DNA from: Terriglobia bacterium
GTDB taxonomy: Bacteria > Acidobacteriota > Terriglobia > Terriglobales > Acidobacteriaceae
Length of the DNA: 64,000 nucleotides
Direction: 5' to 3'
NCBI GenBank assembly: GCA_020072585.1
Contig: JAIQGL010000029.1
Coordinates: 62,001 to 126,000 of the forward strand
In this document: positions 1 through 64,000 of the stretch, piece by piece
How the letters are laid out: each line of letters starts with the position of its first letter
How positions within the stretch are numbered: position 1 is the first letter of the stretch
Translations under genes and position numbers: made by a program
The notes under the pieces: generated by a model
Databases searched by the model: none
Told to the model about the DNA's origin: nothing
The model's input: the letters and a program-made list of their open reading frames with translations, nothing else

Positions 1-1
1 T

Positions 2-838
2 GTGCAAACCGTGTCCGACGAGCAGGGCATCGCCGAGCGCTATGACTGGGTGATTGACTTCTCGCGCTACCCGATTGGCGGCAGAGTGCAGCTGGTCAAT
101 GTGCTCGAACACCAGGACGGCAAGAAACCCAGCAATAAACTCACGGTTGCCGACGCGCTAGCCGGCAAGTCCAACGATCCCTGCGTGGGAGCGATGCTGG
201 AGTTCCGCATCGTGCGCAACCCGGCCCAGCCGGACGTTAGCCAGGTGCCCGCGACGCTGATCCCCAACCCCGACCTGTCAAACATCCCCGTAGCCCGTAC
301 GCGGGTCTTTGAGTTCAACAGCGGAGCTAACCAGAACCTGTCGAACCCGGATACCTGCTACATCACCGGCGCCGGCGGCCAGTCCGGGCCGTGGGGCGTA
401 AAGACAGACCAGACCGGGGACACGCTGGATGCGTGCTTCGGCCGCATCTCGGCGTTGCCGCAATATGGCACGCGCGAGATCTGGGAACTGCGCAACGGTG
501 GCGGCGGCTGGGACCATCCCATCCACATCCACTTTGAAGAAGGCCAGATCCTGGCCCGCAACGGCAGCGCCAGCAACGTGCCGGCGTGGGAAAAGGGCCG
601 CAAGGACGTGTATCGCTTGCGTCCAAGCGGCAGCGTGACCATCACCATGCAGTTCCGCGATTGGGGCGGCATGTACATGGAGCACTGCCATAACACGGTG
701 CACGAGGACAACGCCATGCTGGTGCGCTGGGAGACCAAGGGCCTGGGAGCTCCGTTCCTGTCTCCGCTCCCGACTCCAGTCCCCACACCGCAGGGCGTGC
801 ACTTCATCCCGCCGGATGAAATTCTTCCGACGGCCTGA
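2..838 (+). CDS. Multicopper oxidase, C-terminal part (cut by window edge)
   Basis: The frame is open from the first bases, so the N-terminus lies outside the window. The visible 278 residues are the last cupredoxin domain of a multicopper oxidase, which oxidises a substrate at a type 1 copper and reduces oxygen at a trinuclear centre. Two copper-binding segments are visible: HPIHIHFEEGQ near residue 173 and HCHNTVHEDNAM near residue 229. The second carries the Cys, His and Met pattern of a type 1 site. A proline-rich tail ends the protein. The next gene is an SCO-type copper chaperone-like protein, so the context is copper and respiration. The substrate cannot be told from this fragment. Confidence 0.85.
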   Translation: MQTVSDEQGIAERYDWVIDFSRYPIGGRVQLVNVLEHQDGKKPSNKLTVADALAGKSNDPCVGAMLEFRIVRNPAQPDVSQVPATLIPNPDLSNIPVARTRVFEFNSGANQNLSNPDTCYITGAGGQSGPWGVKTDQTGDTLDACFGRISALPQYGTREIWELRNGGGGWDHPIHIHFEEGQILARNGSASNVPAWEKGRKDVYRLRPSGSVTITMQFRDWGGMYMEHCHNTVHEDNAMLVRWETKGLGAPFLSPLPTPVPTPQGVHFIPPDEILPTA

Positions 839-979
839 GCCGCTAGCGGCGTTATAAGAAGGTCGGCTGGCCACCCGCGTCCTGCCCATTCACGCTCAGA
901 GCGAGAGTATGAATGGGCGGCGCGGGGGTCTCGCCGAACTTGTTTCCGAATCCGAATGAACCTTGAAAGGAGCAGTACC

Positions 980-1963
980 ATGCGACCGAAGAGTTGGGCA
1001 AGCCTTGCCGGCGTGGCCGCCGTGATCCTTGCGGCTACGTTTTTTATGTATGTTGGCTCCGCCCCGGCGGCTGCTTATGAATCCCGCTGGGGAGCCAATT
1101 ATTTTCCCAACGTTGAGCTGACCGACCAGCACGGCAACAAACTTCATTTTTATGACGATCTGCTCAAGGGCAAGATCGTGGTCGTTGAACAATTCTATAC
1201 ACACTGCATCGATATCTGTCCGCTGGAAACCGCGCGCCTGGCCCAGGTGCAGAAGATGCTCGGCGACCGCGTGGGCAAAGACATCTTTTTTTATTCCATC
1301 AGCATTGATCCCAAGCGAGACACTCCACAAGCAATGAAAGAATATGCGGAGACGTATCACGCCGGCCCGGGCTGGCTTTTTCTCACCGGCAAGAAGGAAG
1401 ACATTGACGCAATCAACAAAAAGCTTGGCTTTCAAGACCCGCGGCCGGGTGACCGCGATGGCCATTCGGCTCATCTGCTGCTCGGCAATGAGGCCACCGG
1501 GCAGTGGCTGCGCAACAACGCCCTGGACAACCCGCGCTTCCTGGCCATCATGATCGGCGACTGGATGACCAGCTGGACCAGTGCCAAGCCCATGACCTCC
1601 AACCAGAGCTATGCCGACGCGCCCGCGATCAAATACGACGACCATGGCAAGTATATTTTCTTTACCCAATGCGCTGCCTGCCACACCATCGGCGGGGGCG
1701 AATCCATCGGACCGGATTTGCGCGGCCTGACCAAGATCCGCGATCCCCAGTGGCTCAGGAAAATCGTCCAGGTGCCGGAGGAGTTGCTGGACCAAGGCGA
1801 TCCGTTGGCCAACGCTCTGCTCAAGAAGTATAAGAACGTGCGCATGCCCAATCTGCATTTCGATGCTGCGACCACCGATCTGTTGATCGGGTATATGGAG
1901 AGGCAGTCCGCTGCCGTCGCCGCGAAGGATGCAGGATCAACCAGAGAGGAGCAACTGAGATGA
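980..1963 (+). CDS. SCO1/SenC-type protein fused to a cytochrome c domain
   Basis: The protein starts with a membrane anchor or signal peptide (about residues 5-28). A thioredoxin-like SCO domain follows, with the copper-binding CIDIC motif and a downstream His in GHSAH. A mono-haem cytochrome c domain with CAACHTIGGG and the GPDLRGL context completes it. SCO proteins deliver copper to, or act as thiol-disulfide partners of, cytochrome oxidase Cu-A centres. The attached haem suggests redox coupling, which is inference. I chose ATG 980 because GAAAGGAG lies about 7 bases before it; an in-frame ATG at 956 has no such site. It probably belongs with the multicopper oxidase upstream. Confidence 0.85.
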   Translation: MRPKSWASLAGVAAVILAATFFMYVGSAPAAAYESRWGANYFPNVELTDQHGNKLHFYDDLLKGKIVVVEQFYTHCIDICPLETARLAQVQKMLGDRVGKDIFFYSISIDPKRDTPQAMKEYAETYHAGPGWLFLTGKKEDIDAINKKLGFQDPRPGDRDGHSAHLLLGNEATGQWLRNNALDNPRFLAIMIGDWMTSWTSAKPMTSNQSYADAPAIKYDDHGKYIFFTQCAACHTIGGGESIGPDLRGLTKIRDPQWLRKIVQVPEELLDQGDPLANALLKKYKNVRMPNLHFDAATTDLLIGYMERQSAAVAAKDAGSTREEQLR

Positions 1964-2159
1964 CTTGTGACCGCTCTGCCAGGGAGAGTGCGGAGCCGTC
2001 AGGATCAGGCGGATAGTCCATGGCCTTTGTCCGTGCTGTGAACCTGTTTCCGTGCATTGAGTCGCGATCACGGAGAGATATCGTGGTGCTGTGTTTCAGA
2101 AAGCAGCAACGAGTTTGGAAGCCCCCGCTCCCCTTGGCAAAACGCGTCTGTAAGCATTC

Positions 2160-2633
2160 TTATTTCACGAACCAGTATTCCGATTGAGCGCTGGGTTTGC
2201 TATCCAGGGATTGATGTTTGATGAATACATGCAGTTCAGAGCGCCCAGCGCGCTCTTCTACATGCACCCACATTTGGTCTTGATAGCCGCCAGTTGGAAC
2301 GTTGCCCTGTAACCATTTTTGTCCCTTCCATGGACGATATACCGCATTCACGGCCGGTCGTCCGTAAAACTTCCCAGTCGACTGTCTGACCCAGACCCGC
2401 ATGGTGTAGTGAATGCTTGTGCCTGTTTGCTCGCCGTTGAGCACCTGGTCTCCGCAACCACCAAGCATCTTGACGTCAATGTAAGAGGGCTCGCCATTGT
2501 TGTTGAGATTGTGCCAGCGGCCTTCTTCCCTGATTCCCGCGCACTGAGTCAATGCGATTCGCGGGAAAATGAGGAGGGTCGCTACGGCTACGATTTGAAC
2601 AATACGGCGGAATAGGGCGGGAACTGCGGTCAT
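2160..2633 (-). CDS. Small secreted protein of unknown function
   Basis: This 157-residue protein has a clear signal peptide: Arg-Arg near residue 9, a hydrophobic stretch, then cleavage probably near residue 30 after ALTQ. The mature part has two conserved-looking cysteines (QCAG and GGCGDQ), which could form a disulfide, and many Trp and Tyr residues, as in small beta-sheet exported proteins. AGGAGG stands just before the ATG, so the start is well supported. I do not recognise a family. It is transcribed toward the SCO gene. Confidence 0.6.
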   Translation of the reverse strand: MTAVPALFRRIVQIVAVATLLIFPRIALTQCAGIREEGRWHNLNNNGEPSYIDVKMLGGCGDQVLNGEQTGTSIHYTMRVWVRQSTGKFYGRPAVNAVYRPWKGQKWLQGNVPTGGYQDQMWVHVEERAGRSELHVFIKHQSLDSKPSAQSEYWFVK

Positions 2634-3307
2634 GATTGCCTCCTGGGTATGGGGATTGCGGCCACGAGAGCCGGTCTGGATGACACCTGTTTTTCATAGT
2701 GCGGCGCCAGCAGCAATCGTTTCAATGTTTCAGTGGCACGTCAGGATTCCATGTCACTATTTGTTGCTTAGTGGCAAAAACAGGCTCCTTTGGACTCCCG
2801 TCACTCAAAAAACTCCAAACGTATTTGAAACGCTTGAGCTTTTGGTTTCGTCGCGTTTGTCTCAGACATTTTGCGAAAGATGCCGTGGAAGGCACTGAAC
2901 TCCGCCTTGCTTTTGTCAGCAGTTTTTATTCTTAATTACAAACTCAATGCATATGTAGGTTAGCCGATATAACAAATGCGGCTCCTCCCCGGGTCTCAGC
3001 TAACAAGGCAACGAGAGAGCAATGAATTATGGAACAACCCGCAGAGCTAGAATGGGAAACCAAAAAAAATAAAACGGGATGAACAGAACTAAAATGGGAA
3101 TAAATAACTAAAACGGGAATCTTGAAAGAACTAAAATGGGAATAATAGTCAAATAGATATATTAAGATCACGACATAAGCAGAACGAAGTCTGGCCTGGG
3201 GAAAATTATGGCTATATAGAATACTCTTTGATGCTGAAAGTTGTGACTATGGTCTTGACACCATTGCATGGAACAATATTAAATGATCGCCCACGCCACC
3301 TAGGCTT
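2634..3307. other. Intergenic region, AT-rich, with IS-end-like repeats
   Basis: There is no convincing gene in this stretch. It separates a minus-strand secreted protein from the plus-strand Ast/Arg island. The right half becomes AT-rich and holds five short direct repeats (3047-3143). Open frames across it are short, and on the minus strand they simply translate the repeats. Confidence 0.6.
3047..3143 (+). repeat. Five direct copies of CTAAAAYGGGAAT-like motif
   Basis: Five copies of a 12-13 base motif (consensus CTAAAAYGGGAAT) begin near 3047, 3069, 3089, 3108 and 3131. The outer copies match less well. Spacing is about 19-23 bases, roughly two helical turns, so all copies face the same side of the DNA. 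Short multiple repeats of this sort mark the ends of some IS families, such as IS21-like elements, and are bound by the transposase. No transposase is adjacent, so this may be a relic end at the border of the following island. Another possible reading is a regulator-binding array. Confidence 0.6.
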
Positions 3308-3346
3308 GTGTTTAAGACCGAGCTAATTTTTTACCAAGATGGAACT

Positions 3347-5299
3347 ATGGTGCTCCAACTTTTAGGCGGGTTTCAGGAACATAGTCGCGAAATCGATAAT
3401 CTTCTGGTCAGCGGAGACTACGATGCAGCGCTGAACGAACTAGAAGCCCTTACGGATGTTCCCGATGATGACATCGCGCCTGAAGTGTACGGAGACTTCT
3501 GGCTAAGACGGGCTCTCTGTCTACTGCTGTTTAGGCCGCGCGCTGAGTGTGCCAGGCTGATCGCCCGTGATCGAGCCCAGTTAGATGTGAAGTCAAAAAA
3601 ACATTTCATGCTTGCGTGTGCGGCCATGGATGCTCTTGGCCGGGGCGACCCGATCCTCTTGCGAGCCGCGACCGAGCGGTTTAGCCAGGGACTTGACCAT
3701 TATCCTCAAAGTGCTTTACCCCGCCTTCTTGCCCGCCTTGAGGAGCAGATTCCAGCGGGCATGGTTGATCTCCAACTCCCATTGGACCATCACGACTACG
3801 GAGTTACATCCTACAGTCTATGGCGAATCGGCCTGACTGCAATGGTCAAGGGCTCGCACCAGGAGGCCCTCCAGTGCTTTCGAGAGTCAATGAAGCGGTA
3901 CGAACTTGGTCAAATGGATGCTGATGTCTTGTGGAGTTGGTTCGATGCAATTCTGGCCCTTCTAATGCTGGACCAACTTGCCGGCGCGGAGCAGCTGTAT
4001 GAGGAGTATTCGGACCGGGCTACTACTTCCCAGCCTCACTTTGAAACCGCGTCGAAAGAGATCATCAAGGCATATCGCCAGAGGGATGCTTCCTCCGTTC
4101 TTCGTGCCCAGGAGCTCATGGCCCACAAATGGAAGGAGTTCAAAGTTTCAGAATATCCGGCCATCTTCCGCGCATTTGAGTCGAAGATAACCGAGCTTGC
4201 GGAGCCGAAGTCCTCGATTGCCATTAGCTCAGGAGCAAAGCCTCAGCGCCGTCATGGACTATTAGTCTGCCGTCCCGCGGTGGAAGGAGATTTGGACCGG
4301 TTGATTGAGATAGCGCAGGAAGTCAACCTTGGCAGTACACGTCCCGATAAAAAGAGCATATTGGAGCAGATTGCAATATGTAAGAACACACTTACAGGTA
4401 GTATTTCGTGGGAGCAGGGCATCCTTTATCTTGTAACAGAGATTGTTTCGGACAATGGCTCCCGCGAGGTGGTGGGAAGTTGCAAACTTCAGAAAATGGC
4501 GGAGGGATGCTGGGCTAGGGTCACTCATCAGAGAGTGGCAAAGATGGTATCTGAAGGCCGCCGGCGCCGCGCGGAATATGATCAACTTGCCTATGACTCA
4601 TCCAAGATCAATGCCTTGGAGTTCAGCGGGAATGCAGTTCTTCAGGCATATCGCAACCAGGGCATTGGAACGTTTCACACGCAGGCCCGGCTTTTATTTT
4701 TACTGGCGCACACCGTCCCCGGCATCAAATATCTCTATGCGGACCTCCTGACTGATTCCATCGATAATGCCTTTCCGTTCTATGAAACCGTTGTGCGTCC
4801 TTTAATAGGCCGCGATATTGGCTACGATGCAGCAGACGATCTGAGGTACTTCGATACCCAGTTCTTTGAGTCGCTCCTCGGAAAAGTGGGTGACAGTGAT
4901 CCGCCTGTTCAGATTCCAATTCACACCTTGCCGCCTGACATCCGGCGGAACCTTGGCAAAGTCCGGGACCAGACGATCCCGGCAAAAAAAGTCTTGGAAA
5001 AGTATAAGTTCAGAGAAACCAGAAAGTTCGACCTGTTGGACGGCGGCCAGTACATGGAAATTCACCTCGACGAGTTGAAGAGATCCAATTTTGACCAGCG
5101 GCTGACCGCCAAAAGGTCAACTCATGCCGTTGCCCCGAACGAACAGAGTGTGGCGTTTTCTCCGGCCGACCGCTCACCCAGCGAGTTCTTCGCGGTACGC
5201 ACACAGGCGAAGATACGTGACCGCGATTTTCTGATACCAACCCAGCTCTACAGAGAACTTGAGATACAACACGACGAGATAGTCCGGGTCATTTCATGA
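3347..5299 (+). CDS. Helical-repeat protein with C-terminal AstA-like acyltransferase
   Basis: The first ~300 residues are helical and TPR-like. The second half resembles arginine N-succinyltransferase AstA, a GNAT-fold enzyme that transfers succinyl from succinyl-CoA to the arginine alpha-amine. It starts with an RPAVEGDLDRLIEIA stretch and carries VVGSCKLQ, FPFYETVV and LGKVRDQTIPAKKVLEK. It ends with FDLLDGGQYMEI, aligning closely to the AstA end as I remember it. AstA is normally about 340 residues and has no such N-terminal extension. I take ATG 3347 as start; GTG 3308 is possible, and neither has a strong ribosome site. It is the first gene of a six-gene island that ends with AstB. The substrate is unproven. 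Confidence 0.7.
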   Translation: MVLQLLGGFQEHSREIDNLLVSGDYDAALNELEALTDVPDDDIAPEVYGDFWLRRALCLLLFRPRAECARLIARDRAQLDVKSKKHFMLACAAMDALGRGDPILLRAATERFSQGLDHYPQSALPRLLARLEEQIPAGMVDLQLPLDHHDYGVTSYSLWRIGLTAMVKGSHQEALQCFRESMKRYELGQMDADVLWSWFDAILALLMLDQLAGAEQLYEEYSDRATTSQPHFETASKEIIKAYRQRDASSVLRAQELMAHKWKEFKVSEYPAIFRAFESKITELAEPKSSIAISSGAKPQRRHGLLVCRPAVEGDLDRLIEIAQEVNLGSTRPDKKSILEQIAICKNTLTGSISWEQGILYLVTEIVSDNGSREVVGSCKLQKMAEGCWARVTHQRVAKMVSEGRRRRAEYDQLAYDSSKINALEFSGNAVLQAYRNQGIGTFHTQARLLFLLAHTVPGIKYLYADLLTDSIDNAFPFYETVVRPLIGRDIGYDAADDLRYFDTQFFESLLGKVGDSDPPVQIPIHTLPPDIRRNLGKVRDQTIPAKKVLEKYKFRETRKFDLLDGGQYMEIHLDELKRSNFDQRLTAKRSTHAVAPNEQSVAFSPADRSPSEFFAVRTQAKIRDRDFLIPTQLYRELEIQHDEIVRVIS

Positions 5300-5348
5300 G
5301 CATGTATTTGCTCCATGTGTTTGCGCCAAAGCGGCGGAGGGTAGGATT

Positions 5349-6281
5349 TTGAGGGTCATTTTTATGGGTTTCCGGGGGTGGGGACTGCCGGCTCTTGAGG
5401 CGGCATGTGATCACCACGAAGTGGGCGCTATAGTTACGCATCCGGAAGATATCGAACCATACAATGTAGCCTTTTCAGAATCCGTTCAAGAGTTCGGCGC
5501 GAGCCGGGGTATCCGCACATTTGTGAGCAGAAACGCCCTTGAGGATCAGATACGGGCCACCGTAAAGGCCTGTAAGCCCGACATCATCCTGTCCTCCAAT
5601 TGGCGCCGTCGCATTGATCCGGACTTCCTGCGATTGGCCCGTTTCGGGGGGCTCAACGTACATCGATCTTTGTTGCCGAAATATGCCGGCTTCGCGCCCG
5701 TTAATTGGGCGGTTGACCGGGGCGAAAGCGTTACTGGCGTGACCTTGCACTCCATGGCTGATGGAATTGACGCTGGAGACATTGTTGGCCAGGAAAGTCT
5801 TGAGATAACTGGTGACGATACGGCCACAACGGTGTTTCATAAAATGACCCCCATTGTCCGTCGCCTTGTCAAACTTGCGTTAGATGAAATTGAATCAGGT
5901 ACTACGACTCGCATTGCACAGGACCCTAATCGCATAGAGTACTTCCCGAAACGGACCGAACGCGATCTGCGGATTAATTGGGAGCATAGTCGTGTGCGAG
6001 TGTTGAATTTGATACGCGCGCAATCTGACCCCTTTCCGCCTGCCATTACTTCATGGAATGGTAAAAAGATCTACATCAAGCGGGCCGTCCTGGCTGATCG
6101 CTGTTTTCGTGGAACGCCAGGCCGCATCGTTGAGATCAGTCCATCCGGGATTATTGTGCTTTGTGGAGAGAGTGATGGAACTGGCGGTCAGGGGCTGCTG
6201 GTAACGTCTGTGAGTAGCGATAATTTTGCCCCGGTAAATCCGAACCAGATAATAAGATCCACAACCGAGTACTTTGGGTAG
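5349..6281 (+). CDS. Formyltransferase of the Fmt/ArnA family
   Basis: This 310-residue protein has an N-terminal formyl transferase fold and an Fmt-like C-terminal domain (about residues 205-300). The catalytic Asn-His-Asp triad is complete: N103 and H105 in NVHRSLLPKY, and D141 in DGIDAGDI, with the same spacing as in methionyl-tRNA formyltransferase. Members use 10-formyl-THF to formylate an amine on Met-tRNA, UDP-sugars or amino acids. The neighbours are arginine-type genes, so an amino-acid-derived amine is a reasonable guess; this is inference. The start is TTG 5349, supported by GGAGG about 8 bases upstream. Confidence 0.8.
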   Translation: MRVIFMGFRGWGLPALEAACDHHEVGAIVTHPEDIEPYNVAFSESVQEFGASRGIRTFVSRNALEDQIRATVKACKPDIILSSNWRRRIDPDFLRLARFGGLNVHRSLLPKYAGFAPVNWAVDRGESVTGVTLHSMADGIDAGDIVGQESLEITGDDTATTVFHKMTPIVRRLVKLALDEIESGTTTRIAQDPNRIEYFPKRTERDLRINWEHSRVRVLNLIRAQSDPFPPAITSWNGKKIYIKRAVLADRCFRGTPGRIVEISPSGIIVLCGESDGTGGQGLLVTSVSSDNFAPVNPNQIIRSTTEYFG

Positions 6282-6288
6282 ATTAAAA

Positions 6289-7794
6289 ATGAAACAACTA
6301 TGGAAAAGCAGGTTTGTAGACGCTGTTGCGGATGAGACACTCCACTACACTGAAACCACTGAAATCGATAATCGCTTCACCCAGCACGACCTGTGGGGCA
6401 GTATTGTCCACGTGCTCATGCTCATCAAATGCCGGATCCTGGCAGAGGCCGATGGGCAGGCCATTCTCACGGTCCTCCTTGAGCTATTGGACGAGGAGCG
6501 CAAGAGCGGTATCCCCCTGGAAATAGAGCATGAAGATGTTCACCTCAATATTGAGGCCCGGGTGATCGCCAAACTAGGGTTGGAAATTGGCGGCCGGATG
6601 CATACGGCGCGATCAAGGAATGATCAGGTTGTTACAGATCTCAGACTGTATCTCCGTGAGCAACTGCTTGAAGCGTATGCCGGCACGGTAGATCTCATCC
6701 GTGAGATTCTGCAACGCGCAACCAAGGACAGCGAGGTTGTGATGGTGGGTTACACTCATTCCCAGGCAGCCCAGCCAATTACATTCGGCTTCTGGTTGTC
6801 TGCGTATGCCAGCATTCTGCTGCGTGATTGCACCCGCTTGCAATCGGCTTTCCGGGCAACAAATCGCTCTACTCTTGGGGCCTGCGCACTCGCTGGAACA
6901 TCATTCAACATCGACCGGCAATTCACCAGCGAGCTCCTCTCTTTCGACGGGTTGGTTGAACATGCCTTGGACGCTACCAGCAGCCGCGACTTCGCTATTG
7001 AGACAGCCTCAGCGCTTGCGTTTGTGATGGCAACGATATCACGGCTGGCTGAAGAGCTCGTCTGGTGGAGCTCCCTCGAATACAGTCTCCTTGATGTTGG
7101 TGATGCTTTCTCCACGGGCAGCTCCATCATGCCGCAAAAAAGAAATCCGGTTGTGGCGGAGCTCGCCAGAGGCCGGGCCACTGTCGTGTTCGGCGCCCTG
7201 ACTGAAATGCTGGCGCTGGTGAAGGCCCTGCCGCTCGGTTATAGCTGCGATCTCCAGCAGGACAAGCCGCCTCTTTGGAGAATATTTGACGTCACTTTGC
7301 CCACGCTTTCGATTATGCGGTCCCAGGTGAAAGCATTGAAGATCAACCGCGAGCGCACCACCAATGCTCTCTGGATGGGATTCACGACTGCAACAGAGCT
7401 AGCCAACGAAATTGTCAAGAGATATAACCTTGCATTCCGTGACGCGTATGCCGTGACCGGTGGTCTGGTCAAGGAGTTAGGTACACAGGGCCGGGATTTT
7501 CGCGACATTCCGGCCATGGAGCAATATTTACGGCAAGCCGGTTTTCACATCGCGGCGAAGGACATTGAGGAGATTGTCAGTCCGGAGAATGCGGTAAGAC
7601 GGCAGGTCAGCATCGGCAGCACAAATCCTGACTCGGTGCAAAAGATGATCGCGACGTTCGAACAAGAGCTTAGTGAACATTCCGCATTTGTCAGCGACCA
7701 GCGTGAACGAATACAAAACGCCATGGACAAATCTCTTCGTCTGGCACGGGAACATGCGCACGGGGAGCCGGTAAGCGAAGGAGCTCAATTATGA
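6289..7794 (+). CDS. argH: Argininosuccinate lyase
   Basis: It splits argininosuccinate into arginine and fumarate in the cytoplasm. The fumarase/aspartase signature GSSIMPQKRNP (about residues 277-287) carries the catalytic Ser loop, and HTARSRNDQV near residue 105 is the substrate-binding segment. The length of 501 residues is slightly above the usual 460-470. ATG 6289 is chosen because it follows the stop of the formyltransferase; an upstream TTG would overlap that gene. Its stop overlaps the argG start, so the two are translationally coupled. In this island it may act on a modified argininosuccinate, which is inference. Confidence 0.92.
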   Translation: MKQLWKSRFVDAVADETLHYTETTEIDNRFTQHDLWGSIVHVLMLIKCRILAEADGQAILTVLLELLDEERKSGIPLEIEHEDVHLNIEARVIAKLGLEIGGRMHTARSRNDQVVTDLRLYLREQLLEAYAGTVDLIREILQRATKDSEVVMVGYTHSQAAQPITFGFWLSAYASILLRDCTRLQSAFRATNRSTLGACALAGTSFNIDRQFTSELLSFDGLVEHALDATSSRDFAIETASALAFVMATISRLAEELVWWSSLEYSLLDVGDAFSTGSSIMPQKRNPVVAELARGRATVVFGALTEMLALVKALPLGYSCDLQQDKPPLWRIFDVTLPTLSIMRSQVKALKINRERTTNALWMGFTTATELANEIVKRYNLAFRDAYAVTGGLVKELGTQGRDFRDIPAMEQYLRQAGFHIAAKDIEEIVSPENAVRRQVSIGSTNPDSVQKMIATFEQELSEHSAFVSDQRERIQNAMDKSLRLAREHAHGEPVSEGAQL

Positions 7795-9023
7795 AGATAG
7801 TGCTTGCATACTCGGGTGGGCTGGATACTTCAGTGGCCCTCAGATGGCTTGCTGACACGTATAAGGCGCAAGTCATTGCCTTCTGTGCCGATATTGGGCA
7901 GAAAGAAGACCTAAAGGCGGTTGCGGAAAAGGCCCGTCGCACCGGGGCTTCACAAGTTTTTGTGGAAGATCTCCGCGAGTATTTTCTAACGGAATATGCC
8001 TTTAGATCTCTCGCTGCCGGCACCAGATATGAAGGCGATTACCTGCTTGCCGCTCCGCTTAGCCGGCCGTTGATTGCAGAAAGAGCGATCAAGATTGCTC
8101 TTGCCGAAGGCGCTGATGCGGTGGCCCACGGTGCAACAGGAAAAGGAAATGATCAGGTCCGTTTCTACTCGTCTTTTGTAGCGCTGGCGCCGGAATTGAA
8201 GGTCCTGGCCCCAGTGATTGATTGGGAGATGAAGTCGCGCGATGACGAGATCCAGTACGCCATCAAACACAACATTCCCATCTCCCAGAAGGAAGGACCT
8301 GACTATAGTATCGATACAAATATCTGGGGCAGCAGCATTGAATGTGGGCCGCTCGATGATCTGGCTCAAGCGCCACCGGAGGAGGTATATCAATTGACTC
8401 AGCCTCCGAACAAAACAGGTTTGCCTCCTGAAGAAGTCTCCATTGGTTTTAAGGCTGGGCGTCCAGTGTCACTCAATGGCCAGGAATTGCCTGCGGTGGC
8501 ATTAGTGACGCGTTTGAATGAACTGGCCAGCCGCCACGGTGTAGGACGAATCGACATTATTGAGAACCGGGTTGTTGGCATCAAGACGCGCGGTATTTAT
8601 GAATGTCCGGCCGGTACAGTGCTGCATCTTGCCCATCGCGAACTGGAAAAGGTTGTTTTAGATCGAGACACATTCCATTTGAAAACCACGCTTGGCGATC
8701 GCTATGCCACGTTGATTTATGATGGGCTCTGGTTCTCTCCCTTGCGGTTTGCGCTAGATCAGTTTGTTGATTACACCCAACGGAGGATCACCGGAACAAT
8801 AACAGTACAGCTAGCCAATGGGCAGGTAATTGTCCGGACGCGCCGGTCGCCATTTGCGCTATATTCAAACAGCCTGAGCACCTATGGGGCCGGAGACACG
8901 TTCAATCACGCAGCGGGCCGTGGTTTTGCCTATGTCAAAGGGCTTCCACTCCGTTTGTGGTTCCAGCAGCAGGAGTCAGAAAAAAATGTAGTAGAGCAAG
9001 GTGAATGGAAAAAAGCTATATAG
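7791..9023 (+). CDS. argG: Argininosuccinate synthase
   Basis: It joins citrulline and aspartate with ATP to give argininosuccinate. The N-terminal PP-loop AYSGGLDTSVALRW (residues 6-19) binds ATP, and HGATGKGNDQVRF (about residues 113-125) is the family citrulline/aspartate-binding signature. The 410-residue length is normal. The ATG overlaps the argH stop by four bases, and the downstream B3/B4 gene begins inside its last codons. The order argH-argG, flanked by Ast-type genes, is unusual; the genes are generally placed with argF, argB or argC. I cannot tell whether this is the only argG of the genome. Confidence 0.93.
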   Translation: MKIVLAYSGGLDTSVALRWLADTYKAQVIAFCADIGQKEDLKAVAEKARRTGASQVFVEDLREYFLTEYAFRSLAAGTRYEGDYLLAAPLSRPLIAERAIKIALAEGADAVAHGATGKGNDQVRFYSSFVALAPELKVLAPVIDWEMKSRDDEIQYAIKHNIPISQKEGPDYSIDTNIWGSSIECGPLDDLAQAPPEEVYQLTQPPNKTGLPPEEVSIGFKAGRPVSLNGQELPAVALVTRLNELASRHGVGRIDIIENRVVGIKTRGIYECPAGTVLHLAHRELEKVVLDRDTFHLKTTLGDRYATLIYDGLWFSPLRFALDQFVDYTQRRITGTITVQLANGQVIVRTRRSPFALYSNSLSTYGAGDTFNHAAGRGFAYVKGLPLRLWFQQQESEKNVVEQGEWKKAI

Positions 9024-9679
9024 TGCAACCAGAGTTCCGGGCCCTCGGCTTTTCTTCAGGCATTGTCTGCGAGATCCATGGGATTGAAATCCCGGAAAAA
9101 TCAGAGCCGCTTGAGGAATTGAAGAACAGTACTCTCACGATGGTTCTGGATCTTGAAGATGCTGCTCTGCGAACAGACCCCGTCCTGGAAGGCTATCGAT
9201 CCCAGGTGGCCAGCATTGAGAGGAGTGCCAAGAAATTTCCGCCGGCAGCGGAAAGTTTGATCCAACTTATTCGCCGGACCCGCCGATTTCCCACCATCAA
9301 CGTGGCCGTTGATGCATACAACATTACCGTTTGCCACGCACATCTCGCGCTTGGTGTGCACGACCTTGACCAGCTCAGCGGGGCTATCACTTTTAGGCTA
9401 TCTCCCGGAGGAGAGTCGTTTCGGGCCGTTGGCAGTGACACGGTCAAGCAAACAGCGCCAGGGGATTATCTTTACGCTGATGAGGCGAGAGTGCTCGCAT
9501 GGCTTGATGCCAAAGATTCTGACGAGGTCAAGCTCAGTCGCATGACCAAAAACGTCCTTATAGTCATTCAGGGCACAAGCAGAACTTCGCGCATTGATAC
9601 GCGAGCTGCGATTGAAGATGCGGCCAAGAGGATCGTGACATTCTGCGGCGGAGCGTTTGAGATCCAGGAAGTTATCTAG
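9005..9679 (+). CDS. B3/B4 tRNA-binding-domain protein (PheT editing-like)
   Basis: This 224-residue protein resembles the free-standing B3/B4 domain known from the beta chain of phenylalanyl-tRNA synthetase, where it hydrolyses mischarged tRNA. Visible hallmarks are VDAYNITVCHAHLALGVHDL (about residues 102-121), then a Gly-Glu-x-Phe turn, a YADEARVLAWLD strand and NVLIVIQGTS near residue 182. The gene starts within the end of argG and is clearly in the same transcript. Stand-alone members have no established general role. A job in checking or hydrolysing an aminoacyl ester or amide of the pathway product is speculation. Confidence 0.72.
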   Translation: MEKSYIVQPEFRALGFSSGIVCEIHGIEIPEKSEPLEELKNSTLTMVLDLEDAALRTDPVLEGYRSQVASIERSAKKFPPAAESLIQLIRRTRRFPTINVAVDAYNITVCHAHLALGVHDLDQLSGAITFRLSPGGESFRAVGSDTVKQTAPGDYLYADEARVLAWLDAKDSDEVKLSRMTKNVLIVIQGTSRTSRIDTRAAIEDAAKRIVTFCGGAFEIQEVI

Positions 9680-9711
9680 GCCCAAATCGTTATCATCAGT
9701 ACCGAACAGAT

Positions 9712-11064
9712 ATGGCTACTACGGAGATTTCGTTTGAGGGGATACCGGGGCCGAGTCATTCGTTCGGAGGCCTGGCCTATGGTGACTTCGCGGCAATGGC
9801 TTCCGCGGGCAAAAAGTCAAATCCCAGAATGGCGGCAAAACAATGTATTCAAAAGATGCGACTTCTTGTCGAGCGAGGAGTTCCTGTAGTCATTCTGCCG
9901 CCACATGAACGCCCAGCGCTGTGGTTTCTTCGAAGCATCGGCTATTGCGGTGCGGACTCGCAAATACTGCAAACGATCGCGAAGTCCGCGACGTGGCTCC
10001 TGCCGGTAATATATTCTTCGTCTGGTATGTGGTGCGCTAACGCGGCTACCGTGGTTCCGTCAGTAGACGCATCGGACGGGCTCTGCCATGTTGTGGTCGC
10101 GAATTTAGCGGCGAATTTGCACAGAAGCCTTGAACCGCAGTTTGTCCTTAAGGCGCTCCAGCAGATTTTGCCTGAAAGCGCCGGATTTGATGTTCAGCCA
10201 GGCATTCCTGGTAATGTGAATCTATGGGATGAAGGCGCCGCGAATCACCTGAGGATATCGCAAGATGGAGCTGGGCTGCATGTCTTTATGTATGGGCGCA
10301 AAGCTGGCAAAAGTTTTGCCAGATTGTTGCAGCACCGGCATCATATATTAGGCCGCCAAACAGACGAGGCTTCCTTGGCTGTAGCGCGTCTCGGCCATCT
10401 TCCTTCCGATCGAATCTTGCTGGCGCAACAGAACCAGGGTGTGATCGATCAAGGCGTCTTCCACAATGACGTTATTTGTATGAGTGCCGGAATGACGCTG
10501 ATCGTGCATGAACAGGCGGTCCGTGGCTGGCCCCAATTTCGCCGGGAGCTGCAACGTCGTACCGCCGTCTTAAATCTGGGTGGCCTTAACGTTATTGAAC
10601 TTCTGGACAAAGAGATATCTGTTAAGGAATGCGTTCGGACATATTTCTTTAACAGCCAGCTTGTTCAACTTCCGAACCATAAGCTGCTAATGATCTGTCC
10701 AGCTGGATGCCAGCGATCAAAACAAGCAGTAGTTGCAATGAGAAAAGTGCAATCGACTCTGGGCTCGGCGCTCAACACGGAATTTATTGATCTAAGTGAG
10801 AGCCTGGCGAACGGAGGCGGCCCCGCGTGCCTGCGCCTGAGAATGAGGGTGACAGATAAGCAACTTCAGGCGGTCTCTGAACGGGCTTTCATCGCCAGTA
10901 TCGAATTATTAGATCGCCTGGAAGCGACAGTTGATCGCCGTTATAGAGAAGCTCTAACGCTTGCGGAGTTTAGAGATCCGGTCTTTGCTCAAGAATGTCT
11001 GCGCACGCTCGATGAAGTGGCTGGTCTTCTCGGGTACGGTTCAATTTATGCGTTTCAATCCTGA
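9712..11064 (+). CDS. astB: N-succinylarginine dihydrolase
   Basis: AstB converts N2-succinylarginine into N2-succinylornithine, ammonia and carbon dioxide. The length of 450 residues and several blocks match the family. The catalytic set of this guanidine-modifying enzyme fold is present: E174 in DEGAANH, H251 in DQGVFHNDVI and C373 in GGGPACLRLR. NPRMAAKQC and MWCANAATVVPS are further family blocks. It is the last gene of the island that starts with an AstA-like gene. AstC, AstD and AstE of the usual succinyltransferase pathway are absent, so the standard degradation route is not complete here. Confidence 0.88.
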   Translation: MATTEISFEGIPGPSHSFGGLAYGDFAAMASAGKKSNPRMAAKQCIQKMRLLVERGVPVVILPPHERPALWFLRSIGYCGADSQILQTIAKSATWLLPVIYSSSGMWCANAATVVPSVDASDGLCHVVVANLAANLHRSLEPQFVLKALQQILPESAGFDVQPGIPGNVNLWDEGAANHLRISQDGAGLHVFMYGRKAGKSFARLLQHRHHILGRQTDEASLAVARLGHLPSDRILLAQQNQGVIDQGVFHNDVICMSAGMTLIVHEQAVRGWPQFRRELQRRTAVLNLGGLNVIELLDKEISVKECVRTYFFNSQLVQLPNHKLLMICPAGCQRSKQAVVAMRKVQSTLGSALNTEFIDLSESLANGGGPACLRLRMRVTDKQLQAVSERAFIASIELLDRLEATVDRRYREALTLAEFRDPVFAQECLRTLDEVAGLLGYGSIYAFQS

Positions 11065-11534
11065 CATATCCCAGCGAAAACGCGCATTTCATGTATCGTT
11101 TACTTCTATGAATGCTGTGCGAAAAATCATACTAGGTGCTGCTACCGAGCACTTTATTAAATTTCTGTTTCAAAATGGTTCATGTGACGCCTTATGGGAA
11201 TGAGTAGTGTGGAAATACGCACGCTATATATAGCAAGAAAATGTTCACGATATCGCGCATTAGAGCTTTCAAAGAAATAAAAACCTAAACAACTTCATTG
11301 TACCTACAGAGCTTCACTCGCTACTCCCGGGCTTAACCCATCCCCATTTGGAATTCGCCAACTAAAAATAATTGCCTATTAACTTGAAATAGAGTCACTC
11401 GGGTATAACATTGCGCTGCTCTGGATTGACGAATTGAAATCCGCATGACACCAGATTTAGAGCTGTCAGCCGTGGAGCTTTCGCAGATCTCATTCGCGCA
11501 ATATAAACGGGCATTTTACTCTATGGAGAAAAAC
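11065..11534. other. AT-rich intergenic region, no gene seen
   Basis: This stretch follows the last gene of the Ast/Arg island and precedes the di-haem oxidoreductase. It contains the palindrome GCTATATATAGC at about 11222-11233. A weak promoter-like pair (TTGAAA near 11384, TATAAC near 11404) has only 14 bases between the hexamers. No credible reading frame was found, and the AT-rich composition could mark the right border of the island. Confidence 0.5.
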
Positions 11535-13502
11535 ATGGATACAGTCACCGCTAAGAACGTTCGAAAGGCGCTGCTGTGCCTTTTTGTGTTGGTCGTGTTC
11601 ACAATAGCTTTGCCGAAGCAGTCCGCAGCTCAAGATCCTTCACCAACTCCTTCACCAACTCCAGATGTGGGTGTACCAGAAACCACTGTTACTGATGGAA
11701 CTACCATGATAGCTACTGATATTGATGGTATAGAAACCATATCCTCAGATACCACTACACTGGCGATTGGTAGCCCAACGGTTGCTACTACTTCTCTATC
11801 CACGGACACGGCAACTGCTACCCCTACAAGTGCTTCCAAGACCTCACCCTCGTCTTTCGCCAGCACAATAACTACCACCCCTACCACGTCGTTGTCTTGC
11901 TCGCTGAGAGGAGCGAAGGACCCCGGACCTAGGCCAGCAGGGAACGGGGGATTTACTGTCAGGGGATCCACCACTTCCGCAGGCAGGCTTCTACTGAATG
12001 TGGGAGTTCATGACGTGGCGCAGCCGCCCGATGCGGTGGGAAATGAGGGGGCTGGCCAGGTGCTGGGTAACGCAGGTGCTTCAACAGGATTCTGGTTTGA
12101 CGCTCTAGCAGTATTCTCGCAACTCTCCAGCGTAAATGGCGCCAATGATCCAGCGAGTACCAATGCTACGATTAAAGGGTTGGGTCCGGCATTCAATGCG
12201 AACAGCTGCTTTACCTGTCACTCGCAGCCCACGATCGGCGGCACCAGCCCCGCCAAGAACCCTCAACTTGCACTGGCGCATGCCTTTGGGGCCACAAATG
12301 CTGAGAATCTGGGAAGGTTCCTTAAGCCCAATGGTCCAGTGCGGGAAGTCCGTTTTATTTTTGATACCAGCGATCCCACCAACAATACGCTGGATGGGGG
12401 AGTGCATGAAATCTTTTCAATCCAGGGCCGCAGTGATGCGCAGCCTAATTGCCAACTGCTGCAACCCGCCTTCAACACACAGATCAATAACCACAATGCG
12501 ATTTTTCGCATTCCAATTCCCACGTTTGGCGAGGGATTGATTGAAGGCGTTACCGATAGCGATTTGCTCAACAATCTAGGCAACTTTGCGGGCGACAAAA
12601 ACGCTTTTCACGTTGCTGGGCGCTTCAATCGTAACGGCAACGATGGCACGATCACCCGTTTTGGCTGGAAAGCACAAAACAAATCCATGTTCCTGTTCTC
12701 CGGGGAAGCCTCCAATGTCGAAATGGGCGTGACCAATGAGGTTTTCCAGAATGAAAAAGTGCCGGGACTTGGATGCGCGACCAATGGGCTTTCAGAAGAC
12801 AATACGCACGTGCTGACAGCTAATCCCGGGGCCGATCCCTCCAGCACCACCAGCCTGGTGTCTTCCGCAGTTGAGAACTTCGCTCTCTTTATGCGGCTCA
12901 ACGGCACACCGGGACAGTGTGCTTTCAACAGCGGTGTCGATCCTATAACAGGAGCTGCGCGTTGCGTTGCTCTGAACGACAACAGTAGTCCTGCCCAGAC
13001 AGCTATTTCGCAGCAGATAGCGCGAGGCAAGCAACTTTTCGGAGCGCCCTCCAATGGTGGAGTAGGCTGCGTTCTGTGCCACTCGCAGACGCTTACCTCG
13101 GGGACTTCCGATATCGTCGGCCTGAACAACAGGTCCTTCACGCCTTTCTCTGACTTTGCTCTGCACCACATGGGGGCCACGCTGGCGGATGGCGTTAATC
13201 AAGGGGTGGCAGGAGCGGACGAGTTCCGCACAGCACCACTCTGGGGAATTGGTCAACGGTTGTTCTTCCTGCACGATGGCCGGGCCACCGACCTGCTTCA
13301 GGCTATTCAGGCGCATTTCAGCGATCCGAACGTTTGCTTCCAGGTGTCGTCTTCGGAAGCACTCACGGTTAACGGCCATAGGTTTACACCATCGGCATCC
13401 GGACAAAGCTGCGGCTCAGAGGCCAACCAGGTGGTGGCTTCATTTAACGCCCTCTGCGCCCAGGATAAGACGGACATATTGGAGTTCCTGCGTTCGCTCT
13501 AA
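11535..13502 (+). CDS. Secreted di-haem oxidoreductase (peroxidase-like cytochrome c)
   Basis: It has a signal peptide (about residues 8-32 from this start), then a long Pro/Thr/Ser-rich linker (to about residue 125) of low complexity. The catalytic part follows, with two c-type haem sites, CFTCH and CVLCH. The block FFLHDGRATDLLQAI near the C-terminus is typical of the putative di-haem peroxidase or 'thiol oxidoreductase' family (DUF1111-like). Such proteins are periplasmic or cell-surface electron-transfer enzymes of poorly known substrate. Start: ATG 11535 follows a GGAGA site; in-frame ATGs at 11523 and 11445 lack one. A strong terminator follows the stop. Confidence 0.8.
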   Translation: MDTVTAKNVRKALLCLFVLVVFTIALPKQSAAQDPSPTPSPTPDVGVPETTVTDGTTMIATDIDGIETISSDTTTLAIGSPTVATTSLSTDTATATPTSASKTSPSSFASTITTTPTTSLSCSLRGAKDPGPRPAGNGGFTVRGSTTSAGRLLLNVGVHDVAQPPDAVGNEGAGQVLGNAGASTGFWFDALAVFSQLSSVNGANDPASTNATIKGLGPAFNANSCFTCHSQPTIGGTSPAKNPQLALAHAFGATNAENLGRFLKPNGPVREVRFIFDTSDPTNNTLDGGVHEIFSIQGRSDAQPNCQLLQPAFNTQINNHNAIFRIPIPTFGEGLIEGVTDSDLLNNLGNFAGDKNAFHVAGRFNRNGNDGTITRFGWKAQNKSMFLFSGEASNVEMGVTNEVFQNEKVPGLGCATNGLSEDNTHVLTANPGADPSSTTSLVSSAVENFALFMRLNGTPGQCAFNSGVDPITGAARCVALNDNSSPAQTAISQQIARGKQLFGAPSNGGVGCVLCHSQTLTSGTSDIVGLNNRSFTPFSDFALHHMGATLADGVNQGVAGADEFRTAPLWGIGQRLFFLHDGRATDLLQAIQAHFSDPNVCFQVSSSEALTVNGHRFTPSASGQSCGSEANQVVASFNALCAQDKTDILEFLRSL

Positions 13503-13523
13503 CTCATTACACCTAATTCAACA

Positions 13524-13553
13524 GGGGGAATGGTTTATCCGTTCTCCCTTTTT
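13524..13553 (+). terminator. Rho-independent terminator after the di-haem oxidoreductase
   Basis: A ten-pair stem (5' arm 13524-13533, 3' arm 13539-13548, two G-U pairs) with a five-base loop is followed by five T (13549-13553). It ends the di-haem oxidoreductase transcript before the foldase gene. Confidence 0.85.
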
Positions 13554-13609
13554 CACGATACTTACGTAAGTTATGACTAATACTTTTCAGGAAAGGGGTT
13601 TCCCTCAAA

Positions 13610-14641
13610 ATGATTCATATGCTCTTGAGTTTCATCCTGGCAGTGGGAGTGGTGACGGAACAGCCACAAAAATCAAATTCAAGACCTGACAGTGATCCAT
13701 CTCATGCTGATGTTGACATTAAGGCGCCGCAATCTGTTAAGCCAAATGACCCGGTCATTACGGTTTCCGGGGTTTGCAGAGATAATTCCGCAAAAGCCGG
13801 GAGTTCCGCGGATTGCAAAACAATAGTGACCAGGGAGCAGTTTGAGAGGTTGATTGCAGCGGTTGCCACTGCTGGACAGCCAGTGCCTGAGAACGGACGC
13901 CAGCAGCTTGCGCAAACCTACGTGGACCTTTTGGCGTATGCGGATGCAGCGCGGCCTTCTGGAATGGAAAGCAGCCGTGAATTCCAGGACCTGATGGAGT
14001 TGGTCCGCCTGCGCACCTTAGCTGAAATTCATCGCCGTAATTTGCAGGCGAAATATCGCGAGCCTTCATCGCAGGACATCGACGACTATTATCATCAAAA
14101 CCCTTCGAACTTTACTGATATAAAACTGCACCGCATCCTGATTCCCAGAAAGAACCCCATGGCGGAGAACCAGGAAGAATATGAAAAGCACGCATTTCAG
14201 GTTGTGAACGGCCTAAGAGAACGGGCCGCCAGCGGCGAAGACTTCGACCAGCTTCAGCGTGAGGGTTATACAGCTTTGGGGCTGACCTCGCCGCCGGCCA
14301 CGGACATGGGGAATCGTAGAAAGGCAAATCTGCTGGCTGAAACTCGTGACGAGATTCTGTCTCTGAGTGTGGGTGGAACCAGCAAAGTGGAAAAGGAGCC
14401 GTACAGTTTTGTGATCTACAAAGTAGACAGAAAAAATCTTCTGCCGGAGGAAGCAGTTAAAGACGAAATTGCCCGGGAGATATTTAGACAACGGCTGGAA
14501 AATGCACTCAAGGAGATAACCTCAGGCGTGCATCCGGAATTCAACCGGCAGTATTTCGCCGTAGATCCACCGCTTCCGGCGAACTCGGCTGCTTCTTCCT
14601 CGGCTGGGGTGCAGCAACCTTCTAACCGAACGCCTCAGTAA
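13610..14641 (+). CDS. Parvulin/SurA-like peptidyl-prolyl isomerase, exported
   Basis: The N-terminus is a short hydrophobic signal (residues 2-17). The middle is helical and SurA-like, with an SxxDIDDYYHQNPSNF-type linker into a parvulin-like PPIase fold (about residues 165-280): LHRILIPRKN starts the first strand, and YSFVIYKVDRK is near the last strand. A helical tail ends in a Ser/Pro-rich stretch. Such proteins assist folding of exported or outer-membrane proteins. The isomerase residues are poorly conserved, so it may be a pure chaperone. GAAAGGGG lies 11 bases before the ATG. The neighbouring outer-membrane transporter gene could be a client, which is inference. Confidence 0.65.
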   Translation: MIHMLLSFILAVGVVTEQPQKSNSRPDSDPSHADVDIKAPQSVKPNDPVITVSGVCRDNSAKAGSSADCKTIVTREQFERLIAAVATAGQPVPENGRQQLAQTYVDLLAYADAARPSGMESSREFQDLMELVRLRTLAEIHRRNLQAKYREPSSQDIDDYYHQNPSNFTDIKLHRILIPRKNPMAENQEEYEKHAFQVVNGLRERAASGEDFDQLQREGYTALGLTSPPATDMGNRRKANLLAETRDEILSLSVGGTSKVEKEPYSFVIYKVDRKNLLPEEAVKDEIAREIFRQRLENALKEITSGVHPEFNRQYFAVDPPLPANSAASSSAGVQQPSNRTPQ

Positions 14642-14966
14642 ATGAATGCGATTTTTTCAGACTGAACCAATCTTTCAGGGTTCGTGGTGCGGATTTTCTT
14701 CCAGGACTTCCCAGCTTTGCGAAAACAGCTGCTGGCCAGCGATTGTGGAAGCAAGTCTCGTCTGCAGCTAGGGCCCCTGAAAAACCCAAAACCGGCCTTA
14801 TATATAAGGACGCCGAATTGTCCGCAAACTTGTGGCTGCAAGTTTGTCTTAGAGGAGTCGAAATAACCAAGTAACATGCTTAATATTCAACAAGTTAGAT
14901 CAATACTGACGCTGGTGTTTGTTTGAAAACCCTGGCGCTGTACGGCACAGCGTCAGGAATTCAAGA
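14642..14966. other. Intergenic region between convergent genes
   Basis: No gene is supported here. The stretch contains the palindrome CCTTATATATAAGG near 14796-14809 and, next to the transporter stop, the hairpin annotated at 14927-14957. Confidence 0.55.
14927..14957 (-). terminator. Terminator hairpin after the TonB-dependent transporter
   Basis: An 11-pair stem is formed by 14931-14941 and 14947-14957 with one wobble and a five-base loop. On the minus strand it is followed by TTTTC, so it can end the transporter transcript whose stop lies ten bases away. Confidence 0.7.
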
Positions 14967-17900
14967 TCAGAATTGGAAACGTACACCAAGCTGGGCGTGC
15001 AGAGCGTCCCCTGCGGTGTTGCTTTGCAGATATTGGCCCTGGCTGTTCCTGAGTTGAGCAAATGTTGAAGCAGGTGCTTGCGTCACCACCACCCCATTGC
15101 GCACCAGGGTTCCCGGCCCATAGACCATATTGCTCGATCCAATCTGCACGTTGGCAAAGTTCAATGCGTTGAAGATTTCAGCGGACAATGAAAGTCTGCC
15201 TTTCTCATTCGGAAGCCGGAAGTTGCGTTGCAGGCGGAAGCTCACGTCTTTGAATCCCAGATTACGAAAAGCATTTCTCTCAAGCACCTGCCCGTTGATC
15301 ACAGGGCGGTCGGTATTCTGCTGGTCTTTGTTCAGGTCTGATCCTGCCAGCGCGGTAAATGGCCGTCCGGAGGTCAGCCGGGAGGTGGCACCGATCTCAA
15401 ATCCGAACGGCATTTGAAAAATGCTATCGGCAACGAACTGATGGCGCTCGTCAATATTCGAATAGTTATATTCATTCTGCAGATTGAGAACATTGTCATA
15501 CCGGATCGCACTGATCCCACGCTCAGAATCGTCACTCGAATAATTCCACGCCAGCGTGTAGTGTGCGTCCAGGGTGTAGCGCCTCCGCCGTACTATGAGT
15601 GAAGTTGTGAACCCGCGATAGAGAGAGCGCGCGGATGCCTCAGTGATCTGCATTACACCAAACTGTGAGGCTGGTCTCGGATTGGAGAAGATCCCACGTC
15701 CCGTTGCGTCTATTACGGGAGTGCTCAGATTTGTATCACGCTGGCGGGCAATATGCACTGTGTTGATATAGGTGAAGCCCTCGGAAATCGAAATTCCGCG
15801 TGCGAGCTCCCGTTCCATTCCCACCTGCGCCTGACTGGCTCGCGGATTTTTAAAATTCTGGTCCATAAAAAATACGTTGCTGCTGCTGGCCGGCAACGCC
15901 TGAGCTGCTTGTGCCGAAGTGAAAACCGGCAGGTTATTCAACGGAGCATGCGCGAGATCGATTCCAACTGCCTGGAATGCACTGGAGAGCAGAGCGGGAT
16001 TCGTCAGGTTCACGGTGAAAGCAGTTTCCGGATTGCCGCCATTGAACAGAATGGATTGCGCAAACAGGCTCAGAAATGAGGGCACATAGAAAAGTCCCGC
16101 GCCTGCCCGGATGACTGTTTTGCCGCTCTTGCCCACGCCCCATGCCACCCCGACTCTCGGTGCGATCATCTTTGTGTCATTTGGAATAGAAGTCGCCGCC
16201 AGCGCCCTCTTTTGAGACACAGTCGCAGGCAGGTAATTCGGGTTCAGCTCAACTTCATAGCGCAGCCCGGCGCTGATGGTCAGGCCGGTCCTGGGTCTCC
16301 ACTCATCTTCGATGAAGAATGACGGTTCATGCATTACCAGATCAAGTGAGCCGCTGCCCGTGAACTGCTGATATTGCGAAGGCTGCCGGGCCAGATATGC
16401 GGTCAGGCTGGGGAAGAGATAAAGCCCGTTGCTGCCTCCGTTGAACAGCAGGTGCCCTGCGATCCGCGAATAATCAAATCCCATTTTGGTGGTGTGTGCA
16501 CCCGTGACGATTGAAAAGTTGTCGGCAAGCTGATAACGATTGTCTGTGGAAGCGTAGGTAAGGCCTCCGAAGCTTGAAAGGGCTGCGGGAGGACCGTATT
16601 GTGCGATCGTTGAGCCTGCGCTCTGCACTGTTACTTGTGGGCCGGTCCCCTGGGTAAAAAAGGGCCGCAACTCGCGTGAGAACTGAAACCGCAGCTCGTT
16701 GATATGAGCACTTGAAAGGGCCGAGGTCAGCTGCGTCATCGCCGTATAGTTTGTATCAGGAAGCCTGAGCTGGGAAGTCAAGGCAACATTCGTAATTGAT
16801 CCGGCTTGCGGTGCAACGCCGATTCCAGTGGAAAGGGCTGTGGCCCCCGGGCCATTGATCTGCAGCGCACGTGTGAAGTCAAAGCGCGCAAAAAGGCTGT
16901 TCCTGTCGGCGACCCCATAGTCAATGCGGCTGATGACTGATTGCGAATTGCTGATAGCGGCAAGTGTAGTTTCGGGCGCCACCTGGAGAAGTGCCAGAGC
17001 GCCAGGCGTGTTGCGCAAATTCTGACTGTCAAGCACCGAATACACAACGTTCACCGGCTTGCTCCCATACTGAAATTCGGGCGAGACAAAGAAGAACGTT
17101 CTGTCCTTCGAGATTGGTCCTCCAATCGAGCCGCCGAATTGGTGTATGCGTGAGACGTCAGAGCGCCCGAAGGCATCGTCCATGGCGAGACTTGCGTCGC
17201 GCACCAGGTAGAAGCCGGAGCCGTGAAACCGGTTCGTTCCTGATTTGGTGGACATGTTGATCTCGCCGCCGGTTGAACGGCCGAATTCCGCGGAGAATGT
17301 GTTGCGCACTACCTGCAATTCAGATAGGGCTTCCAAACTGAAATTGGGGGCTGATTCTGACCGTCCACGTATGCCGCATCCCCAGGTACTGTTGTAATCG
17401 CCACCATCAATGCTTACGTTGGCGTAGATGCCCTTTTGTCCGGAAATGGAAAAGCCGCGGCATTCCGGTTCAATCAACGCCGTGGGGGTTTCTGTTACGT
17501 TGTTTTGCACCCGGCGGCCGTTGGAAGGTAAATTGCGCAGTTGTTGTTCTGTGAGAATGGCTTTGGGCGATGTCCGTGCCTGTTCAATGCCAGGGGCCAC
17601 GCCATTGACTGCTACCGATTCGCTTCTCGCCGCCACCGTGAGCCGAAATGGTACCGAGATTGAGCTTCCGAGTGTAACCACAACCTGCTGCTGTATCTTC
17701 GCGAAGCCAGCCGCCTCGGCCTCCACTTCATAAGACCCCAGGGGCACATCGGCGATCGCATAGCGCCCGGCTCCGTCAGTGGTGGTCCTGCGGGTAAAGT
17801 TCGTGCCTTGGTTGCGCACGGTAACGCGAGCTCCGTGCACCGCCGCGGAGGATTCACTGCGGTCCTCCGCTGGAATTTTTTGTGGCTCGCCCAAGTTTGT

Positions 17901-17984
17901 GGCTGGTACTGGCACACATGGCCCACAACAGGCTGGCGCTGAGAGTAAGTTCCTTACGGAAGACAAGCAATAATGAGAAGCCAC
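14967..17984 (-). CDS. TonB-dependent transporter, Oar-like, with carboxypeptidase-regulatory-like domain
   Basis: This is an outer-membrane beta-barrel of about 1000 residues. Residues ~48-112 form the carboxypeptidase-regulatory-like (Ig-like) domain (GARVTVRNQGTNFTR, AGRYAIADVPLGSYEVEAEA). A plug region with NTFSAEFGRSTGGEINMSTK follows, and a long barrel ends in the aromatic residue typical of the outer-membrane insertion signal (LGVRFQF). This class is greatly expanded in Acidobacteriota and probably imports oligosaccharides or other polymers. The N-terminus is odd: from the GTG start there is no convincing signal peptide, while a hydrophobic signal-like stretch occurs in another frame upstream. 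The annotated start is therefore uncertain and a small frameshift is possible. Confidence 0.8.
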   Translation of the reverse strand: MASHYCLSSVRNLLSAPACCGPCVPVPATNLGEPQKIPAEDRSESSAAVHGARVTVRNQGTNFTRRTTTDGAGRYAIADVPLGSYEVEAEAAGFAKIQQQVVVTLGSSISVPFRLTVAARSESVAVNGVAPGIEQARTSPKAILTEQQLRNLPSNGRRVQNNVTETPTALIEPECRGFSISGQKGIYANVSIDGGDYNSTWGCGIRGRSESAPNFSLEALSELQVVRNTFSAEFGRSTGGEINMSTKSGTNRFHGSGFYLVRDASLAMDDAFGRSDVSRIHQFGGSIGGPISKDRTFFFVSPEFQYGSKPVNVVYSVLDSQNLRNTPGALALLQVAPETTLAAISNSQSVISRIDYGVADRNSLFARFDFTRALQINGPGATALSTGIGVAPQAGSITNVALTSQLRLPDTNYTAMTQLTSALSSAHINELRFQFSRELRPFFTQGTGPQVTVQSAGSTIAQYGPPAALSSFGGLTYASTDNRYQLADNFSIVTGAHTTKMGFDYSRIAGHLLFNGGSNGLYLFPSLTAYLARQPSQYQQFTGSGSLDLVMHEPSFFIEDEWRPRTGLTISAGLRYEVELNPNYLPATVSQKRALAATSIPNDTKMIAPRVGVAWGVGKSGKTVIRAGAGLFYVPSFLSLFAQSILFNGGNPETAFTVNLTNPALLSSAFQAVGIDLAHAPLNNLPVFTSAQAAQALPASSSNVFFMDQNFKNPRASQAQVGMERELARGISISEGFTYINTVHIARQRDTNLSTPVIDATGRGIFSNPRPASQFGVMQITEASARSLYRGFTTSLIVRRRRYTLDAHYTLAWNYSSDDSERGISAIRYDNVLNLQNEYNYSNIDERHQFVADSIFQMPFGFEIGATSRLTSGRPFTALAGSDLNKDQQNTDRPVINGQVLERNAFRNLGFKDVSFRLQRNFRLPNEKGRLSLSAEIFNALNFANVQIGSSNMVYGPGTLVRNGVVVTQAPASTFAQLRNSQGQYLQSNTAGDALHAQLGVRFQF

Positions 17985-18123
17985 TATGATCTGTGAATTT
18001 GATAAAGGGGCTGCTGGGAACAGTTGGCAGCTGACCTTGGCTGGGCGTCGTTGAGAGTTGGGCCAGTCGATCGAAGACCTTTTTTAAAAGGTGTCCTGCA
18101 TTTGGGATTTTACAACTTGTTAT

Positions 18124-18627
18124 CTAGGATGAGGTCCTTAGCTCGCGCCCTCTCTTTAGCAGAGCTATCAATATCAGAATATGGGACACAGCCAGCAGTG
18201 GCACGTAAAACACTGAAACATACCAGTGCGCATGCAAATTGTCGACAAGAGTGGCTCCCAGCGTGAGTGCCATGTATGCAGAAATAAAATTGTAGGCGAA
18301 GCCGGTGACAGTAAATATCCAGAGAAGGAAGACAGAGTACGGCGAAGCCTTGCGGAGCGCTCCCATGCATAGGATCAGGAGAAAAAGCATGGTTGGTTCA
18401 CCGATTGCAATGACTAAGGCAAAGTTATGTGGAAAGCCAGCGCCAACAACTCCCGGAACCAGCACGGCAAGTCCTACGTGGTGAGCAATGTGGGGAGACA
18501 ATAGAACAAGCATGGCTTTACGAATAGGTTGCGCTTTCAGATATGGGCCAATAAACCAGCGGGTGAGTAAAAACAACATCAGGAAGGAAAGGCCAGCCTG
18601 AATCACATAAACTGTCACGCTGCTCAT
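18124..18627 (-). CDS. Integral membrane protein, unknown
   Basis: This 167-residue protein has about four to five predicted membrane helices: near residues 5-22, 38-60, 68-90, 95-120 and 138-158. Histidines sit near helix ends (HIAHH near 47, DNLHAHW near 131). The C-terminus is charged (KRGRELRTSS), consistent with a cytoplasmic end. I do not recognise the family. It is divergent from the electron-transfer operon and separated from it by the regulatory region at 18660-19180. Confidence 0.6.
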   Translation of the reverse strand: MSSVTVYVIQAGLSFLMLFLLTRWFIGPYLKAQPIRKAMLVLLSPHIAHHVGLAVLVPGVVGAGFPHNFALVIAIGEPTMLFLLILCMGALRKASPYSVFLLWIFTVTGFAYNFISAYMALTLGATLVDNLHAHWYVSVFYVPLLAVSHILILIALLKRGRELRTSS

Positions 18628-18697
18628 AAGCGCAAGATTATACAGCCCATCGGGTTAACCGTTACAAGGTTCCTGCGTTTCCGTCAGCTGGAATTCG

Positions 18698-18726
18698 TTG
18701 ACAAGCTGCCACTTTTTATATATAAG
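18698..18726 (+). promoter_or_regulatory. Strong sigma-70-type promoter upstream of structured element 1
   Basis: TTGACA at 18698-18703 is followed after exactly 17 bases by TATAAG at 18721-18726. Transcription would begin near 18733, about 15 bases before the first structured element, so that element would be at the very 5' end of the transcript. Confidence 0.75.
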
Positions 18727-18747
18727 TCTGCTGGTAATAATTTTTTA

Positions 18748-18835
18748 GAGCCCTGATTTTCGTTCCGATACTAAAGAGTCGGCCCGACTGAAATTTGGCT
18801 CAGAGACCGCTGGTTTCTGAGCCATTTGCTATTTA
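18748..18835 (+). ncRNA. Structured leader element, copy 1 (riboswitch-like)
   Basis: This is one of four copies in the window. GAGCC (18748-18752) can pair with GGCTC (18797-18801), enclosing an AUUU/AAAU helix and a variable apical hairpin built on CCGA/UCGG. Alternatively GGCTC is the 5' arm of a terminator-like hairpin (18797-18806 with 18814-18823) followed by a T-rich run. The two folds exclude each other. It stands just after a near-consensus promoter, in the leader of the electron-transfer operon. The ligand or family is unknown to me; the Acidobacteria-specific Acido-1 type motif is one family to compare. Confidence 0.65.
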
Positions 18836-18864
18836 GGGCCTCGGGCGACTGCGTAACTGCAACT

Positions 18865-18963
18865 ATGCGAACGTTTGTCGTCAACAATCCAAGGAAAGTT
18901 CGCCTGCTGGTCGTGAAAGTGGGGGTACTTGCACTGACTGCGGGTTTCCATAGTAGTGCTTAG
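18865..18963 (+). CDS. Possible 32-residue leader peptide or small membrane protein
   Basis: This short frame lies between structured elements 1 and 2. It codes a basic N-terminus (NNPRKVR) followed by a hydrophobic stretch (LLVVKVGVLALTAGF), like a signal or single membrane helix. There is no clear ribosome site. It starts 30 bases after element 1, a natural position for an ORF controlled by that element. It could be spurious. Confidence 0.25.
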   Translation: MRTFVVNNPRKVRLLVVKVGVLALTAGFHSSA

Positions 18964-19005
18964 TTAGACCGGCAATCTTGCTGGCTCAAAATTCTTAAGG
19001 CAGAC

Positions 19006-19090
19006 GGGCCCTGATTTCTGTCCCCCGGATCTCCGGAACAGGCAGGGAATTTGGCCCAGAGAGCATGTCTCTCTGGGCCTTTGTCTTTTT
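19006..19090 (+). ncRNA. Structured leader element, copy 2 (riboswitch-like)
   Basis: GGGCC (19006-19010) can pair with GGCCC (19053-19057), enclosing AUUUC/GGAAU and a CCGG-loop-CCGG apical hairpin inside CUGU/ACAG. The competing hairpin (19053-19063 with 19069-19079, 11 pairs) is a textbook terminator with TTTGTCTTTTT after it. The 5' strand and the terminator arm differ from copy 1 in a compensating way (GAGCC/GGCTC against GGGCC/GGCCC). It sits 92 bases before the first cytochrome gene and is likely to control the whole alternative complex III operon. Confidence 0.72.
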
Positions 19091-19181
19091 GGCGGCAAAT
19101 TAAGTTGCCTTGCACCATGAAAGGCGCTTGCCGCCGTTTTGTCTGAAACCGCGGAGTTTCATTGAAGGGGACATTGTCAAA

Positions 19182-20045
19182 GTGAAACTGGGTGTTCGTA
19201 CTTGTGCAGGAAAGACGCACCGCCTTGCCCAAATTGTGCTGCTCCTGATGGTTGCTGGCGCCGTTCAGTTCGCATGGGCTGATGACGACGATTCAAACGC
19301 CGGCGGAGCCAAGTTTTCGCCCGAAGCGGCAGCCACTTTTAATAAACGATGCACCGCATGCCACACCTATGGAAAAGGAATCAAGGTTGGCCCGGACCTG
19401 AAGGGCGTAAACGACCGGCGCAAGCGCGACTGGCTGGTGAAGTTTATCCATGGGTCTTCTCTCGTAATCAAGTCAGGCGATCCCACGGCTGTGGCCCTGT
19501 TTGCTCAATTCAAGCAACAACGGATGCCCGACTGGACTGATCTTTCAGAAAAGCAGATCAATGACATCCTGGATTTTGTGGCCATCGGCGGACCTGACAT
19601 CAAACCCGCGGACGAGCGCAACGCCGAACTGGCATTGCCGGCCGAGATCGAGCTGGGGCGCCAGTTGTTTGTCGGTGAGCGACGTTTGAAATACGGCTCT
19701 CAATCCTGCCGGTCATGCCATGGAGTCCGTGGAGCAGGTTGGGGAGGAAGCCTGGGACCTGACCTGACACAAACGTATTTCAAATTTCAGGACCGCGCGC
19801 TGACTGAATTTTTGCGGCATCCCTGTTTTCAGTGGGACACTGCTGGTGCCGGTGGTCGCTATCTCACGGCCAAAGAGTCCTTTGCGATAAAGTCGTTTTT
19901 GCGCCAGGCTGCCTTACATCAATCCGCTCACGTGGACGCTGCCGTGCCGCCCTCCCGCCCCGCAAGCGCAGAAAAGGCATCGTTAACTGCCGCTCCAGTG
20001 GCGGCCGCGCAGCAACGCAGTGACCGGAAAGGAAACGCGCCATGA
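19182..20045 (+). CDS. Two-domain (di-haem) cytochrome c, first gene of the ACIII operon
   Basis: A signal peptide (about residues 14-33) is followed by two class I cytochrome c domains. The first has CTACHTYGKGIKVGPDLKG and a distal Met in QRMPDW. The second has CRSCHGVRG. Mature protein is periplasmic. GTG 19182 is the likely start because GAAGGGG precedes it; an in-frame ATG at 19110 lies close behind the structured element without a site. The stop overlaps the next start by four bases. It probably accepts or donates electrons for the complex encoded downstream. Confidence 0.82.
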   Translation: MKLGVRTCAGKTHRLAQIVLLLMVAGAVQFAWADDDDSNAGGAKFSPEAAATFNKRCTACHTYGKGIKVGPDLKGVNDRRKRDWLVKFIHGSSLVIKSGDPTAVALFAQFKQQRMPDWTDLSEKQINDILDFVAIGGPDIKPADERNAELALPAEIELGRQLFVGERRLKYGSQSCRSCHGVRGAGWGGSLGPDLTQTYFKFQDRALTEFLRHPCFQWDTAGAGGRYLTAKESFAIKSFLRQAALHQSAHVDAAVPPSRPASAEKASLTAAPVAAAQQRSDRKGNAP

Positions 20046-20770
20046 AACCCAATTTCTTCTTTGCTGCGTGGCCCTATATCGCTCTCTTGTTGCTTCTGGT
20101 GGGCATAGGAGTGCGCTACTTTCTTGATCGCCGCCAGATGGACGCAGTAGGAAAAGAGATGTCAGAAGCCTGGGCAGTGTTTGCCGGAGGCAAGATCTGG
20201 CGTACGAGTTTAGTGCTCTTGTTCGTGGTGCATTTAACAGGATTGCTGTTTCCTCACGCAATCCTGTGGTGGAACGGCAGCACAGGCAGGCTTTACCTTT
20301 TGGAAGGAATTGGTTTCATTTTGGGAATTGCGGCGCTGGTTTGCTGGTGCTCTTTGACTTGGCGACATCTGGGGCACTCGAACCGTTCGGCGATTACCGA
20401 ATTATCCGATACTGTGTTTCTCGCTCTGCTGCTGGTCGGCATCCTCTCCGGAGTGCTGACCGCCGCGCTCTACCGCTGGGGTTCAACCTGGGGCGCGCTT
20501 ACTCTCTCTCCATATCTGATGTCACTCGTTCGCGCAAAGCCGACAGTCGGGCTTGCGAGCCAGATGCCTTTCATGGTCCGGTTGCATGTCTTTTCGTCAT
20601 TCGCCGCTCTTGCCGTCTTTCCGTTGACTCGTCTTGCGGCATTGCCGGTTTTTGCCATTGGCTGGGCATTTGGACTTGCTGGCCGTTCCCTCGCATCAGG
20701 GGCGCGTGCCCTGGAAGCATGGATGCGCAAGCACAGCCCGGCCGGGTGGCTCTGGCCGGAGGAGGACTAG
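20042..20770 (+). CDS. NarI-like (nitrate reductase gamma family) membrane protein
   Basis: This 242-residue protein has about five membrane helices: near residues 5-25, 55-77, 85-108, 130-152 and 180-210. Histidines in the second helix (VVHLTGLLFPH) and near the last one (RLHVFSS) are candidates for b-haem ligands, as in NarI. NarI-type subunits oxidise quinol and carry two b haems. Here it lies between two cytochrome c genes and overlaps the upstream one, so a quinol-linked entry of electrons is plausible. NarG, NarH and NarJ are absent. Confidence 0.7.
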   Translation: MKPNFFFAAWPYIALLLLLVGIGVRYFLDRRQMDAVGKEMSEAWAVFAGGKIWRTSLVLLFVVHLTGLLFPHAILWWNGSTGRLYLLEGIGFILGIAALVCWCSLTWRHLGHSNRSAITELSDTVFLALLLVGILSGVLTAALYRWGSTWGALTLSPYLMSLVRAKPTVGLASQMPFMVRLHVFSSFAALAVFPLTRLAALPVFAIGWAFGLAGRSLASGARALEAWMRKHSPAGWLWPEED

Positions 20771-20776
20771 AGCTCC

Positions 20777-21352
20777 ATGCGACTTCAATTGGTGTTGATG
20801 GGCGTTGTGGGCGCCGTTCTTGCAGTCGGGGCGGGCGCATATCAGCTTTCTCGTATTGGCATTCATCAAGGCTATTCGCCTGCGCAGCCGATCGCGTTCC
20901 CTCACAAGATACATGCGGGAGACAACAAAATTCCGTGCCTCTATTGCCATTACGCGGCGCGTACCAGCCGCCACGCAGGTATTCCTCCGGCAAGCGTCTG
21001 CATGAACTGCCACACGATCCTGGAGAAACAAACGGTCGAGATCGAAAAGCTGAAAGAGGCGGTACAGCAGCAGCGGCCTGTCCGCTGGGTCAAGGTGCAT
21101 AACCTGCCTGACTTTGTGTACTTCAATCACAGCCAGCATGTGGTCTCCGGTGTTGCCTGCCAGCGCTGCCACGGGCCGGTGGAGACCATGGAGCGAGTGA
21201 CCCAATTTGCGCCGCTGACCATGGGCTGGTGCCTGCAATGCCATCGTGAGCAAGCAAAACTGCCGGTGGGAGAGTTTGAGCGGGCCACTCTGAGCCTGAA
21301 GCAGAGACAAAAGCCGGCGGCAGGTTTGGATTGCGCAAGCTGTCACTACTGA
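20777..21352 (+). CDS. actA: Alternative complex III, penta-haem cytochrome c subunit ActA
   Basis: This 191-residue membrane-anchored cytochrome has five CxxCH haem sites (CLYCH, CMNCH, CQRCH, CLQCH, CASCH), the expected number for ActA. An N-terminal helix (residues 3-20) anchors it to the periplasmic face. It passes electrons from the iron-sulfur subunit ActB to downstream acceptors. The order actA-B-C-D-E-F that follows identifies it firmly. GGAGGAGG lies upstream. Confidence 0.88.
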   Translation: MRLQLVLMGVVGAVLAVGAGAYQLSRIGIHQGYSPAQPIAFPHKIHAGDNKIPCLYCHYAARTSRHAGIPPASVCMNCHTILEKQTVEIEKLKEAVQQQRPVRWVKVHNLPDFVYFNHSQHVVSGVACQRCHGPVETMERVTQFAPLTMGWCLQCHREQAKLPVGEFERATLSLKQRQKPAAGLDCASCHY

Positions 21353-21468
21353 TTGGCGCAAAATCGCCACAGCGGCGGCCGGGATCGATTGAGATTACAA
21401 CGCACGAGATTGAACGAAGACAAGAGAGCGGACGGATGAGCGGCATCTTCCCCAGTTCGGAGAATTCG

Positions 21469-24400
21469 ATGGATCATTCAGGCAGCAACGGAGCCAAAGG
21501 CCACTGCAAGAGCCCGAAGGAACAACTCGTCCAGATCGGCGGGCTGGCGGTCCCTGAATATTGGAAAAGTGTCGAGGAGCTGCAGAATGGCCCACGGTAT
21601 AAGGGAGAATTTCCCGGTGGCCTTCCCGCTTCTGATGCGCGCACGGAAACTACCCGCCGTGACTTTCTTGCTGCCATGGGATTTACGCTTGCAGCCGCGG
21701 GGCTTGCCGGGTGCCGCGCACCGGTACAAAACGCGATTCCCCTTCTGGTGGGATCGGATGACATTATTCCCGGTGTTGCCAACTGGTACGCCACAACATG
21801 CCGTGGTTGCGCATCTTCCTGTAGCTTGCTGGTGAAACAGCGCGATGGCCGCCCAATAAAGATTGAAGGAAACGCAGAGTCAACTATTTTTGGCGGAGGC
21901 ACATGCGCTACCGGCCAGGCGACTGTGCTCTCTCTTTATGACGATGAGCGCTTGCGCGGTCCGTTATGGCACGGCCAGCCTGTCACTTGGCAAGAGATCG
22001 ACCAGCATATAACGGATACCTTGCGGGCATCCGAGGGCAGCAAGCGGGAGATTGTGCTGCTTTCAGGGACCATCACCAGCCCTTCCACGCGGCGCATCGT
22101 CGCGGAATGGCAGAAGCGCTATCCGAATTTCAGGCACGTTGAATACGATGCTGTCTCGCTGAGCGCGTTGCGTGCAGCCACTGGACAATCTTTCGGACGC
22201 GCCGTGGTCCCGCACTACGCCTTTGATAAAGCCCGCGTCATTGTCGGCCTGGAAGCAGACTTCCTGGGAACGTGGCTCTCGCCGGTGGAATTCGCTCGCC
22301 AATACGCCGCAAACCGCAAGCCGGAAGGTGTCCCGGCGCTTCATGTTCAATTTGAATCTGGAATGTCCGTTACGGGCAGTAACGCGGATGTTCGCGTGGC
22401 TGTAGCTCCCTCTCAATTAGGACTGATCGCAGTGGCGTTGCTGCGCCGCATCGCCCACAAAGCTGGCACACCACCGGTGGCCGGAACGCAGGACCCCATT
22501 GAGGCCAAAAAGCTGGATGCCGTGGCCGACGAGCTCTGGAAACATCGCGGTGAGTCGCTGGTGGTAAGCGGGTCGAACGACATATCAGTCCAGATGGTGG
22601 TGAACGCACTGAATGCTGCATTGGGGAATATCGGGAAGACTATAGATATTCTGCAGCCATCTCTGCAGCGGAGCGGTGACGATGCTGCCATGGCCGAGCT
22701 GGTAGGAAAGTTGCAGCGTGGTGAGGTTCATACGCTGATGATGCACGGAGTGAATCCTGCGTATGACTATCCGGAGTCTGAGCAATTTCTTGCCGGGCTG
22801 GAAAAGGTGGCGCTCTCGGTTTCGTTCTCTGACCGCCGTGATGAGACCAGCTCTCATGCCCACGCCGTGTGCCCGGATCACCATTTTCTAGAAGCCTGGG
22901 GCGATGCCGAGCCTGTAGAGTCGCATTTCAGTCTTGCCCAGCCTCTGATTGCGCCATTGTTTGAAACACGCGCGGCGCAGGAATCCCTGCTCAAGTGGGT
23001 GGGCCATGATGAGACGGATTACTACAACTATCTGCGCGAATTCTGGCGCACTGACATTTTTCCGCGCCAGAAAGAGCTGCCTAACTTCGATGCATTCTGG
23101 GAGCGTTCGCTCCAGGACGGGGTTGTTGCTGTGTCTCCCAAGTCCACCGGGGCCATACCGAAGCCCGTCAATCTGAAGCCCCAGGGTGATTGGAAAGCCG
23201 CGGTGGACAAAATTTTCAGCGAGGCGGCAGAAACCCACAGCGGCACGGCAGAAAATCATTTTGAAGTCCACTGCTATGAGACCGTAGCTTTGCGGGATGG
23301 CCGCCACGCCAACAATCCCTGGCTTCAGGAACTCCCGGACCCGATCACCAAGGTTACCTGGGGAAACTATGCGGCGATTGCTCCCAGCACCGCGAAAAAA
23401 CTCGACTTGAATGATGGCGATGTAATCAGACTCACAGCGGGCAAACGGCAACTGGAACTGCCTGCATTCATCCAGCCCGGACAAGACACCCGCACGATCG
23501 CGGTTGCTCTTGGTTACGGACGGAGCCAGGTAGGTCGCGCCGGAAAGAACGTGGGCGTGAACGCATTTCCTTTTACCTCCATCGAGCGCGGGCAGCGCCG
23601 TTATTTTGCCGGCAACGCAACCTTTGAAAAAACCGGACGCACGGAGAAACTCGGCAGCACGCAGACGCATTTTTCCATGGAAGGCCGGCCGATTGTGCTG
23701 GAAACATCACTGGAAGAGCTGCACAAAGGCGCTGAGACTGAAGAAGAAACATCACCTACGCTCTGGGCGGAAAGGCTCCATGGAGAGCACGCCTGGGGTA
23801 TGGCCATTGACATGAATTCGTGCACCGGTTGCTCGGCATGCGTGGTGGCGTGCCAGGCGGAAAACAATGTTCCGGTGGTGGGCAAAGACCAGATCGAGCG
23901 CATCCGCATCATGCACTGGATACGGATTGATCGTTACTACAGCGGGCCGGAAGAAGAGCCCGTCAGCGTGCATCAGCCCATGATGTGCCAGCACTGCCAG
24001 AACGCGCCGTGCGAAACCGTTTGCCCCGTGCTTGCAACCACAACCAGTTCTGAAGGGCTCAACCAGCAGGTCTACAACCGTTGTATTGGCACACGCTACT
24101 GCGCTAACAACTGCCCATATAAAGTGCGGCGGTTCAACTGGTACAACTACACGGAAAACCCGCAATTCGATTTCAACATGGAGAGCCCAATCGGGCGGCT
24201 GGTGTTGAATCCTGACGTTGCGGTACGCTCCCGCGGCGTGATGGAAAAATGCAGCCTCTGCGTGCAAAGAATTCAGCTGGCCAAGAACACCGCGTTGCAG
24301 GGGCGGCGTGATCTGGCTGATGGTGAAATCCAAACCGCGTGCCAGCAGTCGTGTCCCACGCAGGCCATTGTTTTTGGCGACCTCAAAGATCCGAACAGCC

Positions 24401-24513
24401 GCGTTTCACAAATGCAGCGCAATCAGCGCCGTTACAAGGTGCTGGATGATCTGGGAACGCGCCCGAACGTCAGCTATCTCAAGAAAGTCCGTAATCCCCT
24501 GGAGACCGCGTAA
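21469..24513 (+). CDS. actB: Alternative complex III, molybdopterin-like/iron-sulfur subunit ActB
   Basis: This is a fusion of a molybdopterin oxidoreductase-like domain and a C-terminal four-cluster ferredoxin domain. An internal Tat signal (TRRDFLAAMGFTLAAAGLAG) directs export. Ferredoxin motifs appear as CTGCSACVVACQAENN, CQHCQNAPCETVCPV, CIGTRYCANNCPYKVR and CSLCVQRI. In ActB the large domain lacks molybdenum, and the ferredoxin part carries three 4Fe-4S and one 3Fe-4S clusters. ATG 21469 follows CGGAGA; ATG 21436 and a far upstream TTG are alternatives, the latter overlapping actA. Confidence 0.9.
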   Translation: MDHSGSNGAKGHCKSPKEQLVQIGGLAVPEYWKSVEELQNGPRYKGEFPGGLPASDARTETTRRDFLAAMGFTLAAAGLAGCRAPVQNAIPLLVGSDDIIPGVANWYATTCRGCASSCSLLVKQRDGRPIKIEGNAESTIFGGGTCATGQATVLSLYDDERLRGPLWHGQPVTWQEIDQHITDTLRASEGSKREIVLLSGTITSPSTRRIVAEWQKRYPNFRHVEYDAVSLSALRAATGQSFGRAVVPHYAFDKARVIVGLEADFLGTWLSPVEFARQYAANRKPEGVPALHVQFESGMSVTGSNADVRVAVAPSQLGLIAVALLRRIAHKAGTPPVAGTQDPIEAKKLDAVADELWKHRGESLVVSGSNDISVQMVVNALNAALGNIGKTIDILQPSLQRSGDDAAMAELVGKLQRGEVHTLMMHGVNPAYDYPESEQFLAGLEKVALSVSFSDRRDETSSHAHAVCPDHHFLEAWGDAEPVESHFSLAQPLIAPLFETRAAQESLLKWVGHDETDYYNYLREFWRTDIFPRQKELPNFDAFWERSLQDGVVAVSPKSTGAIPKPVNLKPQGDWKAAVDKIFSEAAETHSGTAENHFEVHCYETVALRDGRHANNPWLQELPDPITKVTWGNYAAIAPSTAKKLDLNDGDVIRLTAGKRQLELPAFIQPGQDTRTIAVALGYGRSQVGRAGKNVGVNAFPFTSIERGQRRYFAGNATFEKTGRTEKLGSTQTHFSMEGRPIVLETSLEELHKGAETEEETSPTLWAERLHGEHAWGMAIDMNSCTGCSACVVACQAENNVPVVGKDQIERIRIMHWIRIDRYYSGPEEEPVSVHQPMMCQHCQNAPCETVCPVLATTTSSEGLNQQVYNRCIGTRYCANNCPYKVRRFNWYNYTENPQFDFNMESPIGRLVLNPDVAVRSRGVMEKCSLCVQRIQLAKNTALQGRRDLADGEIQTACQQSCPTQAIVFGDLKDPNSRVSQMQRNQRRYKVLDDLGTRPNVSYLKKVRNPLETA

Positions 24514-24522
24514 GGAGTTTCA

Positions 24523-25980
24523 ATGAGCACGACGACTTCGATCAGTGTGAACGGAAAGCCGCCAGCCGAGGCAGCCCGCATCCAGACACCGGTGCTTGCA
24601 CCGCCGGTGTGGGTGGATGAAAACCCTTCACTGCGCGATATTACTGACGACATCGCGCGGCCGCTGGAGGCGCGTCCAGGCAAGGGCTGGTGGATTTGTT
24701 TCGGGATCGCATTTGCCGCGCTGCTCAATCTGGTGGGAATGGTTTCCTGGCTCTTCGCAAAGGGGATTGGCATCTGGGGCCTGAACAACAGTGTTGGCTG
24801 GGCCTTTGATATCACCAACTTCGTATTCTGGGTCGGTATTGGACACGCGGGAACACTGATTTCGGCCATCCTGCTTCTGTTTCGCCAGCAATGGCGCACC
24901 TCCATCAACCGCTCGGCTGAGGCGATGACGATATTCGCCGTCATGTGCGCCGGCTTGTTTCCAGCAATCCACATGGGCCGGCCATGGGACGCGTTTTTCA
25001 TCTTCCCGTATTTTCCCAATCAGCGCGGCCCACTGTGGGTGAATTTTCGTTCGCCGCTGGTATGGGACGTTTTTGCCATCAGTACATACCTGACCATCTC
25101 GCTCGTCTTCTGGTACCTGGGAATGATTCCAGATCTGGCAACTCTGCGCGACCGCGCTGTGGGTGGAATCAAGAAATTTGTTTTTGGCCTGCTGAGTCTG
25201 GGATGGAACGGATCACACCGTACCTGGGCGCGCTATGAGATTGTCAGCCTGGTATTGGCCGGATTGGCGACCCCACTGGTCCTCTCCGTGCACTCCATTG
25301 TGAGCATGGATTTTGCCACGTCATTGCTTCCCGGCTGGCATACGACCATCTTCCCGCCTTACTTTGTTGCCGGCGCTATCTATTCCGGATTCGGCATGGT
25401 CTTGACGCTGCTGATCATTACGCGCTCCACCATGAATTTGCAGCGGTATATCACTCTTCGCCACCTCGACAAAATGGCCAAGGTGACAATGCTGACCGGG
25501 ATGATCGTGAGCTATGCGTACCTTACGGAGTTTTTTGCGGCCTGGTACGGCGGCAACCTGTATGAGAAATATCACTTCATCAATCGCGCTACCGGTCCCT
25601 ACGCCTGGTGCTTTTATCTGATGGTCCTCTGCAACGTTATTACTCCGCAGATGCTCTGGGTAAAAAAAGCCCGGACGAGCGTGGCCTTCTTATTCATTGT
25701 CTCCATCATGGTGAACATTGGCATGTGGTTTGAAAGGTTCGTGATTATCGTGGTTTCACTGCATCGCGCCTTTCTTCCTTCCGGATGGGGAATGTTTTAT
25801 CCCACCATCTTCGATATTGGGATACTGGTGGGGAGCTTCGGGCTTTTCTTCACGTGTTTCCTGTTGTTTATTCGCGTGCTGCCAATGATCGCCATGTGGG
25901 AGATCAAGGGCGTGGTCGGACATGGCGCCCACAAGATGGCCCTGAGCAGTGATGAAGAGGAGGTCACAGTCAATGTCTAA
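24523..25980 (+). CDS. actC: Alternative complex III, NrfD/PsrC-like quinol subunit ActC
   Basis: This 485-residue integral membrane protein of the NrfD/PsrC type has about ten helices. It forms the quinol-binding site of alternative complex III together with ActF. Membrane stretches are clear from residue 65 ([19 protein letters not shown]) to the C-terminal region. Conserved segments such as [15 protein letters not shown] are visible. The last ten codons overlap actD, so the two are coupled. Confidence 0.88.
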
Positions 25981-26497
25981 ATCTTTTCTGGTGGCGACAT
26001 TTTCTGACGCTGACACGCTGCTTCATGCCGTCAGGGCTGTAGTGCGCGAGGATTTCAAAGTTTATGACGTATATGCGCCCTATCCGATCCACGGGCTGGA
26101 TGCAGCCATGGGAATCCGCCGGTCGCGTCTGCCATGGGTAACGTTTATCGTGGGCTGCTGTGCTTTGACATTTGCCCTGTGCTTCCAGCTCTACACCTCA
26201 GTGCTTGACTGGCCGCTGAACGTAGGTGGCAAGCCGGACAATTCGACTCTCGCCTTTGTGCCAATTTGTTTCGAACTTACCGTGCTCCTTTCCGGCCTGG
26301 CAACGGTTGCCGCTCTCTTTCTGCGTGCCCGGTTGTATCCGGGGAAGAAGGAGCTGCTATTTGCCGAGGGCGTTACGGACGACACATTTGCGCTTGTTTT
26401 GCGCCGGCGGGAATCGCCGTTTGACAGTAACCGCGCCTGGAAAGTGTTGCAGGAAAATGGCGCCGATCGAATCAGGGAAAGGGAGACGGAGTCATGA
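25973..26497 (+). CDS. actD: Alternative complex III, subunit ActD (DUF3341)
   Basis: This small membrane protein of the DUF3341 type opens with a short soluble domain ([29 protein letters not shown]). Two membrane helices follow (about residues 58-78 and 97-118). Its role in the complex is structural and poorly known. The start at 25973 is supported by GAGGAGG and overlaps the end of actC. The stop overlaps actE by four bases. Confidence 0.87.
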
Positions 26498-27084
26498 TCC
26501 GGTTTATCCATGCGCTTTTCGCGTTGGCATTCATAGCCCTGCTCTCAGGCTGCGGCGCAACCTCTGAGAAGCGGGCCTATGAATACATGCCGGACATGTC
26601 ACGTAGTCCGGCCTACAAGGCCTATGCTCCGAACTCTGTAACGAGGGATGGGCTCACGCTCCAGCGACCGGTCTCTGGAACCATTCCGCGAGGTTTCCAT
26701 ACATTTCACTATGGTCCCGGGGAAGACGAAGCTGCCCGTGCCGGACGCGAGCTGGAGAATCCTTATCGTGCTTCTCCGCGGACATTGGAAGAGGGAAAAG
26801 GGCTCTTTCAGACCTACTGCCTGGTCTGTCATGGAGAACAGGGAAAAGGCGATGGTCCAATCTCGGCAAAAATTCCTACGCCTCCCTCCTATGTCTCTGA
26901 GCGGTTAATGCAGTTTCCTCCAGGCCGCGTTTTTCATGTGATCACATTGGGGACAGGAAAGATGCCATCGTATGCTGCGCAACTGAGCGCTGATGAGAGA
27001 TGGAAAATCGTTACCTATGTGCATGCCGTGCTGCAAGGGCTGGGCGATCGCGGCCAGGTGGCACAGAACGGAGGCAGCCAATGA
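26494..27084 (+). CDS. actE: Alternative complex III, mono-haem cytochrome c lipoprotein ActE
   Basis: A lipoprotein signal with lipobox LLSGC (Cys at residue 20) is followed by a class I cytochrome c domain with CLVCHGEQGKGDGP and a distal Met in KMPSYAAQL. ActE anchors to the periplasmic face and is thought to deliver electrons from the complex to cytochrome oxidase or to a soluble carrier. The 5' end overlaps actD and the 3' end overlaps actF. Confidence 0.88.
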   Translation: MIRFIHALFALAFIALLSGCGATSEKRAYEYMPDMSRSPAYKAYAPNSVTRDGLTLQRPVSGTIPRGFHTFHYGPGEDEAARAGRELENPYRASPRTLEEGKGLFQTYCLVCHGEQGKGDGPISAKIPTPPSYVSERLMQFPPGRVFHVITLGTGKMPSYAAQLSADERWKIVTYVHAVLQGLGDRGQVAQNGGSQ

Positions 27085-28301
27085 CAACACCTCCATCATT
27101 CCAAATCTCCGCCCGTGCCCGCGGCGGTGCATTTCTTCTTCTGGCTGTGGGGCTCACTGCCGCGATTTATGGCGTGATCACAAATCCTGAGCGGACCTGG
27201 CCCAACCTTTTGATCGATGGGTTTTACGTAACGTCACTTGGGGTCTCGGCGATATTTTTTCTTGCCGCACAACGTGCGACGGGAGCGCGCTGGTCGGCAA
27301 GCCTGCGCAGAATCCCGGAAGCCTTCATGCCGGTCTTGCCCGTGGCATTTTTCCTGATCATGGTGCTTTTCTTCGGCCGCCATTTTCTCTACGTCTGGAG
27401 CCGGCCGGGAGCGATGGCGGGTGGACCGGTGTTTGCCGGTCGAGCACAATATCTACAGCCCGCCTGGGTGTACGCGCGCATGATCATCGCCTTTGCTGCG
27501 TGGTTCCTGTTCGCATGGCTGTTCCGTAAGACTTCATTGCAGCAGGACCGTGAACCCGGCCAGAGTTTGGTGCTTCACCAGAAGCTGACACGGTATGCCG
27601 TGATGTTCGTCCCGGTCTTTGCTTTTACGATTACCGTGGGCGCGTTTGACTGGCTGATCTCAGCCGACCCGCGCTGGTTCAGCACCATGTATGCCGTCTA
27701 TGTGTTTGCCGGGACCTTTGTGCAGGGCATCGCGGCCGTGACACTAGCCGTGGTGCTTTTGCGAGAACGCGGCCCTATGCGTGACTCAGTCAGTGATCAC
27801 CAGCTCCATGATCTGGGCAAACTGCTCTTCGCCTTTAGTACATTCTGGGCCTACATCTGGACCTGCCAATACCTTTTGATCTGGTATGGGAACATTCCGG
27901 AAGAAGTTACGCACTACGTTTCCCGCACGAATGGGCCGTGGCTGTACCTCTTCGCGCTCAACCTGATCTCTAACTGGGTCGTGCCCTTTGTTGTGCTTCT
28001 CTCGGTCCGCGCCAAATGCACAACCAAGGTCCTCAAGTTCATTACCGTGCTTATGCTGTGCGGCCGCTGGCTTGATCTGTATCTACTGGTGACGCCCTCT
28101 GTATGGACGGCCCCAAAGTTTGGACTTCTCGAAATCGCCATCGCCGCAGGATATCTCTCCATTTTGTTTCTTGTTTTCGTGCGCAGCGCTAGCAGCGCAC
28201 CGCTGGTGCCGGCAAATGATCCAATCATGGCTTATGAACGGTCCCATCCGCCCCTGCATCACCATGCAATAGACCCCAAGCTTCGTGGAGTAGCGCAATG
28301 A
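27081..28301 (+). CDS. actF: Alternative complex III, second NrfD-like subunit ActF
   Basis: This integral membrane protein of about 406 residues has roughly ten helices and resembles ActC. It starts at ATG 27081, overlapping the actE stop by four bases. Helices include FLLLAVGLTAAIYGV near residue 20 and repeat through the protein. ActF contributes to the proton-path part of the complex. Its stop overlaps the following multihaem gene. Confidence 0.87.
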   Translation: MTTPPSFQISARARGGAFLLLAVGLTAAIYGVITNPERTWPNLLIDGFYVTSLGVSAIFFLAAQRATGARWSASLRRIPEAFMPVLPVAFFLIMVLFFGRHFLYVWSRPGAMAGGPVFAGRAQYLQPAWVYARMIIAFAAWFLFAWLFRKTSLQQDREPGQSLVLHQKLTRYAVMFVPVFAFTITVGAFDWLISADPRWFSTMYAVYVFAGTFVQGIAAVTLAVVLLRERGPMRDSVSDHQLHDLGKLLFAFSTFWAYIWTCQYLLIWYGNIPEEVTHYVSRTNGPWLYLFALNLISNWVVPFVVLLSVRAKCTTKVLKFITVLMLCGRWLDLYLLVTPSVWTAPKFGLLEIAIAAGYLSILFLVFVRSASSAPLVPANDPIMAYERSHPPLHHHAIDPKLRGVAQ

Positions 28302-31135
28302 TCAATGGGAACGGCAGATCTCTTAAACTCGCGGCGCTGTTGACCACCACCCTGGCAACATGCGCACTGGTCTACTACCAGCCGGACCAGAGCAAGCTGA
28401 ACGATATTCCCAACCGTCTTCCCGAAGCGGCGCCTTACGTTGTGGCAGAGGCCCAGGCATTTCCGCCTCCCTACCATGACCACTGGGAACAGGAGGACAG
28501 CCCGGGGCAATGTCAGACTTGCCATCAGAAGATTTTTGATGAATGGAACGGTTCCATGATGTCGAATTCCTGGCGTGATCCCGCCTGGCGCGCGGCCTTT
28601 CTGGCGCTGGCGCGCGCGACCTCAGCCAATGGAGAATGTGACACGCCTGAACCGCCTGACGGCACCGCAAAAGCGGCGCACAATCCCTTTGCCAACAAAG
28701 GTGAATGTTCTTCAACCTTTGATATCGGCACCGATAAATACACAGTTTCCCGGCCGGGATCTCTGTTGGATTTCTTCTGCTCGCGCTGCCACATGCCCAC
28801 AGATTACGTGGACAACATTCCACTCAGGAATGTGAAGCTCGACCCGAATACCAATCTTGAGAGCGCACCGGGCGATCCGAACTTCAATCCAACATCGGAT
28901 AATGGAACCGGCATCGCTTTTGCCGCGGCGCTGGCACAATATCGCAACACGGATTCAGGAAAGAGCGGGATCATCTGCGCGGTGTGCCACACCAACGCGG
29001 AGACACGCGATACTCCATTCCATAATTATTCCCATAGCGCCAGCGCTTACGTGCCTGCGCAGGGAACCAAGCCTCGCAATGAATTGCTGGCTGCGGCGCA
29101 GCAGGATATCTTCAACGTGCCTGATTCCAGCAAACAGAACCTGGGGTATAGCATCGGCGCCGGCTCCTACCGGTTGTCACCGCATGCCATTGGATCCCCG
29201 GAAAGGTTTGGTCCATTGGCCGCGAACCCGACGGGTACAGATACTTACACCAGCCAGATCTTTGGGCAGGAAATCCCTTATCAGAAGATTGATCCGGCAA
29301 AGCACAAGGGATATCACCAGGCAATGTTCCTGCGGGCGGAGATGTGCGCAGCGTGCCATGACGTAACCAATGCGTTGCCCATCAAGAACCCGATTGGCAA
29401 ATGGGTGGGTGGCTTCCCCATTGAACGCACCTACACGGAGTGGGCCAACAGCGTGTACGCAGATCGCCCGGGCAATAAGAATTTTGATTCGCATTTCAAG
29501 CGCGACTGCCAGAGCTGCCATATGCAGCAGGATTACGGCCAGCCCGGCACGGCGCAGACTCTATATAAAGACGGGAAACCATTGCCGCCTCAGGTGGACC
29601 GCGTCGCCAACGAGGGGGGATCGCCTCATCCATTCTTTACCCATCATTTTGTTGGTGGCAATGCTTACGTCACAGGCTTGATTGGCAAGGATGTTGACCA
29701 GAGCGGAAATGTCGCACCATATCCAGAGCTCTCTGCGTTCAGCTTTTCTTCTGCTGATGAAAAGAGTCCCTATTCACGCGGTTTCTGGACACACACAGAG
29801 CGCAAGGGCGCCTATTCGCAGCAAGCGCGGCTTGCCTGGGACCGTTTGCGCCACGTGCTCAGCATGGATGTGCACGGCCCGGCTACGGCCCCTGCCAATA
29901 CTTCAGTTCCTCTTTCCATCACCATTGCCAACACAGGCAGCGGTCACGATTTCCCTACGGGTTTCCCTGAAGGCCGCACGGCATGGCTGTCACTGCATGC
30001 CTATGACCTGGCCACAGGCAAAGAGCTTCAAATTCAGGACAACGTATGGAAGCGCTCTTCCGTGGGGGTGGGAAACCTCACAACAGAGGAGATGGTCGAT
30101 CCCAATTTCCCTGGCTGCAATTGGAAAATTCCAGCCGGTTCGGCTGATCCCTATTCCGTACAGTTCAAGGCCGTGGCGTCTCTTGGCGATGGCTGTCCGA
30201 CCCTGGACCTGCCCTACGCTACACCATTGAATCTTGTTACGAACAAGGCGGGTCTACCTATCGACAAAGACGGGCGAGTGATTGACCGCAACAATTCAAC
30301 GGCATTGCCGCAATTCAAAGATAACGATGGAAATGGAGATCTCTTTGATGACTCCTTCCTTCGCGATACCCGTTTCAAGCCGAGAGGGCGCCCCGAATAC
30401 GAGAAAAAGATCGATCGTTATTCAGTAGTCATCCCGCAGGGAACACAGGGCCCCGTGGCTGTTACCGCTGCGGTCTATTACCAGTCGATTGAAGCCGTCG
30501 TGGCGCTGCATTTCCTGGGCAATATGGCGGACACAAACAACAACTTTGTGCTGGAGCCCTGCGTCTTGGGCGGTCTTTGCGACGGTCGTAAGCCCACAAC
30601 CGAGCCTGCTGTAGTGGAAGGAGCGCCACCGGTGCCCATGGTCGTGCGTAATTGGGTGATCTCAGTGGATGGCGGACCTGCTGACAAAACCGTACCCCGC
30701 GTGGCTGTTTATCCGGCGTCTGGCACGCAAAAAGCCTATCAAGATACCGTCGTGAAGGTGTTTTTCTCCAAGCCGGTGCGCGGCGTGGATAGCCGAAGCT
30801 TTACGTTAACCGATTCGACCGGTAAGCCAGTTCCAGCATGGGTTGACCAGGTTGGAGACGCCACCTGGGGGCTGTTCCCGGATCCTGTGCTTCTGAAGCC
30901 CGGTGAAAGCTATAGTGCACGCCTCAAAGCCGGAGTCTGCGACCTATCAGGTCAGTGTACAAAGCAGGACACAACGTGGAGATTCACGGTGTGCAAAGAA
31001 TCAAGCCAGGGAACGGGCGATACCAGTATTCCCATAGGGTTCACCGTGCCTGAGCTAGGCAGCGCTAGTGCTGCTCCACGCGCCACAGCAGTGCACGAAA
31101 AATCGCATACGAAGGTGCGACTGGCGAGCAAGTAA
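28298..31135 (+). CDS. Large multihaem cytochrome c with C-terminal Ig-like domain
   Basis: The N-terminus has a signal or anchor (residues 8-30). Five CxxCH haem sites are visible: CQTCH, CSRCH, CAVCH, CAACH and CQSCH, the last followed by MQQDYG. Spacing is wide and resembles periplasmic multihaem electron-transfer proteins. The C-terminal ~150 residues form a bacterial Ig-like domain (FSKPVRGVDSRSFTLTDSTG, then a strand ending WRFTV). It is translationally coupled to actF, so it belongs to the same operon and may be the acceptor for the complex or a surface conduit. I do not recognise a specific enzyme such as nitrite reductase. Confidence 0.78.
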   Translation: MINGNGRSLKLAALLTTTLATCALVYYQPDQSKLNDIPNRLPEAAPYVVAEAQAFPPPYHDHWEQEDSPGQCQTCHQKIFDEWNGSMMSNSWRDPAWRAAFLALARATSANGECDTPEPPDGTAKAAHNPFANKGECSSTFDIGTDKYTVSRPGSLLDFFCSRCHMPTDYVDNIPLRNVKLDPNTNLESAPGDPNFNPTSDNGTGIAFAAALAQYRNTDSGKSGIICAVCHTNAETRDTPFHNYSHSASAYVPAQGTKPRNELLAAAQQDIFNVPDSSKQNLGYSIGAGSYRLSPHAIGSPERFGPLAANPTGTDTYTSQIFGQEIPYQKIDPAKHKGYHQAMFLRAEMCAACHDVTNALPIKNPIGKWVGGFPIERTYTEWANSVYADRPGNKNFDSHFKRDCQSCHMQQDYGQPGTAQTLYKDGKPLPPQVDRVANEGGSPHPFFTHHFVGGNAYVTGLIGKDVDQSGNVAPYPELSAFSFSSADEKSPYSRGFWTHTERKGAYSQQARLAWDRLRHVLSMDVHGPATAPANTSVPLSITIANTGSGHDFPTGFPEGRTAWLSLHAYDLATGKELQIQDNVWKRSSVGVGNLTTEEMVDPNFPGCNWKIPAGSADPYSVQFKAVASLGDGCPTLDLPYATPLNLVTNKAGLPIDKDGRVIDRNNSTALPQFKDNDGNGDLFDDSFLRDTRFKPRGRPEYEKKIDRYSVVIPQGTQGPVAVTAAVYYQSIEAVVALHFLGNMADTNNNFVLEPCVLGGLCDGRKPTTEPAVVEGAPPVPMVVRNWVISVDGGPADKTVPRVAVYPASGTQKAYQDTVVKVFFSKPVRGVDSRSFTLTDSTGKPVPAWVDQVGDATWGLFPDPVLLKPGESYSARLKAGVCDLSGQCTKQDTTWRFTVCKESSQGTGDTSIPIGFTVPELGSASAAPRATAVHEKSHTKVRLASK

Positions 31136-31145
31136 TTACGCTGAG

Positions 31146-31180
31146 CGGTCCCGGAGGTTTTCTCCGGGGACCGATTTCTT
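31146..31180 (+). terminator. Terminator of the electron-transfer operon
   Basis: Arms 31146-31156 and 31162-31173 form a GC-rich stem with one bulge, followed by a T-rich run (ATTTCTTT). It closes the transcript that begins before the two-haem cytochrome gene. Confidence 0.75.
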
Positions 31181-31197
31181 TCAGCAAATCAGGGTAG

Positions 31198-31539
31198 TTA
31201 TGCCACGTTGCCCAATGAGGCGCCACTTGCGCGTATGGGCTCCCTGCTGATTGCCAGGGTGCGTTGCAGCTGCTCTTTTGCAAAAGTATTGTGCCCTAGC
31301 GCCACCAGCCCGCCGACAAGAAAGCCGAACCCAGCAAAAAAGAGCGGCGCAATGACCGCAAACACCATTCCATCGCTCGCGGCGGCAATTGTGCCCTTGA
31401 ACTGGACTGGCGCTGCGCCCCAGCAGAGCATACAGAATGACAAAACTGGAAAAAACAGCACGGCAGTGCCGGCATGGAGAGCGGCTGACACACTGGCGGC
31501 AAGCAAAACGTTAATCGGTTGTGGTCTGGTCATTGGCAT
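31198..31539 (-). CDS. Small membrane protein, unknown, downstream of element 3
   Basis: From ATG 31539, with a GAGGAAAAG site, the protein is 113 residues long. It has about three hydrophobic helices (near residues 8-28, 30-45 and 55-80); one contains CMLCW. The C-terminal 35 residues are polar. It is the third gene of a small minus-strand series, and its start lies 95 bases after the third structured element. The function is unknown. Confidence 0.55.
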   Translation of the reverse strand: MPMTRPQPINVLLAASVSAALHAGTAVLFFPVLSFCMLCWGAAPVQFKGTIAAASDGMVFAVIAPLFFAGFGFLVGGLVALGHNTFAKEQLQRTLAISREPIRASGASLGNVA

Positions 31540-31633
31540 ATTCTTTTCCTCATCTACAAAACTTGTATTTTTTGTGGAGCATGGCGTACTCGAGAAAACG
31601 CCTGGCTTAACTCCACGAATGCGCTTTTTGTTG

Positions 31634-31728
31634 CCAAAACAAAAATGGCCCAGAGATATTTCCATCTCTGGGCCAAATCTCCGTTCAGCCGGGTCTGGTA
31701 TTTTGCCCGGCAGCGAAAATCGGGGCCC
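31634..31728 (-). ncRNA. Structured leader element, copy 3 (riboswitch-like)
   Basis: Read on the minus strand, GGGCC (31728-31724) can pair with the GGCCC of the downstream arm. It encloses AUUUUCG/CGGAGAU (seven pairs) and a GCCGGG/CCCGGC apical hairpin. The competing terminator hairpin occupies 31646-31675 (12 pairs, six-base loop), followed by TTTTTGTTTTGG. The copy lies between the stop of the 126-codon-type gene and the start of the small membrane protein, so it could act as an intercistronic switch. Confidence 0.68.
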
Positions 31729-31775
31729 TCGCCAAACTGGATCCGGCCTTTTTGCCGGAAAACCGAGTCAGGATT

Positions 31776-32078
31776 TTACGTGCTACGGTAAGTTTTTTTT
31801 GCCACGGCCTCCACGCAGGTAATTTCACCACGGCGGAACTGGATCGTAATTGAGCCGGGGCACTTGCGTGTCTTAATGAAATCAGAGAGCGCGACAAAAA
31901 GTTCTTTGGGAATGTTCAGCCTGGCTCCGCTGGGGGAAGTGGCAAGGTACTGCAGATCCGGGGTTGGTTCCGGGGACTGGGGGAGCTTATCGGTCCGCAA
32001 TGCTGTCTCTTGTGCGGAATCGCCGTCCTTGGTTAGTTGAGCAACACCGGTTGCATAATAGACTCGTGTATCTGACAT
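31776..32078 (-). CDS. Small DUF2292/YezD-like protein, longer paralogue
   Basis: From ATG 32078 it is 100 residues. The C-terminal half (GARLNIPKELFVALSDFIK, then GSITIQFRRGEI and EAVAKKTY) matches the neighbouring 68-residue protein block by block, so the two are paralogues. The pattern recalls small YezD/DUF2292-type proteins, some of which are linked to sulfur metabolism in other bacteria; this is tentative. The N-terminal half is unique. Confidence 0.55.
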   Translation of the reverse strand: MSDTRVYYATGVAQLTKDGDSAQETALRTDKLPQSPEPTPDLQYLATSPSGARLNIPKELFVALSDFIKTRKCPGSITIQFRRGEITCVEAVAKKTYRST

Positions 32079-32146
32079 ACAAAACCTGCGTTCTTTCTTG
32101 TTCGGTCGTTCTCGGATCTGGTGGTAAACCTCAGGGATAATTGGGG

Positions 32147-32332
32147 TCAACAACAATCATCAATCCCCATGCAGGTTGATATGTCAACATCCTTGGGGTG
32201 CGCACGAGTCAGAATGAGGCGGAACGCTGAGGCCCGTCTATCGGCTTGTTGCAGCTGATGTGGCCCAGTCAACAAACCGCGGAATATGCGCTGACGTGCT
32301 CGGTGGTGAGCGGCAAGGGGGTTCCGTCTCAT
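32147..32332 (-). CDS. Possible small basic protein after element 4
   Basis: This 61-residue frame has an AAGGAG site 10 bases before its ATG. It is basic and carries two terminal Cys after an Asp-Asp. It begins 88 bases after structured element 4, a spacing close to that seen for elements 2 and 3 and their genes. The composition is not typical for a folded protein, so it may be spurious. Confidence 0.35.
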   Translation of the reverse strand: MRRNPLAAHHRARQRIFRGLLTGPHQLQQADRRASAFRLILTRAHPKDVDISTCMGIDDCC

Positions 32333-32418
32333 TTTTAGTCAACTCCTTGGGCACTAAGACCCTGTGGCAGAGTTAGTGTTGCGCGGGCTACCAGCGTTTC
32401 AGTTTCCCTGAAAATTTG

Positions 32419-32507
32419 CGCAATAAACAAGGCTCAGAGAGCTTACGCCTCTCTGAGCCAAATTTCGCGTCTGCTCCGGAAGTTTCCGGGAACTGAAATC
32501 GGGGCTC
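32419..32507 (-). ncRNA. Structured leader element, copy 4 (riboswitch-like)
   Basis: On the minus strand GAGCC (32507-32503) can pair with GGCTC of the downstream arm. It encloses AUUUC/GAAAU and a CCGGAA/UUCCGG apical hairpin. The terminator-like alternative uses 32431-32441 with 32449-32459 (11 pairs) and then TTGTTTATT. The outer pairs agree with copy 1 and differ from copies 2 and 3 at the same covarying position. Confidence 0.68.
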
Positions 32508-32577
32508 GCCCGCTAGTAACGTTATTCAACTTCTTACTGACAGACAATCAAAAACTACATTTGTAAGAAATTCTTTA

Positions 32578-32784
32578 TTACTTATAGGTCTTCTTGATTA
32601 CTGCTTCCAGTCCTGCGATCCCGCCATTCCTGAATTGGATCACCACGGAGCCGGTCTGCTTACTGCCCTGGAGAAAGTCCAGCAGAAGCCCAAATAACTC
32701 CTTTGGAATTTCAATGCGGGTTCCGTCGGGAGCAACAACCAGATGTTGCTGCGGGTTGTGCTGAAATGAAACGACTGTTGGCAT
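32578..32784 (-). CDS. Small DUF2292/YezD-like protein, short paralogue
   Basis: This 68-residue protein starts at ATG 32784 with a strong GGAGGGG site. It shares the motif GTRIEIPKELFGLLLDFL, then GSVVIQFRNGGIAGLEAV and KKTY, with the gene downstream (31776-32078). The two probably arose by duplication together with the structured elements. The function is not known; the fold is probably a small alpha/beta domain. Confidence 0.65.
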   Translation of the reverse strand: MPTVVSFQHNPQQHLVVAPDGTRIEIPKELFGLLLDFLQGSKQTGSVVIQFRNGGIAGLEAVIKKTYK

Positions 32785-33256
32785 TTTCTTCCACCCCTCC
32801 GTGATTTCAGGGTACACGCTTTTTTAACAAAGAGGCGTTTCTCTGGAACCTAACTGATCAAACGCTGGCGCTGTGGCCAGTTTACCTGCAAACTAGATCT
32901 TCTCAGATTTCCGCCCTAGGATCATTTTTCGGGGCGAATTATCCCACAGAGTTCATTAAAAATGAGTATTCTTTAACAAATTCCTACTTTCGGAAAATAG
33001 GACAGAAAATTGGCTTCGATCAATGAATCTAATCGCTTAAGGGGCTGACCTGGAGGATAGCTCGCAACCGGAGAAGAGTTGGGGAGAAGATATTTTTTCC
33101 GTATTTTGACATTTTAGGCGGCTGACGGGGTTAAGCAGAGTTGGCTCAGATTTTGGACATAACTGCCCGTGCATCTTGATGAAAAATTCAGCAAACTTTC
33201 GCTAACAGCTTCGGCTGCAAGAAGTTAGAATTTTTGCTGCGCGTTTAAAACGTGGA
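32785..33256. other. Divergent regulatory region, no gene
   Basis: The stretch separates the minus-strand small genes from the plus-strand ECF sigma gene. It holds the promoters of both by position. The palindrome CTGGCGCTGTGGCCAG is near 32864-32879. I see no reading frame and no fifth copy of the structured element. Confidence 0.5.
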
Positions 33257-33880
33257 ATGGGACAAGAAGAAATCCCAATTCGGGACCTGCTAAATTTTTG
33301 CTTGAGCTCTGAAGACCAGGAGCGATGGCGAGACTTTGTGCGCCGTACCCAGCCTCTGATCGCAAGTGTAATTATCAATACAATTCGCCGGTGGCAAGAG
33401 CCCAGTCCAAGCCTGGTTGACGACCTGATCCAGGATACATTTCTGAAACTGTTTGCCAATGAGCGCAAGGCCCTGCGCAGTATTAAAAATGAATATGAGA
33501 ATACGATCTTTGGATATTTAAAAGTCGTAGCTTCAAATGTGGTAAGGGACCACTTCCGGCAGACTGAAAACAAGGTGGAAGAAATTGAGTTGACTGATCC
33601 AGTGTTGCCCCCTACACCTGACGGTCTGGATCGGGTTGAATTTGCACGCCTGAAAGATAAGATTCAAACCCGTCTGCAGAGTCTTTCATCCTCTGAAACG
33701 CACCGCAGAGACGAGACGATCTTCTGGATGTATTACGAGCAGGGATACACGGCGAAAGAGATTTCTTTTCTCCCCAGCGTTGGGCTGACTGTAAAAGGAG
33801 TGGAAAGCACCCTTCTGCGCCTCACGCGCTATGTTCGGGAGGATGCGGCGGCATCTTCGGCTGAAAAACCCGATCCTTGA
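33257..33880 (+). CDS. ECF-type RNA polymerase sigma factor
   Basis: This 207-residue protein has region 2 around residues 25-90 (DDLIQDTFLKLFANER matches the core-binding helix) and region 4 around 145-195. The latter has an HRRDETIFWMYYEQGYTAKE helix-turn-helix start and ends LLRLTRYVRE. It lies upstream of a zinc-finger/CHAT protein in the same direction and is probably its partner. Regulation by that protein is inference. Confidence 0.82.
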   Translation: MGQEEIPIRDLLNFCLSSEDQERWRDFVRRTQPLIASVIINTIRRWQEPSPSLVDDLIQDTFLKLFANERKALRSIKNEYENTIFGYLKVVASNVVRDHFRQTENKVEEIELTDPVLPPTPDGLDRVEFARLKDKIQTRLQSLSSSETHRRDETIFWMYYEQGYTAKEISFLPSVGLTVKGVESTLLRLTRYVREDAAASSAEKPDP

Positions 33881-34130
33881 GCGGCCTAGCGTTCTCATTA
33901 CTTTAGGGATGGCAAAAGGTTTCACGTTCGGTTTTACGTCTTAGGGTTTGAAGGCAGTTAAAAGTGAATAGACCAGGAAACAAAGAGAAGGTAATTCGAG
34001 GCGGGTCTGCAAGAGAGGTAGAGGTGGCGGTCAGCCACGGCTTCAGGGCGCGTCCGCTCACTTGCCCAGGCCTTTGCAGGTGCATGCCAAAGGCCAGTCC
34101 CGCACGAATTCTTCTCCCGGAAGGTTGTTC

Positions 34131-37100
34131 ATGAACGCACCACCACAACAGAATTGTCCAGACGAAGATGTGTTGCAAGAGGTGGCCGCAGGGATCGGGT
34201 CGCAGGATCTGGCCCTGAAGACAATGCAGCATGTGGCGCGATGCAGTGATTGCGCTCAAGCGCTGCGCCGGTACATAAGAGAGTTTTCATCGGAACAGTC
34301 TCCTGCAAATACTGCAATCCTCAAGCAGCTTGAGAGTTCCAAGTCGGAGTGGCAGAAGAGGCTGGTTCGCGAAGCAATAGGCGGCAGAAAAAGGTTCCCG
34401 TGGCTGAAGCTAGTGCCGACAATGGCGGCGCTGGCAGTGGCCATTCTGGCCGTGGTGCAGGGGCCCGCTCTGCTGGCTGAGTTCAAATTGAAGCAGGCAC
34501 AAAAGCAGGCTGCAGCCGCTTTCGCGGAACGGCGTACAACAGAGATGCGTCTCACGGCAGTGGACCATGCGCCCTATCGCCCATTTCCGATCGTTCTGGG
34601 CGCGGAGAACGGCCGCGGGATAGACGAGGTGCCAACCTCGCTGCATGATGCCAGTGGCGCCGCGAACAAAAACCTTCTGGCCAGCAATGCCGATCCGCGC
34701 TGGTTGCAAATTCAAGGCCGAGCGCTGCTGTGGGAGTCCACTCCCAGCAGCCTTGAAAAGGCTGAAAAAGATTTTGAAAAAGCGCGGGCTGCTGGTCTTG
34801 AAAGTCCCAGCCTGGAGATTGACCTGGCGGCCAGCTACTTTGAGCGTGACAGTAAAGCCGAGCATCCGAACCTGCAACGCACACTGAACCTGCTGAGTGA
34901 AGTGCTCAGCAAGCCGAAGCTGAACGCTGACGACCGCGCAAGCGCTCTCTATAGCCTGGCCATCGCATACGAGAAGACGCAAGCCTGGGACCTGGCGGTG
35001 GCTACGTGGGAAAAGTATTTACAGGTCGACAGCTCCAGCGCATGGACAGATGAAGCCCGGCAGCATTTGAAGGATGCGAAGGCAAAAATCCCGGCAAACC
35101 CGCAGCAGAGCTATTCTGACCCCTCTTTTTTTTTGCAACAAAAAGCCCAGGGCAAGCTGAGGCCTGAAGATCCGGAGCAGTACCAGCAAAAAGCCTTAAG
35201 CCAATGGCTGCCAGTTGCTGTGGCAGACAAAAGCAGTGACGCGTATCGTGCGGTTGTTGCTTTGGCAGGTGTTTTGTCGGAAGAGCATTCCGATCAATGG
35301 ATGGCAGACTTTATTTTGGCAGCAAGTTCATCCGATACTCTGGGAGTTCAAGCGCTGAGTGCTGCTGTTCTAACTAATGCGCAAGGCTTCCATAACAATG
35401 CTGTTACGCAAGCCGAACTCGCCGAACGAGTGTTCGGACAGCAGAAGAATTTGCCCGGTAAGTTGTTTGCGCAGTTTCAAACATTATATGCGAAGAGAAG
35501 CCTGCTTCTTGGATCGGAATGTTTGTCTAGAGCGGACCGGCTTTGGGACGAAGTATCTTCCACCAAATATCTGTGGTTACAAGCCCAAGTGGCACTAGAA
35601 CGAGCGCAATGCAAAAATTTTCTTGGTGAACTGGCTGAATCTGATAGTGATTCCACGCTGAGTCTGACTCTGGCCCAGCGTTCGCATTTCCCCGTCTTGG
35701 AACTCCGTGTCTTTGGCATTTCCGCAAGTATGCACCATCAACAAGGGCGTTGCGATGGAGCGTGGGAGCAAGGAATTCAGGGGTTGAAGAGATATTGGGA
35801 AGGGGCTTATCCGAGAGACCGGCTCGACCAATTTTATGCGGTAATGTGGCAGTGCACGGAGGAATCCGGCGCTTTGTATGCGGCAGAAGCATTATTGCAA
35901 CATACACTCGCATTGCGTCAAACCTCGGCGGGTCATAATTCATTTCGAGAAGCAATGCTTCATCTTCGTCTTCGGAATATGTTTCTTTCCCAAAAACAGT
36001 ATGCGCTCGCTGCCTCCGAGGATGCCAATGCGTCGTCGTTGCTTAAAAATCTAAAAGAAGATGAAAAACGAGATCCCATTGAGTACAGATTAATCAACGA
36101 CATTGAACCCGCCGAGCTTCAGTTGCAGCAAGGAGATCCTGAGCGGGCGTTGGCGACAATCAAAGAGGTGGGCGACACTTTAAAAACAGTACAGAATGAC
36201 TTCATTAAGCTAAGTGTTGATCGTGTTTCGGGCAGTATTTATCGTAGACTAGGCCGCTTCAGTGAGGCTATAACGGCGTATCAAAACGCAATCAAGATCG
36301 CTGAGGAAGCGCTGGAAAGTTTAAAAGACGGCGATGAGCGGCTTAAATGGCTCAAAGCCACAGATGACAGTTACCGGGGCCTTGTCCGAGTGCTGTTGGA
36401 GCAAAAAAACGATGAGGAAGCTCTGGAGCGGTGGGAGTGGTACCAGAGCAGGCCGTTGCTTCAGGGACTTCATACGGCAAGCCATCAAAGTTCTGAACTC
36501 CAAAAGAAAAAAAACTCACGTTTATGGCCCGCTTCAGCAGGAACACGTCTGATTTACGCAAATTTTCAAGATGGCTTGCAAATATGGATATTCAACGGCA
36601 AGGTGGTGCAGAGCACCTGGGTGAAGGTGAGGCAACAGGATTTTGAGCGTGCAGTGCGCGATTTTGCTGAGCGCTGTTCCACTCCGGATTCCAACCTAAA
36701 TGAAATCCGTGAGCAAGGTGCATGGCTGTATTCACGATTGCTTCAGCCGGTCGTTGCGCAATTGCCGGAATCTCAAGTTGTGGTGGTCGAATTAGATCGA
36801 TCTGCTTATAACCTCTCTATGGAGGCATTAACCAGTCCTGCCGGATGGTACTTCGGTGAGAAATATCCTGTTGTGTACTCTCCTGGCATACAGATGGAGG
36901 AAGGGCTTCATATTCCATCGCCAATCAGCCCGCAACAGGCGCTGCTACTCCTTGATGCGTCTCGCTCTCCTGATGCTGGTTTCCTCCCTGGCATGGAGAC
37001 GCAAAGGAATACAATATCCCAAATCTTTGCGCGAACAACGCTGGTGAACTCTTCAAGCACAACGTGGAATGAAATACGCCCCCGGATTGCATCAAGTCAA

Positions 37101-37505
37101 ATATTTCACTATATGGGCCATGGCAGACGAGATGGCAGCGGTACGACTTTGGTTCTAAACACCAGGGAATCCCTGCGCGCAAACGATATTGCGCCTGAAC
37201 TATTTGGGCGATTACAACTTGTGGTTCTTGCAGCATGTTCCACCGCTGCCGGAAGGGAAAGCGGGTTGTTGGATGCTAACAGCCTTATTCGCGCGTTTCT
37301 GACGGCCCGAGTGCCTAGGGTCGTAGCCAGCCACTGGGACGTCGACTCTGAGAGCACCTCGCACCTCATGATAAGTTTTTATCACAACGTCACAACTGAT
37401 AATTCTATTGCCCAGGCAATTTATCATGCACGTAAAGAAATCCTTGCCAGCCATCCTCACCCTTACTATTGGGCCAGCTTCAGCCTAACGGGAAGGGCAA
37501 GCTAG
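34131..37505 (+). CDS. Zinc-finger anti-sigma-like, TPR and CHAT protease fusion
   Basis: From ATG 34131 the protein is 1124 residues long. The N-terminus has a zinc anti-sigma-like motif (HVARCSDCAQALRR near residue 39). A membrane helix (about residues 93-115) follows, then a long TPR-type helical region and a C-terminal CHAT caspase-like domain. Catalytic residues are visible: H997 in YMGHG and C1036 in VLAACSTA, with YYWASFSLTG at the end. CHAT proteins are cysteine peptidases; many cleave a partner in signalling or immunity. The order after an ECF sigma gene, and the anti-sigma-type N-terminus, suggest a membrane anti-sigma factor fused to a protease, which is an unusual architecture. 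Confidence 0.8.
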   Translation: MNAPPQQNCPDEDVLQEVAAGIGSQDLALKTMQHVARCSDCAQALRRYIREFSSEQSPANTAILKQLESSKSEWQKRLVREAIGGRKRFPWLKLVPTMAALAVAILAVVQGPALLAEFKLKQAQKQAAAAFAERRTTEMRLTAVDHAPYRPFPIVLGAENGRGIDEVPTSLHDASGAANKNLLASNADPRWLQIQGRALLWESTPSSLEKAEKDFEKARAAGLESPSLEIDLAASYFERDSKAEHPNLQRTLNLLSEVLSKPKLNADDRASALYSLAIAYEKTQAWDLAVATWEKYLQVDSSSAWTDEARQHLKDAKAKIPANPQQSYSDPSFFLQQKAQGKLRPEDPEQYQQKALSQWLPVAVADKSSDAYRAVVALAGVLSEEHSDQWMADFILAASSSDTLGVQALSAAVLTNAQGFHNNAVTQAELAERVFGQQKNLPGKLFAQFQTLYAKRSLLLGSECLSRADRLWDEVSSTKYLWLQAQVALERAQCKNFLGELAESDSDSTLSLTLAQRSHFPVLELRVFGISASMHHQQGRCDGAWEQGIQGLKRYWEGAYPRDRLDQFYAVMWQCTEESGALYAAEALLQHTLALRQTSAGHNSFREAMLHLRLRNMFLSQKQYALAASEDANASSLLKNLKEDEKRDPIEYRLINDIEPAELQLQQGDPERALATIKEVGDTLKTVQNDFIKLSVDRVSGSIYRRLGRFSEAITAYQNAIKIAEEALESLKDGDERLKWLKATDDSYRGLVRVLLEQKNDEEALERWEWYQSRPLLQGLHTASHQSSELQKKKNSRLWPASAGTRLIYANFQDGLQIWIFNGKVVQSTWVKVRQQDFERAVRDFAERCSTPDSNLNEIREQGAWLYSRLLQPVVAQLPESQVVVVELDRSAYNLSMEALTSPAGWYFGEKYPVVYSPGIQMEEGLHIPSPISPQQALLLLDASRSPDAGFLPGMETQRNTISQIFARTTLVNSSSTTWNEIRPRIASSQIFHYMGHGRRDGSGTTLVLNTRESLRANDIAPELFGRLQLVVLAACSTAAGRESGLLDANSLIRAFLTARVPRVVASHWDVDSESTSHLMISFYHNVTTDNSIAQAIYHARKEILASHPHPYYWASFSLTGRAS

Positions 37506-37610
37506 GCTTGTGCTGTACCCCCCATACTTGCGTGATTTTGTGGATTACGGTGCAATGGTGCGTACGTAAATCCTTGATTTTGGTCGTCTACGTTGTCAGG
37601 AGAAGGATAC

Positions 37611-38579
37611 ATGAATCGTCGAGATATTTTGAAAGCGCTCAGTGCGCTGCCCGTGGCCAGTGCCTTGGAAGGATGTATGCGCGGGCATTCTGCTCCACCT
37701 CCAGCCCCTTCAACAGAAACGAAAGTCCATACATTACAAATACTTCTTGAGGGCGCTTTTGCTGTCGTGTTACAGAGACAGTCCAATCGGCTCACTGCGT
37801 TTGTACCATTGCCTGATTCCTCAAGAAAAGATTTGGCCCATCATTTTTGTTTTAATGATCCCGGTCGGCCCAAAGAGCTTAATGAAAAGACACGCGGCTT
37901 TCGTTTTGAATTGTCCGGAGACGGACTGCACACCTACTACAGTCAAGACTCCCACGTCAACCCATACATCAATCCTGGATTTAATGATTTTAGTGCTGAG
38001 ACTGAGAAATGGATTCTGCCCTCCAGTCTGGTCGTGCTTGATCTGCCTTTCCCACGAAGCATCAATTTTAGCGGTCGGCCCCTTAACGTCAGATTTGGCA
38101 AAAAGGCTCTGAAGCAGACAGGCATGATGCCAACGAATTTTATTCTTGAATACCGGGTGGATGAGGAGGAAAAAGTAAAACTGAAATGTAACCAGTCTGA
38201 CATGGACTGTTCGCCCTCGCCGCATTGCCCTCCTGGAGTCCGCCGGTATTTCTTTGGCGTGGGGCCGTCCATGTATGACCCGAAAGGGCGGCAGCAACAT
38301 GCGGTTGATTTTTTCAATTTTATCCTGCAGAAGGCTTTTCCTGAGCTGCGTGAGAAATATGAACTCGTTTCCATCGAGCCTTCTGATTATGAAGAGCAGG
38401 GCGGGAGCGGTACTGTACGACCGGCTAGCCTCATGCAGGCTATGGAAGCACCGCCTGTACTTGTCCCTGCAGTCTTCAATTCAGACCGACCCAAAGCGCG
38501 ACTGCTCCCGGTGGCATCGCTCGTAGACTGCCAGGTTGGCGGAATCATTGTTAGCACGAGGACGGCACCGATCGGTTAG
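37611..38579 (+). CDS. Tat-type lipoprotein, paralogue A, unknown function
   Basis: From ATG 37611 (AGGAGAAGGA site) the protein begins MNRRDILKALSA with a twin-Arg motif. A hydrophobic stretch ends in a possible lipobox with Cys near residue 23. A conserved-looking motif near the end (DCQVGGIIV) recurs in the next gene, as do the N-terminal strand (ILLEGAFAVVLQ) and VPAVFNS. It is co-directional with, and directly follows, the CHAT gene, so it may be a partner or substrate. The middle section has Cys-rich DCSPSPHC. Confidence 0.65.
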   Translation: MNRRDILKALSALPVASALEGCMRGHSAPPPAPSTETKVHTLQILLEGAFAVVLQRQSNRLTAFVPLPDSSRKDLAHHFCFNDPGRPKELNEKTRGFRFELSGDGLHTYYSQDSHVNPYINPGFNDFSAETEKWILPSSLVVLDLPFPRSINFSGRPLNVRFGKKALKQTGMMPTNFILEYRVDEEEKVKLKCNQSDMDCSPSPHCPPGVRRYFFGVGPSMYDPKGRQQHAVDFFNFILQKAFPELREKYELVSIEPSDYEEQGGSGTVRPASLMQAMEAPPVLVPAVFNSDRPKARLLPVASLVDCQVGGIIVSTRTAPIG

Positions 38580-38786
38580 TTCTGGATTTGGCCCATGCAG
38601 AGGACGTGCCAACACAGGCCCATGAATATAAGGTTGTGCCAAATAATTTAAAAAGACGATTAAGCCGCTGGCTTAGGCTGGCGGCCTATTCTATTTAGGG
38701 CTCAAAGGGTTAGTCAAAAAACTAGAGTGCTATAAGTTTTAGTTGTAGAGTACAATCACTTCGCCGGAGCTAAGAAAGGAACTACT

Positions 38787-39680
38787 ATGAACAGACGCGA
38801 AGTTTTAAAAGCGATAGCTTCAATGCCGGTAGTTACTGCGTTGGGGTGCTCTACAATGTCCCCGAAGCCAACCAGTGCGGCTACGACAATAACGACGGTG
38901 AATCTGGTCTTTGAAGGGCCGTTCATCTTTGTTATGGAGAATCCTCAGATACGAGTGTTTGCTCCTAAAGTAGATGGTCATCAATACCTGATCAACAGCG
39001 CCAGTGCACTAGAGTCAACTTACATGTTGAGTGGGGTAGCTGGTCCGAGCGATGTGCAAAAGACCCAATATGAGCTGCCTAAAGGAGCGGATGCGTTTCG
39101 GCTTTCGGCCAGCCAGCTACATCTCGCACTAAATAACCAGAGGTCTCCATTTTTTACTTTTGTCCTTCCTGCACCAGATAGGGTTGTCGCTTTGAGCGCA
39201 CGAGAGGCGGAGATTATTGATGCGTTTGGCAATCGCAGGTCTGCCGTGATGCCGACAAGCTATGCTTTCGTTTATCGCGTGACAGATCCAGCAGCGCTTT
39301 CACTGACGCCAGATACAGGCTGGAAGGCGCAGAATGGGCCGGTTGCCTCTCGCTTCGCTAACCTTGTTGTGGCGGCGGGACTTCCCTTGAATGCCCAGGA
39401 TCCCACCGGACAGCATGCCCACGCTGCATTCGCAGAGTTGAAAAGCTACTTTCCGGCTCTTTCCATGGAGATCTTGAGCACCGGGGGAGAGATCCGGGGT
39501 GGAACTGTGGAAGGACTGACTCAGGATTTGAGAAGGGGGACTGTGTCAAAGCGGCGGGAGAATCGATCTGCTCGCGTGGCGCCTGCAGTTTTTACCACTC
39601 AAACGCCAAAGCCCCAGCTGTCGAGAGTCTCCTACGCCGTCGATTGTGAGGTTGGTGGAGTAATTGTGACCAAGCCTTGA
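38787..39680 (+). CDS. Tat-type lipoprotein, paralogue B, unknown function
   Basis: It has the same architecture as the preceding gene: twin-Arg start MNRREVLKAIAS, a hydrophobic stretch and Cys near residue 21 (TALGCST). Strand pattern LVFEGPFIFVMEN and the C-terminal DCEVGGVIV match paralogue A. Length is 297 residues. A strong terminator follows, so it closes the locus that starts at the sigma factor. The function is unknown. A role as CHAT target is worth testing because partner proteins of CHAT peptidases are often encoded next to them. Confidence 0.65.
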   Translation: MNRREVLKAIASMPVVTALGCSTMSPKPTSAATTITTVNLVFEGPFIFVMENPQIRVFAPKVDGHQYLINSASALESTYMLSGVAGPSDVQKTQYELPKGADAFRLSASQLHLALNNQRSPFFTFVLPAPDRVVALSAREAEIIDAFGNRRSAVMPTSYAFVYRVTDPAALSLTPDTGWKAQNGPVASRFANLVVAAGLPLNAQDPTGQHAHAAFAELKSYFPALSMEILSTGGEIRGGTVEGLTQDLRRGTVSKRRENRSARVAPAVFTTQTPKPQLSRVSYAVDCEVGGVIVTKP

Positions 39681-39704
39681 CGGTCAATTGAACCGGCTTT
39701 CCTA

Positions 39705-39730
39705 GGGCCTGCCAAGCAGGCCCTTTTCTC
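39705..39730 (+). terminator. Terminator after the lipoprotein pair
   Basis: Eight-pair GC-rich stem (39705-39712 with 39716-39723, loop CAA) followed by TTTTCTC. Confidence 0.82.
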
Positions 39731-39971
39731 TGGGGCGTATTTAGATGGCCACGGAGCAATTCTGTGGAATTTATCTCTAAAAGATCTCCAAAAACTTCTC
39801 CGAAACCCCAAAGGGAAATTCCGCCCTCACGCGTCTTAGGTTGCAAGCGACGGTTATCAATCTGGATAGGGGCCTGGCAGGCATGGGAGGAGAAACCCGT
39901 GACCGGCAGGAAGCCGCTTGCTGTAACAGCGCCGAATCGAGCGAAGAGAGCGCTGCATAAGGAGCAGGGAA

Positions 39972-40652
39972 ATGGGCACCACACAATGTTTGGATTTTCA
40001 TCAGTTTACTGAAAGCTATCTCCACGGGCTCAGAGCGCAGGACGTTACCACTGAGGCCCATTTTGTTTCCTATTTCAGCAAAATCCTGCAAAACAAGTTA
40101 CGCCGGAGACTGGCCTGTCCTGAGCATATTAAGGATGTGCAGCAGGAAACGTTGCTGCGGGCATGGGCCGCAGTACGCGCTGAAGGCGGTATTCGCCAAC
40201 CGGAGCGGTTCGGCGCATTTGTGAGTTCGGTATGCAACAACATACTCCGGGAATCGTATCGCTCCCGAGCACGGACCAAGGCTTTAGATGATCTGCAAAC
40301 CGATCCAGCCGACCAGAACATGGCTCCAGACGGATTGCTTCTGGCAGCAGAGGCCAGAAAACAGGTTCAGCAAGTGATGGCGAGGCTCTCAGTGAAGGAC
40401 CGCCGGATCCTGAATGCGGTATTTTTCGAACAGCGGGACAAAGACGAGGTGTGTGGTGAGCTTGGCGTCAGCAGGGAATATCTCCGGGTGCTTCTCCACC
40501 GCGCAAAGCAGCAATTTGTGGCGGAATACAGGCAGATAGACGCACTGCCAAGGGGCACGCAAGTTAAGTTCATCCGGCCGCAACGAAAGGCCGCCGGGCA
40601 AACACAGAGTTTGCGTTCGGCGGCCGCTGCGGCTTTGCCCCGGTGTTGCTGA
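39972..40652 (+). CDS. ECF-type sigma factor, orphan paralogue
   Basis: This 226-residue protein shares many blocks with the sigma factor at 61749-62486: TTEAHFVSYFS, VQQET, a SSVCNNIL-like region-2 end and REYLRVLLHRA in region 4. Region 4 ends at about residue 186; the tail is short and basic. It follows the CHAT locus after a terminator and has no anti-sigma gene beside it. It could be regulated by the zinc-finger/CHAT protein upstream, or control the lipid cluster downstream; both are inferences. Confidence 0.82.
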   Translation: MGTTQCLDFHQFTESYLHGLRAQDVTTEAHFVSYFSKILQNKLRRRLACPEHIKDVQQETLLRAWAAVRAEGGIRQPERFGAFVSSVCNNILRESYRSRARTKALDDLQTDPADQNMAPDGLLLAAEARKQVQQVMARLSVKDRRILNAVFFEQRDKDEVCGELGVSREYLRVLLHRAKQQFVAEYRQIDALPRGTQVKFIRPQRKAAGQTQSLRSAAAAALPRCC

Positions 40653-40693
40653 TTATTTGCTGCTAATTACTGGATGAGCCCAGACCTCAACAC

Positions 40694-40725
40694 AAAAGCC
40701 GGCGCCAAAAAACGCCGGCTTTTTT
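40694..40725 (+). terminator. Terminator after the orphan sigma factor
   Basis: The stem of 40694-40704 and 40713-40723 is GC-rich with an eight-base A-rich loop. T-runs follow it on the plus strand, and its A-rich 5' arm makes it bidirectional. Confidence 0.85.
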
Positions 40726-40768
40726 GTATTTTGAAGCGTCCCCGCTAAGCGGCGGAGGCAGCAGAGGC

Positions 40769-40945
40769 TTAGTATTCGTTGCGGTCGTAATGAGACCAGG
40801 TTTCCGGCCAGCCCCGTTCGTTCAACATCTGGCATACGCTTTTCACCATTTGCGGGGGCCGCAGAGATAAGCACGCGCTCCACGCGAAATGCCATCAAGA
40901 TGGTGTTGCACGTATCCCAGGCCCAGTCCATTCATTGTGTGGACA
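40769..40945 (-). pseudogene. Remnant of an oxidoreductase NAD-binding domain, frameshifted
   Basis: Read on the minus strand, one frame gives YLCGP near 40865 and another frame continues MVKSVCQMLNERGWPETW to HYDRNEY and a stop at 40769. Together they resemble the C-terminal NAD-binding end of ferredoxin-NADP-reductase-like proteins (YLCGPPxMV...). The frames meet in a C run (40854-40858) where one base is missing. The rest of the gene is not present. It is a decayed fragment, or a sequencing slip in a homopolymer. Confidence 0.4.
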
Positions 40946-41524
40946 AGCTCAGCACGGGGATGTAGCAGAAGCTCGGAGGGGGCCGGCTTTCCATTTAGTT
41001 TCTTGTTCAATGCGAATGAACTGTCAGGCCATGAACTCCAGACCGGCCCCCTTGGCCGGCAGAGTAAGAAGGCGAGCTTCCGCAGAGAGAGGCTCAGGCT
41101 TTTACCAGCATAGCGGAAAGAAGAGAGAGGGAATGCTTATCCGTGGCTGACGCGGCAGAGCTCATTCATCATGTGAGTTTCCGTATTTTTTGCCCGGAAC
41201 CCGGAAATCCGTTGCGAGGGGTTCAAGTGCTTCAAACAAAATCGAAAACAGCCCGAATATAGCAGAAATTTCATGGTACCATTGCCGTTCCATTAATAGA
41301 TATGGTTTCCCATAGACATCTAAAAGAGCTTGTCAGAATACCGCTGCACAGGCACAATCTTCAGTCTCTGTTCACACGGAGGTTGTTGTTCAATAGGAAT
41401 TTACATAGCTCACGACCCTTTTGAGACCGGAAAGGGTGTGCGAAAGATAGCAAAATAACCGGCCCGATCAAAGAGGACGGATCGAGCCTTTTAATTGCGG
41501 CACAAACCTCAGGAGCTGATTTTC
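40946..41524. other. Intergenic region, no gene recognised
   Basis: This stretch lies between the pseudogene fragment and the alpha-oxoamine synthase. It contains GC-rich inverted repeats (GGCCGG/CCGGCC around 40981 and 41043-41060) and an AT-rich part at 41240-41420. The last 60 bases carry AGGAG for the next gene. No credible frame was found. Confidence 0.45.
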
Positions 41525-42790
41525 ATGACAGTTGATGCGGTCCCTCCGCCGAGCGGCCCCCAATCCGAGCGCAAAGACATTTTTGAAAAATGCTGGAAGT
41601 TTAATCGCGCCCGCGCTTTGCAGGAGGCAGGGTTATACATCTACTTTGAAACCTTTGGCGGGCGGGAAGGCTGTGGACCGAGCGAGATGATGCTGGGCTC
41701 CCGCAAGATCCTTATGTTCGGATCGAACGATTATCTGGACCTGACCTGGGACCCCCGGGTAAAGGAAGCCGCTGCCGCCGCCATTCACAAGTATGGCACC
41801 GGTTGCAGCGGTTCAAGGCTTTTGAACGGAACGCTTCCCATCCACGTACAGCTGGAAGAAGAGCTGGCTGAGTTCATGGGCAAGGAAGCGGCGATCATCT
41901 TTGGTACTGGATTTCAGGCCAACTATGCGGTGATTGCGGCGCTGGCCACCGAGGGCGAGTTGATCCTTTGCGAGCACAATCTTCATGCCAGCCTGGTGGA
42001 CGGAGCGTTGCGGTCCTCAGCCCGCACCCTGCGATACCGCCACAATGACATGCAGCATCTGGAAAGGCGTCTGCAACAAGCCAATGGAGAAGGCGTGTTG
42101 ATCGTAAGCGAAAGCGTTTTTAGCATGGAAGGGGACATTGCTGACCTGAAAGCCGTGACGACTCTGGCCAAGAAATACGGAGCGCGAACCTATGTAGACG
42201 AAGCACACGGCCTGGGCATTTTTGGTCCAACCGGCGCCGGAGTGGCAGAAGAACAAGGCGTGCTCAAAGATGTGGACGTGGTGATGGGAACATTCAGTAA
42301 ATCGCTTGCGGCTGCAGGAGGATTTATCGCGGCGACAGAACCGATTGTGCATTACCTGAAGCATCTGTCCCAGCCCTTTGTGTTTTCCGCCAGCGTTCCC
42401 CCCGCTTCCGTGGAGGCGGTACGGTGTGCGCTGCGTATACTGCGTGAAGAGCCGGAACGGCGGCATCGATTGCTGCGGATTGCCGACCTGATTCGCCGGG
42501 AACTTAGCGTACTGGGATTTACCGTTATCGATGGGAACAGTCCCGTGGTAGCGGTGGTCATCCCGGACGAGATAATGCTCTTCCAAATGGCCAAGGAGCT
42601 GTTGGAAGAAGGAATTTACGTAAATGGAGTAGCGCGTCCTGCTGCTACACAAAACCTGCTCAGAATCTCTTGCACTGCCGCGCACACGGAGGCACATGCC
42701 TGGCAATTAATTGAGGTAATGGAACGTCTTGCGAAGCGTCTAAACCTGGAGCTGGAAAAACCCGCAAAGGCCGCCAGACTGGCGCTGTGA
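41525..42790 (+). CDS. Alpha-oxoamine synthase, serine palmitoyltransferase-like
   Basis: This PLP enzyme joins an amino acid to an acyl thioester with loss of carbon dioxide. PLP-binding Lys is K259 in GTFSKSLAAAGG, and the surroundings (FSASVPPAS) look closer to bacterial serine palmitoyltransferase than to KAPA synthase. Other family blocks are FGSNDYLDLTWDPRV and VDEAHGLGIFG. Length is 421 residues from ATG 41525, which has AGGAG ten bases upstream. It opens a run of lipid-related genes, so a sphingoid-base type product is a reasonable inference. The amino acid used cannot be read from the sequence. Confidence 0.85.
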   Translation: MTVDAVPPPSGPQSERKDIFEKCWKFNRARALQEAGLYIYFETFGGREGCGPSEMMLGSRKILMFGSNDYLDLTWDPRVKEAAAAAIHKYGTGCSGSRLLNGTLPIHVQLEEELAEFMGKEAAIIFGTGFQANYAVIAALATEGELILCEHNLHASLVDGALRSSARTLRYRHNDMQHLERRLQQANGEGVLIVSESVFSMEGDIADLKAVTTLAKKYGARTYVDEAHGLGIFGPTGAGVAEEQGVLKDVDVVMGTFSKSLAAAGGFIAATEPIVHYLKHLSQPFVFSASVPPASVEAVRCALRILREEPERRHRLLRIADLIRRELSVLGFTVIDGNSPVVAVVIPDEIMLFQMAKELLEEGIYVNGVARPAATQNLLRISCTAAHTEAHAWQLIEVMERLAKRLNLELEKPAKAARLAL

Positions 42791-42882
42791 TTTTTGGAGA
42801 GAAACATTGCGGACGGAGCTGAGAGCCCCAACTTCATGACAACCCAAAAGAATTACTTGTCCATTGTGAGGATGAATCGTTT

Positions 42883-44133
42883 ATGCCTAATGCGTTGAAC
42901 CTTACCGGGATTGCGCTCACAGTAGAGCAGGGCAGATGGAAGAGGCTGGCGCGAAGCGTGGCCCAGAACTCCCTTGCTCCGAATGCAGCCGAGGTGGATC
43001 GTGACGCCATTTTCCCGCGTGAAGGACTGAAAGCAATTGCTGATGCGGGCCTGATGGCCTTGACAATACCCAAGGAACAGGGCGGCCCTGGAGAGGGCAT
43101 CCTGACCACAGCCATGGTCCTTGAAGAGCTGGCCCAGGGATGTGCCTCCACCGCCATGGTGTACTGCATGCACATGAGCACGCTCGCCATGATTGCTGCC
43201 CTGGCAAAAGATGGCCAGCACGAAGCTTTTATCAAGCCAATTGTGGAAGGAAAATGGATTGGCGCGCTGGCCATGAGCGAGCCCGGCTCAGGAAACCGGC
43301 TGTGGCACATGGATAGCTTTGCCCAGCGCAATGCCAACGGCTATCTTATTGATTCATTCAAGTCCTTCTGCACCAGCTGCGGCCAGGCTGATTTTTATGT
43401 GGTGCCGGTGCGGGCGGATTCCACCCAGCCTCCAACGGAGCTGAGCTTGTTCATTATTGAGGGCAAAGATCCGAACATTCTGCCTATCGGAAAATGGGAC
43501 GGCATGGGGCTGCGTGGCAATTGCAGCATGCCGATCCACTTCAAGGGATGCCACGTTCCGGAAATCGGACGGCTGGGTCCGCCCACTTGCGGTTTCTCCA
43601 TGCTGTTTGCTTATTCGCTGCCTATTTATCAGGTTGGGCTGTCGACGGTTTATCTCGGGATTGCAGAGGCTGCTTATCGAGCCGCAGTGGACCACGTAAA
43701 GAAGCGCGTCCATAGTGACACCAAGCAGACACTCTCCCAGGTTGAGACGGTGCAGCGTTACATTGCGGAAATGAAGATGCGCGTGGATGAAGCGCGCTGC
43801 ATGGTGTATCGCGTGGCGCAGATGTCAGACAATGCCATGGTGCTGTTCAATGAACTGCAGTCGGCCGATCTGCTGGATGAGGTCATCCGCGCCAATCCTG
43901 ACGATCCGTTCTTTATCGAACTGGCGCAGCTTAAGTTTGCAGTGAGCGAAATTGCCGTTGAAGTCGCGAACAAAGCTTTCCAGGTCTGCGGCGGTACAGC
44001 CTACAAACGCGGCCATCCAGTGGAACGTCTGGTGCGCGACGCCAGAGCTGGATCAGTCATGGCGCCTTCAGATGATTCACTGAAACTGATTGTAGGACGA
44101 CAGATCTTGGGCATCGCCCAGCCATGGGAGTAA
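42883..44133 (+). CDS. Acyl-CoA dehydrogenase family protein
   Basis: This 416-residue FAD flavoprotein of the acyl-CoA dehydrogenase fold has the N-terminal helical part up to about 120, EPGSGN near 129 in the beta domain, and a C-terminal helical bundle. Near the end is GGTAYKRGHPVERLVRDAR, a family block. The exact catalytic base is not obvious to me. Acting on an ACP-bound or CoA-bound acyl chain in this cluster, it could introduce a double bond; related enzymes also act as oxidases or hydroxylases. The position after the oxoamine synthase supports a role in acyl chain tailoring. Confidence 0.82.
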   Translation: MPNALNLTGIALTVEQGRWKRLARSVAQNSLAPNAAEVDRDAIFPREGLKAIADAGLMALTIPKEQGGPGEGILTTAMVLEELAQGCASTAMVYCMHMSTLAMIAALAKDGQHEAFIKPIVEGKWIGALAMSEPGSGNRLWHMDSFAQRNANGYLIDSFKSFCTSCGQADFYVVPVRADSTQPPTELSLFIIEGKDPNILPIGKWDGMGLRGNCSMPIHFKGCHVPEIGRLGPPTCGFSMLFAYSLPIYQVGLSTVYLGIAEAAYRAAVDHVKKRVHSDTKQTLSQVETVQRYIAEMKMRVDEARCMVYRVAQMSDNAMVLFNELQSADLLDEVIRANPDDPFFIELAQLKFAVSEIAVEVANKAFQVCGGTAYKRGHPVERLVRDARAGSVMAPSDDSLKLIVGRQILGIAQPWE

Positions 44134-44181
44134 ACCGTGGGAGTAAATCACGGGAGTAAATAAGGAGGAAAGAGAACCAAA

Positions 44182-44571
44182 ATGGCGACCACAGATGTAA
44201 GCGCGGTCCATACCAGTAGCCTGCTCGCATCACTTCAGGATTTTCAGAACAGGTTCAATAATGACACACGCGTAAAAAAGCTGATCAAGGGTTGGAACCG
44301 GTTTCTCAAGGTTGACGGCACCGATACAGGAGAGATTTATACCCTGACGATTCAGGACCTGGCGGTTACAAATATTGAGGCTGGCTGCACGCTGGCGGAT
44401 GACGATGAAAAAGTGATCGCTCTGCAGGCTTCGCAGGAAGCTTTGGTCCGTATTTTTACGGGCAAGTACAATCCTGCACACGCGCTCATTGACGGCGCAC
44501 TGGCGGTTTTTTCCGGCGAGCGCGATAAGGTGAAGCTGGAAGCGATTGCAATGATCATCTGGGGCATGTAA
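44182..44571 (+). CDS. SCP2-like sterol/lipid carrier domain protein
   Basis: This 129-residue protein with one SCP2-type fold has N-terminal helices, a WNRFLKVD strand, then TLTIQDLAVTNIEAG and a C-terminal helix pair. GKYNPAHALIDGALAVFSG matches the typical GK-x-x-P-x-x-A-x-x-x-G segment of SCP2 domains. It would bind a hydrophobic ligand and may shuttle an intermediate of the cluster. AGGAGG lies before the ATG. The short gap to both neighbours suggests one transcript. Confidence 0.72.
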   Translation: MATTDVSAVHTSSLLASLQDFQNRFNNDTRVKKLIKGWNRFLKVDGTDTGEIYTLTIQDLAVTNIEAGCTLADDDEKVIALQASQEALVRIFTGKYNPAHALIDGALAVFSGERDKVKLEAIAMIIWGM

Positions 44572-44593
44572 GGGACAGGGATCCGGGGGGTAA

Positions 44594-45931
44594 ATGAAGA
44601 AAGCATTTGAGCTGGGCTTTTATGTGACGTTTGGCGCTGGCATCGCTTTTGGTATCAGTTCTTTTACCATTCTCTCTGAGCTGTTCAAAGTCGCCAGCAG
44701 CTTCTGGCTGGTTGTTTCCATTTGCCTGGCGGGCTTTATCTGCATGTTGCTTTCCAGTTCCATTGCAGAATTAGCCAGCATGTATCCTTCGTCCCCGGGC
44801 GTACGCACTTATCTAAAGGTTGCACTTCCGCCCCGTACCTCACTGTTTCTGGTTTATCTATATTTAATCTTCATGATCATGGTAGCGGGAATTGAAAGCT
44901 ATCTCTTTGCGCTGGTGGTCCGGCAGCTTTTTCCGCAGCTACCCGCACTGGCCGTGGTTATAACGCTCCTTGTCTGCACGGTGGCCGTGAATCTTCTGGG
45001 ACTGGAACTTCCACGCGGCGTCCAGATGTTCACCACCACAGCCTTAATTTTGAGCGTTTTGTTTCTGGGTGTGGCAGGAGCAGCTCCGCATCTGGGCAAT
45101 CTGCATTGGGGCGCCAGTGTGTTCTCGGGGCATCCTTTGTCCCAGATCAGCGATGCGCTGGGCTCGGCCGTTTACCTGTTCATTGGCTTTGAGTGGGTAA
45201 CCATGATGGGGTTCAGTGCCAAGTCGTACGAGCACAAAATACCAATTTCCATGCCATTGGCGATTTTGACCAACATTGTTGCCTATTGCATTTTTGCTCT
45301 GGCGTTGGCGACGCGGATGCCCAAAGAAAGCATCACCGTGACCGCAATTCCTCAGCTTCCATACTTTGTCCAGATTTTTGGTCCGCGCGGCGCCTATGTG
45401 GGGCTGGCGCTGTCAATCCTGGCCATTGTTTCTTGCTTCAACGCCGGCGTGATGGGCGGATCGCGATTGATTCATGCTTTGGCTCGTGAAGGAAATTTTC
45501 CAAAATCGTGGGGTACGATTTCAATCACCACGGGCGCGCCCATTGGCGGCGTGCTGGTACTGGGAGTTCTGGCCACGATTGCCTCTGTCATTATTGTTTC
45601 ATTTGAATTAGAGGAAGTAGCGGCCGTGGTGGGCTCGGGGATTGTGTGCTGCGTCTATGCTGCTTTTGTGTGGGCTGTCCTTCGCTTGCGCAAGACCCAG
45701 CCAAATGCGCGCAGAACGTTTCGCAGTCCGTTGCCTATCTGGCTCCATTGGATACTGATTGTTGCTCTGCCGGCGGCAGGAGTTGGCGCCCTGTTTGGAA
45801 TAAAAGGTAAGACGATCCAGGTGCTGGCAACCACAATAGGGCTGGTGGTGGTTTCTGCTGTAACCGTGTTTTGGTCAACGAAATACAAGAGCAATGAGGC
45901 GGCGATGCGCTTGCAGGCAAACGTCTCCTAG
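44594..45931 (+). CDS. APC-family amino acid/polyamine permease
   Basis: This 445-residue protein has about 12 membrane helices and the pattern of the amino acid-polyamine-organocation family. The first helix carries FYVTFGAGIAFGISSFTI, and helix 6-type motifs (HALAREGNFPKSWG) are visible. It is likely to import an amino acid or amine or to export a small product. Inside this lipid cluster it may supply the amine or amino acid used by the synthase or aminotransferase. The substrate is unknown. Confidence 0.85.
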   Translation: MKKAFELGFYVTFGAGIAFGISSFTILSELFKVASSFWLVVSICLAGFICMLLSSSIAELASMYPSSPGVRTYLKVALPPRTSLFLVYLYLIFMIMVAGIESYLFALVVRQLFPQLPALAVVITLLVCTVAVNLLGLELPRGVQMFTTTALILSVLFLGVAGAAPHLGNLHWGASVFSGHPLSQISDALGSAVYLFIGFEWVTMMGFSAKSYEHKIPISMPLAILTNIVAYCIFALALATRMPKESITVTAIPQLPYFVQIFGPRGAYVGLALSILAIVSCFNAGVMGGSRLIHALAREGNFPKSWGTISITTGAPIGGVLVLGVLATIASVIIVSFELEEVAAVVGSGIVCCVYAAFVWAVLRLRKTQPNARRTFRSPLPIWLHWILIVALPAAGVGALFGIKGKTIQVLATTIGLVVVSAVTVFWSTKYKSNEAAMRLQANVS

Positions 45932-45965
45932 TAAAACCGGGCTCGTCTGAGGGAGAAACGACTGG

Positions 45966-48455
45966 ATGCAATCTTCGAAGAATGGTTCAGCTTCTGTTCC
46001 GCTGGGCACAGCGCCGGATGTAGTAGCCGACTATGCCCACTACTGCCGTCCGGAGCTGGCGCAGATGCTGCAGTCGCTCAGTCTGGATGCAGTGTATGAG
46101 CGGGCGGAAGGCGACTATCTTTGGCAACGTCGTGGCGAGCATCTGGTAAAAGTGCTGGACCTGGTAGGCGGCTTCGGTACCAACCTGTTCGGACATTACC
46201 ATCCTGATCTGGTGGCGGAAGAACGCCGTCTCACGGAAGAACGGGTGCCCTTTCTGGCGCAGGGATCATGCCGCCCGGGTGCAGCCCGCCTGGCCAAAGC
46301 GCTCTGTGAGCGCGCCGGCGACTATATTGTCATTTTTACGAACAGCGGCACAGAAACAGTTGAAGCCGCGTTGAAACACGTCACACTGGAACGGCAGAAG
46401 CCGCTCTTCCTGGCTGTACGCGGCGCATTTCATGGCAAGACCACGGGTGCTATCCAGCTTACCTATTCTTATCGAGAGCCATATGCCCACCTGGGGCCGA
46501 ACGTCCGCTTTCTTGATATGGACGATCCCGCGGATTGGCAGGCAGCAGAGGCATGCCTGGAAGATGTGGCGGCGATTTTTATCGAACCGATTCTGGGTGA
46601 AGGCGGTGTAAGGCCGCTTCCCGCTGCTTTTGTCGATTGGCTCAAGAAAGTCCAGGCAGAAACAGAAATTCCGATCGTCGCAGACGAAATCCAGACAGGC
46701 TTCTACAGGACGGGAAGCTTTTTGGCATCGCAGCAGATGGGGATCGTCCCCGACTACATTTGTATGTCAAAAGCGCTGGGCGGCGGCTTGGCAAAGATTG
46801 GCGCGCTACTGATCAGCCGGGAGCGCTTCGTGGAAGAGTTTTCCATCAAGCATAGCTCCACTTTCGCGGAAGACGATCGCGGTTGTTATCTGGCAATCAA
46901 GGCCATGGAAGTTGCAGAGCGCGACGGGCTGGGAGCGCGGGCGGAAGAAACCGGCAAATATGTCATGCAGCGGCTGAAAGAGATTCAAGCCCGTTTCCCC
47001 GCAGTGATTAAAGATGTGCGCGGTCGTGGCCTGATGGTTGGATTTGAATTGCATGATCTCTCCGAATCATCGTCCAATGCGATCCGGATGTTATGCCAGC
47101 AGGAGTTTCTGGGCTATCTGGCGGCAGCTTATTTTCTGAACGTCCACTGTATACGCCTGGCGCCAACGCTGAGTGAGAAGTTCACTCTGCGGTTGCAGCC
47201 TTCCGCTTATGTCGACAAGAAAGAGCTGGACCGATTCTTTGACGCATTGCAGATGTTTTGCCAGGCGCTTGAAGCTGCTGACGTTCCTCACCTCACTGGT
47301 TATCAAGTGGGTTGCCAGGCCAAGCCGATTGTTGACTACAGCGCGCGGCGCTTGAGCCGGCGTGAACCGCCCCGCACGGACAATCGTGTAGCGTTCATTG
47401 GACATTTACTCCAGGCGGAACACGCGATTCTGTGGGATGCTTCATTGATCGCGCTGGCGCCTCACCTGCTTGAGTTCATGGAAAAGCCTTCCGTTATCCT
47501 GCAGGGCAGCATTTATGACCAACTCCATGTGCAGTCGATTACCGGGCAGGAAGTGCACCTGAGTTACATTGGGCTTGACCTGACGCCCAAGCAAATCATG
47601 GAAGGCATCTACAGCCGCGATACGCAGTGGATGATGGACAAGATTGAAAACGCAGTTGAACAGGCGCGTGACCACGGCTGCCGTGTGGTTGGCCTGGGCG
47701 CGTATACGTCGATTCTGTCCGGCAACTGCAAGCGGATCAAAACCCCCGGGACCATTCTGACGTCGGGCAATTCGCTAACGGTTGGTATGGCGATGGAGGC
47801 GATGAAGCAGGCCGCGCAAGATAGTGGAATCGAGCTGCGAAAATCCCGGCTTGCAGTGCTTGGCGCCACCGGCAACATTGGCGCGACCCTGGCGCTGATG
47901 ATGGCGCCGCAGGTGGAAAGCACACTTCTGATTGTCCGCGACGCGCAGTCTCCGCGCGTGAAGAGCATGATTGAAGAAATTGGCCGCGTCACCGAGAGGC
48001 TTGAAATCACGGATGACATGCATGCTCTGCGCAAGTGCAACCTGATCGCCGCTGCTTCCAACAGCCCCGAGCCGCTGATCTATGCGGAGCATCTCTCCAG
48101 CGAGCCGGTGATCGTATGCGACGTGGCGGTGCCTGCCGACGTGAGCGCGGAAGTCGCTTTTGAGCGGCCGCTGACCACTGTGATGCGGGGCGGGGTGGTC
48201 CGCTTGCCGCGCAACGAAGACTTTGTGATTGCCGGTCTTGATCTGGAGCCGGGATTTTCCTTTGCTTGCATGGCTGAGACGCTCCTGATGGGGCTTGATG
48301 GCGTAACCGAATCCGTGTCCTTTGGTCCGATCAAAACAGAAGGGGTCGACTGGGCGCTACAGGCGGCGAAAAAACATGGTTTCGCGCTGGGTAAGTTTGA
48401 GCGTGTGGGCCCCGCGACCAACGGCGTTAAGGACTTGAAGGTAGCTCATGCGTGA
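45966..48455 (+). CDS. Class III aminotransferase fused to acyl-ACP-reductase-like domain
   Basis: Residues ~1-430 form a class III PLP aminotransferase with K269 in CMSKALGGGL and PIVADEIQTGFYRTG before it. Residues ~470-829 resemble cyanobacterial long-chain acyl-ACP reductase: VAFIGHLLQAEH, VVGLGAYTSILSGN, a Rossmann GATGNIGATLAL and FACMAETLLMGLDG with C768 at the position of the family's thioester-forming Cys. The logical reaction chain is acyl-thioester to fatty aldehyde to fatty amine within one polypeptide. This is a strong inference from both domains. It is followed by an acyl-AMP ligase overlapping by eight bases, which would supply the acyl group. Confidence 0.8.
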   Translation: MQSSKNGSASVPLGTAPDVVADYAHYCRPELAQMLQSLSLDAVYERAEGDYLWQRRGEHLVKVLDLVGGFGTNLFGHYHPDLVAEERRLTEERVPFLAQGSCRPGAARLAKALCERAGDYIVIFTNSGTETVEAALKHVTLERQKPLFLAVRGAFHGKTTGAIQLTYSYREPYAHLGPNVRFLDMDDPADWQAAEACLEDVAAIFIEPILGEGGVRPLPAAFVDWLKKVQAETEIPIVADEIQTGFYRTGSFLASQQMGIVPDYICMSKALGGGLAKIGALLISRERFVEEFSIKHSSTFAEDDRGCYLAIKAMEVAERDGLGARAEETGKYVMQRLKEIQARFPAVIKDVRGRGLMVGFELHDLSESSSNAIRMLCQQEFLGYLAAAYFLNVHCIRLAPTLSEKFTLRLQPSAYVDKKELDRFFDALQMFCQALEAADVPHLTGYQVGCQAKPIVDYSARRLSRREPPRTDNRVAFIGHLLQAEHAILWDASLIALAPHLLEFMEKPSVILQGSIYDQLHVQSITGQEVHLSYIGLDLTPKQIMEGIYSRDTQWMMDKIENAVEQARDHGCRVVGLGAYTSILSGNCKRIKTPGTILTSGNSLTVGMAMEAMKQAAQDSGIELRKSRLAVLGATGNIGATLALMMAPQVESTLLIVRDAQSPRVKSMIEEIGRVTERLEITDDMHALRKCNLIAAASNSPEPLIYAEHLSSEPVIVCDVAVPADVSAEVAFERPLTTVMRGGVVRLPRNEDFVIAGLDLEPGFSFACMAETLLMGLDGVTESVSFGPIKTEGVDWALQAAKKHGFALGKFERVGPATNGVKDLKVAHA

Positions 48456-50253
48456 ACGGATGCAACAGGCTTTTGACGCGCCGCGAGAGGCCCGCTTGCA
48501 TATGGAATTCCCGAGTTTTGTCGCATTGCTCCGTTATCGCGCCATCGAGCAGCCGCAACGGACAGGTTTTCTTTTCCTGCGCGACAATAATCCTGAAAAC
48601 GATCTTGACCTTCTCTCTTACTCGCAACTAGATGAGAAAGCGCGTGCGATTGCTTCAGTGTTGCAACAGAGTGGCGAGCCCGGCCAGAGAGTGCTTTTGC
48701 TGCACCAGCCGGGCGAAGATTTTGTGACTTCGTTTTATGGCTGCCTTTACGCTGGCGCCATCGCGGTCACCACGTATCCTGCCCACCGTGGAAGATTGAA
48801 GCAGTCACTCCCCAAGATCTGCGATTTACTCAAAGATGCCGAGTGCAGCACTATTTTGACGACTTCTGATATCGCTCCAGTTTTTACCGCGGCATGGAAA
48901 GAGGTGATCGGCGACCAGGCGCCTCTGGTCCTGGCCAGCGATGCGATCCCGGCCACAGAAGCTGACAACTGGAGAAATCCCGCAGCCAAACATGATACCG
49001 TTGCTTTCCTGCAATACACATCGGGCTCCACCAGCCGGCCGCGCGGCGTTGCTGTAACCCATGGCAATATGTTGCACAACTCAGAGGTGATTGCGCGCGG
49101 ATTTGAAAGTGACAGCAACAGCATGGGCATTTCTTGGCTGCCGCCTTATCACGACATGGGTCTGATTGGCGGCGTAGTGAAGCCGGCGTACGTCGGTTTC
49201 CCTGTGGTGATTCTCTCGCCGTATACGTTTTTGCAGCAGCCGTTCCGCTGGCTGCAGACCATCACCAAAGTCCGCGCCACGGTTACCGGAGGCCCCAACT
49301 TTGCGTATGACCTGTGTGTTCGCAGGGTCACTCCAGAGCAGCGAGCCAGACTGGAGCTGAACAGCTGGAAGATCGCGTTCAATGGAGCGGAGCCAATCCA
49401 TCCGGAAACGATGGAACGTTTTTGCGAGATGTTTGCGCCCTGCGGTTTCAATCCCAAGGCCTTTCATCCGTGTTATGGTCTAGCGGAGTCCACGCTCTAC
49501 GTTACCGGAGGCAAGGCGCTGGCAGGACCCAAAGTCGAATGGCTCGACCGGAGCGAACTGGAAGCGGGCACGGCTGTTCCAGTGAACACGAAGCAGGAAG
49601 ACGCCAAGGCCGTTGTAGGATGCGGACGTGCTGCTCTGGAGCATAGGGTGTTGATCGTGGATCCCAAGAGCAGATTGGCGTGCCCCGACGGACAGGTAGG
49701 TGAGGTCTGGGTAGCAGGGCCAAGCGTGGCGGCAGGTTATTGGAAACGTCCGGAAGAAACTGCAAAAGCTTTTTCTGCCCGCCTGGCGGACACTGGAGAA
49801 GGCCCGTTTATGCGCACCGGTGACCTGGGCTTTTTGATGAATGGCGAGTTGTTTGTTACCGGAAGAATTAAAGATGTGATCATTATTAATGGAAGGAATC
49901 TGTATCCGCAGGACCTGGAAGTTGCCGCACAGGCGAGCCATCCAGGACTGCAACCGTTTGGCGGCGTGGCGTTTTCCGTGGAGCATGACGGGCAGGAAAG
50001 ACTGGTAATAGCGCAGGAAGTACAGCGCGAATTTCTACGCAGCGATTCCGCGGAGATGATCGCCGCAATACGGCAAGCCATTGTGCGTGACTATGATGTG
50101 CAGGCGTACGCGATTGCACTCTTGAAACCCGGCCAGGTGCCCAGAACTTCCAGCGGAAAGGTCCGGCGATCGCTGTGCCGTACGTCGTTGATGTCTCGGG
50201 AACTTGAAACCGTAAGTGTCCACCCGGCCCCGGAAAGTCCATTTTGGAGTTAG
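48448..50253 (+). CDS. Fatty acyl-AMP ligase (FAAL)
   Basis: This 601-residue AMP-forming enzyme has the signature LQYTSGSTSRPRGVAVTHGN near residue 189, PPYHDMGLIG and the C-terminal GRIKDVIIINGRN hinge. FAALs activate free fatty acids as adenylates and pass them to acyl carrier proteins and not to CoA. The FAAL subtype is supported by overall sequence feel and by the ACP gene three positions downstream. The gene overlaps the aminotransferase-reductase end. Confidence 0.85.
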   Translation: MRERMQQAFDAPREARLHMEFPSFVALLRYRAIEQPQRTGFLFLRDNNPENDLDLLSYSQLDEKARAIASVLQQSGEPGQRVLLLHQPGEDFVTSFYGCLYAGAIAVTTYPAHRGRLKQSLPKICDLLKDAECSTILTTSDIAPVFTAAWKEVIGDQAPLVLASDAIPATEADNWRNPAAKHDTVAFLQYTSGSTSRPRGVAVTHGNMLHNSEVIARGFESDSNSMGISWLPPYHDMGLIGGVVKPAYVGFPVVILSPYTFLQQPFRWLQTITKVRATVTGGPNFAYDLCVRRVTPEQRARLELNSWKIAFNGAEPIHPETMERFCEMFAPCGFNPKAFHPCYGLAESTLYVTGGKALAGPKVEWLDRSELEAGTAVPVNTKQEDAKAVVGCGRAALEHRVLIVDPKSRLACPDGQVGEVWVAGPSVAAGYWKRPEETAKAFSARLADTGEGPFMRTGDLGFLMNGELFVTGRIKDVIIINGRNLYPQDLEVAAQASHPGLQPFGGVAFSVEHDGQERLVIAQEVQREFLRSDSAEMIAAIRQAIVRDYDVQAYAIALLKPGQVPRTSSGKVRRSLCRTSLMSRELETVSVHPAPESPFWS

Positions 50254-50254
50254 C

Positions 50255-51226
50255 ATGTCGCAAGTGAAAGAAAATACGCTCCCGAAGTATGGCGGAGAGA
50301 CATCTCCGTCGCGCGGGGTCCGTCCGCTGAACGAACGTGCGCGCCGGCTGGAGCGCCGAGTTACCCTGGCGACAGTACTGCTTCCATACGCAGGCCTTGC
50401 CGGCGGTATTCTCATATTCTGGAACCGCGGCGTCAACCGGCTTGATCTTGCTGTTTTTGGTGTGATGTATAGCATTACCGTGCTGGGCATTGGCATGGGC
50501 TTTCATCGGCTGATCGCGCATCGCGCCTACCAGGCAACCACCTTTTTGAGGACGGCGCTTGTGATCGCGGGATCCATGGCTGCGCAAGGCCCTGTGATTT
50601 TCTGGACAGCCGTGCATCGGCGCCACCACTCTTACAGTGACCGCGAGGGCGATCCGCATTCCCCGCATCTTCATGGCGAAGGCGCTGTTGAAATCCTGAA
50701 GGGACTCTGGCACTCGCATATGGGGTGGTTGTTCAACCATGAGCTTACGGACTGGGGCACCTACGTTCGCGATTTGTTGCATGACCGTATGATCTTCAAG
50801 CTGAATCGTATGTATTTTCTCTGGATCACGCTGGGTCTGCTGCTGCCTGCCGTTGCTGAAGGCCTGATTACCATGAGCTGGCTGGGTTTTGCCCGCGGGT
50901 TCTTGTGGGGAGGCTTGATCAGAGTGCTGGTGGTGCACCACACCACCTGGAGCATCAATTCCGTCTGTCACGTTTTTGGCAGCCAGCCTTATCAGGTAAA
51001 GGACCACAGCACCAATAATGTGGTGCTGGCGATCCCCACGTTTGGCGAATCCTGGCATAACAACCACCATGCTTTCCCCAGTTCTGCCGTGCACGGACTG
51101 GAATGGTGGCAGGTGGACATTACCGGTTCCATGATCAAATTGTGCGCAAAGCTGGGATTGGCCTCGGCAGTGAAAGTCGCCAAGAAAAAACAACCCGAGA
51201 TTGATCTCAACCAGAAATCAGCATAG
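50255..51226 (+). CDS. Acyl desaturase (membrane di-iron, delta-9-like)
   Basis: The start is ATG 50255 after TTTGGAG. Three His boxes bind the di-iron site: HRLIAH, HRRHH and HNNHH. Membrane helices occur around residues 35-55, 62-80, 88-105 and 185-215. It places a cis double bond in an acyl chain, probably while bound to CoA or ACP. Location between FAAL and ACP suggests action on the cluster's own acyl chain. Confidence 0.88.
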   Translation: MSQVKENTLPKYGGETSPSRGVRPLNERARRLERRVTLATVLLPYAGLAGGILIFWNRGVNRLDLAVFGVMYSITVLGIGMGFHRLIAHRAYQATTFLRTALVIAGSMAAQGPVIFWTAVHRRHHSYSDREGDPHSPHLHGEGAVEILKGLWHSHMGWLFNHELTDWGTYVRDLLHDRMIFKLNRMYFLWITLGLLLPAVAEGLITMSWLGFARGFLWGGLIRVLVVHHTTWSINSVCHVFGSQPYQVKDHSTNNVVLAIPTFGESWHNNHHAFPSSAVHGLEWWQVDITGSMIKLCAKLGLASAVKVAKKKQPEIDLNQKSA

Positions 51227-51250
51227 AAGGCGTCAGAAGGAAAATTCTGA

Positions 51251-51574
51251 ATGTTGAAGAAGCGGAAAGTTATACCGAGTACCGAACCTCCCACAGAAGA
51301 GGCAATTCGGACCTGGCTGATCACAAATATTGCCAGCGTGGTCAATATGGACCCATCGAGCATTGATATACGGCAAACATTCGATAATTACGGACTGGAC
51401 TCTCTGCAAGCGGTCTCACTTTCCGGCGATCTGGAAACATGGCTGAACCGGGAGATCTCTCCGACCGTTGTGTGGGACTACCCCACGGTTGAGCAACTGG
51501 CACAGCACCTATCTGCAAACCACGTGAATGGCAACAAGCCAGCCGGCTCCGCGGCAGAGAATGGAGCGGAATAA
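51251..51574 (+). CDS. Acyl carrier protein
   Basis: This 107-residue protein has the phosphopantetheine attachment segment YGLDSLQAVSL, with the modified Ser at residue 51. A C-terminal disordered tail (SAAENGAE) follows. It would accept the acyl group from the FAAL and present it to desaturase, reductase or synthase. It is not the main fatty-acid ACP, because it is longer and lies in this cluster. Confidence 0.85.
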   Translation: MLKKRKVIPSTEPPTEEAIRTWLITNIASVVNMDPSSIDIRQTFDNYGLDSLQAVSLSGDLETWLNREISPTVVWDYPTVEQLAQHLSANHVNGNKPAGSAAENGAE

Positions 51575-51600
51575 ACCAATTGTCCATCACAACGGAATCC

Positions 51601-52452
51601 ATGGATATGGCCCAGGAACAAAAAACAGGCCGCGCGAGCGGCGGAGGGAAAGTTGTTCTGATCACCGGCGCCTCTTCCGGAATCGGCAGAACGTGTTGCG
51701 AGTACCTTGCCGGGTTGGGGATGACAGTCTATGGCGCGAGCCGCAGCCTGTCCGGCGGCGATGCCGGCAACTTCAAAACTCTTCGCATGGACGTGACTGA
51801 TGACGCTTCCGTTCGCGATGGGATAAAGAACATACAGGAGCTGCAAGGGCGTATCGATGTGGTAATGAACTGTGCCGGCTATGGGATTGCAGGCGCAGTG
51901 GAGGAGACAAGCCCGGAGGAAGCCATGGCGCAGTTCGATACGAATTTTTTTGGCGTCCACCGTGTCTGCCGTGCCGTTCTGCCCATCATGCGGCAACAGA
52001 AGGGCGGCGTAATCATCAATGTAAGCTCTCTGGCGGGGTTGCTGGCTGTTCCATTTCAGTCGTTTTACAGCGCAAGCAAGTTTGCCATGGAAGGAATGAC
52101 GGAAGCGCTCAGAATGGAGGTCCGTCCTTTTGGCATTCGGGTGGCCCTGATTGAGCCGGGAGATTTTAAGTCTGAATTTCCGGCCAACCGAGTCAACACC
52201 ATGGATTCCGTGAAGAGTAATATCTACCGCGAACTGCTGGAGCGGTGCGTGGGTGTGATGCGGGAGGAAGAGAAGAACGGCAAAGCGCCGCTCCCCGTGG
52301 CCCGGTTGGTGGAAAGAATTATCAACGATCCGTCGCCTCGCCTGCGCTACACAATAGGCCCGTTCGAGGAACGATTAGGGCCGAAATTGAAGAGCGTGCT
52401 TCCTTACCGCGTGTACGAATATCTCTTCATGAAGCACTACAAGCTTGTATAG
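51601..52452 (+). CDS. Short-chain dehydrogenase/reductase
   Basis: This classical SDR has the NAD(P) motif TGASSGIGRTC, NCAGYG and the catalytic pair YSASK with an upstream Ser (NVSSL). The C-terminus is extended by about 30 residues (RLGPKLKSVLPYRVYEYLF). A 3-ketosphinganine-reductase-like role would fit downstream of the oxoamine synthase, which is inference. The start is uncertain: ATG 51601 or 51607, or TTG 51580, with only a weak GGAA before the second ATG. Confidence 0.82.
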   Translation: MDMAQEQKTGRASGGGKVVLITGASSGIGRTCCEYLAGLGMTVYGASRSLSGGDAGNFKTLRMDVTDDASVRDGIKNIQELQGRIDVVMNCAGYGIAGAVEETSPEEAMAQFDTNFFGVHRVCRAVLPIMRQQKGGVIINVSSLAGLLAVPFQSFYSASKFAMEGMTEALRMEVRPFGIRVALIEPGDFKSEFPANRVNTMDSVKSNIYRELLERCVGVMREEEKNGKAPLPVARLVERIINDPSPRLRYTIGPFEERLGPKLKSVLPYRVYEYLFMKHYKLV

Positions 52453-52469
52453 CAGTCCGGCGGTGAAAA

Positions 52470-53345
52470 GTGGCAACACCTCAATCAGCGCCGCGGTTGT
52501 GGCCCATCGACAAGCTTTTTATTTCTTATGCCGCGCTCGCGGTCTGCCTGCTTGCGTTCACCACGCTCCATGATTTGTTTGCGCTACTCCTGATTCTTGG
52601 ACACGTGGCGGCGATCGGCTTACTTCTACTGCTTGCCCGGAGTACATCGCCCATTGTGATATTTCTTCGTCACTGGTTTCTGGCGGTGTACGTTCCGTTC
52701 TGTTATAAGCAAGTCCCCTATTTCGTTTCCGCACTGAAGCTTCGCGCGGTAGACGTCACGCTGGCGCATTGGGACCTGGCAATGTGGAAGGTCGATCCTG
52801 TGTTTTGGCTAAGCTCGATGCCCAACCGTTTCCTGGTGGAGTTTCTCCAGGTGGTCTACACAATGTTTATTCCAGGCACGCTTCTTCTGGGGATCGTTCT
52901 GTGGGTCAGGAGACCGCGGCAGGAATTTCGGTACGGCACGTTCGTGATTGCGGCGACATTCCTGATTTCCTATCTTGGATACATTCTTATGCCCGCGCGC
53001 GGCCCGCGATTTATGGATTACGCTTCTTTGCATCCGCCGCTCAAGGGACTATGGATGTTTCAAACCTTCCAAGGTGCTCTGGATGGCCTGGAAGGAGCGC
53101 AATACGATTGCTTTCCCAGCGGACATGTGGCGGTAGTGCTGGTGGGATGTTATGTTGCCCGGAGGATTTCATCTCCGGTTTTTTATGTATTTTCGGCGTT
53201 TGCCGTGCTCATCACCTTTTCCACGATTTATCTGCGATATCACTACGTGATCGACGTGATTGCCGGAATGGTGCTGGCGATCGCGGTGATTGTGGCTGCG
53301 CCTTCGATCTACCGCAGACTGGATTCGGGCAATCCTTTGGCCTGA
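52470..53345 (+). CDS. PAP2-family membrane enzyme (Aur1/Ipt1-like)
   Basis: This 291-residue protein has six or more helices. PAP2 motifs are MPARGPRF, CFPSGHVAVVL and LRYHYVIDVIAG. The SGH and YHYVID boxes carry the catalytic His residues. The PAP2_3 subtype contains inositol-phosphorylceramide synthase-like transferases, so transfer of a phospho-headgroup to the lipid base is possible, as is dephosphorylation of a lipid phosphate. It starts at GTG 52470. Confidence 0.72.
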   Translation: MATPQSAPRLWPIDKLFISYAALAVCLLAFTTLHDLFALLLILGHVAAIGLLLLLARSTSPIVIFLRHWFLAVYVPFCYKQVPYFVSALKLRAVDVTLAHWDLAMWKVDPVFWLSSMPNRFLVEFLQVVYTMFIPGTLLLGIVLWVRRPRQEFRYGTFVIAATFLISYLGYILMPARGPRFMDYASLHPPLKGLWMFQTFQGALDGLEGAQYDCFPSGHVAVVLVGCYVARRISSPVFYVFSAFAVLITFSTIYLRYHYVIDVIAGMVLAIAVIVAAPSIYRRLDSGNPLA

Positions 53346-53358
53346 CCAGTGCTTTCTT

Positions 53359-55503
53359 CTATGTCGCAGCGATTCGCACTGCGGCATAACGAGAAAGCGC
53401 CATGACGGTGAAGGCGATATTGATTGTAATGGGCGAAGGGATCACGCTGGCATCACAAATCCACAGGTTCTGGATTCCATGGACCTTCAGGTTTTCGTCC
53501 ACCACGCCGTAGTATGGTTTTGGAGCGATTACGTTGCCGCCCTGCATGTGGGCGGACTGCACGGTGATGAAGTCGCTGGGGCCGATGCCGGCAAAGTGCT
53601 CGCTGACTAGTTTGGCGTCTTTGATCGATTTCGCGTCAAACCGATTGGTAAAGACTTCTTCCGCGCCCATCTCAAACATGGCGCGGGCGGTGATCTCCAG
53701 ACCTTTCTGCAGGCGTCGCCAATCTTCGTCGATCAGGGTGAAATCAATGCCATATCCGCTGTCCCCCATCACGCTCTTCTTGATTTCCCCATAAGCGAGC
53801 GTGGCAAAAACGGGGACACCAACCATCATGTGCCGTGATTTTTTTACTTTGCGTTGAAACTCAGCACCCCACGCAGGCAGCCCCAAAGACATGATTCCCG
53901 GTGGTACAAAAGCGGTTTCAATGATCATGCGCTCTTCCGGAATCTCCACTGCATATCCGATCTGCTGGCCGAGAAACGGATCTTGCGGTTCCGGAAAAAT
54001 GCCAACTAACGGCGAACCGGCGTTTACGCTGAATTTTTTCCCGACCGTGCGCACTCCGGGAATGGCGCCCTGGAACCCACTGCGCCAAAGAATCTTACTG
54101 GAGGCATAGGCCCCACTGGCCAGGATGAAACGGTCCGCCTCAATGCAGACTTTGTTTCCTTTGGCATCTTCTACTTCAACGGCGGAAATCGAATAGGGAT
54201 TGTCCTGGTCAGAAGCGTTGGTCTGGAATTGGAGATTGGTGACCTTGGCGTCGGGAACGAGCAACCCGCCCGCTCTTACGAAATCGGGGATGAGAGTGAC
54301 TGCAAGAGATCGCTTGGCATCATATTGGCATCCCAAATTGCAGCGGCCGCAGCCGATACAATCCAGCGTATTGCTGGCGACGGTGATAGGTTTTTCCAGG
54401 TGGGCGCGAAATCCGTCAAAGTTTGTCTCTTTCTTGCTCAGCTTCTCAAACCCGTCACGCAAGGTATGTGCGCCGATGGTGATTACCCGGTCCTCCAACG
54501 TGTGCACATGTAGCAGCGGACTTAAAACGTCATACTGGCGAAGAAGGTCGTCATAGTCCAGCTGGATGCCAAGGTTTTGCCAACGATCTTTGAGGTTCTT
54601 CCACCAGAAGCCCTCAGGCTTAAACGCCACCGAGTTGTTGACCACCGTTGAGCCTCCGACGCAGCAGCCCTGCTGAAACAGAAATTGCTGGTCCAGGGAG
54701 AGCGTGGCGGCAGCGTTCATATACAAACGTGCAGTTGCATCCAGAAACGTCTGCGTAAATTCATTGTTGGTAATGATCGGTCCTGATTCCAACAGGATGA
54801 CCCGCGCTTTGGGATCCTGTTCCTGTAGAGTGCGGGCGGCAACGCCGCCGCCTGCGCCAGAACCAATTACGCAGTAGGTCCTTTGGCCCGCAGGTTTGCG
54901 CGCTACCTCTCGCGGCGTTTTGCGGTTGGCCTGAAGTAGCTTCCAGGCTTCAGTTTCCGGCGGGTGGGCGAAGTCAGGACCACTGGGTGGATTCCAGCTC
55001 CGCGCCTGGAACGGCTTGTATCCAATCGCCTGCCACACCTTTGGTTCGTCGAGATAAGCGATGCCCAGCACCGATTTGAACAGAGTAAGCGTGACGATGG
55101 TCTTGACCAGGTCTTCTTCCTCTTCGGCCTCATTCTTGATCAGCCGGTGGAACATCTCGTCGATCCATGCGGCGCGCTTTTGCTTGCTGGATAAAAGGAA
55201 GCTTCCATGGCCGAACAGGCTCTTCAGTCCGTACCAGAGCTTGACGAAGAATCGTTTAAATGCCGACCGGGGGTATGAGGGCGGTCCATACAAAGGCAGG
55301 AGCGCTATTGTGGCAACGAGCTTTAAAAAAACTTGCGGCTGAAGTTCATGGAGATAGCGCGTGAGTTTGCGAACAATCACGCGGCCTTCAACCTTCAGAT
55401 CGCCTTCGCCGTATCCTAATAACGCTTCAGTGAATGCCGCCACGAACGGCCGGTTTGCGTGCCAGTATGCCCATGCCACCCAGTTGATCAGTTTCTCTAG
55501 CAT
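53359..55503 (-). CDS. GMC-family flavin oxidoreductase with Cys-rich motif
   Basis: This is a 714-residue protein from ATG 55503. FAD is bound by VIGSGAGGGVAARTLQEQ near residue 210. A block CIGCGRCNLGCQYDAKRS lies in the middle, as in long-chain alcohol oxidases and some related GMC enzymes. The C-terminus has the typical IPSPITINIAFTVMALS strand. It may oxidise a long-chain alcohol or hydroxylated lipid. The N-terminal ~150 residues are a helical extension. It runs convergent to the PAP2 gene with only 13 bases between stops, so it is probably a separate transcript. Confidence 0.82.
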   Translation of the reverse strand: MLEKLINWVAWAYWHANRPFVAAFTEALLGYGEGDLKVEGRVIVRKLTRYLHELQPQVFLKLVATIALLPLYGPPSYPRSAFKRFFVKLWYGLKSLFGHGSFLLSSKQKRAAWIDEMFHRLIKNEAEEEEDLVKTIVTLTLFKSVLGIAYLDEPKVWQAIGYKPFQARSWNPPSGPDFAHPPETEAWKLLQANRKTPREVARKPAGQRTYCVIGSGAGGGVAARTLQEQDPKARVILLESGPIITNNEFTQTFLDATARLYMNAAATLSLDQQFLFQQGCCVGGSTVVNNSVAFKPEGFWWKNLKDRWQNLGIQLDYDDLLRQYDVLSPLLHVHTLEDRVITIGAHTLRDGFEKLSKKETNFDGFRAHLEKPITVASNTLDCIGCGRCNLGCQYDAKRSLAVTLIPDFVRAGGLLVPDAKVTNLQFQTNASDQDNPYSISAVEVEDAKGNKVCIEADRFILASGAYASSKILWRSGFQGAIPGVRTVGKKFSVNAGSPLVGIFPEPQDPFLGQQIGYAVEIPEERMIIETAFVPPGIMSLGLPAWGAEFQRKVKKSRHMMVGVPVFATLAYGEIKKSVMGDSGYGIDFTLIDEDWRRLQKGLEITARAMFEMGAEEVFTNRFDAKSIKDAKLVSEHFAGIGPSDFITVQSAHMQGGNVIAPKPYYGVVDENLKVHGIQNLWICDASVIPSPITINIAFTVMALSRYAAVRIAAT

Positions 55504-55820
55504 TGTCTTTATCTTTCTCCAGCTTGCACCGGCAGGACCGGCCGGCGACACAACGTACGGTTTGATTCGCGCATAAGTTTATCCCACGCGCTAAGGTTTC
55601 AGAGCGGTAAATTCGTGCGCTCGATTGCGAAAACACTGCTTACCGCAATGGTACGTTCCCCGCAAGGACCCAAGATGTATCTTTACAAACTCTGGCTTTT
55701 CAGGTGGAATGGCAGCTTGCTATCAACCTGCGGAGTTACTCTGTCTGGTATTCATTCGATTACCAAGCTTGTCCTGAGCTGCCCGCTGGTAAAAATCATT
55801 GTGCGGATAAGTTAGATCCC

Positions 55821-57335
55821 ATGGCTGTGCCAACCTCGATCCAACCTGACGCAAACGGAATCAGCCCGGCACATGAGCTAATGATGGAAGAAGAGCGGTT
55901 GCGGCATCTGGCCGCCAATCCTCCACAAGAGATTCTGGTCGTTAGCGATTTTCACCTCGGACGAGGCCGAAACCCGGTCACTGGCCGCATTTCACGTACA
56001 GAAAACTTTCTTGCGGATGAGACGTTTGCCCGTTTTCTTGACTATGCCGGGCCGGGACCGCAGAAGCTGCTCTTTATTAATGGTGACACCTTCGATTTTG
56101 TGCGTATCTGTGACCATCCGGAAACTGAGGAGGAATTTGAAGAGTGGAGCAAATTTCTAAAACCGCTCAAGGTTGCAAAGACATCCGCAGAATTGCGTAG
56201 CACTATCTCCGGCAAAGAAAGAAAATTTGGCCTGGAAACCGACGATTACAAGAGTGCCTGGAAATTGCTGCAGATTGCGAACGGCCACCGCACCTTTTTT
56301 CAGGCCCTGGCAAAGTGGATCAACGGCGGCGGATTGCTGCTGCTTTCAAAAGGTAATCATGACCTGGAGCTGTATTGGCCCCTGGTCAGGGATTCGCTGA
56401 AGCAGCTTTTGCAGAGAGAGGGCGCGGACGGGAACAGGGTCAGCACGCAGGTGTTGTATTGCGATAACTCGCTCCGTATTGCAAATGTCTATTTCGAGCA
56501 TGGGCACAGGTATGATCCGCAACAGCGGATTGACGATAGCGACGGCAGCCCTGTTTTAAAGGACCAGCCTGGCCAGTTGAAATTGCCTCTGGGAATTTTT
56601 GTGAACCGGTATCTGGTGAATCAACTGGAAAAGCTGGAGCCATTTCTTGGCGCTGTCCGTCCCACGGAACGTATCTTGTGGATGCTCCTGCGTAGTCACC
56701 CGCTTGCAGCCATAAGCGTCTTGTTCCGCTCCCTGCGGTTCATACGGCGGGCATTTCAAACTTCTCACGTGCGTGATTTTTTCTGGTATGCCGTGTACAT
56801 CGGCGCAGTGGCTTTACCTTTTGTGACGGCCTTGGTCATTGCAGGCATCTTTGTTTTTGTGAGCAACCAGGAGATTGTCATCAAAAAGCACCCCTGGATT
56901 TCGACGGTCCTTGGTCTGGGAATGGTTGCGCCCTATCTGGCGGCAGCATTCCGGGAACTGGTGAACTGGTTGGGACGCAAAAAGAAAAAGAGCGCATTAG
57001 TGGGAGAAGATGAGATGGCCAGAGGCGTTAACGCCGCCATTCGGAAATTAAAATTTCCCGGCGCCCGTACTATCTACGCGGTGATGGGCCACACGCACGA
57101 TCAGGACATCCAGAGCCTGCCCGATCTTGAAGGCGCCAGGGTTTTGTACCTGAACACAGGCACATGGATCCCAGTTTGGCCGGATGACCGCCCTGATCTA
57201 GATGGGCAGGTACTGTTCCCGTTTGTCCATTTCCGTCATGTTGGCCCGCAGGGATATAGCCACCAGTACCTGGAGTGGAGAGATGATCGTGGCAAGCCCT
57301 CAGAGAGCTACATTCTGGAGCCGCCGGCAAGTTAG
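55821..57335 (+). CDS. Metallophosphoesterase with two membrane helices
   Basis: This is a calcineurin-type phosphoesterase with SDFHLGRGR, NGDTFDF, GNHDLELYW, EHGHRYD and GHTHD in order, so both metal sites are complete. Two membrane helices (around residues 347-385) divide it. The motifs resemble UDP-2,3-diacylglucosamine hydrolase-like enzymes, but the membrane insertion is unlike LpxH. ATG 55821 is my choice, though upstream ATGs exist without clear ribosome sites. Its substrate is unknown. The neighbouring lipid genes suggest a phospholipid or sugar-lipid phosphate. Confidence 0.72.
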   Translation: MAVPTSIQPDANGISPAHELMMEEERLRHLAANPPQEILVVSDFHLGRGRNPVTGRISRTENFLADETFARFLDYAGPGPQKLLFINGDTFDFVRICDHPETEEEFEEWSKFLKPLKVAKTSAELRSTISGKERKFGLETDDYKSAWKLLQIANGHRTFFQALAKWINGGGLLLLSKGNHDLELYWPLVRDSLKQLLQREGADGNRVSTQVLYCDNSLRIANVYFEHGHRYDPQQRIDDSDGSPVLKDQPGQLKLPLGIFVNRYLVNQLEKLEPFLGAVRPTERILWMLLRSHPLAAISVLFRSLRFIRRAFQTSHVRDFFWYAVYIGAVALPFVTALVIAGIFVFVSNQEIVIKKHPWISTVLGLGMVAPYLAAAFRELVNWLGRKKKKSALVGEDEMARGVNAAIRKLKFPGARTIYAVMGHTHDQDIQSLPDLEGARVLYLNTGTWIPVWPDDRPDLDGQVLFPFVHFRHVGPQGYSHQYLEWRDDRGKPSESYILEPPAS

Positions 57336-57540
57336 CCGGCCAGAGACTCAACTGGGCATGATTTGTTCAAACGGAGATGCGGGAGCCCGGAAGAGAAGCA
57401 AACGTTTGACCGGCCGTTTCCCTTGAGCCAACCCAGGCTCCCTCCCACAGGAAAGATACGCTTTCTTGAGGTACTCGTTTCTCTTAGACACATTCGCCGG
57501 CCCAGTGAGAACAAAATGAAAGTTGAGTAATACCCAAGTT

Positions 57541-60066
57541 TCAGGAACCGGTGTATAGCTGAAGAGACGCCCAGTAGTAAGGACGGTTGGAGAGTTCGCT
57601 GGAATGTAACATTTTTACTTTTGCTGCGTGCAAAGCGTCAGAGGCGCTCTTGCCGCGCTTGATTTCGCCATAAAAATCATTCATGAGCGTGGGAGTTACC
57701 GAATCTTCCGCCTCCCACAGGGCAGCAACCACCTGCTGAGCGCCCGCGCGCATGAAAGCCCACGCCAGCCCCACAAGCCCCTCGCCGGAGTAGGTGCGCT
57801 GGCCGGCGCCATAACAGGCGGAGATGGTTACTACCTCGGAGTGGATGGGCTTTTTGATAATGTCATGAGCGTAAAGCTTGTATGAGTTGTCTTTATCGGG
57901 CGAGAGGATGATGGCCGAATCGAGGGGGATTAGCTGGACGGCAGTACCATGTGTTACGAAGTCAATGAACCGGTACTCCTCGGGCCTGGCCTGGAAATAA
58001 GCTGTAGGAATTGCGTCCTTGTCGGCAATCAGGGTTTTCATTTCCGGCGAGAAGTGCATGGCCACGGACTTCATCTCTTGCGCTGCGTGCTTCAATCGGG
58101 GATATTCAGGCGTGGCTTGAACGGGGTCACCCATCAGGAGCAATTCTTTTGGCGTCCGGGTTGTACGCCGCTGCATGCCGAAGCGAAACAACAAAGAGCT
58201 GGAGTTTTCAATCACAACATCATTGATCCAGTAATGTGGCGCGTTGCCGGGAACGATCAGCGTTTCAAAGTTCAGCCGGTAGAGACTTCCATGCGGGATG
58301 ATGACAACATGACTCCCTTGCGGTATAAGAGCTGCCGCCGGTTTAACCAGCATGTCATACAGGGCGCTACCGCCAGGTGCGTCGCCCAGTTTTCGACGAT
58401 CAAGCACCTGCGTGCTGTAGTCTTTCACAGCTTGGTCAATGTCAGTTTTCTGCGGCAGGCGAAAGAGCGTGGTCTGTCCTGCGGCGATGGCCCAAAGGTA
58501 GGACTGCTTGTCTGCCACCCAGTAAGCCAAAATGACTTCATTGTGGCGCCGTAACGTAAGTTGAATCTGTTGGAGGTTCAGCTTTGCAGTGGGGGCATGA
58601 ATGCCAAGGCCTTCAGAGAGGGTCCGGGAGCGGCTAAACTCGGCCACTTGCAGAGCACGTACTGTTTCGCCATGGTCAACTAAAAAGCGGACATATCCAT
58701 CAAAAAAAGGCGCTGCGTCGAGAACGGAGATACGCTGCGCTTCTTCGACAATCTGAGAACGCGCCGATTCCACGATGCGGATGGCGTCTTGAAACGCACG
58801 GTCTGCATCGGCAGTCTTTCTCCAATCTACATAGAGATCGGCAAGGTCCGTTTGCGCCTGCCAGCGGTCGGATATGTCCGCATCGCGGTTGGCGACGATT
58901 TCTTTTAACGGCGCTTCGGCTTCGCTATGGAGGCCCTTCGCAGCGGCGATCTCGCCGCTGGTGAGCAAGTATACGGTATAGAGTGGGCTCTCCTTTCTAT
59001 TGCCTCCCATGGCGGCCACTTGGCGGTTGTAATCCTCGGCTTTGGGCAGGTTGTGCCGGCCAACCTCAACCTGCGCCAGGTTGTGAAGGATGAACCCTGT
59101 ATCGGGGTCATCTTTGTTGTTTAAACTTTTAGCCAGTTCCATGGCATGTGAGTAGGCGGTGGCAGCGGCGTCATAGTTTTTTTGCGCGAGGTACTGATTG
59201 CCCAGGCTCGTGAGCCAGAATCGCTGGTCATCTATATGGCCGAGACTTGAGGCAATCATCTCCGCCTGCATGGCATATGAACTGGCATTGGGAAAATCAC
59301 CGAGTTCAAAGAAACTTTGCCCAATAAAGCCGAGAGTTTTCTCCTCAGCGCGCCGGGCACCCGACGCACGTGCCAGGGCCAGGGCATCTTTGAAGCGATC
59401 AATGGCCTCGTCGAAGCGCTGCGCCTGCATGGAGATCAGACCCAGGCTGCCCACGGCATTTGCTTCCAGGAAGGGCTGTTTGTGTTGGCGGGCAAAGTTC
59501 AGCGCTTCCACAAAATAAGTCTGGGCTTCCTTATCGTGGTTCTGTACATGCAAGCAGGCCCCGCGATTCAAGGCCACTTCTCCCAGGGAATCAGGGCTTC
59601 CTGCTGCGGCCAGATGCTCAGCATCTGCGATGCGGAGTTCCGCTTCCGGGAATTTATTGAGCCGGCAAAGCGCGCGGGACTGGGCGATCCGCCGGCGGAC
59701 GGAAAACTCGCCACCAGCTAGTTGTGGCGGAAGATCGGTCTCAAGAGCATTCAGGGAATCACTTGCCTTGCCCTGGGCAACCAACACTTCTGCCTTCAGA
59801 ACACGAAACTTATAGTTCCATACCGGATCTGTATGCTGGGTTTGCTGAAAGCCTTTATCCGCCAATTGCAATGCAGCTTCGAGATCGCCGGACTGGAGTT
59901 GCGAATACGCTTCAGCATAGCGCGCGGACAGTGGTTGCTCTGGGTGGTGTTCGCACCCGGTTACCATCATTGCCAAAAGCAGTAGCGCGCCTGCGACTAT
60001 GGAAAGGTGGGTGTCCCGCCGCCTGAGCCTCCACCGGCGTGGATGGTTCCATCGCCCGTAGAGCAC
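57541..60066 (-). CDS. TPR-CHAT lipoprotein (caspase-like)
   Basis: Basic residues (RRWRLRRRD) are followed by a hydrophobic stretch and lipobox MMVTGC (Cys near residue 38), so it is probably a lipoprotein. TPR-like helices occupy about residues 50-430. The C-terminal CHAT domain has H706 in VTHG and C751 in ISACYGAG, then GLAWAFMRAGAQQVVAALW and YYWASLQLY. The start is uncertain: GTG 60066 overlaps the upstream gene by 70 bases, which suggests coupling. It ends a five-gene minus-strand operon with an ECF sigma factor and an anti-sigma factor. The role as a signalling peptidase is inferred from the family. Confidence 0.76.
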   Translation of the reverse strand: MLYGRWNHPRRWRLRRRDTHLSIVAGALLLLAMMVTGCEHHPEQPLSARYAEAYSQLQSGDLEAALQLADKGFQQTQHTDPVWNYKFRVLKAEVLVAQGKASDSLNALETDLPPQLAGGEFSVRRRIAQSRALCRLNKFPEAELRIADAEHLAAAGSPDSLGEVALNRGACLHVQNHDKEAQTYFVEALNFARQHKQPFLEANAVGSLGLISMQAQRFDEAIDRFKDALALARASGARRAEEKTLGFIGQSFFELGDFPNASSYAMQAEMIASSLGHIDDQRFWLTSLGNQYLAQKNYDAAATAYSHAMELAKSLNNKDDPDTGFILHNLAQVEVGRHNLPKAEDYNRQVAAMGGNRKESPLYTVYLLTSGEIAAAKGLHSEAEAPLKEIVANRDADISDRWQAQTDLADLYVDWRKTADADRAFQDAIRIVESARSQIVEEAQRISVLDAAPFFDGYVRFLVDHGETVRALQVAEFSRSRTLSEGLGIHAPTAKLNLQQIQLTLRRHNEVILAYWVADKQSYLWAIAAGQTTLFRLPQKTDIDQAVKDYSTQVLDRRKLGDAPGGSALYDMLVKPAAALIPQGSHVVIIPHGSLYRLNFETLIVPGNAPHYWINDVVIENSSSLLFRFGMQRRTTRTPKELLLMGDPVQATPEYPRLKHAAQEMKSVAMHFSPEMKTLIADKDAIPTAYFQARPEEYRFIDFVTHGTAVQLIPLDSAIILSPDKDNSYKLYAHDIIKKPIHSEVVTISACYGAGQRTYSGEGLVGLAWAFMRAGAQQVVAALWEAEDSVTPTLMNDFYGEIKRGKSASDALHAAKVKMLHSSELSNRPYYWASLQLYTGS

Positions 60067-60878
60067 ATCTGCACTCGAAGCATGTTCAGGTAACGGCGTT
60101 CGTGATGGACGACGACCTCGGCCAGATGAATGACACCAAACTTCGGGACGCAGATGATGGAGCCATATCCCTGGATTTCCGAATCCGCTCCCACGTGCTC
60201 TTTCAAATCCAAGTGTCCTGCTGCCGTACAGCAGTAAGCAGCCGTGCCGGGTTTTTTCCCTTTTCCTTTTTTCCATCCTGCAACCCGTTCAGACACTCCG
60301 TGTAGTGCATGGTACTGTGCTTCTAACTTCTGCAGCTGCGGCTCCTTCAGGTTCTTCAGGCCTGACAGCATGAACAAATGGTCTACTCTTTTTGCCTGGT
60401 GGGCCTGTTCGAACTTTGAAAACGTATCATGCTGGTGAAATTCATGAGTCGCTAATTTTACATCGACGGGATGGCCGCAGATGCGCAGATTCTCAAAGTG
60501 GCTGCCGGTGATATCGAAACTGGCTTCCTCATCGCTGCCTTCGAGTGGGGAATACACGGAGACCCGGGAAACGACCTTGTCCGCTTTGACAATGTCCGCG
60601 ATATTCAGCTCCTCAATTACGGAGGAAGCATAGCTGGTATGCATGTCATGGCATTCATCAAAGCTACCGCCTACTTCAGTGTACGCGGCACGAAATGACA
60701 AGATGCCATCCAGTTTAAAATTTTCTATACGATTAAATCCGCGTCCGCCGGTAGAGGCCAGTGAGGTGGCTGCCTGCGCGCCAATGCTGTGCCGGGTGGG
60801 ACGAAGAAGTTCACCGGAAACGCCGAAAGCAGACGCATTGTAAACGTGACTACAGTGGTGGTGAGAGCATTTGGCCAT
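59997..60878 (-). CDS. Unknown protein between anti-sigma factor and CHAT gene
   Basis: This 293-residue protein has an N-terminal His/Cys-rich start (KCSHHHCSH) and no signal peptide. Near residues 175-205 a basic helix (ERVAGWKKGKGKK) is followed by a CC pair and an AAGHLDLKEHVG segment. The C-terminal tail is Gly-rich (AGGGSGGGTPTFP). Its end overlaps the CHAT gene start, so the two are coupled. I do not recognise a family. It is a candidate target or regulator of the CHAT peptidase. Confidence 0.6.
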   Translation of the reverse strand: MAKCSHHHCSHVYNASAFGVSGELLRPTRHSIGAQAATSLASTGGRGFNRIENFKLDGILSFRAAYTEVGGSFDECHDMHTSYASSVIEELNIADIVKADKVVSRVSVYSPLEGSDEEASFDITGSHFENLRICGHPVDVKLATHEFHQHDTFSKFEQAHQAKRVDHLFMLSGLKNLKEPQLQKLEAQYHALHGVSERVAGWKKGKGKKPGTAAYCCTAAGHLDLKEHVGADSEIQGYGSIICVPKFGVIHLAEVVVHHERRYLNMLRVQMCSTGDGTIHAGGGSGGGTPTFP

Positions 60879-61030
60879 GTTTTTTCTCCACTTAACCTGG
60901 AAACAACCGATGGGGCACCGGTACAGACGTGAGTTCTTTTGGCTACTCTACCACCACAGAGGGTGACAGTCATAGTCAAACTTCTACAGTCCAGGAGACT
61001 TACTTATGTGAGAAAACGTAACCGTGAGGT

Positions 61031-61702
61031 CTATTCCTGCAAGTGAAAGTTGAATGGATATCGAGTTAGCTCGGATATTTTTCCGTCCGCGGTAACTCCC
61101 TGAATAACTATCTGGTGGGCTCCTTCGCCCATCACTTGTGAATCCAGCAGGAGATTAATGGTTTCACTTGCTTGTTCTAATGACACCGGGAAGGAAGATT
61201 TTAGTTTTCCTGACTCAGTCACAAGCTGGCCTTCATACCGCGCGTAGGGACCTTTTTGAAGCAGTTGAAATTTCAGCTCAAAACGCGTGTTTCTGGGCAC
61301 CGTTACTTGTTGGGTTCCTCCCGCTCTGGCTCCGTCATTCAGAAAGAACGCGGGCGTGACCTGGGCGCGGTGGAATCCATTGATGATCCGGCTTTGATAG
61401 ACGTTCATGCCAATCGCACAAAAAAGCAACGCAAACGCCACGACGGCAACCGGCTGGCGCAATCCAGACATGAGACTGCCCATAAAGCCCGGCTGCACGG
61501 CTGGGCCCGCCTCTTCCGCGCCGATCTGGCGCACCTGGCCGACAAACTCAGTGCCAGCCTTGACCTGCTCAAAGCAGACAGGGCAAGAAAAGAGGTGCTC
61601 TTCGTAGGCGTCGCGGTCATTCTCAGTCAATTCACCGAGCAGATAGCGTTCTACCGTAAAATTACTGGTTGCTTCTTCGTGGTTCATCACTCTTGCGTTC
61701 AT
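61031..61702 (-). CDS. Zinc-binding anti-sigma factor, membrane
   Basis: This 223-residue protein begins with an anti-sigma zinc motif. TVERYLLGELTENDRDAYEE leads into HLFSCPVC, a zinc-associated anti-sigma pattern. A membrane helix lies near residues 84-104 (VVAFALLFCAIGMNVY). The C-terminal ~110 residues are extracytoplasmic and beta-rich. GAGGTAG precedes the ATG. It follows the sigma factor gene and should hold it at the membrane. Confidence 0.8.
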   Translation of the reverse strand: MNARVMNHEEATSNFTVERYLLGELTENDRDAYEEHLFSCPVCFEQVKAGTEFVGQVRQIGAEEAGPAVQPGFMGSLMSGLRQPVAVVAFALLFCAIGMNVYQSRIINGFHRAQVTPAFFLNDGARAGGTQQVTVPRNTRFELKFQLLQKGPYARYEGQLVTESGKLKSSFPVSLEQASETINLLLDSQVMGEGAHQIVIQGVTADGKISELTRYPFNFHLQE

Positions 61703-61748
61703 AATCTACCTCTGGATCTGATTAGGCCGTCAATTCCTATTGAAGGCG

Positions 61749-62486
61749 CTAGTTGCTTCTTTTCTTGTAAAGTTCCCCGAATTTATTAATGGCCCGGTGA
61801 AGCAGAACGCGAAGATAGTCGCGGTCCACACCAAAATCGTGGCAAACATCATCGCTTTCGCGCTCTTCAAAGAAACGCGCATGCAAAATATGGCGATCTC
61901 TTTCAGGAAGTTCGGAAAGGATGGCACGCACCAGCCGCCCGTGTTCCCGACGCTGCATGATCTCTTCCAGCCCCAGATGTCCATCAGCGACGTCTGTGAA
62001 TTCCAGAGAATCGTGCTGATTGCGATGGTCATACCGGCGGCTTTCAGAGAGGACATGCTTGCACACAGAATGTACATAGGAGCCGAATCCACGGGGATTG
62101 TTTACGCTACCTGACTGGACGGCGACCCACACCCGGTAGAAAGTTTCCTGGCGCACATCTTCAATGGTGTGCGAATCCACGCCGCGCGCGCGCAGGGTGA
62201 TTCGCAACCGCTCACTGAAATACGCGACAAAATGGGCTTCGGTGGCGGGATCACGGGCCCCGAGGCGACGTAAATATTCTTCATCAAAGGAGTAGAAGTC
62301 CACTGGTGTTCTTTCAATCCAGTATACTTCAGCCTCTGCATCCGCCTTTTGTTTTCTAGAGCGTACAGCCGCGCTCACAGGCGAACGACGCAGTGAAGCT
62401 CTGCTTCGCTTTTTTATTGCAGCCCGGGAACTGAGAGACACGCTTTTCACTCCATAAACTCCCAAAATGGCACGGCCTTCAATCAT
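61749..62486 (-). CDS. ECF-type sigma factor
   Basis: The first 60 residues are a basic, probably disordered extension. Region 2 is near residues 85-150 (ATEAHFVAYFS, VRQETFYRVW, SVCKHVL) and region 4 near 180-238 (LPERDRHILHARFFEER, DYLRVLLHRAINK). It resembles the orphan sigma at 39972-40652. The start codon overlaps the stop of the upstream cyclase-like gene as TAATG, so translation is coupled. Pairing with the anti-sigma factor downstream is very likely. Confidence 0.83.
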   Translation of the reverse strand: MIEGRAILGVYGVKSVSLSSRAAIKKRSRASLRRSPVSAAVRSRKQKADAEAEVYWIERTPVDFYSFDEEYLRRLGARDPATEAHFVAYFSERLRITLRARGVDSHTIEDVRQETFYRVWVAVQSGSVNNPRGFGSYVHSVCKHVLSESRRYDHRNQHDSLEFTDVADGHLGLEEIMQRREHGRLVRAILSELPERDRHILHARFFEERESDDVCHDFGVDRDYLRVLLHRAINKFGELYKKRSN

Positions 62487-63487
62487 TAAAGCCTGCGAAA
62501 CGGCAGGTCAGAACCAAAATACAAACCCGGCTGTAAATCTCCCATTGCCAGCGCGGACATGGCCGTGACGGTGGCCAGGACACCATGTTGATCAGAATGC
62601 GGCTCTGATTGAGGTGCGTAGCCGCCGGCAATCGACGCAAGTACGGCAGAGCCGGGCCAGGAACCGTCAGGCAATTGCATGCGACGAAGACCGGCCGCCA
62701 GGGGCCAGGCGGTTTGCATTCGCAAACGCATCAGGCAATACAGCCGCAGGGCCTGTTCCCATGCACCTTCAGCGGGAAGCGCACATGCCAACTGGCGAAC
62801 CGCATTGACAACGAACCAGGGTGCCGTGCCGGGCTCCCAATCCATGAGAATGGATGAAACAAAAAAACTGGAGTCCAGCCGGCAGGGTCTTCTGTGCAGG
62901 TCTGTGCGAAGATATGACGCCAGGAACTCTGAAGAAGAGGCGTCAATAGAGGCCAGCGCCCTGACCGCAATCGCCGTGGCATCAACTGAACTGGCGGCTT
63001 CAGCTCCAGGAAAAATGGCAATCCCGCCGTCGCCGCGACGGCAACGCCGAAGCAGTTCCAACGAATCATCGGGTACAGCGCGTCCGTGTTGACGCAATGC
63101 CACAATGGACCATGCAGTAGAATCTGCATCGTCGGCCGAGCCGGCCCGGCCAAATCCCCATCCGCCTTTTGGCGTCCGGATTTCCATGAGCCAATCCAGG
63201 GAATCTTCAATCTGACGGCGCTGCACATAGCCGATGTAATGCGAAGGCATATCGCTCAAACGGGCAAGAACGAATGCCGTCACCCAGGCTGCTGATTCTC
63301 TGGTGGCGGGGCTGCACAGGCTCCAACCTCTTTGCTGGCGCCGGGCAAAAAGGAATTGCAATCCAGCCGCTATTGCACCCGAACTGGAACCGGATTGCCG
63401 GGACGACGCAACAATCCCCAGTGTTTTTACGACTGGCTGATCGGGCTTTCTGATTTGGCGATCCAATTCAGATTGTTGGTCAGTCAC
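62486..63487 (-). CDS. Terpene-cyclase/prenyltransferase-like alpha-toroid protein
   Basis: This 333-residue protein has repeats of the squalene-cyclase/prenyltransferase alpha-toroid: GGWGFGRAG, DGGIAIFPG and DGSWPGS at intervals, each starting with Gly-x-Trp or Asp-Gly. Residues 119-122 (DDAD in SADDADSTAW) recall the Asp-rich acid motif of class II cyclases, but the full hopene cyclase is twice as long. It opens the sigma/anti-sigma/CHAT operon. It may bind or cyclise an isoprenoid, or be a non-catalytic sensor domain; I cannot decide between these. Confidence 0.65.
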   Translation of the reverse strand: MTDQQSELDRQIRKPDQPVVKTLGIVASSRQSGSSSGAIAAGLQFLFARRQQRGWSLCSPATRESAAWVTAFVLARLSDMPSHYIGYVQRRQIEDSLDWLMEIRTPKGGWGFGRAGSADDADSTAWSIVALRQHGRAVPDDSLELLRRCRRGDGGIAIFPGAEAASSVDATAIAVRALASIDASSSEFLASYLRTDLHRRPCRLDSSFFVSSILMDWEPGTAPWFVVNAVRQLACALPAEGAWEQALRLYCLMRLRMQTAWPLAAGLRRMQLPDGSWPGSAVLASIAGGYAPQSEPHSDQHGVLATVTAMSALAMGDLQPGLYFGSDLPFRRL

Positions 63488-64000
63488 GCTCGCTCCAAAT
63501 TTGCGGTCTGGCAGGAATTAATGAAAGCCTGACGCGCTACAAAGACCTAGTGATAAATAAGAAGCGAGCGTTTCATGATTCGCTGAAGAAACAGGTCTTA
63601 AGGCCATTGCAGTAATGTAAGTTATTGAATTTGTTGATTTTGTAAGAAGTTGGAATTTAGGCTGTCAGCCAGCCCTTTTGGAAAAATCTGAGTGGTTTCT
63701 GGACTTGATGTCCTTGATGTGACGAACACCGCCGCAGCTCGTTATCTGGGACGGAATTTTTAGAAATTTTCATAATTGGTGACCACTCCATGGTTCGTCT
63801 GGCATGCAACATGTTGCAATATGAAAAAATATGCTTAGCATTCAATGACTTAAAATAAGGCCGGGTTCGTATCAGCTCACTGTTTCTTAACCGCCGAAGG
63901 ACTTCAAAGAAGAACTTTTCAGAGCCTCAAACCGCAGCAATATTAGAAAACATTAATTTTATTAATCTGATAGCCAGCCTATATTTTTTTCGCTAGGTTT
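63488..64000. other. AT-rich tail of the window, no gene
   Basis: The stretch upstream of the cyclase-like operon becomes strongly AT-rich from about 63540. It should carry the promoter of that operon on the minus strand. I see no convincing reading frame; a 62-codon minus frame lacks a ribosome site. Confidence 0.5.

Follow-up and report, generated by a model that had tools for sequence, protein, structure and literature searches.

A putative orphan transcription attenuator with riboswitch architecture in leaders of an acidobacterial alternative complex III operon

What could a short RNA that recurs four times around a respiratory operon be doing there, and does it belong to a known class? 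The window, i.e., the whole stretch of DNA analyzed here, comprises 64,000 nt of Terriglobia bacterium (GCA_020072585.1, contig JAIQGL010000029.1, positions 62,001–126,000, forward strand). An initial annotation described four copies of a riboswitch-like RNA in it, and all four are present (Table 1), each with a terminator of 11–13 pairs and a T-rich tail. No full copies beyond these were found in this 6.9 Mb genome, where a gapped core pattern (GCCCYGATTT...ATTTGGCYCAGAGA) matched four times vs. zero times in a reversed control. The annotation had also placed a gene start 88–95 bases away in three cases, which applies to copies 2 and 3 (93 and 98 nt) but neither to copy 4 (about 340 nt) nor to copy 1, which precedes copy 2 and is separated from the start of the cytochrome gene by about 350 nt; all these starts are inferred, and the mechanical list of open reading frames has longer frames. 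Copies 3 and 4 lie 47 and 70 nt past the stop codons of the preceding genes on the same strand and are thus located inside a small-gene cluster, not at its 5' end, and may partly be terminators of these preceding genes.

Table 1. Location of the RNA copies, the promoter-like site and the neighboring genes in the window
Feature	Position	Strand	Description
Promoter-like site	18698..18726	+	TTGACA-17-TATAAG, or TATATA when read in other registers; copy 1 follows after about 20 nt
Copy 1	18748..18832	+	P1-P2-P3-P4 stem overlapping terminator; first of tandem pair before complex III operon
Copy 2	19006..19088	+	Second of tandem pair; 93 nt before cytC; no TTGACA in 100 nt upstream
c-type cytochrome (cytC), first operon gene	19182..20045	+	Pfam Cytochrom_C; 2 CxxCH; start (GTG 19182) inferred
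NarI-like membrane subunit	20042..20770	+	Pfam Nitrate_red_gam (3e-31)
Alternative complex III genes, taken as ActA-ActF	20777..28301	+	Pfam domains and gene order
Multihaem cytochrome, last operon gene	28298..31135	+	5 CxxCH
mem113 (working name)	31198..31539	-	Small hydrophobic protein downstream of copy 3; start (ATG 31539) inferred
Copy 3	31638..31728	-	Between yezD2 and mem113
yezD2	31776..32078	-	100-aa paralogue of yezD1; start (ATG 32078) inferred
Copy 4	32422..32507	-	Between yezD1 and yezD2
yezD1	32578..32784	-	68-aa orphan basic protein

The tandem pair precedes an operon in which Pfam names ActD (4.3e-55) and finds NrfD, Fer4/molybdopterin, cytochrome c7 and CBB3 domains; the names ActA, B, C and E rest on domains and gene order, and that of ActF (no Pfam match) on order alone. 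The names yezD1 and yezD2 are working names. No Pfam or NCBIfam family was found for yezD1 (one chance-level Pfam match, E 0.26), and mem113 belongs to no known family.

A model search of relatives, as proposed in the annotation, added 14 copies in four genomes, which brings the total to 18 full copies; four of the five genomes belong to one genus and the fifth to another genus of the same family (one of the relatives is named Candidatus Angelobacter). Genes downstream of the copies include those of complex III (in 4 genomes), yezD2, mem113 and that of a multicopper oxidase, and a mem113 homologue is kept downstream of a copy at three loci (L040, L041, L042). The five genomes also have in common a distinctive alternative complex III operon. 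A 5' part of roughly 54 nt is present in all 18 copies. Same-site copies share 79–84% mean identity across genomes, compared with 24–64% for their 85-nt flanks (18 pairs covering 14 of the 18 copies, computed without the withdrawn pair described below); different-site copies are 76% identical, so that same-site copies are little more alike, and the tree of copies is poorly resolved, both of these analyses still carrying that pair under its earlier label. A conserved RNA domain is thereby found in the leaders of related genes in several species, as is expected of a riboswitch, over a narrow range.

The large RNA searches used genomes sampled evenly from larger groups and scored 11–15 first-look candidates per genome, so weak copies may be missed. 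Outside the accepted copies, weak matches to the R1 and R2 models (about 19–33 bits, same strand sense) seem to be either terminators or unrelated, the R1 matches having been judged as sequences and the R2 matches as alignments for 8 of 11 loci. A GTDB-wide pattern scan, which may omit the window's own genome and is blind to copies departing from the pattern, returned six stretches; four were in two MAGs equal to G001 and G005, and the single stretches in Tahibacter caeni and a Chloroflexi MAG were rejected by eye. The viral_contigs search gave no matches. An aptamer-only search of 37 genomes (E cut 0.5) produced 28 matches, 17 of them known copies; six of the 11 others were judged by alignment (L099, L100, L079, L080, L081, and L097), whereby L099 was rejected as apparent coding sequence and L097 was kept on account of its position. 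A tandem pair pointing off the end of contig C138 in G001 had been assigned as complex III leader, an assignment withdrawn because the cytochrome contig (C86) shows no overlap and carries none of the copies in the roughly 390 nt between its end and the cytochrome gene; the link between the RNA and complex III is therefore seen in four of the five genomes.

The copies are predicted to fold into an extended stem-loop of roughly 50–59 nt closed by P1 (5 bp), in which a 2 × 1 internal loop (CY/U) separates P1 from P2 (about 6 bp), a small loop separates P2 from P3 (3 bp), and a bulge leads on to the variable hairpin P4; the 3' strand of P1 would double as the 5' arm of an intrinsic terminator. In every copy the initial bases, GRGCC in most cases, pair with the same strand that starts this terminator, with all five pairs in 16 of the 18 and four pairs in the other two; the 5' partner strand, whose loss the annotation had named as grounds against its own reading, is kept throughout. 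The P1 alternatives reported for the window, GAGCC/GGCUC and GGGCC/GGCCC, are confirmed and relatives add AGGCC/GGCCU; pair 2–58 is A-U in 10 copies, G-C in 8 and broken in none. For P1 and P2 together (17 copies), 96.3% of cells are paired vs. at most 61.5% in slid registers, and 5 of 11 pairs change on both sides, matched by 2 of 500 shuffles; the terminator is 100% paired and both sides differ in 5 of its 10 pairs, which none of 500 shuffles reach, in controls that ignore the relatedness of the copies. Further pair types were not above shuffles (275/500 for P1 and P2, 244/500 for the terminator). As the MAFFT columns of P3 were out of register, it was recounted on hand-chosen triplets, and 53 of 57 cells are paired (18 copies plus the G005 site), a hand-picked count that leans towards structure.

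The second copy before complex III shows triple covariation of the 5' strand, the terminator 5' arm and the terminator 3' arm (GGGCC/GGCCC/GGGCC in G000, AGGCC/GGCCT/AGGCC in G004, GAGCC/GGCTC/GAGCC in G005). The terminator 3' arm differs from the 5' strand in 7 of 18 copies: five are GAGCC/GGCTC/GGGCC, with G-U in the terminator and a complete P1, and the other two (G4_mem113 and G61) have four P1 pairs each.

Folding in silico agreed with the annotation's claim that the closed stem and the terminator exclude each other: for all 18 copies, the stem was closed while the RNA was still nascent, and the terminator was the fold of the completed copy. The P1-pair probability was at least 0.96 (one value 0.93) in all nascent transcripts (here up to 24 nt beyond the start of the shared strand) and 0–0.01 in all full copies, where forcing P1 cost 3.0–8.6 kcal/mol. 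Under a stricter cut, 17 of the 18 copies switch compared with 191 of 3600 shuffled leaders (5.3%), the copy that fails the 0.9 cut being G4_mem113 (0.81). When 25 nt of real leader were added to 8 of the 18 copies, P1 weakened in G061 (from 0.84 to 0.18 before the terminator) and in copy 3 (0.83–0.97, then 0.59). Mutually exclusive aptamer and expression-platform folds, both with covariation, are a second feature that the copies share with riboswitches.

The pattern TTGACAN{13,18}TATAWA has a single match in the window, at copy 1 (0.01 expected), and among the 18 copies a TTGACA/TATA site lies within 100 nt upstream of six first copies (copy 1 and those of five other leaders) and of none of the 12 others, in a test limited to this promoter type. 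A second copy follows in series after five of the six, and at the complex III operon two copies stand behind one promoter-like site in three genomes.

No Rfam 15 family matched at gathering score in the whole window, in agreement with the annotation, which recognized no known ligand class and had allowed for a known family. Permissive scans (18600–19250, 31600–32600, and 30000–34000) gave hits that we took as chance: a microRNA model at the copy-1 terminator (lowest E, 0.00075; 28.2 vs. 80 bits), anti-hemB at copy 2 (19.4 vs. 49.5 bits), SdsR_RyeB at copy 3 (21.1 vs. 38 bits) and a fluoride riboswitch inside the multihaem gene (17.8 vs. 34 bits). Rfam searches of L040–L043 and L068 found only one tRNA and two Acido-Lenti-1 RNAs, all away from the copies; Acido-Lenti-1 (RF01687) is likewise an acidobacterial RNA, located on two copy-bearing G001 contigs (L042, L043) at positions other than the copies and without a match to them.

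Exclusive covarying folds, conserved positions, promoter-like sites and the lack of an Rfam match at gathering score all speak for a cis-regulatory attenuator that is restricted to one lineage and falls into no recognized class, in line with the initial annotation. Judged from sequence and in silico folding, from which the folds, covariation, positions, promoter-like sites and conservation above most flanks were read, it is likely an orphan cis-acting transcription attenuator with riboswitch architecture that is OFF by default and turned ON by a signal stabilizing P1. In such a model, P1 would form first behind the RNA polymerase, and the 3' arm of the terminator, once made, would displace P1 and stop transcription. 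A signal that stabilizes P1, probably at the conserved CCYGAU/AUUUGG junction, would leave the terminator open so that transcription goes on. The polarity is probably ON, a small molecule or ion is somewhat more likely than a protein as effector, and at the complex III operon of the three genomes with a tandem leader the polymerase would have to pass both serial switches after one promoter.

A comparable design is described for the Na+ riboswitch (DUF1646 motif), in which the aptamer stem and an intrinsic terminator use a common strand and effector binding means ON; one example is arranged serially with another switch, and each of the two has a terminator behind it (PMC9337991). Strand overlap and serial arrangement are shared with the copies described here; the Na+ riboswitch differs in having two extended substructures instead of one linear stem, and its tandem mixes two classes (Na+ and c-di-AMP; PMC9337991), whereas here one class is used twice.

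Going further, we tentatively entertain the possibility of a new riboswitch class, restricted to a single acidobacterial lineage, whose respiratory signal (e.g., a metal, haem, quinone, or other redox-linked compound) would control the whole alternative complex III operon via two serial ON switches, the same cassette of promoter and tandem leader standing also before a multicopper oxidase. A search of 61 genomes for multicopper oxidases gave 48 matches in 9 of them, and the aptamer was then looked for at 27 of these loci. The aptamer was accepted at L111/L135 (one G001 contig) and at L118 (the G005 site), and the matches at L117 and L132 (13.9 and 12.6 bits) were not accepted. The G001 gene has a full tandem leader. 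The extra G005 site, found by aptamer only, precedes by about 170 nt a multicopper oxidase gene whose product belongs to the same family as that of the G001 gene; the site has no terminator, three unaccepted matches have E values (0.007, 0.010, and 0.011) below its 0.017, and only its position supports it.

The signal could instead be a protein. In RAT/LicT antitermination a bound protein keeps the terminator open, and the LicT/SacY-type RAT RNA is a short imperfect hairpin that, like the copies here, overlaps the terminator 5' arm; the RAT consensus differs from them in sequence. By analogy, a small RNA-binding protein, perhaps yezD-like, would hold the terminator open and the RNA would be a protein target instead of a ligand sensor, which we regard as rather unlikely. 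The yezD-like proteins make up a small family in which a K-K-x-Y close to the C-terminus is invariant, two window copies flank yezD2, and yezD1 homologues occur in 5 of 250 family genomes (E 1e-4), exactly the five that bear the RNA. However, the operon, the yezD genes and the RNA share one locus in four of these five genomes, so co-occurrence cannot separate the protein and ligand hypotheses and makes the yezD-like proteins candidate cognate proteins by this association only. Moreover, AlphaFold gave a weak model for yezD1 (mean pLDDT 65), too uncertain to serve for comparing folds, and yezD-like paralogues elsewhere in G000 and G004 (L146, L147, and L153) have no RNA within the 1.5 kb examined.

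Alternatively, each copy could be an independent trans-acting RNA of ~90 nt with its own terminator, tandem sibling small RNAs being a known kind. The strong terminator after each window copy and the promoter-like site at first copies would fit, and a leader that ends at its terminator might act in trans as well. Such RNAs are nevertheless improbable here, as 12 of the 18 copies show no TTGACA in the 100 nt before them, although promoters of another type may serve these, the 5' strand covaries with the terminator 5' arm, which a small RNA does not need, and positions before the same genes are kept in several genomes; a generic sigma-70 scan was also negative for the strand that carries copies 3 and 4, a weak point since the site at copy 1 escapes the same scan. 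It is very improbable that the copies are plain terminators or REP-like dispersed repeats whose 5' complement arose by chance, even though GGCNCRGAGA-type terminators recur at the weak family matches (alignments for 8 of 11 loci) and the G061 site after yezD2 is a terminator without the aptamer, because the copies exceed their flanks in conservation (in the 18 same-site pairs from 14 of 18 copies) and retain the 5' part in every case, only four were found in this genome, and those of the window stand before or between genes of the same strand.

Orphan attenuators whose two exclusive folds both covary, such as the one preferred here, are good leads to new RNA sensors, and two copies of one switch after one promoter would represent a natural, testable case of steepened control. 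As a literature search joining alternative complex III, Acidobacteria and riboswitch found no paper, the leader RNA would give a handle on how soil acidobacteria choose their respiratory route.

The four copies of the RNA placed in the window by the initial annotation were confirmed in position, and all share the common core GRGCCCYGATTTY ... RATTTGGCYCAGAGA followed by a terminator hairpin. A gapped pattern of this core matched four times in the 6.9 Mb genome, at these four copies, and not once in the reversed control. The covariance-model search suggested earlier was run on the same genome with R1, a model built from the four copies, which recovered exactly these as full copies; of six extra matches at E 1, four read these terminators on the antisense strand and two had E 0.7–0.8. 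Folding at least as good was reached by 0, 0, 1 and 0 of 200 shuffles per copy.

Among 61 genomes, 11 were matched by R1 at E 0.1, and strong copies beyond the window genome were found in three congeners (four in G004, three in G005, six in G001); of the remaining five congeners, two had no R1 match and three a single weak one (E 0.01–0.05) in which the core was absent by eye. A second model (R2, from 17 copies) matched 16 of 398 family genomes at E 0.001, namely these four carriers, G061 from another genus (one copy, 74.5 bits) and 11 weak genomes (28–33 bits), where the eight alignments viewed were mainly terminators and the matches were not accepted as copies. At order and class level R2 matched 4 of 298 and 2 of 299 genomes, all previously found carriers, and R3, a model of the 5' stem part (aptamer) only, matched the same five carriers among 396 family genomes (E 0.001). 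As R2 and R3 derive from these very copies, a match counts as evidence only where the site is new. The initial annotation had recognised no known class; the copies matched no Rfam family at gathering score. Literature searches for Acidobacteria and riboswitch together with either complex III or cytochrome and terminator gave nothing, and among the titles listed for broader topics (partly the best 8 of 10 and 8 of 24) none describes this RNA.

As proposed from the sequence, the first five bases pair with the 5' arm of the terminator: the closing stem P1 joins columns 1–5 with 55–59, which also open the terminator, and has five pairs in 16 of the 18 full copies and four in the other two. Across 17 copies, P1 and P2 were 96.3% paired (~61% when slid by one column) and the terminator 100%; both sides had changed in 5 of 11 and in 5 of 10 pairs, respectively. 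Neither structure had more kinds of pair than shuffles did (275/500 for P1 and P2, 244/500 for the terminator), controls that ignore relatedness. The clearest covariation was seen in the second copy before complex III, whose 5' strand reads GGGCC, AGGCC or GAGCC in three genomes with both terminator arms matching. When the stem was folded by itself, the best structure contained P1 in 18/18 copies, and in all 18 its central pair had a probability of at least 0.96 in nascent transcripts (one value 0.93) and of 0–0.01 in the full copy. Cut-offs of 0.9 (nascent) and 0.05 (full) were passed by 17/18 copies vs. 191/3600 shuffled leaders with the terminator left intact. When 25 nt of real leader were added to eight copies, P1 remained dominant in six (at least 0.8 throughout) and was weakened in the G061 copy and in copy 3.

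A promoter-like site is followed in series by copies 1 and 2 and then by a c-type cytochrome gene, the first gene of an alternative complex III operon. Copies 3 and 4, on the opposite strand, lie around yezD2 (a small basic protein gene) and before mem113 (a small hydrophobic protein gene), directed towards the end of this operon. The layout is the same in G004 and G005, and the G005 gap between yezD1 and yezD2 holds nothing but an apparent decayed copy; sigma-70 region 2 and TPR-CHAT proteins also close the G005 locus. The single G061 copy is immediately 5' of the cytochrome gene, and an aptamer-less terminator at the place of copy 3 is either a relic or a precursor. G001 resembles the window in having copies on either side of yezD2; it also has one tandem pair 5' of a multicopper oxidase and a second that points beyond a contig end. 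Since the ~390 nt present upstream of the cytochrome gene on its G001 contig contain no copy, the link to complex III is shown for four of the five genomes.

Features of the window and of related loci
Location	Strand	Feature
Window 2-838		Large multicopper oxidase gene, already begun at window start, one of several
Window 956-1963		SCO1/SenC-cytochrome c protein, after the multicopper oxidase
Window 3308-11064		Arginine cluster: AstA-like protein, argininosuccinate lyase and synthase, succinylarginine dihydrolase AstB
Window 18698-18726		Promoter-like site
Window 18748-18832	+	Copy 1
Window 19006-19088	+	Copy 2
Window 31638-31728	-	Copy 3
Window 31776-32078, 32578-32784		yezD-like orphan small basic proteins
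Window 32422-32507	-	Copy 4
Window 33257-33880, 34062-37505		Sigma-70 region 2 protein adjoining TPR-CHAT protein, beside RNA locus
G000 (window genome) C6:60628-62835		Also covered by the multicopper oxidase entry
G061 L154:11084-11111		Terminator without aptamer, 3' of yezD2
L042:8189-8234	-	Acido-Lenti-1 RNA (RF01687), copy-bearing G001 contig
L043:9864-9919	-	Acido-Lenti-1 RNA (RF01687), copy-bearing G001 contig

An aptamer-only search of 37 genomes gave a further G005 site (E 0.017, no better than three unaccepted matches), ~170 nt 5' of a multicopper oxidase and without a terminator, which folds likewise with CUU/GAG instead of GUU/GAC in P3; because of this shared fold and position, it is likely a terminator-less relative. 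Most of the 27 multicopper oxidase loci searched had no copy. At E 1e-50, multicopper oxidases were found in 9/61 relatives, the nine genus members, with as many as eight matches in one genome.

TTGACA followed by a TATA element, whose end lies 3–25 nt from the copy depending on register, precedes six first copies, and the 12 others have no TTGACA within 100 nt. The tree of copies was poorly resolved (0/15 inner branches starred). In it, both G001 tandem pairs have their first copies grouped together (support 91/87), an arrangement compatible with a duplicated cassette. Mean identity was 79–84% for same-site copies (flanks 24–64%, 18 pairs) vs. 76% for different sites, thus paralogues are nearly as similar as orthologues.

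The cytochrome had seven matches in the 61 relatives at E 1e-20, and the four below E 1e-90 were in the four RNA carriers of this set; G061, outside it, also has the gene. The yezD-like family (a working name) occurred in 5 of 250 family genomes, precisely the five carriers, two of which, G000 and G004, have additional paralogues (L146, L147, L153). As these genes are mostly clustered, their co-occurrence reflects a co-inherited module and does not single out the partner of the RNA.

The anatomy of the copies agrees with that of ON-type terminator switches, for instance the Na+ riboswitch. Our confidence is slightly lowered because the complex III link was not borne out in G001, yet there is good reason to regard the copies as a cis-acting transcription attenuator, probably an ON switch, of five genomes, whose effector may be a small molecule or ion, or else a protein.
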